A stretch of DNA of 34,332 nucleotides from Desulforamulus aquiferis. Lineage in GTDB: Bacteria; Bacillota; Desulfotomaculia; Desulfotomaculales; Desulfotomaculaceae. Every line of letters starts with the position of its first letter. Position 1 is the first letter of the stretch. The translations under genes were made by a program, and so were the position numbers. The notes beneath the pieces were generated by a model, which did not search any database, had not been told where the DNA came from, and was given only the letters and a program-made list of their open reading frames with translations. The stretch is taken from assembly GCA_004143605.1 (NCBI GenBank), contig AWVY01000036.1:23629-57960 (forward strand), in the 5' to 3' direction. Of the stretch, positions 1 to 34,332 are shown piece after piece.

Positions 1-1627
1 GGCCAGGGAGCGAAGGGCATTGGTGACAAAAACACGCTTTTTAGATTCCCGTCTGATATGCCTGATTTTATCCATTGGGTGATCATGGGGGATAGGGGTC
101 ATTCCGTCATCCTTTAATATGACCACCTGGCAAAGACCTCGGGGGGAAGGTGCTCCTCAAAGAACTTAACAGTCCCATCCTCCAGTCTGACATGATATAG
201 GCTCTCAACCTTGGCCAGGGGATATTTTTTAATATCCTCCGCTAAATCGAAATCATTTAGGCCAAGCTCCGAATTGATTAGCATGGTTACCATGTCACCG
301 GCCCCGGCTAAATGAATGGAGATGGGTTTACCTTCCCGGGTAACGATGGCAGCATCTGTTGATCCGCCGCCCATATCCAAAATTGCCAGAGGACGATCAG
401 TACCTGGAGTTGTTAAGGCCCCGTGAATAGCCATATTAGCTTCAACACCAGCTATAATAACCCTGGTTCCCAATTCCTCGGTAAGCTTATCGGCTATTTG
501 CTGCATAGGCAGTCTGCTGGTTTTAACCATGGCAGCAAGGGCAACTGCATTCTCCAAAGCAAACTCACCGGCAAGACCACCCTGGACCTTTTGCGGCACA
601 AAGGTGTCTACAGCTAACACATCCTGTATTTTCATTTCTGAAAGGGGCTGGTTGGTAAGCTCCGCCATTACCTGACGCACCCTTTCCAGCATGCCGTTAA
701 CATGGGTTCCAGACTCTCCCTGCACGTCATTAATTGGCTGAACCCGCTCCACAACTTCCATGATTGCCTCAGCCCCGGACTCTACATCAATTTCAACCCG
801 TCCCCTTTCTCCCATGACATTAAGGGAACCGGCCGGTATTGAGCGGGCCTTTACATCACCCTGGGGTGTGCGTATTACTACTGCCGAACGATTACCTATT
901 AAGGCCCGGGCAATTGGCACCACCATTCTAGTCTCATCGGAGCTAAGGTTAAAGACGGTGGCCAGACCGTAGGGATTTGATAGGGTAGTAATGGTTTGAC
1001 CGGCCTCAGCAACTTCAACAGCTGACAGCATGCCAACGGGAACCTTCTCAATCAGGGTTACTTCATCAACAACAGGGATTTGATGCTTAAGCCTTTTGGC
1101 TATTAATACAGCATCATCCTGGCGTACAACGGCACCTTGAATATCCACACCAGCTTCCATTGCAGCATTTATTCCCTCTGCAGCATCTTCAAAATCAATG
1201 CCCTTGGGAATAAGGCAAATTACCTTTTCGCCGGGGGATATATCAGGAAGACTTTCCCAGGTGACAGTTGTTCCAACCCCCAGTCCGATCCCTCCAGGTG
1301 TAGAAGGGTTATGTCCTATCATTGTTGATTCAGTAATGATAGTTTCAGTGATGGTTTCCATGGCCACATCACCAATAACCGGGGTAGCCTCATTAAGCCT
1401 AATTTCATCTAGCCTGACATGATCCACATCTTCTATATTGATATTGGCTTTTTTCATTGCATCCCGGAGAGCGGTTACCACCCCCGGAACATTGGCAAGG
1501 GTGCCTTGATACCTGTTGTCTTAGTTATGCTGCTGGACAGATATTCATATATTTGGCCGTGATCAACCTTGGCCAAGCATACTTCAGTGGTGGAGTTACC
1601 AATATCAACTCCCGCTATGATAGGCAT
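1..1627 (-). CDS. pduG: Diol dehydratase reactivase large subunit PduG (partial at window edge, two frameshifts)
   Basis: Reactivating factor for B12-dependent diol dehydratase; in this family an ATP-using ASKHA chaperone swaps damaged cobalamin for fresh AdoCbl. The start ATG follows a GGGTGG site and the N-terminus MPIIAGVDIGNSTTEVCLAK carries the phosphate-1 loop (DIGNSTTE). A second nucleotide-binding signature, LDMGGGSTDAAI, lies in the C-terminal half. The reading frame breaks twice: near 1504 (one G missing on the coding strand, restoring TGIKGTLANVPGVV) and near 126 (restoring VFARVVILKDDG). The C-terminus lies beyond the left edge. It starts 12 bases after the pduE stop, so it is the distal gene of the visible operon. 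The small reactivase subunit pduH is not in the window. Family assignment is firm; the breaks are probably consensus errors. Confidence 0.93.
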
Positions 1628-1638
1628 GAAATCCCACC

Positions 1639-2160
1639 CTATTCCGCTTTGAGACGTTTCCGTCGTTCGTAAACTCCAGCAGCCTCTCTGACAAAAGCGG
1701 CGTTAATTTTAGCGTTATATTTTACTTCCATTTCTTCAGCTATTTCCATAAGTTCTTGCTTTGTTGAGCGGTACGGCCTCAGGGCATTATAGATTTCCAA
1801 CAGGCGCTCATCAGGGATTGCCACCAATTCCGCAGCCCGACGGAGGTTATTAGCAAATTGGGTTCTGCCAACACCATCGGCGATTTCTGCTTGCAGACGA
1901 AGGGTCTCTGGTGTAATGCGAACATCCTCTGATTTGATGTTGCCGTTTAGTATACCCTCAAGGGTGACATCCTGTATTTTTTTACCAGTAGGAGTTTTTA
2001 ATAGTTCAGGCCGCTTTGTAGCCAGGGGGTAATCACGATCTGGAGATAGTCCAACAGCTCCAGTCTGGGTAGTAACCCTGGGTGTAGATGCCTGGGGTGT
2101 TTGGGCCATGGATTTCAATACTTCACGTACGATATTCTCAATAGTTTTTTGATCAGCCAT
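1639..2160 (-). CDS. pduE: Diol dehydratase small subunit PduE
   Basis: Gamma subunit (173 aa, the usual size) of the adenosylcobalamin-dependent propanediol/glycerol dehydratase, which turns 1,2-diols into aldehydes inside the microcompartment. The frame is intact. The N-terminal stretch MADQKTIENIVREVLKSMAQ is an amphipathic helix followed by a T/P/Q-rich linker, the layout of a shell-targeting (encapsulation) peptide; a similar helix starts PduD. The conserved core reads YPLATKRPELLKTPTGKK and the C-terminus YERRKRLKAE. A clean GTGGAGGTGAATAATATG start site precedes it. It lies between pduD (16-base gap) and pduG (11-base gap). Very sure. Confidence 0.96.
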   Translation of the reverse strand: MADQKTIENIVREVLKSMAQTPQASTPRVTTQTGAVGLSPDRDYPLATKRPELLKTPTGKKIQDVTLEGILNGNIKSEDVRITPETLRLQAEIADGVGRTQFANNLRRAAELVAIPDERLLEIYNALRPYRSTKQELMEIAEEMEVKYNAKINAAFVREAAGVYERRKRLKAE

Positions 2161-2176
2161 TATTATTCACCTCCAC

Positions 2177-2832
2177 TTAATTAAAACTGTACTTCCAGTT
2201 CAACGGCTTGGCGCCGGGAACAACGTGCTCTGTTTCCTTAATATGAAGTACAGCGGCCTTTGCCTGATACTTAGGCCGAGCCATTTGGTCATTTCTGGTG
2301 GGCACTGGTGTTGGATGCTCACCCTTGGCATATTTTGCAGCATTACGTCCTATTGCCCGGTAGGCTTCTAGATCCAGTAGAGGTGACTGGGGGAAAAGTT
2401 CAAGGTTGCTTAAAGGTGGTAAATCCTTCTGGTGAATTACGTGGTGCCTCTAGATTGAAGACCGACGGCGACACCTGAACCACAGATTTTTGCACCCTCG
2501 TAGGCGAGGAAGCCAACGTCAGAGGTACCTAATACCCGGATCACCCTTGGACGTATACCTTCTTCCTCAATGCCGGCAATAACTTCACGCAGCACATCAC
2601 TATGGGGGATATTTACAATTGTTTTGTTTTGATGCTTGCCAAAAGCAGGGGCCAGGGCAATAACTACCTCATCTGATTTTGTACCGGTGGTTGCATTGCC
2701 CTTTTCCAATAGGGTCATGGTGCGCCCGGTAGCAACAGCCATTTTCTTGGCAGGTGTGGGCTGCTCCATGCCAGAGAGAACTTGACCAACAATTTCCCGG
2801 ATCAATTGTTCACTTATTTGCATATTTGTCAC
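2177..2832 (-). CDS. pduD: Diol dehydratase medium subunit PduD (one frameshift)
   Basis: Beta subunit of the AdoCbl-dependent diol dehydratase; with PduC it forms the cobalamin-binding interface. The N-terminal helix [20 protein letters not shown] resembles the PduE helix and fits a shell-targeting peptide. The conserved block [17 protein letters not shown] and the glycine-rich [14 protein letters not shown] are intact. The frame then breaks at 2440, where one G (coding strand) is missing; restoring it gives [20 protein letters not shown] and runs to the natural end [10 protein letters not shown]. The repaired length is 218 aa, close to the roughly 224 of characterised homologues. It lies 8 bases downstream of the pduC stop. 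Confidence 0.94.
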
Positions 2833-2840
2833 CTCTCCCG

Positions 2841-4507
2841 TTATACGTCCAGTTCGGCTGGATTGATGGCCTGACGTATGTTTTTAATTTCATCCCAACG
2901 TTCCTTACTTAGTCTGTAGCCGGTTCCTGGACCTCTGTAATCATTTTTATTATTGACAGCACTGATAACATTAAGCTTCTTGTCAAGGATGGCAGATGTA
3001 TGTAGGTAATCACCGGAAACACGCTGCTTAAGTGTGCCTAGACATTCTCAGCCACATCTGTAAAGCCGTTTTTGGCCAGAGCCTTAACGATATCTACACC
3101 TGTAATACCACGTTTCATCATTTCTTCAGCTGCTTTTAAATCTTCTACTACGTTACGTTTGATGACTTCTTTAGTTCCATGGGCATAGGTTGCAGCTTCA
3201 ACCTCTTCGTCAGTAATGGCAGGGAAGCCTAATTCCTTAAACACAGCCTGTAGGCTTTGCCGGCCTTATGACGTATGGCAATGACCGCTTCCTCAGAAAC
3301 CGGACGCAGACCGCCATCAACCATGAGATCACGCTGGATGATGTTCCAGTCATCATAGTCATCAACATCCCAGTTGGAACCTGCGAACATGTTGTCATAG
3401 TTTGGACTTGCGCTGTAGCCGGAGCAAATGAAGTCAGTGCCTGGCAGCATTTGCATTAGGGTACGGGCGGTACGGCGAATATCCGAGTGGGTAAAGGTCT
3501 GGTCATTACTGGAGGCCACTTCCAGGTCAAGCATGGCAGCAGTAAGGTTTTCACCCAATACCGCACGAATTCCCGAAGGAACAGCTGCGGGAACCCCGAT
3601 ACAGCTTACAGAACCGTTTTGCAGACCCTGAACGCCGGCACCTTTAGTCAACATAATGCAGCGTACTTCCAGGTACAGCATGGACTTACCCTCGGCATAG
3701 CCATTTGCACCTCGGAACCGGTACCGGATGTAAAGCGCATTTTTAAGCCGCGGGAGGCATAGGCCGAGGCCAGAAAGGCCTTTGACCAGGGAGTATCATC
3801 ACCGTCAACAAATACGTTTTCAGTGCCGTATACAGAAATTGTTTCGGCATAGGCAGTGATTCCACGCATACCCAGGAGAAGCTCAGTTGCTTCTTCCAAA
3901 GCACACTGGATAAGTACTCCACCACGTCCCACCTGGCCCCTACCTGCAGTGAAAGGGCGTTAAAGGGGGCATAGCGAACAACCGCCACAGTTGTTTCCAT
4001 CTCATCAAAGCCACGCAAGGCAGCTTCAGCAGCATCAGCAGCGATTAATACCGGGTTGTCCTGTGTATTGGTAACGTGACACTGGTTTGACGGGATTTTA
4101 CGGGCACGCATTTTCTGCATGGCCATCATCATTTCAACCACGTTCATGGTGTTTAAGACTGCAACGATTTTAGCGGCTGTCAAACCACGGGTAATTTTGA
4201 TAACTTCATCCCGGGAGACATGTATATCCACCAACATCCTGGCAATTTCGGTATTGTCCATAGCCATGGCTTTTTCGGCTACGGTTGTGTCTATGGCATA
4301 GTCCGCAATAAACTGGTCAATAAAGTCAAATTGCTCCCTGGGCTTACCATCCATTTCAATTACTTTTCCGCCCTGGATTTTAATACTTGGCTTAGGATCC
4401 TTTGGGTTATCCATGGCTACCAGGCCAACCTCTGGCCATTCAACTACAAAGCCATCCTGGTTAACAGGGCGGGCAGCCAGCATTTCAAAACGTTTTGATC
4501 TCTTCAT
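2841..4507 (-). CDS. pduC: Diol dehydratase large subunit PduC (four frameshifts)
   Basis: Catalytic alpha subunit, a TIM-barrel AdoCbl enzyme that converts 1,2-propanediol or glycerol to the aldehyde by radical chemistry. It starts MKRSKRFEMLAARPVNQDGF, a family hallmark, after a GGGGGAAACAGAG site. Four one-base losses split it: near 3937 (repair gives VGGQVGRGGVLIQC), 3701 (VQMGYAEGKSMLYLEVRC), 3253 (KALQAVFKELGF) and 3041 (AENVLGTLKQRV). After repair the protein is 556 aa, matching the family, and ends AINPAELDV. The block SGYSASPNYDNMFAGSNWD is typical of the active-site region. Substrate preference (propanediol or glycerol) cannot be settled by eye. Because every repair restores conserved sequence, I do not call it a pseudogene. 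Confidence 0.95.
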
Positions 4508-4526
4508 CTCTGTTTCCCCCTGTTGT

Positions 4527-5311
4527 TTAGATGTAAGGAGTAGTTACCGATGGAGCAGGGCCAGCCATAGCTTCTAATAATTTTTTTCCGGTTTCCCTGG
4601 CAGAAATTACTGACTGACGTACTGCACCGGAATCTCCTGTAATCATTAGAATAACCTCGTTAGAGAAGCTGGTGCCATTTGCTGGGCTGGCAAAGCCAAC
4701 CACTTCCACACTGGCAGTTTTTACAGCCACATCTGCCATTACTACCCCTATGGCAGCCGGGGCTCCTACGATTAGGCCAAAGGCCTTGCCAAGGGGAGCA
4801 CCAAAGGCCTTATTAATTGCTAGGCTGGCCCGGGCGGTGTACTGCATTTCAAGGTGACCGGCATCATTGGCATATACATCTCCGAAGGTGCGTTCAAGCT
4901 CACCTAGGCAACCTCTATGGCCCGGCGGGCATCGGATACTTCCTCAGCTCCAAAAATAATTAAGGAACCATGGCCGGCGCCACCTTTGGTATCCCTAGGT
5001 AGCTCAATAGTAACGATCTCGGTATTGGTAGCTTTGACAGCTTCATCTGCGGCCATAATATGGGGACCTGCACCGGTACGGGCACCAAGAATACCAAGGG
5101 AGCGGTACTTGGGATCCAGCTTCATTTTCTCATGCAAAGTGGGGTCAATATTGGCAATAACCAGACCAATAGTATCGCCTATTGCAGTGCCTACAAATTC
5201 GGTTAGACTGGGCTTAGAAAAAACCCTCTGGCCAGTAGCAGGTGAATCCTGTACAGTGGCTGTACGCTTTTTAATTTCGTCCATGACCTTTTCGATCAAC
5301 TGGTCTGTCAT
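4527..5311 (-). CDS. pduB: Microcompartment shell protein PduB, tandem BMC domains (one frameshift)
   Basis: Trimer-forming shell protein with two BMC domains (BMC-T type), a main facet component of propanediol-utilisation microcompartments. Domain 1 includes GDTIGLVIANIDPTLHEKM and the pore-region segment ARTGAGPHIMAADEAVKATN. Domain 2 includes LGKAFGLIVGAPAAIGVVMADVAVKTA. One base is missing near 4907; repair joins IEVALGELERTFGDVY and gives 261 aa (family about 270). The N-terminus MTDQLIEKVMDEIKKRT is a helix plus linker like the extension that attaches cargo in other PduB proteins. It is placed between pduA and pduC, 19 bases before the dehydratase start. Confidence 0.93.
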
Positions 5312-5333
5312 TTCTTACACCTCCATGATCTTT

Positions 5334-5606
5334 CTAATTCTTAGGAAGAATTTTTTCCACGTCTGAATGAGGTCTTGGAATAACGTGAACTGAGACGACC
5401 TCTCCTACGTTTCGGGCTGCAGCTGCACCGGCATCGGTGGCAGCAGTGATAGCACCAACATCACCACGTACCATTACGGTAACCAGACCGGAACCAATTT
5501 TTTCATAACCGACTAGGGAAACATTTGCTGCCTTCACCATAGCATCAGCAGCTTCAATTGCTCCTACTAAACCCTTGGTCTCTACCATTCCTAAAGCATC
5601 GTTCAT
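5334..5606 (-). CDS. pduA: Hexameric microcompartment shell protein PduA/PduJ
   Basis: Single-BMC-domain shell hexamer of 90 aa, intact. It begins [20 protein letters not shown] and contains the canonical [27 protein letters not shown] sections, where the loop around K-I-G-S-G lines the central pore. It ends [17 protein letters not shown]. The start codon overlaps the pduV stop (ATGA), so the two are probably translationally coupled. PduA and PduJ are too alike to tell apart by eye; only one such gene is in view, and others may lie beyond the left edge. Confidence 0.95.
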
Positions 5607-6040
5607 AATTTCTCCCCCCTTTCCCTGAGATATGCAATCAATTCAGGCAAACCAGCCCCAGTATGTGCGGAAACATAAAAATATGGCTCTTTTATTCCCG
5701 CTTGTTTAAGGAGTGCCTTAGCTTTTTCCCGGTTAGCACCGGGAAGATCTATTTTTGTAATCACTCCCACAACGGGTCTTATAAGTAGTGAGATAAAACC
5801 AGGTGGTAGTGAAACCTTGGTATCTGTTGCATCCTGTACAACAAGAACAATTTTGGCCTCAGCAGCAGTAACTGTGAGGGAGGAATAAAAACGTGGCATT
5901 TGCACATATTCCCCAGGAGTATCAATTGACCCATTGACATAGCTGATACTTTGGGTCTTAACTGCCTTTTGGCCATTTTGCTGTAAGGCATTTAGCAGAG
6001 ATGTTTTTCCTGTACCTATGGGACCGACTACCATTATCAT
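5603..6040 (-). CDS. pduV: PduV/EutP-family small GTPase-like protein
   Basis: P-loop protein of 145 aa, intact. The Walker A motif GPIGTGKTS is at residues 6-14, and TKID (guanine-specificity type) lies about 95 residues on. EutP/PduV proteins are linked to microcompartments; PduV has been tied to organelle positioning, but the biochemical role is poorly known. The start ATG (MIMVVGP) is fixed by the in-frame pduU stop just upstream. The 3' end overlaps pduA by 4 bases. In Salmonella pduV comes late in the operon; here it comes second. Confidence 0.88.
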
Positions 6041-6055
6041 AGATTTAGGACCTAG

Positions 6056-6384
6056 TCATGGTGCTGGAGTAAATCCTAGCCCTTCAGCCAAAAGATTAGT
6101 TACCTGCTTCAGGGCAGCCTCTACCGAAGATATATTTCCGGTAATAACTAGAGAGCCTGTAAAACGATCCATAAACCCAAGCTGTACCGCTGCAGTTTGG
6201 TAGCAACATCCGCTGCAATTATTGCTGCCTCGCTAGGTGTAATTGTTAAAATACCAATGGCACCGTTATTGCTAATACCAAGCTTTTCACATAGTTCCTC
6301 TTTCGGGTTGGCTATAAGGTGGGCTAAGGTAACTTGTTTTCCCGGTACATACTCTTGAACCACTCTCTGTTTTTCAGCGCACAT
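6056..6384 (-). CDS. pduU: Microcompartment shell protein PduU (EutS-like; one frameshift)
   Basis: Circularly permuted BMC-domain shell protein of the PduU/EutS family. It opens with [20 protein letters not shown], which forms the beta-barrel cap in this family, then [20 protein letters not shown]. One base is missing in the run near 6196; repair gives [20 protein letters not shown] and 109 aa, ending [19 protein letters not shown] site lies before the ATG. It is the first gene of the pdu operon here and is divergent from the alcohol dehydrogenase gene at 6620. A terminator-like hairpin lies in its leader. Confidence 0.93.
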
Positions 6385-6407
6385 GATTTATTACCTCACA
6401 AAAATAA

Positions 6408-6427
6408 AAAGACTATCTAAAGTCTTT
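6408..6427 (-). terminator. Hairpin with U-run in the pduU leader, possible attenuator
   Basis: On the minus strand the arms AAAGACT and AGTCTTT enclose a 6-base loop (TTAGAT) and are followed by TTATTTTTG, ending about 10 bases before the pduU ribosome-binding site. Since the only plausible promoter space for pduU is upstream of it, a terminator here would act as an on/off switch by antitermination. The stem is short, so this is inference. I could not make the upstream sequence fit the two-hairpin ANTAR motif. Confidence 0.45.
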
Positions 6428-6519
6428 CTCGGTAGCTTCTAGTTATGCACAAAAAAAGAAAAAATTCTGATTTCCTTATGGAGATGATGACATTCTTTGG
6501 GATAAAAAATATTTAACAG

Positions 6520-6569
6520 AGGATTTTGGTTTAGGATTTTGGTCTTACACAAATAATAAAAACTATACT
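6520..6569 (+). promoter_or_regulatory. Direct repeat and promoter-like elements upstream of the iron alcohol dehydrogenase
   Basis: Two exact copies of AGGATTTTGGT (6520-6530 and 6533-6543, period 13) sit next to a poor -35 (TTGGTC) and a TATACT -10 at 6564, with a long 19-base spacer. A tandem repeat touching a weak -35 is the usual layout of an activator site. The activator is unknown. The remaining pdu/adh divergent spacer holds no other clear feature. Confidence 0.4.
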
Positions 6570-6619
6570 CAGCATATGAGGTGTCATTATAAAAGCAAGG
6601 CTGGAAGGGAGAGGAAAAT

Positions 6620-7776
6620 TTGAAAAAGGTTTTTGAGTATTTTATTACTCCAATTAGCCTTTTAGGTGTAGGGTGTTTAGAAGAACTTAAAAATTATCTT
6701 AAGCCCATGTCGTTCAGAAAAGCCCTGATTGTAACGGATAAAGTACTGGTAGATACTGGCTTAGTAGATAAGTTATATACGTTCTTGATCGGGAAGGAAT
6801 TTTGTACATAGTTTATAAAGATGTTTCACCCAACCCAACAGTGAACCAAGTGGATTTTGGCCTAAAATTAATGAAAGATAACGGCTGTGATTTTTTAATC
6901 TCCTTTGGCGGTGGGTCACCCCATGATTGTGCTAAAGCCATTGCCCTATTAGCAACAAACGGGGGAGACATAAGGGATTACGAGGGTATCAACAAAGTTA
7001 AAAAGTCCTCTGCGCCACTTATTGCCATAAATACAACAGCAGGGACAGGCAGCGAGCTGACCAGATTTTGCATCATAACAGATGAAGAGAGACAAATAAA
7101 GATGGCCATTAATGATTGGCGAGTGACACCTGTGATTGCTGTAAATGATGCGGAACTTATGATAGGCAAGCCCCCAGGTCTTACTTCTACCACGGGAATG
7201 GATGCCTTAACCCACGCCATAGAAGCCTATGTTTCTGTCAATGCCAGCCCCATAACAGATTGCCAGGCCCGTAAGGCCATAGACTTGGTATTTAATCACC
7301 TTCTGGAAGCCTATAAAGATGGTAATAACATAGAGGCAAGGGAAGGGATGGTTTATGCCCAATTTTTAGCAGGAATTGCCTTTAATAATGCGGGTTTAGG
7401 CTATGTACATGCCATGGCCCACCAACTGGGAGGTTTTTATGATTTGCCACACGGTCTCTGCAATGCGGTGCTATTGCCAGCGGTAATGAGATTTAACCTC
7501 CCGGTAGTGGCTAAAAAATATGCAAGGGTAGCCAGGGCAGTAGGTATTGACACAGGAGGTCTGACTGACGAGCAGAGCGCAGAGTTATTAATAGAAAAAA
7601 TTGAACAGCTTAATAAGGAATTATCTATACCTTTGAAGCTTAGTGAACTAAGAGGCTTTAATGCCGGGGATATTCCCCAATTGGCAGAAAATGCCCTAAA
7701 GGACATTACCAGGCTCACAAATCCACGGCAAGGCAACCAGGAGGATGTTGAGGAAATATATCGCTCCATCGTATAA
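6620..7776 (+). CDS. Iron-containing alcohol dehydrogenase, DhaT/PduQ-like (one frameshift)
   Basis: Group III Fe-dependent dehydrogenase, probably reducing the aldehyde made by the dehydratase (1-propanol or 1,3-propanediol formation) and recycling NADH. The TTG start follows GGGAGAGG. The NAD-binding motif GGGSPHDCAKA and the metal ligands in GMDALTHAIEAY and VHAMAHQLGGFYDLPHG are present. A base is missing near 6787; repair joins YTFLDREGILYIVYKDVSPNP and gives 385 aa, the normal length. The PHDC form and the TSTTGMDAL block are closer to 1,3-propanediol dehydrogenase (DhaT) than to general Fe-ADHs. It is divergent from pdu and ends in a strong terminator. Confidence 0.92.
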
Positions 7777-7820
7777 AAACCCGGTACTGCTGTTGAATAA
7801 CCAGTAGTACCGGGTTTTTT
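7777..7820. terminator. Strong bidirectional intrinsic terminator
   Basis: A stem of about 16 bp (AAACCCGGTACTGCTG paired with CAGTAGTACCGGGTTT) with a short loop and T-run, directly after the dehydrogenase stop. The complement also ends in a U-run, so it can serve the convergent eutJ gene at 7826. Confidence 0.92.
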
Positions 7821-7825
7821 ATTTA

Positions 7826-8644
7826 TTATCCAAACATGGCAATTCCTAAGGGAGTAACGAGCAAGGGGTGGGGGGGGACATGCACCCTTCGGCCAAAGGC
7901 TTTACTAAAGTGGGTTTCAAAATCTTGTAAATAAGCAGTTCCTCCAACCACGTAGACAGGATAGTCATGGTACTCCCGGTGACCTGCCAGCATGTCCTTC
8001 ACAATGGTAGCCATTTTTTCAACAACTGGAAAGATCACAGGCATGATTTTTCTATGTTGGCTTTCATCACGTTTCATGTGTTCGGCCTCTGCAAAGGGAA
8101 TGTTATATGCTCCTGATAACACAAGGGAAATGTGTGTTCCTCCTGTTGGCTCGTCGGCTGTAAAAGCTAAATCACCATTTTTTAGAACAGCTATTCCGGT
8201 GGTACCACCTCCAATGTCTACAACAATACCATGATCTATATTTAAGGCCTTGGCTGCTGCCACAGGCTCATCAACCTGGGAAACTGGTTCTATACCTGCA
8301 CCGGCAATTACATGACCACAGGCTAAGGCATTACGACCTACTGTTCCAGGAGGCACTGCAGTGGCACCCTTTTCTAACTTGACACCAATTAATTGCTCTA
8401 CCTCATCCTTTAGTTCCTCGACAATGGATGTTGCACCCCTAAAGTCCACCACTAAGCCATCCCTAACCACCGAGGCCCACCTCATACTGCCTGCCACAGG
8501 ATTACCTTCATTATCTGTAACCACCAGGACGACATCTGCAGTTCCCAAATCCACTCCTACTTTATAGGGACCAGAAAGCTTAGTGGCTGTTTTAGTTTCT
8601 ATCAGGTGGTGTAGTTGCTTTATTCTGGAATAATCTGTTTCCAT
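7826..8644 (-). CDS. eutJ: EutJ-family ASKHA chaperone-like protein
   Basis: 272 aa, intact. Actin/Hsp70-fold protein with phosphate-1 motif VGVDLGTADVVLVV near residue 28, phosphate-2 motif IVVDIGGGTTGIAVL, and adenosine motif YVVGGTAYL. It matches EutJ of ethanolamine-utilisation loci, thought to act as a chaperone for the enzymes or shell. Here no eut genes are in view and the neighbour is a pdu locus, so it may serve the diol-dehydratase compartment. It is monocistronic: a terminator flanks each side. It converges on the iron alcohol dehydrogenase. Confidence 0.88.
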   Translation of the reverse strand: METDYSRIKQLHHLIETKTATKLSGPYKVGVDLGTADVVLVVTDNEGNPVAGSMRWASVVRDGLVVDFRGATSIVEELKDEVEQLIGVKLEKGATAVPPGTVGRNALACGHVIAGAGIEPVSQVDEPVAAAKALNIDHGIVVDIGGGTTGIAVLKNGDLAFTADEPTGGTHISLVLSGAYNIPFAEAEHMKRDESQHRKIMPVIFPVVEKMATIVKDMLAGHREYHDYPVYVVGGTAYLQDFETHFSKAFGRRVHVPPHPLLVTPLGIAMFG

Positions 8645-8676
8645 TGGTAATCTCCCCGTCCTTAATTAAAAATTTA

Positions 8677-8693
8677 ACAGTAGTATTTACTGT
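8677..8693. promoter_or_regulatory. Inverted repeat upstream of eutJ, possible operator
   Basis: Perfect 6-5-6 inverted repeat, ACAGTA-N5-TACTGT, in the 80-base space between the cobalt-operon terminator and eutJ. Its position just upstream of the gene suits a regulator site, but no regulator can be named. Confidence 0.35.
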
Positions 8694-8726
8694 GTGCCGA
8701 CACTTTAGACCTTGACAGGGAAAAGG

Positions 8727-8757
8727 AAAAACGCGTAGGGAATTCCGACGCGTTTTA
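8727..8757 (-). terminator. Intrinsic terminator of the cbi operon
   Basis: Arms AAAACGCGT and ACGCGTTTT around an 11-base loop, followed on the minus strand by a T-run. It lies immediately after the cbiO stop and separates the cobalt transport unit from eutJ. Confidence 0.85.
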
Positions 8758-8761
8758 TAAA

Positions 8762-9613
8762 CTATTTGTTTTTTGGGGCATTTTCTTGCAGGATTTTCTT
8801 AAAATCAGCCATCTTTTTTGGCAAGGAGATATTCCTGGGCAGGTAGTTATTGGAAGATAGTTCTTGAAAGACCTCCAGCAAAAAGGGTCTGCTAAGGTTG
8901 GTGGAAATGAGCAGCTGATCATTAGTAAATATTTCTTCAGGAGTGCCTTCTTTGGTAATTATACCTTCCTTCATGACTAAAACCCAATCTGCCCAACCAT
9001 AGGCGATATCAACGCAATGGGTAGCCATAATTATTGTGATGTTACTTTGATTTAATTGGTCAAGCAGCTCCATGACATGCTTTGTATACCGTGGATCCAG
9101 GGAGGCGGTAGGCTCATCGAAGATCAATACTTCAGGCTCCATGGCCAAAATATCGGCTATAGACACCAACTTTTTTTGGCCATAACTTAGGAAATGGGTT
9201 GGTTTATCCTTAAGACTAGTAATACCCGTGTCATCTAAGGCTTTAATAACCCTTGCTTTTACCTCTTCTTTGGATAGACCTAGATTGATGGGCCCAAAGG
9301 ATACCTCCTGCCATACACTGGCGGAAAATAGCTGGGTGTCCGGGTCCTGAAATACAAAGCCCACTTTACTGCGCAAATTATGCAGTGCTTTGCGATTATA
9401 TTTTACTTCCTCCCCATGCAGCAAAATTTTACCACTGAAGGGTTTTAATATTCCTATTAAATGAAGTAAGAAGGTAGATTTTCCGGCACCATTTGCTCCC
9501 AGGAGGGCAATTTTTTTACCCCTTGCAATATCAGTGGAAAGCCCCCGCAGGGCTAAGGTTCCGTCTGGGTAGGTATAGTGAAGCCCTTGTACTTGTAGTA
9601 TACTAGCCGACAT
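8762..9613 (-). CDS. cbiO: Cobalt ECF transporter ATPase CbiO
   Basis: ABC-type ATPase (283 aa, intact) that powers cobalt uptake by CbiMNQO. It has Walker A GANGAGKST (from residue 39), Q-loop VFQDPDTQLFSASV, signature LSYGQKK and Walker B VLIFDEPTASLDPR with the D-loop, then the H-loop ATHCVDIAY. The Q-loop sequence FQDPDTQLF is characteristic of ECF-type energising ATPases. The start codon follows the repaired cbiQ stop by one base triplet's overlap (TAAATG), implying coupled translation. It is the last gene of the operon. Confidence 0.96.
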   Translation of the reverse strand: MSASILQVQGLHYTYPDGTLALRGLSTDIARGKKIALLGANGAGKSTFLLHLIGILKPFSGKILLHGEEVKYNRKALHNLRSKVGFVFQDPDTQLFSASVWQEVSFGPINLGLSKEEVKARVIKALDDTGITSLKDKPTHFLSYGQKKLVSIADILAMEPEVLIFDEPTASLDPRYTKHVMELLDQLNQSNITIIMATHCVDIAYGWADWVLVMKEGIITKEGTPEEIFTNDQLLISTNLSRPFLLEVFQELSSNNYLPRNISLPKKMADFKKILQENAPKNK

Positions 9614-10391
9614 TTAAATAATGCCTCCGTAAAATAGTGCTATAAAAACTAATAAAACCTGTATAAAGAGAATCATAAATATATTTTTTTAGATACCTCA
9701 TAATCCTGCTCCAAAACCTCTAATTTTCCGTTATAACATCTAGCCTCCAGGGTGTTATATAAATCAAGGGAACGCTTGTAGGTACGGACAAATAGGCTGG
9801 TGGCTAAACTACCTGTGGACTGGTAGCCTTTTCTTAGACTTGCATAGCCGAGTCTGGCAGACTGTGAGGTATATATTTTTTCTGCAGTTTCCAATAATAC
9901 AAATATAAAGCGATAGGTAAGGGACATTAGGTCCAAGAGTAGTTCCGGGCACTTAAACCTTCTTAGAACCGAGATTATTTCTGTTAATGGTGTGGTAAGG
10001 GACAGAAAATAAAGGCAGGATACGGCAGCGAGAGCCCTTAAAAATAGATTGACTGCTGTATATAGGCTATCGTAGTTTATCCCTATAGTCATACTGAAAA
10101 GATTTACACCCCAAAGTAAGGTGGACGTTTCCTGAACGATATTAACTGCAATAGCTATAATTCCAACTAAAAGAAAGGTCATAGGTAAAAGCATGAGTTA
10201 AAGTAAAAACGAAAGGGTAAACTGCCCTTATGGACAGTTACCCAGGCCATTAATAGGATAACCAGCAGGGAAACTACCTCGCAGTTTAAGATCAGACTGG
10301 TTATAAGGGTGACCCCTGAAAAGAGAAATCTTTCCAGGGGGTGTATGTGTACTAGGGAATTATTGTAAGCGTACCTATCAAGATGAAGCAT
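9614..10391 (-). CDS. cbiQ: Cobalt ECF transporter T component CbiQ (two frameshifts)
   Basis: Integral membrane coupling protein of the cobalt uptake system. It starts MLHLDRYAYNNSLVHIHPLERF, with several hydrophobic segments and the EcfT-type coupling-helix motif SARLGYASLRKG (A-R-G pattern) near the C-terminus. Two bases are missing: in the run near 10198 (repair gives FRFYFKLMLLPM) and in the 7-base run at 9684-9690. The second repair adds a terminal hydrophobic helix (KKNIFMILFIQVLLVFIALF) and a stop right before the cbiO ATG, giving 259 aa. That extension is strong evidence that the break is an error. It overlaps the cbiN 3' end by 14 bases. Confidence 0.93.
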
Positions 10392-10670
10392 CTATAGAGC
10401 TTGCCGCCTTTCTGCTTCCCCTTTTGCTGCCAAGATAAAAGCCAATAAATCCTGCTCCGAGGGCTGCTTGCAAGGCAAACAGCAGGCTCTCAATTTCCCC
10501 GCTGGGGGGCTCCCAGATTGGCTCCATCCAGGGGGTATAGTCCGGGCTAACTTCACTGATAATTTCTTCAGCCTGCCCATCTGCTCCTCCAAATTCGGCA
10601 TCATTAAGTATAAGTATAGGGCCACAGCCAGTAGGACAACACAAAGGATTAATATTAAATTCTTCTTCAT
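10378..10670 (-). CDS. cbiN: Cobalt transport protein CbiN (one frameshift)
   Basis: Small accessory membrane protein needed with CbiM for cobalt uptake. The N-terminal helix MKKNLILILCVVLLAVA is followed, after repair of one missing base near 10619, by PILILNDAEFGGADGQAEE, the family's signature loop, then a second helix ESLLFALQAALGAGFIGFYL. Length 97 aa, normal for CbiN. Without the repair two overlapping frames each carry only half of the protein. It lies between cbiM and cbiQ. Confidence 0.93.
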
Positions 10671-10683
10671 AAAAAATCACCCT

Positions 10684-11434
10684 TTATTTTAAATTATACT
10701 TCAGGGTCTGGATGGACTTAAGTTCATTGCTGCTGTGAGCAGTCAGTAAGTTGTAGATTAGCACCGTTAGCAGTCCTTCACTAATTGCCAGTGGCAGCTG
10801 GGTAACAGCAAAAATACCCAAGAACTTAACTAGGGAAACCATGATTCCCCCTGTCACGTCAGGGAAGGCAAAGGCAAGCTGGAAGGAGGTGGTTACATAG
10901 GTCAGCAGGTTACCTAAGGCAGCAGCAGAGAAAACCGCCAACCACTTAGGTCCTCCTGATTTATTTATAATTAAATAAACACCATAGGCAACGAAGGGGC
11001 CAACCACAGCCATAGAAAAAATGTTGGCACCAAGGGTGGTTATGCCACCGTGGGCTAACAATAAGGCCTGAAACAGGAGTACAATACTGCCAAGGACGCT
11101 CATGGTGCTGGACCAAACAATATTGCACCCAGACCTACACCGGTGGGGTGTGAACAGCTGCCGGTCACTGAAGGGATCTTAAGGGCAGAAAGAACGAAGG
11201 CAAAGGCACATACCAAGCCCAGCAGCATTTTAAGCTCAGGCTTTTCACTGACTATTTTTTTATGGAGAAGAAGCCCCAAATAATAAAGGGGGCTGAAAGG
11301 GCGGCCCAGAGCAGGCACCACTTGGCCGGTAAAAAACCCTCCATGATGTGCATGGCATAGGCTGTATTGGGTACCAGGAGCAGCAAAACTATTAAAGATG
11401 CTATAAGATAGCGTGTTCTTAGCATTTGTTTCAC
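10684..11434 (-). CDS. cbiM: Cobalt ECF transporter substrate-binding component CbiM (two frameshifts)
   Basis: Multi-spanning cobalt-binding component. A signal sequence of about 27 residues ends AYA just before MHIMEGFLP; in this family the mature N-terminal Met-His is a metal ligand. Conserved blocks are [18 protein letters not shown] and [18 protein letters not shown]. One base is missing in the 7-base run at 11255-11261 (repair gives [15 protein letters not shown]) and one near 11104 (repair gives LFGPAPMSVLG). Repaired length 250 aa. An AGAGGTGA site precedes the start, 19 bases after cbiK. Confidence 0.94.
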
Positions 11435-11453
11435 CTCTATAATACTAAATTAA

Positions 11454-12288
11454 TTAATTATGAAGTTCTTCAAAGACAGCAATTAAGTGATCGATGTATA
11501 TTTTTACAATGTCTTCATAATCCAGCAACCCGCTTAAATTGATATTAACTTTAAATAAAGGGGACAATACACTCTTCCAGGAATCTTCCCCATCACCGGC
11601 TAGATCACTAAGGGCATGCTCACCGGCAATATTCATAAAGGCATAATAGTAATCTCCTTGGCCCTTGCTTTGACTAAATCCTCTTTCACATCGGTCAGGC
11701 TGGGAAAACCCTCAACCGTGCCTAAGAAGAGGTTTGGACAAGTGCGCCTGAGCATATCATTAAGACACCCGTAAGTGCTAAAGGCAGGATGTTCGGAACC
11801 ATGACCCACCAATACCAGGGCATGTTCAGGGGAATTGCTGGGAAGACAGCACTTTAAAAATTTAATGACTGCCTCGTAATCTGACTGATGATAGAGCATC
11901 GGCTTACCAAGGACTAATTTTTCAAAGCCAAATTTGCCAATTTTGGATGAAAATTGTGTCCTGATATACCTCGCAAATGGGACATATTTTCCACAACGTT
12001 GACCAGATCATAGTATTCTTGACCTGCAATCATATGCACAGATTGTACTGCAACCCTGGTATACCCTTCATCCTGCAGCCTGGCTAAGGCTGTAACAGGG
12101 CTATCATAGTGAAAGCCCATTTTACCTAACCTTTGTCGTATGCTTTTGGCGGTATAGGCCCAACGAACTTCAATGTTAGGGAAGGTTTCCTTTACCTTGT
12201 CTTCCAAATTCTTAAAGGAAGTGGCTGCTTGGGTGACGTTGGTTCCAAAGGTTACAAGTAAGATGGCTGTATCTCTGCTATGATTCAA
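11454..12288 (-). CDS. cbiK: Anaerobic sirohydrochlorin cobaltochelatase CbiK (two frameshifts)
   Basis: Inserts cobalt into sirohydrochlorin or its reduced form in anaerobic cobalamin synthesis. I place the start at a TTG (MNHSRDTAILLVTFGT) because a perfect GGAGGTGA site stands a few bases before it; upstream in-frame codons lie in the riboswitch terminator. Candidate metal and catalytic histidines are in VQSVHMIAG, VLVGHGSEHPAF and NIAGEHALSDLAGDGEDSWK, as in Salmonella CbiK. One base is missing near 11950 (repair gives KIGKFGFEKLVLGKPML) and one near 11636 (repair gives IMPLMNIAGEH). Length 278 aa. It is the first gene of the cobalt operon and is controlled by the riboswitch upstream. Confidence 0.92.
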
Positions 12289-12300
12289 ATACTCACCTCC

Positions 12301-12336
12301 AAAAAATAATAACCTTAACTTGGCAAAGTTAAGGTT
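12301..12336 (-). terminator. Riboswitch-associated terminator before cbiK
   Basis: Perfect 11-bp stem AACCTTAACTT / AAGTTAAGGTT with a 4-base loop, followed on the minus strand by ATTATTTTTT. It sits between the cobalamin riboswitch and the cbiK ribosome-binding site and is the likely expression platform. Confidence 0.9.
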
Positions 12337-12397
12337 GTCGAACAATTGTAGATGTCCAATTCTTAACTGTTTGCCTCTCCTCGGGAGGAACAGTTCA

Positions 12398-12560
12398 GCG
12401 TTAAGCAAGTCTCCTGACTTATGGCTCATCGATAGTTTCACCTTCCCAGTTAACCCAGTGGTCTTTGAAACCTCTCACCAATTACAGTGGCCGGACCGTT
12501 CGGGAATTTCACCCGATTCCTGCTCCCCTAGGGGATACTTAACACCTACAATATTCATTT
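12398..12560 (-). promoter_or_regulatory. Cobalamin riboswitch controlling cbiK-cbiMNQO
   Basis: On the minus strand the element shows the B12-box core: GGTGAAATTCCCGAACGGTC, then GGCCACTGTAA, a GAGCC segment, and GTCAGGAGACTTGCT. The closing stem pairs GTTAAG near 12540 with CTTAAC near 12402. A second hairpin (AACTGTT/AACAGTT) and the terminator at 12301 follow. Adenosylcobalamin binding should stop transcription of the cobalt uptake genes. Confidence 0.93.
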
Positions 12561-12625
12561 GTCTTATGTTACCATTTATTGGGTTGCAATGTCTATAATA
12601 AGATAGCGACAAATAGGCACTAACA

Positions 12626-12652
12626 AGTATAAAATATAACAACAATTGTCAA
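12626..12652 (-). promoter_or_regulatory. Probable sigma-A promoter for the cbi operon
   Basis: Minus-strand TTGACA (12647-12652) and TATACT (12626-12631) with a short 15-base spacer, about 65 bases upstream of the riboswitch. The perfect -35 is persuasive; the spacer is below optimum. Confidence 0.5.
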
Positions 12653-12777
12653 TAAAAATGTCTCTGCGTAATATTTTTAAATAGCTAAACAGTATATTCA
12701 TATAGAAGGACAAAAATCTCTATCTGTCTAATAGGACTTATTATGTATCAAAAATAAAAATAAATAACATAAATGTA

Positions 12778-12806
12778 TTGTAAAATGCTCAAGATAGACT
12801 TACAAT
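12778..12806 (+). promoter_or_regulatory. Probable sigma-A promoter for the cobT riboswitch transcript
   Basis: TTGTAA (12778) and TACAAT (12801) separated by exactly 17 bases, ending 10-15 bases before the riboswitch. The two riboswitch units thus fire divergently from a roughly 120-base AT-rich spacer that holds nothing else recognisable. Confidence 0.6.
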
Positions 12807-12814
12807 AAATGTAA

Positions 12815-12985
12815 ATAAAACCAGCAGGTGCCCCATGGGGAGAATAGGGAATCAGGTGCAAGTCCTGAGCGGTCCCGCCACTGTAAACGGGTAGTTTAGC
12901 ACTGGAAAGCCACTGGCCTAAAGGCTGGGAAGGCGGTGCTAAATAATGAGCCGTGGAGCCAGGAGACCTGCCTGTCCTGGTTGAA
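12815..12985 (+). promoter_or_regulatory. Cobalamin riboswitch controlling cobT
   Basis: Classic B12 element: GGGAATCAGGTGCAAGTCCT, GAGCGGTCCCGCCACTGTAA, GGAAAGCCACTGG, GAGCC, and CCAGGAGACCTGCC. The closing stem pairs CCAGCAGG near 12821 with CCTGTCCTGG near 12971. A strong terminator hairpin follows at 13005, so control is at transcription. Confidence 0.96.
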
Positions 12986-13004
12986 TAATCTGAGGATGAT
13001 GGAA

Positions 13005-13042
13005 AAATTCTCGGCCTATTAAGGCTGAGAATTTATTTTTTA
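13005..13042 (+). terminator. Riboswitch-associated terminator before cobT
   Basis: Twelve-pair stem (AAATTCTCGGCC with GGCTGAGAATTT, one G-U pair), loop TATTAA, followed by a T-rich tail. It lies between the riboswitch and the cobT ribosome-binding site. Confidence 0.92.
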
Positions 13043-13075
13043 GCTAATAATAAATTCTTGGGAGGGAAATTTGTA

Positions 13076-14127
13076 ATGGAATTATTGCAAGAAACCTTAT
13101 CAAAAATTCAGGAGCCCAACAGAAATGTGGAGGAATTGGCCCAAAGGAGACTAGACAACCTTACCAAGCCCCTGGGAAGTCTTGGGGTTTTAGAGGAGAT
13201 CGCCTCCCGTCTGGCAGGTATTCAAGGTCAGGCATTACCGAAGCTTCCCAAAGAGAAGGCAATTATAGTGCTGGCAGGGGATCATGGTGTAACCAATGAA
13301 GGAGTAAGTGCTTCCCACAGGAGGTAACTCCACAAATGGTCCTTAACTTCCTGCGGGGCGGTGCAGGTATCAATGTGCTTGCCCGTCAAGCTGGAGCCAA
13401 AGTTGTAGTGGCAGATATAGGTGTGGCGGGGGAGCCTTTAGAATATGAAGGACTAATCTCCTGCCGTGTTAAGTCAGGTACTGATAACTTTGTCCTTGGC
13501 CCGGCAATGAGCCAAGAGGAAGCTGTTAAAGCCATAGAAACGGGTATTGCTTTGGTGCAGCAGCAGATACATGACTCTGTAGCTTTGGTGGGAACCGGGG
13601 AGATGGGCATAGGAAATACCACACCCAGTGCAGCTATCCTGGCTGTTTTTAGTGGACTTAATCCCATTGATGTTACGGGCAGGGGAACGGGTATAGATGA
13701 TACACGCATGCAGCATAAGGCCCAGGTGATTGCCAAAGCAATTGAGGTGAACCGTCCAAATCCAAAGGATGGCTTGGATGTACTGGCCAAAATGGGTGGG
13801 CTGGAGATAGCGGCTTGACAGGAGTAATCCTCGGCTGCGCTGCTCGGGGAATTCCTGTCGTAATTGATGGTTTTATTTCCTGTGCGGCAGCCTGGTGGCC
13901 AATTCCATTGCCCCTTTGAGTCGGGAGTACATGTTTGCCTCACACCTTTCGGGTGAACAGGGACATCGCCTAATGCTGGAATTACTAGGCTTGAAACCAA
14001 TGCTTCATCTGGATATGAGATTGGGAGAAGGTACTGGAGCTCCCTGGCCTTCCATTTAGTTGAGTCTGCAGTGCTTATAATTAACGAAATGGCCACCTTT
14101 GATGAAGCGGGAGTTAGTCAAGGCTAA
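13076..14127 (+). CDS. cobT: Nicotinate-nucleotide:dimethylbenzimidazole phosphoribosyltransferase CobT (four frameshifts)
   Basis: Activates the lower-ligand base (forms alpha-ribazole phosphate) for cobalamin nucleotide-loop assembly. ATG at 13076 follows TTGGGAGGG with good spacing; the upstream in-frame TTG at 13058 would put this site inside the gene. Conserved segments: LTKPLGSLGVLEEIASRLAG, VLAGDHGVTNEGVSAFPQEV, GTGEMGIGNTTPSAA, TGRGTGIDD. Four one-base losses occur near 13312, 13812, 13891 and 14042; repair restores GLEIAGLTGVILGCAARG, FISCAAALVANSIAP and the terminal block with the family motif LGEGTG, giving 351 aa (family about 350). At 14042 either a C or a G could be missing (family has GTGAALA). 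It is the only biosynthetic cob gene after the riboswitch. Confidence 0.93.
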
Positions 14128-14134
14128 TTGATTG

Positions 14135-14164
14135 AAACTGGCATAAAATAATGCCAGTTTTTTT
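14135..14164 (+). terminator. Intrinsic terminator after cobT
   Basis: Perfect 10-bp stem AAACTGGCAT / ATGCCAGTTT, 6-base loop, then a T-run. The next promoter begins two bases later. Confidence 0.92.
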
Positions 14165-14165
14165 A

Positions 14166-14202
14166 TTGACAAAAGGAAGAATCTAAATTATAATGATTAT
14201 AA
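14166..14202 (+). promoter_or_regulatory. Sigma-A promoter overlapped by an exact PerR-type box
   Basis: TTGACA (14166) and TATAAT (14189) with a 17-base spacer, a consensus promoter. The 15-base palindrome TTATAATGATTATAA at 14188-14202 contains the -10 and matches the known Bacillus PerR box exactly. A bound repressor would block RNA polymerase. The sequence just after it (AATAACGATAATAAATCG) may be a second, weaker site. Confidence 0.88.
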
Positions 14203-14253
14203 ATTAATAACGATAATAAATCGTAAAACTTTAATAGATGGAGGAATATTATT

Positions 14254-14523
14254 ATGCAAAACAAAAGTACTATGTGTTTCAATATTTCTGAACAAGAAAG
14301 AGTATCCTTTGAAAGGGTAGCAGAATTAAAGGGCATTTCATTAGGTGAATTATTTAGTAAGTATCAAAAAATTTATTTAGAGAAGAATGTGCTGGGAGAC
14401 AAGCAACAGCAAAATAATACTGGATTGAGTTTAGGGTATAGTTATGGTAAGCCTTTTTATCAAGTTCGCCAAAATAGGGAAAAAAGCACAGGTATCAATC
14501 TTGGTTATATTGCAGTAATATAA
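14254..14523 (+). CDS. Small protein with RHH-like N-terminus and repeated TG-GY motif (paralogue 1)
   Basis: 89 aa, not a family I can name. Residues 5-45 (TMCFNISEQERVSFERVAEL, then KGISLGELFSKYQ) resemble the strand-helix-helix of ribbon-helix-helix or DUF6290-like antitoxin proteins. The C-terminal half carries two copies of a short motif about 30 residues apart: NTGLSLGY and STGINLGY, with a K-x-x-YQ spacer between. A GGAGGAATATT site precedes the ATG. The gene sits directly behind a PerR-box promoter, so peroxide control is likely. A close paralogue lies downstream of the PerR-like gene. Function unknown; DNA binding is only a guess from the N-terminal fold. Confidence 0.8.
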   Translation: MQNKSTMCFNISEQERVSFERVAELKGISLGELFSKYQKIYLEKNVLGDKQQQNNTGLSLGYSYGKPFYQVRQNREKSTGINLGYIAVI

Positions 14524-14538
14524 ATATTTCGGGAACAC

Positions 14539-14576
14539 TAGACAAAAGTCCTGTTACTAAATTACAATAATTATAA
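14539..14576 (+). promoter_or_regulatory. Promoter with PerR-type box before the PerR-like gene
   Basis: TAGACA (14539) and TACAAT (14563), 18-base spacer. TTACAATAATTATAA at 14562-14576 differs from the PerR box at one position and covers the -10. This suggests autoregulation of the PerR-like gene. Confidence 0.78.
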
Positions 14577-14616
14577 ATTAGTAACAATTATAAAAACCTG
14601 GGGAGGAGGTTAAGCA

Positions 14617-15036
14617 ATGACAATACAAAAGCTTAAGGAATTAGGGCTTAAATTAACACCTCAAAGACTGGCAATACTAAATTTGCTGGAAGGTAATATG
14701 AATCATCCATCTGCTGAGGAGATTTACAACCAATTAAAGCCCCAGTATCCGTCCTTGTCCCTTGCAACGGTATACAATACATTAGAGATTTTGGCCGGAG
14801 CAGGGGAACTGCAAGAAGTTAGGATAAAGTCAGATAAGAGGCATTTTGACCCAAATTCCGCCCCCCATGGTCATTTTTTATGCAGAAGCTGTGAATCTAT
14901 TTACGACTTAGACTCAGGAGCCTATGAGATAAAAGCCCCCTTCAATGTAAATGGTTATCAGGTAGAGGAATGTACACTTTATTTTTATGGAATTTGTCCA
15001 AAGTGTCAGGCAGCAGCAAAAAATAATGGTAATTAG
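14617..15036 (+). CDS. perR: Fur-family peroxide regulator, PerR-like
   Basis: 139 aa, intact. Winged-helix domain (LGLKLTPQRLAILNLLEG; SLATVYNTLEILAGAGELQE recognition region) followed by a metal-binding dimerisation domain. NHPSAEEIY supplies the His that sits at PerR position 37; HFDPNSAPHGHFLC holds the other regulatory histidines. Structural zinc cysteines are CRSC and CPKC. PerR-type proteins sense H2O2 through metal-catalysed histidine oxidation. The PerR boxes at its own and its neighbour's promoter support PerR rather than Fur or Zur. GGGGAGGAGG precedes the ATG. Both neighbours are the paired small proteins. Confidence 0.87.
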   Translation: MTIQKLKELGLKLTPQRLAILNLLEGNMNHPSAEEIYNQLKPQYPSLSLATVYNTLEILAGAGELQEVRIKSDKRHFDPNSAPHGHFLCRSCESIYDLDSGAYEIKAPFNVNGYQVEECTLYFYGICPKCQAAAKNNGN

Positions 15037-15121
15037 AGATTCGTAGACGATATAAAATAAGTACGTATACAAATCTAATTAAAGCTAAAAATATTGTTAA
15101 AGATAATAATCTAGAATGAGA

Positions 15122-15142
15122 CTTAATGTAAATTATATTAAG
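15122..15142. promoter_or_regulatory. Inverted repeat upstream of paralogue 2
   Basis: Arms CTTAAT and ATTAAG flank a central palindromic TAAATTA with one unpaired base on each side. It lies 20 bases before the start codon, between the PerR-like gene and paralogue 2. It is not a PerR box. No good -35/-10 pair was found nearby, so it could be an operator or an RNA structure. Confidence 0.35.
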
Positions 15143-15161
15143 TAGAAATGGAGGAATAAAC

Positions 15162-15425
15162 ATGGAAAACGAACGTACTATGTGCATTAATATTTCTGAA
15201 AATGATAAAAAATACTTCGAGAGAATGGTTGAGTCCCAGGGGATCTCCCCAGGGGATCTATTTAAAAAATATCAAGAGAATTATCTATTAAATATGGAAG
15301 ATGAGAACTATGATAACACAGGACTAAATCTGGGCTACAATAAAGCTAAGCATATTTATCAAACTTGCAGGGAAAGTGATCCAGATAATACAGGTATCAA
15401 TGTCGGCTATAATCAAGAGAGATAA
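15162..15425 (+). CDS. Small protein with RHH-like N-terminus and repeated TG-GY motif (paralogue 2)
   Basis: 87 aa, intact, clearly homologous to the protein at 14254 over its full length: both share TMC-x-NISE, FER, GIS-x-G-x-LF-x-KYQ, then NTGLNLGY and NTGINVGY separated by an acidic spacer containing YQ. The shared layout implies duplication around the PerR-like gene. GGAGGAATAAAC precedes the ATG. It ends in a terminator. I do not recognise a characterised homologue. The conserved N-terminal MC and the two glycine-tyrosine repeats are the residues to test. Confidence 0.8.
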   Translation: MENERTMCINISENDKKYFERMVESQGISPGDLFKKYQENYLLNMEDENYDNTGLNLGYNKAKHIYQTCRESDPDNTGINVGYNQER

Positions 15426-15436
15426 AAAATACTTGT

Positions 15437-15469
15437 AAGGCGAGGATTAAATCCCGCCTTTTCTATTTT
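15437..15469 (+). terminator. Intrinsic terminator after paralogue 2
   Basis: Stem AAGGCG(a)GGAT / ATCC-CGCCTT with one bulge and a T-rich tail, closing the PerR-linked cluster. Confidence 0.8.
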
Positions 15470-15597
15470 GTCAGGAAAGAATGAAATCTGCCAGTAGACC
15501 AATATGTTTACTTCACTGCTATAATCTTTTCCTTATATAAACTAATAAATTAAAGATACTAGTAGTAGGACTTTAAATCCGATGGGGAGGTGCTGTA

Positions 15598-15780
15598 ATG
15601 ACTAGCAAATTAAAAAGAGGTTTGCCAGGTACCCCTTTTAACAAAGGAGCCAAATATATGCAGGAAGCAGGGGGTGAAATTGGCTTCTCAGGTCGCGGTA
15701 AGGTGCAGGGAAATACCGATGCCTTGTCAAATACAGCCCCGGAGGTGCAAAAGGCCCCAAACAGGTTCTTAATTATGTAG
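15598..15780 (+). CDS. Hypothetical 60-residue protein
   Basis: Begins after a very strong GGGGAGGTGCTGTA site. Glycine-rich and basic at the N-terminus (KLKRGLPGTPFNKGAKYMQE, then GGEIGFSGRGKVQGNTDALSN), no hydrophobic segment, no family I recognise. It stands alone, about 130 bases after a terminator and followed by a weak CCAGG-CCTGG hairpin. The strong translation start supports it as a real gene; an overlapping frame on the other strand has no such site. Size and composition would suit a small sporulation or coat-associated protein, but this is a guess. Confidence 0.6.
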   Translation: MTSKLKRGLPGTPFNKGAKYMQEAGGEIGFSGRGKVQGNTDALSNTAPEVQKAPNRFLIM

Positions 15781-15860
15781 CCAGGTTTATCCTGGCCCTT
15801 TATCTTTTGCCAGGGTTGAAAGACTGATAATAAAAATCGCTTAATAAATATTGACAAAAT

Positions 15861-15898
15861 AAAAAGACTATTCTTAGATATTTGAGAATAGTCTTTTT
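15861..15898. terminator. Intrinsic terminator hairpin, bidirectional
   Basis: Perfect 14-bp stem AAAAAGACTATTCT / AGAATAGTCTTTTT with a 10-base loop. It can end transcripts in either direction. From here to 16170 I see no gene, only AT-rich spacer. Confidence 0.85.
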
Positions 15899-16178
15899 GC
15901 CCCAAGTATTTATTTTTCTTCAGGAATATAGATGTATCTAAAGGCAACATCTGCAAAATGAAGAAATTTTTCAAATAATGAGCGCATTAGCTGCACCTTC
16001 TTTCCGGGGGCCAGTTATTTATCTATATTTAGGATACAGGTATTTTATATAAAAGTAAAGGGAACCAGTTCTTAAAATAATTCGTGATTGCTCCATATTT
16101 CTCAATATTACTAGTATGGTAATACCACCTAAAAGTTTATTTAAGGAAGCATTTTATACAATTAACAAAATAATATAC

Positions 16179-16207
16179 TTGACTATATTAATTTAAAATG
16201 ATATAAA
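16179..16207 (+). promoter_or_regulatory. Sigma-A promoter for the second iron alcohol dehydrogenase
   Basis: TTGACT (16179) and TATAAA (16202) with a 17-base spacer, about 140 bases before the gene. The leader between holds the inverted repeat at 16269. Confidence 0.65.
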
Positions 16208-16268
16208 ACAGTTTTATTTGTGCAAAAAACACTTGCTCTTTTCTACCACTCATAATATTTGATAACTA

Positions 16269-16282
16269 GTTAGAGTGCTAAC
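16269..16282. promoter_or_regulatory. Inverted repeat in the leader of the second iron alcohol dehydrogenase
   Basis: GTTAG-N4-CTAAC, located between the promoter and the gene. A possible operator for the response regulator encoded downstream or for another factor. One half (GAGTGCTAA) looks like half of a CIRCE site, but no partner is present. Confidence 0.3.
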
Positions 16283-16345
16283 AAAAGGAAAATAAAGGAA
16301 GATGATGAATATATTTAGTAAATAACTTAAGGGGCTGATGTGGCT

Positions 16346-17498
16346 ATGATGTTAGTACAACAGTTCAGAATACCAGAAATTATCTTTGGCAGAGGCTCTA
16401 TCAAACAGGTGGGGTTTTGTGCCAGAGGGTAGGGGCAGAAAAATTTTTCTAATAACGGACCGGGGGATTTTGCAGGCAGGTTGGATAGATGTAGTGTTAC
16501 CCTGTCTGAAAAAGGAGGGTATTGCCTATGAAATATGGCATAACCTTACCCCCAACCCCAAAGATTATGAGGTGGAAGAGGCTACCCGCATCTACCTAGA
16601 ATCAAATTGTGATGCAATAGTGGCGGTAGGGGGCGGGAGTCCAATAGATGTGGCAAAGGCAGTAGCTATCATGCTACTCACCAGGCTCAATTCATGATTA
16701 TGAAGGAGTAGATAAAATATCTAACCCCCTTCCCCCAATGATTATGGTACCCAGTACTGCTGGTTCAGGTGCGGATATCACACAATTTGCTGTAATTGTT
16801 GATAGCCTGCGACAGGTAAAAATGATAATGATGAGTAAATCTCTGGTTCCTGACATATCAATTACTGACCCGCTGGTTCTCACCACCAAAGATCCCCAGC
16901 TAACTGCTAATTCCGGGATGGATGCCCTGGCCCATGCAATTGAGGCCTATGTGTCAGTTGCTGCAAATTTCCTCACCGATTCCTATGCCCTCACCGCCAT
17001 CCGGCTTATCTCGGCCTATCTTGGCAAATCTGTGGCCAGTAAAACAAATCTTGAGGCTAAGGATGCAATGGCCAAGGCAAGTCTTCTTGCCGCCATTGCT
17101 GCATCAAATGCCTTATTGGTGCTGTCCACGCCATGGCCCATCAGGTAGGTGGAAAGTTTGACTTACCCCATGGGATGGCTAACGCAATATTATTGCCCCA
17201 TGTTATGGAATATAACTATCCTGCTTGTATTGAAAGGTTTGCTGAGATTGCCGAAGCAATGGGTGAGCCTCCAGGAAATAAAAACCTTCGGCAGAGGGCA
17301 AAGGTTGCCATTGAGTCGGTGAGGATACTAGCTAGGGAAGTTGGGATAGACGAAAACTTTTCAAAAGCTGGGTACAGTTTTTCAGAGGAAAATAACCTGG
17401 TTTTAAGCACCAATGCTTCAAAGGATTCTTGCCTTATAACTAATCCCAGGGATGCTGGGACAAATGATATCTATGAGATATTCCGGCGTGCCTTTTAA
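16346..17498 (+). CDS. Iron-containing alcohol dehydrogenase (five frameshifts)
   Basis: Second group III Fe-ADH, 385 aa after repair. NAD motif VGGGSPIDVAKA; metal ligands in GMDALAHAIEAY and VHAMAHQVGGKFDLPHG; ends NDIYEIFRRAF. Five one-base losses: near 16411 (repair SIKQVGVLCQRVGAEK), 16439 (EKIFLITDRG), 16673 and 16681 (IMATHPGSIHDYEGVDKI), and 17118 (NALLGAVHAMAHQ). The PIDV form of the motif sets it apart from the DhaT-like copy at 6620. Substrate is unknown; primary alcohols are likely. It is followed within about 14 bases by the sensor kinase gene, which suggests joint transcription. ATG at 16346 or 16349 may be used. Confidence 0.9.
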
Positions 17499-17511
17499 AT
17501 TAGGGGAGGAG

Positions 17512-19460
17512 ATGAGGCCAGTGGCCCAAAGATTAAGGGCAGTTAATCGGAAAGGGCAGATTAGTCAAGCTAATCAGGCAATTGGTATAATGGAGCTCTT
17601 TAACCAACGGGAGGATATTCCCTACCCAAATGATTTGTTAGTTAAAAACTCTGCCTTGGAGAGACTTGGGGGAGTTAAGAATTCAGCAAAAACTCACTAT
17701 AGTGAACTCAAGAAGAGTGTAGCCCAGATGCAAAAATGCAACATCAATTTAACTAAGTCACAAAGGGAAATAGAAGGTCTATATCAATTGCTTAAAAAAA
17801 AGGCTGATCAAACCCTGGCTATTCTGGATGTTTCCAGGGCAGTAAGCAATATTTTACCCTTCGACCAGATTTTACAGAAGACCAGTACCTTAGTTTCCCA
17901 GGTCTTAGGTCCGGTGGAATGTGCACTTTATAGTGCCAGGCAAGGAATGGGGAAAGGTGAGGAAGCCTGGTCCAGTGTAATAAAAAATAAGCTCCCCCAG
18001 AAATATTCCGAGCATTATGAAAAGGGTCCCCACTTTTTGGCCTTGCCACTTTTTCCCGGGGAAATGTTATTGGCGTTTTATCCATTAAAAGGGAAGGGGA
18101 GCTTCCTTTTACCCAGGAGGAAGTTGAGCTTTGTACAGGTATTGCCAGTCCTGTGGCGGTTGCCATTGAGAATAGAACACTGGTTGAAAAGTTAGAGAAG
18201 GAAAGTCTTCGTTTAAAAACTGCCCTGCTATCATTAAAAGTAATGTCAGATAATCTGGCCATGCTAAATCAAGGGGTAGAACCATTATTGCTGGCCATAG
18301 GCGAATCACTGCTGGAGATAACCGATGCACAATATGCTGTGCTTTTAACGAGGACAGACAAACTTGTCAGTATTCACGTACCTAAGCCACTCCCAGAAAA
18401 ACAAAGCCTGGATGACTATTTTTCTTCTTGGTTAGACCAATTGAACGCTAAGGATTTACCTTGTCTTTATGGCATTGGCTCTCAACAGTTAAAGGATGAT
18501 ACCGTATTAGACTTTTTACCACTAAGATACGGTTTGAAGAATATCGTAGCTTTCCCGATGATTACCAGAGAAAAAATTCTGGGTCTGATACTACTACTCT
18601 TTAACAATTACAGGGGGATGAGGGGTGTCAGTCGATTCTACAAATTTTGGGGAATCAAACAGCAATAGTCCTGGAAAATGCAAGATTATTTGAGGACACC
18701 ATTTATTTAAAGGACAATGCCGAATCCCATTATAAAATTGTCTGTCAGCAAAAGGAACAGCTAGAACAAAAAAATCAAGAACTGAAGAATATGTACAATA
18801 TTCTATTTCGTGCTCGGGAGGAACAGATTTTATCTCAAGAAAGGAACCGCATTGCCGGGGATTTGCACGATAATGTTTTGCAGATTCTATTTGCCATAGG
18901 ACTTCATTTTGAATGGTGCTTTAGTGAACTTTCCACTAACTCCCCAGTGTATGCAAAACTGAAATATTTAGAGGATCTTGTCAATAAAGCTGTGCAAGAA
19001 ATCCGTAAAGTTATCTGTGAGTTTAGCACATTGGAAGCATCCCTAAGCCTTAGGGATAGTATTGAGGGTTTAGTAAGGGACTTAAATCAGGCTGGCTCGG
19101 TTCAAATTTGTGTCAACACCTTCGGCAAAGCCTCCCTTTACCTAGTGTTGTCAGAAATATAGCCTACCGCATTGTCCAGGAAGCCTTAGTAAATTCCCTG
19201 CGTCATGCTTCAGCCTCTAGAATAGATGTAAATATATCTTTTGGTGAAAAGAGGCTGGAAATATTAGTGTGGGATAATGGTGTGGGTATTCCGGAAAACA
19301 CAATAGAGAGCCTTTCTAGTGATGATAAAAAGTTTGGTTTGAAAACATGCTGCAACGGGCACAGTATTTAAATGGTATTCTCAAGGTCGGCAGATCAAAA
19401 TCTGGCGGGGTAGAGATAATGGCCGTAATCCCCATAGAAGGAGTTGAATATGATGGATAA
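17512..19460 (+). CDS. Cytoplasmic GAF-domain sensor histidine kinase, NarX/DegS type (four frameshifts)
   Basis: About 650 aa after repair, no membrane segments. Order: a coiled-coil N-terminal part (about residues 45-100), a first GAF-like domain from about 103 (ILDVSRAVSNILPFDQIL), a second from about 245 (LLLAIGESLLEITDAQYAVL), a HisKA_3 box with phospho-acceptor His in ERNRIAGDLHDNVLQILFAI (about 452), and HATPase_c with N-box YRIVQEALVNSLRHA, G1 WDNGVGI and G2 FGLKNML. Losses near 18058, 18613, 19134 and 19342 split it; repair restores LPLFPGGNVIGVLSIK, QSILQILGNQTAIVLE, GKASPLPSVVRNIAYR and GLKNMLQRAQYLNG. Start ATG 17512 has a cramped GGGGAGGAG; GTG 17521 is an alternative. The 3' end overlaps the response regulator by 11 bases. 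Confidence 0.9.
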
Positions 19461-20094
19461 AATCACTATCACCATAGTTGATGATCATGAAATTGTCCGG
19501 GAGGGTTTAAGACTGACCTTACAGGGGGAGCCAGATTTTGAGGTAATTGGGGAAGCTTCTAACGGCAAGGAACTATTAAGACAGATAAAAGTAAGCCGGC
19601 CAGATGTTATTTTATTAGATGAAAGGATGCCCGAGGAAAGGGGTGTTGAAATTTGCAAAAAACTGACTAAGCTTTATCCGGAACTAAAGATTATTATCCT
19701 AACGGCCTATGCAGAGCAGGAGGAATCCATTATCCAGGCAATGATGGCGGGGGCCAAGGGATTTCTGATAAAAAATGTAGAAATAAGTGAATTAAAGCGT
19801 GCCATAAGGGCGGTGGTCAGAGGTGAGACGGTACTAGACTCCCAAATGGCGGCTTGTATCGTAAAAAAATTGAAGGAAGTCCCCAGTCAAGAATTTGCTC
19901 AGCCACTCCTTACGGAGCAGCAATTGGATATCGCCAGGCGGGTGGCGGAGGGATTAACAAACAGAGAAATTGCAGAACAATTATACCTTAGCGAAAATAC
20001 AATTAAATTTCACATACAAAATATTATGAGAAAATTGGATGTGCATAACAGGATCGCATTAGTTACAAAGTTAATTCAAGATGGAGTAATTTGA
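19450..20094 (+). CDS. NarL/FixJ-family response regulator
   Basis: 214 aa from the ATG at 19450, chosen because AAGGAG is 7 bases upstream. The receiver domain has the acidic pair D11-D12, phospho-acceptor D57 (VILLDERMPE), a Thr in ILTAYAEQEE and Lys in FLIKN. The LuxR-type HTH reads LTEQQLDIARRVAEGLTNRE and LSENTIKFHIQNIMRKLDVH. It forms a pair with the overlapping kinase. Its position between two alcohol dehydrogenase genes suggests control of alcohol metabolism. The cytoplasmic GAF kinase implies an internal signal. Confidence 0.94.
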   Translation: MMDKITITIVDDHEIVREGLRLTLQGEPDFEVIGEASNGKELLRQIKVSRPDVILLDERMPEERGVEICKKLTKLYPELKIIILTAYAEQEESIIQAMMAGAKGFLIKNVEISELKRAIRAVVRGETVLDSQMAACIVKKLKEVPSQEFAQPLLTEQQLDIARRVAEGLTNREIAEQLYLSENTIKFHIQNIMRKLDVHNRIALVTKLIQDGVI

Positions 20095-20097
20095 TGG

Positions 20098-20124
20098 CCT
20101 TTGGATAAAATTCCAAAGGTTTTC
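20098..20124 (+). terminator. Intrinsic terminator after the response regulator
   Basis: CCTTTGGA / TCCAAAGG stem, 6-base loop, short T-run (TTTTCT) starting directly after the stop codon. Confidence 0.75.
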
Positions 20125-20200
20125 TGTTCGAAGGACAATTTTCGAAGACACTTAAAGGCTTAAGGTGAGCTAAGGCAATGTCTATCCAGATAGTTTACAC

Positions 20201-20214
20201 TACCCGATAGGGTA
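20201..20214. promoter_or_regulatory. TACCC-N4-GGGTA palindrome upstream of the secondary alcohol dehydrogenase
   Basis: TACCCGATAGGGTA lies in a 286-base spacer, 167 bases before the gene, flanked on both sides by TTTACA. The same arms recur at 33217. Such palindromes are typical of CsoR/CstR-family operators, but the arms also resemble NarL heptamers (TACYNMT), so the adjacent response regulator is another candidate. The rest of the spacer shows only a small CCGT/ACGG hairpin near 20308. Confidence 0.45.
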
Positions 20215-20380
20215 TTTACAGGTCATTATGATGGGGTTTGGCACTATACATTAAGACAGGGAACTAAAATAATAACAGCCCAGTTATACCTTTAATATTC
20301 ATCCGTACTTACGGTGACAGGGAACACCACCTATGAAATAATTAAAGTATGAAAATTCAAAAAATATGGAGGTGTTTTAA

Positions 20381-21438
20381 ATGAAAGGATTTGCAATGCT
20401 TCGAATTGGTGAAGTGGGCTGGATTGAAAAGGATAAGCCTGCGGCCGGACCCTACGATGCAATTTGTAGACCTTTAGCAATTGCTCCCTGTACCTCAGAT
20501 ATTCATACGGTTTTTGAAGGTGCCATCGGTGAGAGACATAATATGATACTAGGGCATGAAGCTGTAGGTGAAGTTGTTGAGGTAGGAAGTGAAGTTAGAG
20601 ACTTTAAGCCGGGTGACCGGGTGGTTGTACCTGCATTACCCCTGATTGGCGTACGCTGGAGGCTGCGGCAGGTTTTCATCAGCACTCTGGCGGCATGTTG
20701 GCAGGCTGGAAATTCTCCAATATTAAAGATGGTTCCATGGGGGAATTTTTCCATGTAAATGATGCGGATATGAACTTAGCCCTTTTACCCGACGAAATAC
20801 CCCTTGAGACAGCGGTAATGATTCCCGACATGGTTACCACAGGTCTACACGGTGCAGAGATGGCGGATATTCAGTTAGGTGCGACCATTGCGGTTATCGG
20901 CATTGGCCCGGTGGGCTTGATGGGAGTGGCAGGTGCAAAGTTAAGGGGTGCAGGCAGGCTGATAGTTGTGGGTAGTAGACCTATTTGTGTAGAGGCGGCA
21001 AAGTATTATGGTGCCACCGATGTAGTGAACTACAGGGATGGGGATATTGTTGAGCAGATTGCTAAGCTAACTGGTGGTAAAGGTGTGGATGCTGTCATTA
21101 TCGCAGGCGGTAAACCGGAAGTAGTGGCCCAGGCTGTTAAAATAACAAAGCCAGGGGGAAATATTTCAAACATTAATTATCATGGCGAAGGTGAATTCCT
21201 ACCTATTCCCAGGGTAGAATGGGGCTCCGGCATGGCTCACAAAACTGTCAGAGGGGGACTATGTCCAGGTGGTCGACTTAGAATGGAAATGCTCATTGAC
21301 CTGGTTAAATATAACCGACTAGATCCCGGCAAGCTGGTCACCCATGTCTTTAAAGGAATAGAACACGCTGAAAGGGCTTTATTACTGATGAAGGATAAGC
21401 CGAGGGATCTAATTAAGCCTGTAGTGCTGGTTGAATAA
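20381..21438 (+). CDS. NADP-dependent secondary alcohol dehydrogenase, Thermoanaerobacter brockii type (one frameshift)
   Basis: Zinc medium-chain dehydrogenase converting secondary alcohols and ketones (2-propanol/acetone type). Sequence tracks TbADH nearly throughout: MKGFAMLRIGEVGWIEKDKP, zinc ligands Cys37 (APCTSDIH), His59 (ILGHEAVGE) and the Asp of MIPDMVTTG; Rossmann motif GIGPVGLMG; NADP-type loop VGSRPICVEAAKYYG with G-S-R and Tyr. One base is missing at 20635; repair restores PAITPDWRTLEAAAGFHQHS and exactly 352 aa, the length of TbADH. AATATGGAGGTG precedes the ATG. Flanked by terminators, it is monocistronic. Very confident on family; substrate inferred from homology. Confidence 0.95.
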
Positions 21439-21477
21439 TATTGGGTAGAAAACAGTGAATATATAAATATTATTTTA

Positions 21478-21512
21478 AAAGACCCAGGTTAAAATTACAA
21501 ACCTGGGTCTTT
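21478..21512 (+). terminator. Intrinsic terminator after the secondary alcohol dehydrogenase
   Basis: Perfect 13-bp stem AAAGACCCAGGTT / AACCTGGGTCTTT with a 9-base loop and T-rich tail; one of the strongest in the window. Confidence 0.92.
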
Positions 21513-21611
21513 GTATGGATTAGGTCAATTATTTATAACACAGAGCTAAGCTTTTCTGTAATAATAAATGTTAGGTCGGCTTGAAATTTTATATATCTAG
21601 GTGATAGTTGA

Positions 21612-21731
21612 TTAATTATAGAAGGCAAAATTAAGGACTGTAAGAAAATTGCTAGAGAAAATGATACAACTATGGCAAAGATGTATAGAGAAATCTATAG
21701 GATTATTAGGAGAATGAGTAATGCTTGGTAA
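21612..21731 (+). other. Possible small basic reading frame ahead of larE
   Basis: An open frame without a normal start encodes a basic helical stretch (EGKIKDCKKIAREN, then TMAKMYREIYRIIRRMS) and stops just inside larE. Composition looks coding, and with this window's frequent missing bases the true start could lie upstream. I do not recognise it. It may equally be chance or a gene remnant. Confidence 0.25.
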
Positions 21732-22526
21732 TGAAAAATTTTTACAATTATATAATTATCTTAAGAATTTGGATAGGGTCATGGTTGCCTTTTCAGGTGG
21801 GGTAGACAGTACCTTTTTACTCAAGGCAGCCAAGGATGCACTGGGGAAAAAGGTAAAGGCAGTAACTATCCGGGCCCCCTATATTCAGAGTTGGGAAATA
21901 GAGGAAGCTCTTCAAACAAGTAAGGAATTGGGTATAGCACATGAGATTATTGAGGCCCCCATAATTGATGAGATTAGAAACAATCCTGCAAACAGATGCT
22001 ATCTATGTAAAAAGGCCATATTTAGTATGATTAAATCCATTGCTGAAAGGCAGCAGTTTCCCTTTGTTATAGATGGCTCAAATTATGATGATACAAGGAC
22101 TATAGGCCGGGATTAAAGGCTTTAGAGGAACTGCGTATTAAGAGTCCTTTGATGGATTGTCAGCTAACTAAAAGGGAAATAAGAGATTTATCAAAGGAGT
22201 TAGGACTTGTCACCTGGGATAAGCCCTCCTATGCATGCCTTTTAACCAGGATTCCCTATAACAGTGAGTTAAAGGTAGAAGATTTTATCAAGATTGAGAA
22301 GGCAGAAAAGTACATGATGGATATTGGCTTCCGGTCAGTTCGTGTTAGATGTCATGAAAAGCTGGCCAGGATTGAGGTAGATAGAAAGGCTATAAATAAA
22401 ATACTCAATGAGGATTTGCTCCAAGAGATTTCTATTAAACTCAAGGAATATGGTTTCAAATATGTCACCTTAGATTTAGATGGTTACCGGGCTGGGAGCT
22501 TCAATGAAAAGGATTGGAAAATGTAA
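21721..22526 (+). CDS. larE: LarE-type ATP-dependent sulfur transferase (one frameshift)
   Basis: PP-loop enzyme that makes thiocarboxylate sulfurs of the nickel-pincer nucleotide cofactor (lactate racemase and relatives). PP-loop SGGVDS at residues 25-30. One base is missing near 22097; repair gives TRDYRPGLKALEELR, a LarE hallmark, and 268 aa. Cys173 in KPSYACLLTRIPY aligns with the sacrificial cysteine of Lactobacillus LarE (C176). Extra Cys93 and Cys96 (CYLC) make a three-cysteine set like the 4Fe-4S-binding LarE of Thermotoga. No larA, larB or larC is in the window, so the client enzyme is elsewhere. Confidence 0.88.
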
Positions 22527-22592
22527 AAAAGGTAAGGGGTAATCAGCTAGACAGAGCAACCGATACTTTATAATTGACCAGCAGAAAAACTA

Positions 22593-22621
22593 TGGACAGA
22601 TGATGTTTTCTAAATTATAAT
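22593..22621 (+). promoter_or_regulatory. Sigma-A promoter for the M24/M20/transport operon
   Basis: TGGACA (22593) and TATAAT (22616) with exactly 17 bases between. It lies 180 bases upstream of the first gene, leaving a long leader with a terminator-like hairpin. Confidence 0.7.
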
Positions 22622-22679
22622 TAGAGCAATTCAAAGTGCAACGATCTTCAAAGAAGAAGAACAACTAAAAATGTCAAAG

Positions 22680-22728
22680 AAGACAGAGTGAGCAGCCTAG
22701 ACAGCTGTTTACCTGTCTTTTTTTTATT
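22680..22728 (+). terminator. Terminator-like hairpin with alternative pairings in the operon leader
   Basis: AGACAG at 22699 pairs with CTGTCT at 22713 and is followed by eight T, a standard terminator lying between the promoter and the first gene. An upstream AAGACAG copy at 22680 can pair with the same partner, and CAGC/GCTG (from 22693) forms a competing stem. This could be an attenuator; otherwise it simply ends larE read-through and a second promoter lies after it. Confidence 0.5.
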
Positions 22729-22739
22729 CCCAAGAATTG

Positions 22740-22758
22740 TCGACAATCGACAATCGAC
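22740..22758. repeat. Short tandem repeat TCGACAA
   Basis: About 2.7 copies of a 7-base unit (TCGACAA), starting inside the palindrome TTGTCGACAA, between the leader hairpin and the first gene. Confidence 0.5.
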
Positions 22759-22763
22759 GGAGA

Positions 22764-22778
22764 TAGGTAATTAGGTAA
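22764..22778 (+). promoter_or_regulatory. Paired TAGGTAA half-sites before the M24 gene
   Basis: TAGGTAA-T-TAGGTAA, two exact direct copies spaced 8 bases apart. TAGGTAA is also the core of the perfect 24-base palindrome at 30379 beside the GntR-type regulator gene, making this a candidate operator at the head of the operon. Confidence 0.45.
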
Positions 22779-22799
22779 ATGATAGGGGTGGATGGATTA

Positions 22800-23967
22800 A
22801 TGCAGCTATTTGATATGACAGAATACCAGCAAAGGCTAATGAAAGTAAAGGAAAAAATGAATGACCAGGGTATTGATGTACTGCTGGTAACTGACCCTGC
22901 CAATATGAACTACCTTACAGGGTATGATGGATGGTCTTTTTATGTTCACCAGCTTTTGATCATCCTCCTTGACGAAGCACAGCCCATTTGGTTGGCAGGG
23001 GACAGGATGGTAACGGGGCCAGACTTACCACCTGGCTCGAGCCCAATAACATCAGAGCCTACACAGATGATTATGTTCAATCCTTGATTAAGCATCCTAT
23101 GGATTTTGTAGCAGATATATTGAAGGAAAAAGGACGGGCCAATTCAACCATAGCAGTTGAAATGGATACATACTACTTTACCGCCATGTGCTATGAAAGA
23201 TTAAAATTGGGATTATCCAACGCACGTTTTAAGGATGGTACATTACTGGTCAATTGGGTACGGATTGTTAAATCAGAAAAAGAAATTGAATGTATGAAGA
23301 AAGCTGCCTGCATTGTGGAAAGGGTTATGCAAACAGGTATTGATTCAATCAATGAGGGAGTTAGGGAATGCGATGTGGTTGCAAATATCTATCATGCCCA
23401 GATAAGTGGTACAACAGAGTTTGGCGGAGATTATCCTGCCATCGTTCCCCTGCTGCCAGCCGGGGAGAAAACTTCCACGCCTCACCTGACCTGGAGTGAT
23501 AATAAGTATAAAAAAGGGGATACAGTAATCCTTGAACTGGCTGGCTGCTATAAACGTTACCATGCTCCCCTGGCCAGAACCCTTTCCCTAGGAGAGCCTT
23601 TGCCTAAAGTAAAGGAATTATCGGAGATTGTAGTGGAGGGTATTAATGCTGCTCTAGCAGTGATTAAGCCGGGTATTACCTGCCAAGCCATTGAGGCTGC
23701 CTGGAAAAGGGTGCTAGAAAAAAGTGGGTTTATTAAGGATTCACGCATTGGCTATTCAATGGGTCTTAATTATCCACCTGATTGGGGCGAGCATACTGCA
23801 GCTTACGACCTGGTGATATGACTATTCTCCGACCCAATATGACTTTTCACCTGATACCAGGCATCTGGTGCGAGGACTTTGGGGTTGAAATAAGCGAGCC
23901 CTTTAGGGTAACGGAAAATGGTTGTGAAACCTTTGTGGATTTTCCAAGGAGATTAATTACCAAGTAG
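22800..23967 (+). CDS. M24-fold hydrolase, ectoine hydrolase (DoeA/EutD)- or creatinase-like (two frameshifts)
   Basis: Pita-bread-fold protein of 389 aa after repair. N-terminal domain DVLLVTDPANMNYLTGYDGW; C-terminal domain TPHLTWSDNKYKKGDTVILE, AGCYKRYHAPLARTLSLG, IGYSMGLNYPPDWGEHTASL, NMTFHLIPGIW, WCEDFGVEISEPFRVTENGC. These blocks match ectoine hydrolase (DoeA/EutD)-type proteins. The Asp-Asp metal pair of true M24 peptidases is replaced (Glu and His in ELAG-x-x-x-RYH), suggesting a non-metal hydrolase as in creatinase. Losses near 23015 (repair RMVTGARLTTWLEPNN) and at 23810 (repair EHTASLRPGDMT). ATG 22800 is chosen for its AGGGGTGG site; ATG 22779 is in frame. First gene of the operon. 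Confidence 0.85.
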
Positions 23968-24004
23968 CAATTTAAGAGGAAGTTCTTAGTGGGGGCGGTT
24001 AATA

Positions 24005-25186
24005 TTGGATATAAAAAAAGAAGTAGCTTCATTAAATAAAGAGCTGATTAACCTTCGACGGGATTTACACATGCATCCTGAATTGGGTTATGAAGAGGTT
24101 AGGACTTCAAAGCTGGTGCAGATTACTTGAGGGACTGCGGTTTGGAAGTAACAAATGTTGCAAAAACCGGTGTTGTTGGACTGTTAAGGGGGGCAAAACA
24201 GGGTAAAACGCTTTTGCTCAGGGCAGACATGGATGCCCTGGAGCAAACGGAACTAAACGATATCGGCTATAGATCTCTCCATGAGGGAAAAATGCATGCC
24301 TGTGGTCATGATGGACATACAGCTATGCTAATGGTTACAGCCAAGATATTGGCTAAGTATAGGGCTCAGATCGATGGGAATATTAAATTTGTTTTTCAGC
24401 CAAATGAGGAAACTGCCGGGGCTCTAGATATGATTAAGGAAGGGATTTTGGAAAGTCCTAGGGTTGACGCAGCCTTTGGCTTACATCTCTGGACACCCTT
24501 AGAGAGCGGCAAATTGGTGTTGTGGCTGGCCCAACAATGGCAGGCAATGAGGAGTTTGAGCTAACCATCCATGGGCGGGGGGGACACACTGCTTCTCCCC
24601 AGGCTTCCATAGACCCCATTATGGCAGCAGCTACCATTGTGCAAAGCATACAGCTGCTTCAGACCAGGGAAGTAAGTGTCCTTAGTCCAACCCTTATTAT
24701 CTTTGGCAAAATCAAGGGAGGAACAGGAAGAAATATTATAGCTGACAAGGTGGAGCTAGGGGGTACCATACGTTATCTTTACGAAAATGAAGACGAAAAG
24801 AAGGAAGAACTGAAAGCTAGTTTTGAGAGAATCATAGGTGGTATTTGTACAGCTACCCGCACTAAATATTCATTAACCTACATACCCAGTAACCCCAGCA
24901 TAATTAATGACCCATCCATGGTTGAACTGGTTAGAATTTCTGCCCAAAAACCCTTGGTTGTGATCAAAATGTGGTGCCCCAGTTGGTTATGGCAGGGGAA
25001 GATTTTGCGGAGTTTAGCCGTAGGGTTCCCAGTGCCTTTTTCTTTATCGGGACGGGCAACAAGGAGAAGGGCACTGATTATCCCCATCATCACCCCCAGT
25101 TTAATATTGACGAAGATACCCTGGCAACGGGTGTTGAAATGCATGTAAGGAATACATTGGCCTTTTTACAGGGGACAAACTCCTAA
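24005..25186 (+). CDS. M20-family amidohydrolase/deacetylase (three frameshifts)
   Basis: 394 aa after repair. Dinuclear metalloenzyme of the IlvE-neighbour/hippurate-hydrolase type: RRDLHMHPELGYEEVRTSKL, LLLRADMDAL, ACGHDGHTAML (Cys and His ligands), QPNEETAGA (Glu pair), LHLWTP, and the late His in HHHPQFNIDEDTL. The start is TTG 24005 after GGGGGCGG, since all other in-frame codons back to a stop are unusable. Losses near 24118 (repair SKLVADYLRDCG), 24511 (SGKIGVVAGPTMAGNEEFEL) and 24946 (AQKTLGCDQNVVPQLVMAGE). In ectoine catabolism a relative (DoeB) deacetylates N-acetyl-diaminobutyrate, which fits the gene before it, but other N-acyl amino acids are possible. Confidence 0.87.
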
Positions 25187-25222
25187 TATGTCAGGGACAG
25201 TAGAAGAGAGGGAGAGTGGGGA

Positions 25223-26442
25223 ATGTTTAACAATTTAGAAGAGATAAATTTACTCATCAAACAGCATGAAGCTTACCGTCAGCAGTGCTTAAACCTAATA
25301 GCCTCTGAAAATTATTCCAGTCAAACAGTTCGCAATTATCTTACCTCGGACCTGGGGAACAGGTATGGCTGTTATGCGGGGTAGATTTAACAGCCAGGGA
25401 GTATAGGGGTAATAGATATATCCAGGAGCTAGAGGCTAAGACTCAAAAACTGGTGGGTGAGGTCTTTAAGGCTGACTATGTTGATTTAAGGCCGGTTAGC
25501 GGACATGTTGCCGGTATTGCAACCATATTGGGCCTGCTGTCCCCTGGAGATCTTGTTTTGGAAATACATTTAAGGGATTGGGGCCATGGAATGGCACAGC
25601 TGATGGTAGGAGCACCCCATTTTGGGCAAACACTGGAGTTTGACGACATTCCCTTTGATCAAAACCGAATAGTTGACCTGGCAATGCTGATTGAAGATGC
25701 AAGAATGCAGGCCGGCAATGGTAATTTTCGGAGGTTCGGGCATGCTGTTTCCTGAGCCTGTGGCAGAAATAAAGGCCGTAGCTGAAAAAATGGGAATACT
25801 TGTAGCCCATGACTCTTCCCATGTCACTGGTCTGATTGCCGGCGGGGTTTATCCAAACCCCCTTGACCAGGGAGCGGACATCATGTTTGGCAGCACCCAC
25901 AAATCCTTTCCCGGCCCCCAGGGTGGGTTCATCGCTACCAGAGATTTTAATATTTATGAGCGAGTAGGGAATGTACTTGCGTCCCTGGTTACCAGTCACC
26001 ATTTAAACAGGCTGCCGGCCTTGGCTGTGGGGATGCTGGAGATGAAAGAGTTTGGCAAGGCCTATGGAGAACAAATAATTAGAAACTCAAAGACCCTGGC
26101 AAGGCCATGGAAGAAGCCGGCTTGACAGTTATTGGCGCAACAAAGGGCTATTCAGAAACCCATCTTATTCTTGTGGATGTTAGTAAATATGGCAGTGGAG
26201 TTCACATATCCAAGATTTTGGAGAGTTCAGATATCCTTTGTTCCGACGATTTTGGCCAGTTAGATAGGGAGCTAAGGATTGGTACTGCTGAGGTTACCCG
26301 TAGGGGAATGGAGGAACAGGAAATGAAAAGAATTGCTGATTTCTTTAAGAGGTTAATTATTGAACAGGAAAATCCCGAGCAAATTAAGGAAGAGGTTAAT
26401 CTTTTTGCCAGTAAATATTCTGGATGTCGGTACAGTTTATAA
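25223..26442 (+). CDS. Serine hydroxymethyltransferase-like PLP enzyme, archaeal type (four frameshifts)
   Basis: Fold-type I PLP enzyme, about 407 aa after repair. Family marks: NLIASENYSSQTVRNYLTSD, the Schiff-base lysine in MFGSTHKSFPGPQGGF, the HDSSHVTGLIAGG Asp/His that stack on PLP, and a C-terminal domain ELRIGTAEVTRRGM. Losses near 25378 (repair YGCYAGVDLTAREYRG), two near 25701-25705 (one reading is DAKKCRPAMVIFGGSG) and 26101 (TLAKAMEEAGLTV). It differs from housekeeping GlyA (STHKSF for the usual TTHKTLRGPRGG) and sits inside a catabolic and transport operon, so it may split a beta-hydroxy amino acid or supply one-carbon units from the pathway product. Substrate unknown. Confidence 0.83.
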
Positions 26443-26521
26443 AGAGGTTAAATTCAAGGGACAAAGGGGGTTAGAAGGTTTTAAATATTTCATTAATTAA
26501 TGATGAAGGAGTGGATTTTGA

Positions 26522-27416
26522 ATGAAAAAAAGAATGCTGTTTGGATTAGTTGTAAGCTTTATGTTGGCTCTTATGCTGGTAGGCTGCGGAGGCAACACTA
26601 AAGAGCAGGGTGGGGAGAATGTAAAGGCAGAAAGCACCTTGGAAAAGGCAAAGAGTCAAGGCTATATAACGGTGGGTTTTGCCAATGAAGCACCCTATGC
26701 ATATGCCACCCCGGATGGAAAGCTAACTGGCGAAGCCGTTGAAGTTGCCAGAGCTATCTTTAATAATATGGGCATTCAAGAAATGAATGGTGTACTTACT
26801 GAGTTCGGTTCTTTGATTCCAGGTCTCAAAGCTAACCGTTTTGATGTCATCACTGCCGGAATGTATATCACTGAGCCCCGGAGCAAGGAAGTTGAGTTTG
26901 CTAACCCTGAGTATACAATTGGTGAGGCTATAGCTGTAAAGGCTGGCAATCCATTGAATTTGCATAGCTATCAGGATATTGCAGCCAACTCCAAGGTGAA
27001 GATTGGTGTTATGGCTGGTGCCGTAGAATTTGATATGGTGGTGAAATCCGGTGTAGCCAAAGAGCAGATTGTAACAGTTCCGGATCAACCTTCCGCCTTA
27101 GCTGCCCTCCAGGCCGGCAGGGTGGACGTTATTACCATGTCCGGTCCTGCTTTACAGACCATGTTGGATAACGCTAAGGACTCTAGTTGAGAGGGTTATG
27201 GATTTTACTCAACCAATTATTGATGGAAAAGCAGCCCAGTCTTTCGGTGCAGCTGCCTTTAGAAAAGAGGATAAGGATTTTGCTGAGGCATATAACCAGG
27301 AACTGGAAAAGCTGAAGCAATCAGGACAACTTCTCGAAATATTAAAGGAATTTGGCTTTACTGAGCAGGAGTTTCCAGGGGATATGACGGTGGAAAAGGT
27401 ACTGTCAGGTCAATAA
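26522..27416 (+). CDS. Polar amino acid ABC transporter lipoprotein, EhuB-like (two missing bases)
   Basis: 298 aa after repair. Lipoprotein signal with lipobox LMLVGCGG; the mature protein is a type II periplasmic-binding fold: LEKAKSQGYITVGFANEAPY, FGSLIPGLKANRFDVITAGM, QAGRVDVITMSGPAL. The pattern (ITVGFANEAPYAY, GSLIPGLKA, DVITAGM) is closest to ectoine/hydroxyectoine-binding EhuB. The break at 27187-27189 needs two bases (restoring KDSSLERVMDFTQPIIDGKA). AAGGAG precedes the ATG. It is followed by a stable hairpin and the two permease genes. Ligand by homology only. Confidence 0.88.
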
Positions 27417-27423
27417 TCAACAG

Positions 27424-27451
27424 GCCGGAGGTATCCTTTGATACCTCCGGC
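27424..27451 (+). other. Stable intercistronic hairpin after the binding-protein gene
   Basis: Perfect 12-bp stem GCCGGAGGTATC / GATACCTCCGGC with a CTTT loop and no U-run. It lies between the binding-protein gene and the first permease gene. Such 3' stems commonly protect the binding-protein message so that it is made in excess over the permease. Confidence 0.75.
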
Positions 27452-27483
27452 TAACTCCGAACTTGTCGGTAAGTAAAAGGAGT

Positions 27484-28130
27484 GTGATTATCATATTTGA
27501 GTTGCTACCAGGACTGCTGCCTGGCGTACGGATCACCTTGCTGTTGACAGCCTTGTCGGCCTCCTTGGCACTGATTATCGCTTTATAGTCGGATTTGCTC
27601 GTCTTTCAAAGTATCGGCCGGTCAGATTCCTGGCAACGGTTTTTGTGGAGTTTTTCCGGGGTACATCCTTACTGGTGCAATTGTTCTGGGCCTATTTTGT
27701 ATTACCCTTCTTTGGCATAGAATTAACTGCCATGCAGGCGGGGGTATTAACCTTAGGCTTACACTATGGTGCTTATGCTTCAGAAATAGTTAGGAGTTCA
27801 ATATTAGCCATACCCAAGGGTCAGACCGAGGCAGGTATTTCTTTAAATATGACCAGAGTGCAAATTATACAAAGGATTATCTTGCCCCAAGCTTTTTTAA
27901 GGATGTTACCACCCTTTGGCAATACCTTCATTGAAATGTTGAAGGGTACTTCCCTGGTGTCTTTAATTACTCTATCAGATTTAATGTTCCAGGGGGTTAT
28001 GATACGATCAACCACCCTGAGAACTACAGAAACCTTTGCCCTTGTATTACTGCTCTATTTTATTATCGCCATACCCTTTACCCTTGGGGTTCGTTGGTTG
28101 GAGAGAACATTGGTTAGAGGGAGGGCTTAA
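27484..28130 (+). CDS. Amino acid ABC transporter permease, EhuC-like (one frameshift)
   Basis: 215 aa after repair, with about five hydrophobic segments. HisMQ-type permease: VEFFRGTSLLVQLFWAYFVL and the EAA loop EIVRSSILAIPKGQTEAGIS. One base is missing near 27582 (repair ALIIAFIVGFARLSKYRP). The start is unsure: GTG 27484 has AAGGAG almost on top of it, so an ATT/ATC codon a few bases on, or an undetected missing base, is possible. It pairs with the second permease, which starts 2 bases after this stop. Confidence 0.88.
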
Positions 28131-28132
28131 CT

Positions 28133-28783
28133 ATGTGGGATTGGAATTATACCTTGAGTTTCATACCGGAGCTTTTAGGGGCCCTTAAAATAACTATAAG
28201 CGCAACCTTTGTTGGATTTTTTTTGGCTTGTCTCCTTGGCTTGCCCCTTACTATGGCAAGACGATCTAGGTGTAAACCCTTATCTTTAGTTACCGCTGGA
28301 ATTATAGAATTTATCAGAAGCACACCTCTGTTGGCACAAGTTTATTTTATATTTTATGTTTTTCCTAACTATGGACTATCCCTATCCCCCTTTGCAGCTG
28401 GCGTAATTGCCCTGGGCATTCATTATGCCACCTATTTATCGGAAGTTTACAGAGGTGGAATTGAGGCTATACCTAAGGGGCAATGGGAAGCAGCGAGGGC
28501 CTTAAATTTTTCAAAGAGCCGTACTTGGATTAAAATCATACTTCCACAAGCTATTCCTCCCATTTTGCCTGTGATGGGGAATTATTTAATTGGTATGTTT
28601 AAAGAAACACCGCTGCTTTCAGCCATTACATTGGTGGAGATACTTCAAGTTGCGAAAATAACCGGCGCCCAGTCATTTAGATATCTGGAACCGATTACCA
28701 TTGTAGGTATATTGTTTTTAGTGCTAAGCTATATCTCCTCCATAGGGGTTCAACGTTTGGAAACAAAGTTGAACAGGAGATAA
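28133..28783 (+). CDS. Amino acid ABC transporter permease, EhuD-like
   Basis: 216 aa, intact, five hydrophobic segments. HisMQ-type membrane subunit with [20 protein letters not shown] and EAA loop [27 protein letters not shown] precedes the ATG, which lies almost directly after the EhuC-like stop. The two permeases probably form a heterodimer with the ATPase encoded next. Confidence 0.93.
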
Positions 28784-28796
28784 GGAAGGTGACTTT

Positions 28797-29617
28797 ATGA
28801 AATTGAATATAACCAAGCCAATTATAAAGTATCGGAATATCAGCAAATCCTTCGGAAGTCTTAGGGTGCTTAATGATCTTAGCCTTGATATAGCTCCCAA
28901 TGAAAAGGTGGCCCTCATTGGGCCTAGCGGCTCGGGCAAGACAACCCTGGGTCGTTTGCTAATGACCTTGGAAAGACCGGACGCTGGAACCATTGAGGTG
29001 GATGGGGAAATGCTCTGGCACAAGGAAGTAAATGATCAGCTAATGGCGGCTGACGAAAAACACTTACATCGGATAAGAAGTAAAATAGGTATGATTTTTC
29101 AACAGTTCAACCTGTTCCCTCACATGAATGTTTTGCGAAATGTCACTGAAGCCCCCATTCATGTACTTGGTTTGTCAAAGGAAGAGGCTAAGGAGCATGC
29201 AGTTGCCATGTTGAAAAAGGTTGGACTGGGTGAAAGGATGGAACATTATCCATCCCAATTGTCAGGAGGTCAACAACAACGGGTAGCCATAGCCAGGGCC
29301 CTTGTTATGAAGCCGAAGGTGATGGTGTTTGATGAGGTAACCTCAGCCTTAGATCCAGAATTGGTAGGGGAAGTTTTGGCAGTTATTAAGGAGATAGCAT
29401 CCGAGGGGGAAATGACCATGCTTTTGGTTACCCATGAAATGGATTTTGCCAGGGAGGTGGCTGACAGAATCTTGTTTATGGATGGAGGAGCAATTTTAGA
29501 GCAGGGTCCACCGGAGCAAATATTTGGCAATTCACAAAATCCTCGTACCAGGGATTTTTAAGTAGATTTGTTCGTAATAGGGGAGTCGACTACTGCCATT
29601 CGGCAGTAAATTCCTAA
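28797..29617 (+). CDS. Amino acid ABC transporter ATPase, EhuA-like (probable late frameshift)
   Basis: HisP/GlnQ-type ATPase. Walker [10 protein letters not shown] from residue 42, Q-loop [17 protein letters not shown], signature [15 protein letters not shown], Walker [16 protein letters not shown]-loop [17 protein letters not shown]. As written the frame stops at 29561 after PRTRDF (254 aa). Family members end RTRDFLSR-, so one T is probably missing from the run at 29555-29559; repair adds [10 protein letters not shown] and runs to 29617 (273 aa). If not, the C-terminus is merely a few residues short. Last transporter gene of the operon. Confidence 0.92.
29591..29608. promoter_or_regulatory. 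Inverted repeat near the 3' end of the ATPase gene
   Basis: TACTGCC-ATTC-GGCAGTA, 7-bp arms with a 4-base loop, 80 bases before the GntR-type gene. No T-run follows. It may be a regulator site or an mRNA stem. Confidence 0.35.
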
Positions 29618-29638
29618 GAGACCAAAGGAGGGGGCAAA

Positions 29639-29686
29639 ATGTTCCCAAATGATTTAGCCAGTGGTGGAATAATGGAGAGGTGTTAA
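29639..29686 (+). CDS. Possible 15-residue leader peptide abutting the GntR-type gene
   Basis: AAAGGAGGGGG followed 5 bases later by an ATG opens a frame encoding MFPNDLASGGIMERC, whose TAA stop touches the next gene's ATG. The ribosome-binding site is stronger than that of the regulator gene. It could couple translation or simply be a chance frame. Both frames are in phase, so a sequence error could also hide a longer N-terminus. Confidence 0.4.
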   Translation: MFPNDLASGGIMERC

Positions 29687-30383
29687 ATGGAACAATATAA
29701 ACAGCTGACAAATACTAGTTTAAACACCATCGTTTCAAAATATTTAAGGGATAAGATTCTTTTGGGGGAATTGAAGGGCGGGGAAAGAATTGTGGAGTCT
29801 GATATAGCTGATTTGCTGGGGATTAGCAGGGCCCCCGTGAGAGAAAGTATTCAAGAATTAGCTAGTCAGGGATTAATCAAGTCAATTCCCCGTAAGGGTA
29901 ACTTTGTGGTTAAGTTTACCATGAGTGATGTTGCAGAAATATTTGATATCAGACTGTTGATGGAAAACAGTGTGATTGAAATTCTTATTAATGAAGACAA
30001 GCTTACAAATTATGATATCTCGAGCTAAAGGCCATAGTGATGAGATGACTGTAATATCTAAGGGCGAAGACGAATTTGCCAATAAAATGATTATGCTTAA
30101 CGAAAAGGATGTTGAGTTTCACAGCTATTTGTGGCAAAGATCCGGTAGTGCCAGAAGGGTTAAGATTTTGCAAGATCTGCACTTGCAATTGCGCATAGCC
30201 ATGGTTATTGATACCAAGTTAACGGGCAATCTAGATAAAACCGCCAGGGATCATTATGAAATTATTAAGCACCTGGAACAAAAGGATATTGAGAATTGTG
30301 TAAAAGCCATTCGGGATCATATCATAAGTCAAGAGAAGCCTCCCTTGAAAAGGCTGACACAAAAATCAGAAGGTTACCTTTAG
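29687..30383 (+). CDS. GntR/FadR-family (FCD) transcriptional regulator (two missing bases)
   Basis: 232 aa after repair. N-terminal winged HTH: IVSKYLRDKILLGELKGGER, ESDIADLLGISRAPVRESIQ, GLIKSIPRKGNFVV. C-terminal all-helical FCD domain: VAEIFDIRLLMENSVIE, FHSYLWQRSGSARRVKI, ARDHYEIIKHLEQKD, AIRDHI, giving the metal and ligand-binding Asp/His pattern. Losses near 30021 and 30039 (repair YDISELKAIVDEMTVISKG). FCD regulators usually sense a carboxylate or amino acid substrate of the adjacent pathway. A perfect 24-base palindrome begins at its stop codon, and its core recurs in front of the operon. GGAGAGG precedes the ATG. Confidence 0.9.
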
Positions 30384-30402
30384 GTAAGTTAACTTACCTA
30401 AA
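30379..30402. promoter_or_regulatory. Perfect 24-base palindrome overlapping the GntR-type stop codon
   Basis: Each 12-base arm reads TTTAGGTAAGTT on its own strand, with no spacer. It ends 9 bases upstream of the -35 of the next gene's promoter. No loop and no T-run, so it is more likely a DNA site than a terminator. Its core TAGGTAA occurs twice at 22764. Confidence 0.6.
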
Positions 30403-30411
30403 AGTGCATAC

Positions 30412-30440
30412 TTGTTCTATATTTAATAATGAGCTATACT
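30412..30440 (+). promoter_or_regulatory. Sigma-A promoter of the flavin reductase gene
   Basis: TTGTTC (30412) and TATACT (30435), 17-base spacer; transcription would start 40 bases before the gene. The palindrome at 30379 lies just upstream. Confidence 0.65.
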
Positions 30441-30486
30441 CCTAGGAAAAAGGTGATAGTATCTTATAATTTTAAGGAGGAAAACA

Positions 30487-31119
30487 ATGAAAGTAGTAGC
30501 TTTTAATGGAAGTCCTCACAAAGAAGGAAATACCTACCAAGCCATCAAAATCGTGGCTGATGAACTAATCAAAGAGGGTATTGAGACTGAAATTATTCAC
30601 GTGGGCAACAAGGAGATAAGGGGCTGTATTGCCTGTGGCCAATGTGCTAAGAATAAAAATGAAAGATGTGCTATTTCGGATGCGGTTAATGAATGGATTC
30701 AGATGATGAAAAATGCTGATGGCATTATTCTAGGATCACCTGTACATTATTCAGCCATTGGAGGCACTATGAAATCATTTTTAGATAGGGCCTTCTATGT
30801 GGCAGGTAGTAATAACGGGATGTTAAGGCATAAAATTGGTGCATCGGTGGTGGCCGTAAGACGCTCCGGCGGGCTACCAACCTTTGAACAGCTTAACAAT
30901 TATATCCTTTACTCAGAAATGTTTATGCCTACGTCAAATTACTGGAATGTTATTCATGGAACTAGACCAGGAGAAGCAGTACAGGATGAAGAGGGCGTTC
31001 AAATTATGCGGGTTCTTGGTAAAAACATGGCCTGGCTTATGAAGGTTATTGAACAAGGCAAGGGTTCCATTAAGCCACCAGAAAAGGAAGCTAAGAAGTT
31101 CTTTAATTTTATCCGCTAA
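30487..31119 (+). CDS. NAD(P)H-dependent FMN reductase / iron-sulfur flavoprotein-like
   Basis: 210 aa, intact. Flavodoxin-like fold: FNGSPHKEGNTYQAIKI is the FMN phosphate loop, and ILGSPVHYSAIGGTMKSFLD the second FMN loop. GCIACGQCAKNKNERCAISD carries the cysteine set seen in iron-sulfur flavoproteins, though spacing should be checked before claiming a cluster. Strong AAGGAGG start. The gene has its own promoter but follows the regulator. It may supply electrons to the pathway or be an unrelated redox enzyme. Confidence 0.88.
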   Translation: MKVVAFNGSPHKEGNTYQAIKIVADELIKEGIETEIIHVGNKEIRGCIACGQCAKNKNERCAISDAVNEWIQMMKNADGIILGSPVHYSAIGGTMKSFLDRAFYVAGSNNGMLRHKIGASVVAVRRSGGLPTFEQLNNYILYSEMFMPTSNYWNVIHGTRPGEAVQDEEGVQIMRVLGKNMAWLMKVIEQGKGSIKPPEKEAKKFFNFIR

Positions 31120-31141
31120 ACCTTTCTAATGAATAAGAGTA

Positions 31142-31171
31142 AGGGGATGACTTTAAGTTGTCCTCTTTTTT
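31142..31171. terminator. Intrinsic terminator after the flavin reductase gene
   Basis: AGGGGATGAC pairs with GTTGTCCTCT (two or three G-U pairs), 5-base loop, then a run of T. It overlaps the end of the convergent FAD oxidoreductase gene. Confidence 0.75.
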
Positions 31172-32264
31172 ATTCTGCCGATATTAACTTGTTTACTTTC
31201 TTTATGACGCTTCCGAAGATATCTGTTAAATTAAATCCGCTATTATAGATTGTTTGCTTGACCCCGGGGGTGTCTATTAATGTTATTATTCTGTCGAAAT
31301 CTTTATTGGTTAGGCTTTTCATCCGGTCCCTAAAGGCTGAGATATTTTCAATGTGATCCTGAAGTGGTTTTACCATAGCTTCATATTCTTTTCCCTTGAT
31401 GATTGCCCTTGCTGCAAATATCCCGCTAATCAGTGCTCCTACACTGCCTATACCAGTTAACCTTTCCGTTAAGCCTGCTGCACGACCTGTTAAATAGATA
31501 TTATCTTTTTGAAACCTTGTTACCTTTCCGACGGAAAATGGCGGTGGCTTAATATGGTATAAGAACTCAAGGTGCTCAAGACCTTCTGTAGCCAAGAAAT
31601 GAGTAAAATTGGAATCTATTTCAGATATGCTGCTCTCAAAGTTATAGATTTTTACCACAGCCTGGGTGTTATTGATAGGAGTTACCCTGGCATAACCTGT
31701 TCCAGAATAATCGGTATTAAAATATATAGTGGAGGAGCCAGGTGTAAAATCACCTAAGGCAAGGCCACCATAGATATTAACAAGATCCTTCTGCTCCCAT
31801 ACGCCAAGCTCCTTTGCTACAGTTTCTTTGCCTGTGGCAATTACCACGGCATCGTATTTTTTAGATAATTCTTTATAATCAGCAGGTCTGTTGTAATGCA
31901 TAGCAGTTTGCTGAAGCTCTCGGAGTAATTGGTTTTCTAGTGAATCAACATATTTTCCCCGGGCTAAAAAATAGCCTAGATTTCCTGAAACCTCAGCCCT
32001 AGCGTTAGGAGATTTTAATACAAAATGATTACATTCAAACAGGGGCTTAATATCTAAACCATAACTTTTGGCCATATACTTCCTGATATCTTTCATTTTA
32101 CTCTCAAATATATTTAGTTGTACCGATACAGAGGGCCAAATCCACCCAACAGATTTGTCCCTTTCAAAGACGTCTGCATTTACGCCAAGTCTTTCACATT
32201 CAAGGGCACATGCCAAGCCAGCAGGACCGGAACCTATGATGGCTATCTTCAGTTTTTTATTCAT
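31170..32264 (-). CDS. FAD-dependent oxidoreductase
   Basis: 364 aa, intact. N-terminal Rossmann FAD motif IAIIGSGPAGLACALECERL and E-rich end (VFERD) of the second strand; a second dinucleotide segment KYDAVVIATGKE; and the late motif NIYLTGRAAGLTERLTGIGS, which in this superfamily contacts FAD. Related to geranylgeranyl reductase/NAD(P)/FAD-type monooxygenase-like proteins, but no specific substrate can be named. Poor AAGGGG start. It lies downstream of the membrane iron-sulfur gene on the same strand and may work with it, though a hairpin separates them. Confidence 0.85.
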   Translation of the reverse strand: MNKKLKIAIIGSGPAGLACALECERLGVNADVFERDKSVGWIWPSVSVQLNIFESKMKDIRKYMAKSYGLDIKPLFECNHFVLKSPNARAEVSGNLGYFLARGKYVDSLENQLLRELQQTAMHYNRPADYKELSKKYDAVVIATGKETVAKELGVWEQKDLVNIYGGLALGDFTPGSSTIYFNTDYSGTGYARVTPINNTQAVVKIYNFESSISEIDSNFTHFLATEGLEHLEFLYHIKPPPFSVGKVTRFQKDNIYLTGRAAGLTERLTGIGSVGALISGIFAARAIIKGKEYEAMVKPLQDHIENISAFRDRMKSLTNKDFDRIITLIDTPGVKQTIYNSGFNLTDIFGSVIKKVNKLISAE

Positions 32265-32365
32265 AAAAGTAAACTACCCCTTGAAAGGATTTTATACATT
32301 TCATATTAGGAAAGTAATTTAGCTTTAATATAACCATAAAAATAAAAATCTTGCATCAACATCAA

Positions 32366-32397
32366 ACCCCTCACCTATTGAAAAAAAGATGAGGGGT
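32366..32397 (-). terminator. Hairpin between the iron-sulfur gene and the FAD oxidoreductase gene
   Basis: ACCCCTCA / TGAGGGGT, 8-bp stem, 16-base loop. Only a short T tract follows on the minus strand, so termination would be partial. Confidence 0.5.
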
Positions 32398-32426
32398 ATT
32401 GTGTTCTTAGGATTAGCCAATTTGCC

Positions 32427-33183
32427 TTATTTTCTGCTTATTTCAAGATTACACCCTTTTGCTTCTTCTTCTGTACCTAGATAGAGAATTTCTACTGGAC
32501 AATTTTTTACACATGTTGAGCAGCGAATACAGTGTTCATTATCAATCTGATTTTTATCGGAGAACTCTTTATAAGGGGCCAGTTGCATTGGACATACCTT
32601 TGAGCACTTACCGCAGGAGCGACATAAGTCTTTATTTGAAACAGAAATTTTAAGATCAGTTCTTTTACCTAGCCCCATTATTTTGCTCAATTTATAAAAG
32701 AGCCTTTGAAAGGTTCCCATAGGCAGAAGTAACACCAAGTTCTTGGATTAATTAGTACTGCCAAAACACTTCCAATTATAGTCACCACGAAATAGTTCAT
32801 AACAAAAACTAAACCCAGTTGATCTAAAAAGGGAGCTGTGCCTAGGATACCAATTACATCTACTAATCTACTAACTAAAATGTACATAAATAGGCTAAAA
32901 ACAAGCAAAGACATTAAAATGTGCCTAAAAGAGAAGGGGATTTTTTAAATCTGCTTATGGGCATAAGAATAAAGTCAAAAAGACTGCCGTGGGGGCAGAA
33001 ATTGCCACACCAGTATTTGCCCTTGGCAAAACCCAAAACAGCCAAGGATAACATTATTGGAATGATCAATAAACCTAATTTGGGGAACCATAACCCCCCA
33101 AATGCAACAAGGATAACAAATAGCCAGGCATATTTTCTTAGGGGTGTATAAATTCGGTTGGTTTTCATGAATAAAGTCCTCAT
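32427..33183 (-). CDS. Membrane 4Fe-4S polyferredoxin, NapH/YccM-like (two frameshifts)
   Basis: 252 aa after repair. About four transmembrane segments with two Cys-x3-CP motifs facing the cytoplasm (WCGNFCPHGS, WCYFCPMGTF), then a soluble double-cluster ferredoxin domain: CRSCGKCSKVCPM and CIRCSTCVKNCPV. Proteins of this type move electrons across or to the membrane quinone pool. Losses in the A run (coding strand) at 32941-32946 (repair FKKIPFSFRHILMSLL) and near 32722 (repair CYFCPMGTFQRLFYK). ATG 33168 has a closer GAGGA site than ATG 33183. A TACCC palindrome covers the start of transcription. Confidence 0.85.
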
Positions 33184-33214
33184 TGTTGAACCACCTCTCG
33201 CAAACCTATATACC

Positions 33215-33266
33215 TATACCCGTATGGGTATATATTGTATTGTATGCTAGAAAATATTTTTGTCAA
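33215..33266 (-). promoter_or_regulatory. Promoter with CsoR/CstR-like operator for the polyferredoxin gene
   Basis: Minus-strand TTGACA (33261-33266) and TACAAT (33239-33244) with a 16-base spacer. The 18-base palindrome TATACCCGTATGGGTATA (33215-33232) begins where transcription would start, a classic repressor position. TACCC-N4-GGGTA palindromes are typical of CsoR, RcnR and CstR operators (copper, nickel/cobalt, persulfide). No such regulator gene is in the window. Confidence 0.7.
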
Positions 33267-33275
33267 AAATATTTT
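33251..33275. repeat. 25-base perfect inverted repeat over the -35 of the polyferredoxin promoter
   Basis: Arms AAAATATTTTTG and CAAAAATATTTT flank a single T. The right arm holds the TTGACA element. It may bind a second regulator. The remaining 220 bases up to the vWA gene hold no other clear feature. Confidence 0.55.
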
Positions 33276-33495
33276 AAACACCTTCCAAAGATTATCAGCA
33301 GTAGGGTAATCCCTTAACCGGAAGTGCCCTATGGTTTTAATAGGATCATTGTACAAATAATCACAAATATTGGAACAGGTATTTATCACTTGTTGTCGAA
33401 AATAACTTATCTGGAGTCCCTAAATACCTATTTAGCAAATAAACAAAAAATAGTTATACCAACTAACATAATCAATAATTTGAGGAGGTTGAATT

Positions 33496-34062
33496 GTGTC
33501 GGCAGAGACATTATACGTTGTGCTAGATATTTCTGGAAGTATGAGGGAAATGGGTAAGTTGACTACAGCAAGAAGTTTGATTACTTTTATCAGAGAGTAC
33601 GCATCGCAAAAGAAGTATGCGCCTGTGTTTTGCAGAGTACAAATTTTCACCTGGAATGAGCATGTTCATGCTGTTGAATTGTCGGACTTTAATGAGACCC
33701 CATATTTTTGGGCCTCTGGAAAAACCGATATGGATCAGCTAAGGAAATGGTTGAATCATCACTCACTAGACTCATCTCCATTGAATGTGATTATTCTAAG
33801 TGACGGCAACTACCCCGAATCCAGTCTGACAACTATTTCCCGCTGGCTGAATCAACAATCAAATATAAATATAAGTGTTGTGTCCATAGGTTCAGATGCT
33901 TCCGTAGCCAATCTAAATAAACTGTCTACCCAAAAAAAATCTTTCCCTCCAGAAATATTTCTATTGCCTTGCAAACCTTATTTAGCCAAATCAATCTTAA
34001 GACATTGCCGCCACTATCACTACATGATTGAGCCAACGAATGAGTCAGGGATGGAGCTCTGA
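33496..34062 (+). CDS. Single-domain vWA (TerY-like) protein
   Basis: 188 aa, intact. The GTG start follows GAGGAGG. MIDAS metal site: D-x-S-x-S in LYVVLDISGSMREMG (D11, S13, S15), Thr in ASGKTDMDQ, Asp in VIILSDGNYPES. The fold fills the whole protein, with no signal or membrane segment, so it is cytoplasmic. TerY-type vWA proteins often pair with a PP2C phosphatase and a Ser/Thr kinase; none are seen here, and the gene is followed at once by a terminator and rRNA-like promoters. Function unknown. Confidence 0.85.
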   Translation: MSAETLYVVLDISGSMREMGKLTTARSLITFIREYASQKKYAPVFCRVQIFTWNEHVHAVELSDFNETPYFWASGKTDMDQLRKWLNHHSLDSSPLNVIILSDGNYPESSLTTISRWLNQQSNINISVVSIGSDASVANLNKLSTQKKSFPPEIFLLPCKPYLAKSILRHCRHYHYMIEPTNESGMEL

Positions 34063-34067
34063 CTCAT
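34040..34067 (+). terminator. Terminator overlapping the vWA stop codon
   Basis: Perfect 9-bp stem ATGAGTCAG / CTGACTCAT with a 10-base loop, then TTTTAT. The stop codon lies inside the right arm. Confidence 0.75.
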
Positions 34068-34078
34068 TTTATATCTCC

Positions 34079-34271
34079 TTTGTTCACCTTAAGACAAAAT
34101 TATAATAAAGCTGCTCATTTACAAAATATTTTTCTTGCCAAACAATATTAGTCGTGCTAAACTAACAAAGTCGTTGCAAGGTGGTAGAGAAAAAATTACC
34201 ACTTGTTGAAGGCAATCAAAGGAAATTACCAAAAACTTGCACTTGAAACAGAGTCGGGGACATGGTAAGAT
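34079..34271 (+). promoter_or_regulatory. Tandem sigma-A promoters, probably of an rRNA operon
   Basis: Three promoter-like pairs in 190 bases: TTTGTT-N16-TATAAT (34079), TTGCCA-N17-TAAACT (34135) and TTGAAA-N17-TAAGAT (34243). Tandem promoters without a gene behind them suit stable-RNA transcription. A GTGGTA/TACCAC hairpin lies near 34183. Confidence 0.6.
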
Positions 34272-34332
34272 GTAATTCCTGGCCGAGAGGACAGGCGGTC
34301 TTTGAAAACTAAACAGTAGATGATGAATGCAA
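34272..34332 (+). other. Probable rRNA operon leader
   Basis: The last bases contain GGTCTTTGAAAACTAAACAG, a string typical of the leader just before 16S rRNA (or of rRNA spacers) in clostridia. No 16S sequence is reached before the window ends, so this is an inference. Confidence 0.55.

What the first reader, a model, noticed from the sequence alone, without database searches (positions are those of the whole stretch)
22593..31172. Uptake-and-hydrolysis operon joining an M24 hydrolase, an M20 deacylase, an SHMT-like enzyme and an Ehu-like transporter
The M24 (ectoine hydrolase/creatinase-like), M20 and Ehu-like transporter genes parallel aerobic ectoine catabolism (Ehu, DoeA, DoeB), but the later aerobic steps (DoeC, DoeD and the AsnC/MocR-type regulators) are absent and an archaeal-type SHMT-like enzyme, a GntR/FCD regulator and a flavin reductase stand in their place. 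In an anaerobe this points to a different route for ectoine or for another N-acylated or amidino amino acid, perhaps feeding one-carbon units to folate. I consider this the best candidate for an undescribed system.
Basis: partly seen in the sequence, partly recalled or inferred. Interest (0 to 1): 0.78.

Follow-up and report, generated by a model that had tools for sequence, protein, structure and literature searches.

The report
Hydroxyectoine breakdown operon with an aldolase
These genes look like a system by which oxygen-avoiding bacteria take up the salt-stress protectant hydroxyectoine and split it, with an aldolase derived from a serine-metabolism enzyme, into acetate and glycine-sized pieces that they can ferment, a route I did not find described.

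Summary
The operon is real: DoeA/EutD-like hydrolase (M24), M20 deacylase, SHMT-like PLP enzyme, EhuBCDA transporter, GntR regulator. Six of these eight genes carry frame breaks, in an assembly broken elsewhere too. All four Ehu subunits pass curated ectoine/hydroxyectoine cut-offs. Close SHMT-like relatives were found at six places in four genomes, each beside EutD-like M24 and M20 genes; five of the six also carry a tungsten-type aldehyde oxidoreductase (AOR), the window does not. One further EutD/Ehu operon carries an unrelated L-threonine aldolase plus an AOR instead. The SHMT-like protein keeps PLP/retro-aldol residues but has lost folate-transfer residues, so one-carbon feeding is unlikely. 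Best reading: hydroxyectoine is hydrolysed and deacetylated to 3-hydroxy-2,4-diaminobutyrate, which is cleaved to glycine and aminoacetaldehyde; in relatives AOR would oxidise the aldehyde to a second glycine. Transport and the first two steps rest on homology; the cleavage is inferred; the aldehyde's fate in the window organism is open. Nothing was assayed.

The parts
22593..22621 (+). promoter-like site TGGACA-17-TATAAT (11 of 12), upstream of an intrinsic terminator
   Evidence: consensus match only, number of sites in the region no higher than in shuffles (18 against 19.2)
22676..22723 (+). strong hairpin with T-run: intrinsic terminator, either of the upstream gene or an attenuator of the operon
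   Evidence: z -5.25, 0 of 200 shuffles fold as well; no credible Rfam family
22779..23967 (+). M24 hydrolase, DoeA/EutD-like ((hydroxy)ectoine hydrolase), 2 frame breaks; start may be 22800
   Evidence: end read; residue aligned to DoeA Glu255 is Glu
24005..25186 (+). M20 amidohydrolase, inferred N-acetyl-(hydroxy)-DABA deacetylase, 3 frame breaks (start codon uncertain)
   Evidence: ends read; best NCBIfam CpsA, then TIGR01891, then DoeB2
25223..26442 (+). SHMT-like PLP enzyme, inferred folate-independent aldolase, 3 frame breaks
26522..27416 (+). EhuB-like binding protein, 1 frame break
   Evidence: 227.8 bits, cut-off 190.9; nearest PDB 2q88; end read
27424..27451 (.). perfect 12-pair hairpin between ehuB and ehuC
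27484..28130 (+). EhuC-like permease, 1 frame break (start codon uncertain)
   Evidence: 216.5 bits, cut-off 196.95
28133..28783 (+). EhuD-like permease, intact
   Evidence: 308.8 bits, cut-off 205.2
28797..29561 (+). EhuA-like ATPase, intact
   Evidence: 370 bits, cut-off 345.4
29687..30383 (+). GntR-type regulator (FCD type by likeness to relatives), 1 frame break
   Evidence: GntR relatives at 5 of 6 SHMT-like places; FCD domain found in L013's copy
30487..31119 (+). flavoprotein/flavin reductase-like ORF (named by look), probably not part of the conserved system
   Evidence: only one weak match (34% over 131 aa, L159) among the ORFs compared

Best explanation
An uptake and degradation operon for hydroxyectoine (probably also taking up ectoine). 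EhuBCDA imports the solute. The M24 enzyme hydrolyses the ring to N-acetyl-3-hydroxy-2,4-diaminobutyrate; the M20 enzyme removes acetate, giving (2S,3S)-3-hydroxy-2,4-diaminobutyrate (hydroxy-DABA). The SHMT-like PLP enzyme works as a folate-independent aldolase and cleaves hydroxy-DABA to glycine and aminoacetaldehyde. In the relatives an AOR then oxidises aminoacetaldehyde to a second glycine, reducing ferredoxin: net hydroxyectoine to acetate + 2 glycine. A GntR-type regulator probably controls the operon. Shown: gene identities, conserved neighbourhood, loss of folate residues. Inferred: substrate, cleavage, aldehyde oxidation, regulation. In the window organism no AOR of the operon type was found.
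For: (1) All four Ehu subunits pass curated cut-offs; the EhuB aromatic box stays aromatic (F24>Y, Y60>F, F80>Y) with E21 and R85 kept (residue list recalled). (2) M24 of L016 nearest DoeA in PDB, E 2.7e-110; the residue aligned to DoeA Glu255 is Glu in 17 of 17 copies compared (of the 23 M24 rows; its role recalled). (3) In L016 and L013 the transporter is TRAP type and the nearest chains of known ligand are TeaA/UehA (ligands in PMC5924519, passages). (4) SHMT-like, M24 and M20 lie together at 6 of 6 places, AOR at 5 of 6 (one SHMT-like copy cut by a contig end). (5) G145: a tight run EhuBCDA, MttB-like, L-threonine aldolase (336.8 bits, cut-off 312; 47% to E. coli LtaE), AOR, M24: an unrelated aldolase in the same slot. 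(6) AOR stands at 6 of 7 places with an aldolase and 0 of 14 other EutD-like places; EutB, RidA, GDH, PanB, MGL at 0 of 6 SHMT-like places. (7) In 4 of 4 intact SHMT-like copies E57, Y64, G124, L127, R235 and N347 (E. coli numbers) are changed; among 79 SHMTs the E. coli letter stands in 79, 68, 79, 78, 79 and 76; PLP and carboxylate residues are kept. That Glu is not needed for THF-free L-allo-threonine cleavage (PMC5958214, passage); E. coli SHMT favours L-allo-Thr over L-Thr (PMC3697235, Table 2). (8) EutD makes hydroxy-alpha-ADABA from hydroxyectoine, and EutE 'possibly' hydroxy-DABA (PMC8739950, passages). (9) A glycine riboswitch lies upstream of one relative's operon.
Against: No assay. 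The window has no AOR beside it, and the AORs of its genome are only 24-37% like the SHMT-operon AORs (42% over one 72-aa piece) and no nearer to G145's than 39%; no glycine/sarcosine/betaine reductase was found there (assembly 72% complete). Six of eight genes are frame-broken, and one break in the SHMT-like gene falls right at the Glu57 loop, so that position cannot be read in the window. L016's copy has a Glu one alignment column away from Glu57, so its loss there depends on the alignment. M24 copies score below the DoeA equivalog cut-off (0 of 398 genomes over it). M20 is nearer CpsA than DoeB2. Ectoine itself would give DABA, which an aldolase cannot cleave; no gene for DABA was identified. 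EutA/racemase-like genes at 2 of 6 places (L015, L016) have no needed role. The riboswitch was found at 1 of 6 places and a second hairpin with T-run (by eye) lies between it and the operon. Selenoprotein-reductase genes near two places (L014; L159 of G145) are of or nearest to the sarcosine type, not glycine.
Confidence: 0.62

Rival explanations
1. Ectoine (not hydroxyectoine) operon in which the SHMT-like enzyme does something else to DABA, such as transamination or racemisation.
For: Ehu and Tea/Ueh-type systems bind ectoine too (PMC5924519, passages); SHMTs catalyse transamination and racemisation in vitro (PMC3697235, passage).
Against: AOR beside 5 of 6 SHMT-like genes and beside the threonine aldolase in G145 implies an aldehyde product; a threonine aldolase in the same slot points to cleavage of a beta-hydroxy amino acid.
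Confidence: 0.18
2. The SHMT-like enzyme feeds one-carbon units to folate.
For: Best NCBIfam hit is SHMT (277 bits against cut-off 335); nearest PDB is M. jannaschii SHMT.
Against: Glu57, Tyr64, Gly124, Leu127, Asn347 are changed in 4 of 4 intact copies (L016 has a Glu one column from Glu57); below the SHMT cut-off.
Confidence: 0.06
3. Creatine or another amidino/N-acyl amino acid is the substrate (M24 as creatinase); sarcosine reductase-type genes lie near two of the places.
For: L014 has GrdG/GrdF-like genes downstream and L159 of G145 has relatives of them about 6.5 kb before its M20; M20 is of the broad amidohydrolase type.
Against: M24 nearest DoeA by a wide margin; Ehu subunits over ectoine cut-offs; none noticed by eye in the ORF lists of the window, L013, L015, L016 and no BLAST match in L141.
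Confidence: 0.06
4. The window copy is a decayed pseudo-operon of no present function.
For: 11 frame breaks in 6 of 8 genes.
Against: Breaks are found across this assembly; codon-position pattern is that of selected genes; this would not touch the relatives.
Confidence: 0.15

Closest known systems
Aerobic ectoine/hydroxyectoine catabolism (EutDE/DoeAB + Ssd/Atf + EutABC, Ehu or Ueh/Tea transport, EnuR/AsnC)
   Same: EutD-like hydrolase, a deacylase, Ehu or TRAP transporter
   Different: Deacylase is M20; no EutB match at the six SHMT-like places; SHMT-like enzyme and, in relatives, AOR instead; GntR-type regulator of another kind instead of EnuR; products would be glycine and acetate, not aspartate
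Putative Bacillota/Clostridia ectoine clusters of PMC13188858 (section 8, first part of section 9 and passages read)
   Same: Divergent EutD, amidohydrolase (abgB), Ehu or Ueh transporters
   Different: Those described in the text have eutB/eutC/atf with thrA and adh and a PucR regulator; the main text has no 'aldolase', 'hydroxymethyltransferase' or 'ferredoxin'; figures and supplements not seen
Serine hydroxymethyltransferase (GlyA; M. jannaschii SHMT 4bhd/4uqv)
   Same: Fold (TM 0.85-0.90 to M. jannaschii SHMT) and PLP site
   Different: Folate-transfer residues changed; in a catabolic operon
L-threonine transaldolase of Pseudomonas fluorescens (7k34) and fluorothreonine transaldolase (TIGR04506)
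   Same: SHMT-like fold; TIGR04506 is the second-best NCBIfam hit of L016's copy; in the alignment the loop cysteine pairs with a cysteine of 7k34
   Different: About 28% identical; biosynthetic enzymes (recalled); here a hydrolytic, aldehyde-oxidising context
Low-specificity L-threonine aldolase LtaE
   Same: Proposed reaction type; takes the same slot in G145
   Different: Matches other family models than the SHMT-like protein; the two were not compared directly

Membership tests
EhuABCD ectoine/hydroxyectoine transporter | NCBIfam equivalog cut-offs for EhuA, B, C, D | tested here: met
   all four over cut-off although B and C are partial
EhuABCD ectoine/hydroxyectoine transporter | EhuB ligand residues (Glu21, Phe24, Tyr60, Phe80, Arg85 and one at 133; list recalled) | tested here: inconclusive
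   E, Y, F, Y, R kept or conservative; position 133 (Thr in the chain) is V
DoeA/EutD ectoine hydrolase | NCBIfam TIGR02993 cut-off 613 bits | tested here: not met
   window piece 334.9; intact relatives up to 528.8, 0 of 398 genomes over it
DoeA/EutD ectoine hydrolase | nearest solved structure and the glutamate at 255 (role recalled) | tested here: met
   L016's copy; 17 of 17 copies, window included
DoeA/EutD ectoine hydrolase | hydrolysis of (hydroxy)ectoine | not testable with these tools
   needs an assay
DoeB2 deacetylase (M20) | NF038260 cut-off 550 bits | tested here: not met
   L016 285.6 bits; window pieces 126 and 66.1
SHMT | NCBIfam PRK00011 cut-off 335 bits | tested here: not met
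   L016 277.1 bits
SHMT | PLP lysine and carboxylate arginine | tested here: met
   K229, H228, D200, H203, R363 kept in 4 of 4 intact copies
SHMT | folate-transfer Glu57 and pterin residues | tested here: not met
   E57, Y64, N347 changed in 4 of 4 intact copies (L016 has a Glu one column from E57); the window shares YGCY, REY, DWGHG and SDDF but is broken at the E57 loop
Aerobic eut/doe catabolic cluster | EutB-type dehydratase | tested here: not met
   no tblastn match (E 1e-12) at 6 of 6 SHMT-like places incl. window
Aerobic eut/doe catabolic cluster | Ssd/Atf (DoeC/DoeD) | not tested
   none noticed by eye in ORF lists

The most novel reading that the evidence does not exclude
An undescribed anaerobic pathway, hydroxyectoine to acetate + 2 glycine: an SHMT paralogue stripped of folate chemistry serves as a dedicated hydroxy-DABA aldolase, coupled to a tungsten AOR that saves the oxidation energy as reduced ferredoxin, feeding glycine into Stickland-type (glycine reductase) metabolism; evolution filled the aldolase slot at least twice, with an SHMT-like and with a threonine-aldolase-type enzyme.
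Probability: 0.5. Interest if true: 0.75.

Novelty: new variant of a known kind. Interest (0 to 1): 0.62.

Why it matters
Hydroxyectoine is a common microbial salt protectant, yet how its hydroxyl group is handled is unsettled even in aerobes: the activities of EutABC are called unknown (PMC8739950, passage). A one-step cleavage that needs no dehydration would explain how strict anaerobes could ferment it, and would give SHMT-fold enzymes a catabolic aldolase role. Each step can be tested with purified proteins.

Tried and rejected
Creatinase reading: rejected. Folate feeding: rejected on residues. Glycine reductase beside L014 as proof of glycine formation: withdrawn, the models call it sarcosine reductase. 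More SHMT-like genes from named genomes: the genome-contig scan gave one close relative only, L016 at 68%; the other 79 kept loci (80 listed of 87 confirmed) are 27-35% alike and served as an SHMT contrast set. More relatives: order and class of G142 hold 1 genome, order and class of G209 hold 3; a second phylum search returned G142 and G209 only, of 398; own class 0 of 113 at E 1e-110, where the broken own copy did not ring either; the 144-aa piece found only the own copy among 100 genomes, own included, at E 1e-20; plasmids none at E 1e-60; viral contigs none confirmed. An RNA element before the window operon: nothing credible in Rfam. A structure model of L016's enzyme (mean pLDDT 84.7; lowest blocks 51-60 at 56 and 121-130 at 53) only confirmed the SHMT fold. 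M24 tree: window and G209 copies group (93/85), but L014's M24 lies elsewhere, so the SHMT-like genes do not travel with one M24 lineage alone.

Rows dropped: one search listed L155 (second G455 hit, a partial match at a contig edge) and the G000 loci L156-L158; one search left these out, as well as L160. In one search, L147 and L159 are one place; G142 supplies three of the six SHMT-like places, so places are not independent; L145, L151 and L153 are short contigs. A further SHMT-like fragment at the end of G142 C22 was not counted as a place. L149 also has a partial EutB-like match at its end (45% over 203 aa). The first SHMT piece, 25453-25755, gave no family and was not given. The Glu255 check used 17 of the 23 M24 rows.
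Full report
What is there. On the plus strand lie, in order, an M24 hydrolase, an M20 amidohydrolase, an SHMT-like PLP enzyme, EhuB, EhuC, EhuD, EhuA, a GntR-type regulator and, after a gap, a flavoprotein ORF. Six of the first eight are interrupted by frame breaks, eleven in all. Breaks also occur in neighbouring genes and on other contigs of this 72%-complete genome, and six unbroken segments differ from their G209 counterparts mostly at third codon positions, so I take assembly error as likeliest. A strong terminator hairpin stands before the first gene.

What the operon takes up. All four transporter parts pass NCBI's curated cut-offs for the ectoine/hydroxyectoine system. The EhuB piece is nearest the S. 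meliloti EhuB structure 2q88 (E 7e-41; next 7e-21; that 2q88 is EhuB from PMC5924519). Residues recalled as its aromatic box are Y, F and Y in the window, and Glu21 and Arg85 are kept; position 133 is not. In L016, L013, L015 and L141 the transporter is of TRAP type; for L016 and L013 the nearest binding proteins of known ligand are TeaA and UehA, after 4pfi whose ligand I do not know. L014 has an SSF symporter nearby instead.

First enzymes. The intact M24 of L016 matches DoeA (6twk, 6twj, E about 3e-110) far better than creatinase (3e-16). The residue aligned with DoeA Glu255 is Glu in all 17 copies compared (its catalytic role is recalled). The copies stay below the DoeA equivalog cut-off: none of 398 genomes exceeds it, so this is a divergent EutD group, as also described for Bacillota (PMC13188858, section 8 and first part of section 9). 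The M20 enzyme is nearest CpsA and yxeP-type amidohydrolases, with DoeB2 third among NCBIfam models.

Conserved company. In 398 genomes drawn from the phylum, EutD-like genes occur in 18 (E <= 1e-60). The SHMT-like piece rang in 5 at E <= 1e-18; in three of them at 62% identity or more (the window's genome, G209, G142), all three among the 18; the other two hits are 35-36% alike and one of them, L011, has the normal SHMT motif. Fisher p for the overlap 8e-5, taking both draws as the same genomes, which the listed handles bear out. A named relative is the MAG Syntrophomonadaceae STF2_222, L016. In all there are six places: window, L013, L014, L015, L016, L141. At each an EutD-like M24 and an M20 lie in the same run; an AOR at five, not in the window; EutB, RidA, GDH, PanB-like and MGL-like genes at none. 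The SHMT-like gene at L141 is cut by the contig end.

The swap. In G145 the run EhuBCDA, MttB-like, aldolase, AOR, MoaD-like (by eye), M24 is tight and on one strand, with a PucR-like gene (by eye) and an M20 upstream. Its aldolase passes the low-specificity L-threonine aldolase cut-off (336.8 against 312) and the GntG-family cut-off (427.9 against 230), and is 47% identical to E. coli LtaE. Its AOR is only about 34-36% like those of the SHMT-like operons. So two kinds of aldolase fill the same slot. Counting places, AOR stands at 6 of 7 with an aldolase and at 0 of 14 without; by hypergeometric arithmetic 7/54264, about 1e-4, with the caveat that three places share one genome and three contigs are short.

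The SHMT-like enzyme. Against E. coli GlyA and 79 SHMT relatives of the loci, the four intact copies keep Tyr55, Tyr65, Ser175, Asp200, His203, His228, Lys229 and Arg363 but change Glu57, Tyr64, Gly124, Leu127, Arg235 and Asn347; Glu57 is present in 79 of 79 of the contrast set. The loop around Glu57 carries an insertion, and L016's copy has a Glu one column away, so in that copy the loss rests on the alignment. The window shares the tell-tale stretches, but a frame break falls in that loop. The model has the SHMT fold, nearest M. jannaschii SHMT, with the P. fluorescens threonine transaldolase 7k34 also close. The glutamate takes part in folate-dependent serine cleavage but not in folate-free L-allo-threonine cleavage (PMC5958214, passage). 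E. coli SHMT has Km 1.5 mM and kcat 30 per min on L-allo-threonine against 43 mM and 4.3 on L-threonine (PMC3697235, Table 2 passage). [quoted passage not shown]

Proposed chemistry. EutD turns hydroxyectoine into hydroxy-alpha-ADABA and EutE, possibly, this into hydroxy-DABA in Ruegeria (PMC8739950, passages). Native hydroxyectoine is the 5-(S) form (PMC5924519, passage); with 4-(S) from recalled chemistry, ring opening gives (2S,3S)-hydroxy-DABA, which by my own priority-rule reasoning has the L-allo-threonine arrangement. Retro-aldol cleavage gives glycine and aminoacetaldehyde; oxidation by AOR gives a second glycine. Atom balance: C6H10N2O3 + 2 H2O gives acetic acid + C4H10N2O3; this gives C2H5NO2 + C2H5NO.

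Side evidence and gaps. G142's third operon (L141) has a tandem glycine riboswitch at 6527-6719, 460 bases before the regulator gene (RF00504 56.7 bits, gathering score 32; RF03166 101 bits, under its gathering score of 110). It is one of six places, and a second hairpin with T-run lies between (by eye). Selenoprotein B of glycine/sarcosine/betaine reductases occurs in G209, G142 and L016's genome G483 but was not found in the window genome; which of these are glycine reductases was not sorted out. GrdG/GrdF-like genes lie near L014's operon (sarcosine type) and, 53% and 46% like those, in L159 of G145. The window genome has AOR genes, but only 24-37% like the operon type (42% over one 72-aa piece), so how it handles the aldehyde is open.

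Print status. Searches for ectoine with anaerobic SHMT degradation, hydroxyectoine anaerobic degradation (9), ectoine with glycine reductase (20), ectoine with aldehyde ferredoxin oxidoreductase (63), hydroxyectoine with aldolase (71) and ectoine utilization in Clostridia (72) listed no paper that, by title and abstract start, describes this route; of these papers I opened passages of two. The nearest paper, PMC13188858, names putative clusters in Clostridia, but its main text holds none of 'aldolase', 'hydroxymethyltransferase' or 'ferredoxin'; its figures and supplements were not seen. The 2020 EutDE structure paper was not held.

Noticed in passing
L139, L144, L146, L148, L154 (EutD-like M24 beside EutB-like, RidA and GDH; PanB-like in four of the five): A second kind of EutD cluster: EutB-type dehydratase with RidA, a glutamate-dehydrogenase-like enzyme and, in L144, L146, L148, L154 (also L152, L153 without EutB), a PanB-like protein with an unnamed ORF between it and the GDH-like gene. 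Function of the PanB-like protein here is unexplained.
   Followed up: partly
L140 7645-8853, L149 11193-12392, L150 6458-7630: A third kind: EutD-like M24 and M20 beside a methionine gamma-lyase-like PLP enzyme (L150's copy 473 bits against a cut-off of 550), which could split DABA by gamma-elimination.
   Followed up: partly
L141 6527-6719: Tandem glycine riboswitch followed by a terminator-like hairpin, with no gene between it and the operon's GntR regulator.
   Followed up: partly
L013 13287-14117, L015 902-1543: A putative cyclase (PF04199) gene lies next to two of the six SHMT-like operons; role unknown.
   Followed up: no
G142:C22:15475-15909: A further SHMT-like fragment at the contig end, about 3 kb after the full copy; may join another contig or be an extra copy.
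   Followed up: no
window 12387-12557 (-) and 12811-12989 (+): Two divergent cobalamin riboswitches (96 and 122 bits), near ORFs that by eye look cobalamin-related; the window's left part carries B12-type dehydratase- and microcompartment-like ORFs, also by eye.
   Followed up: no
whole window and G000 contigs C10, C57, C62, C64: Genes split by frame breaks through much of what was seen of the assembly, while eight same-genus genomes are listed as 94-100% complete against 72% here.
   Followed up: partly
L147 4014-5477: A trimethylamine-methyltransferase-like (MttB family, TIGR02369 450 bits, cut-off 525) gene inside the Ehu/aldolase/AOR operon of G145; two more such ORFs by look at 14901-17841.
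   Followed up: no
L014 13686-16088; L159 2868-5364: Sarcosine reductase GrdG/GrdF-like genes (L014's GrdF with in-frame TGA and a SECIS element) downstream of L014's M24 and SSF symporter; relatives upstream of the G145 operon.
   Followed up: no
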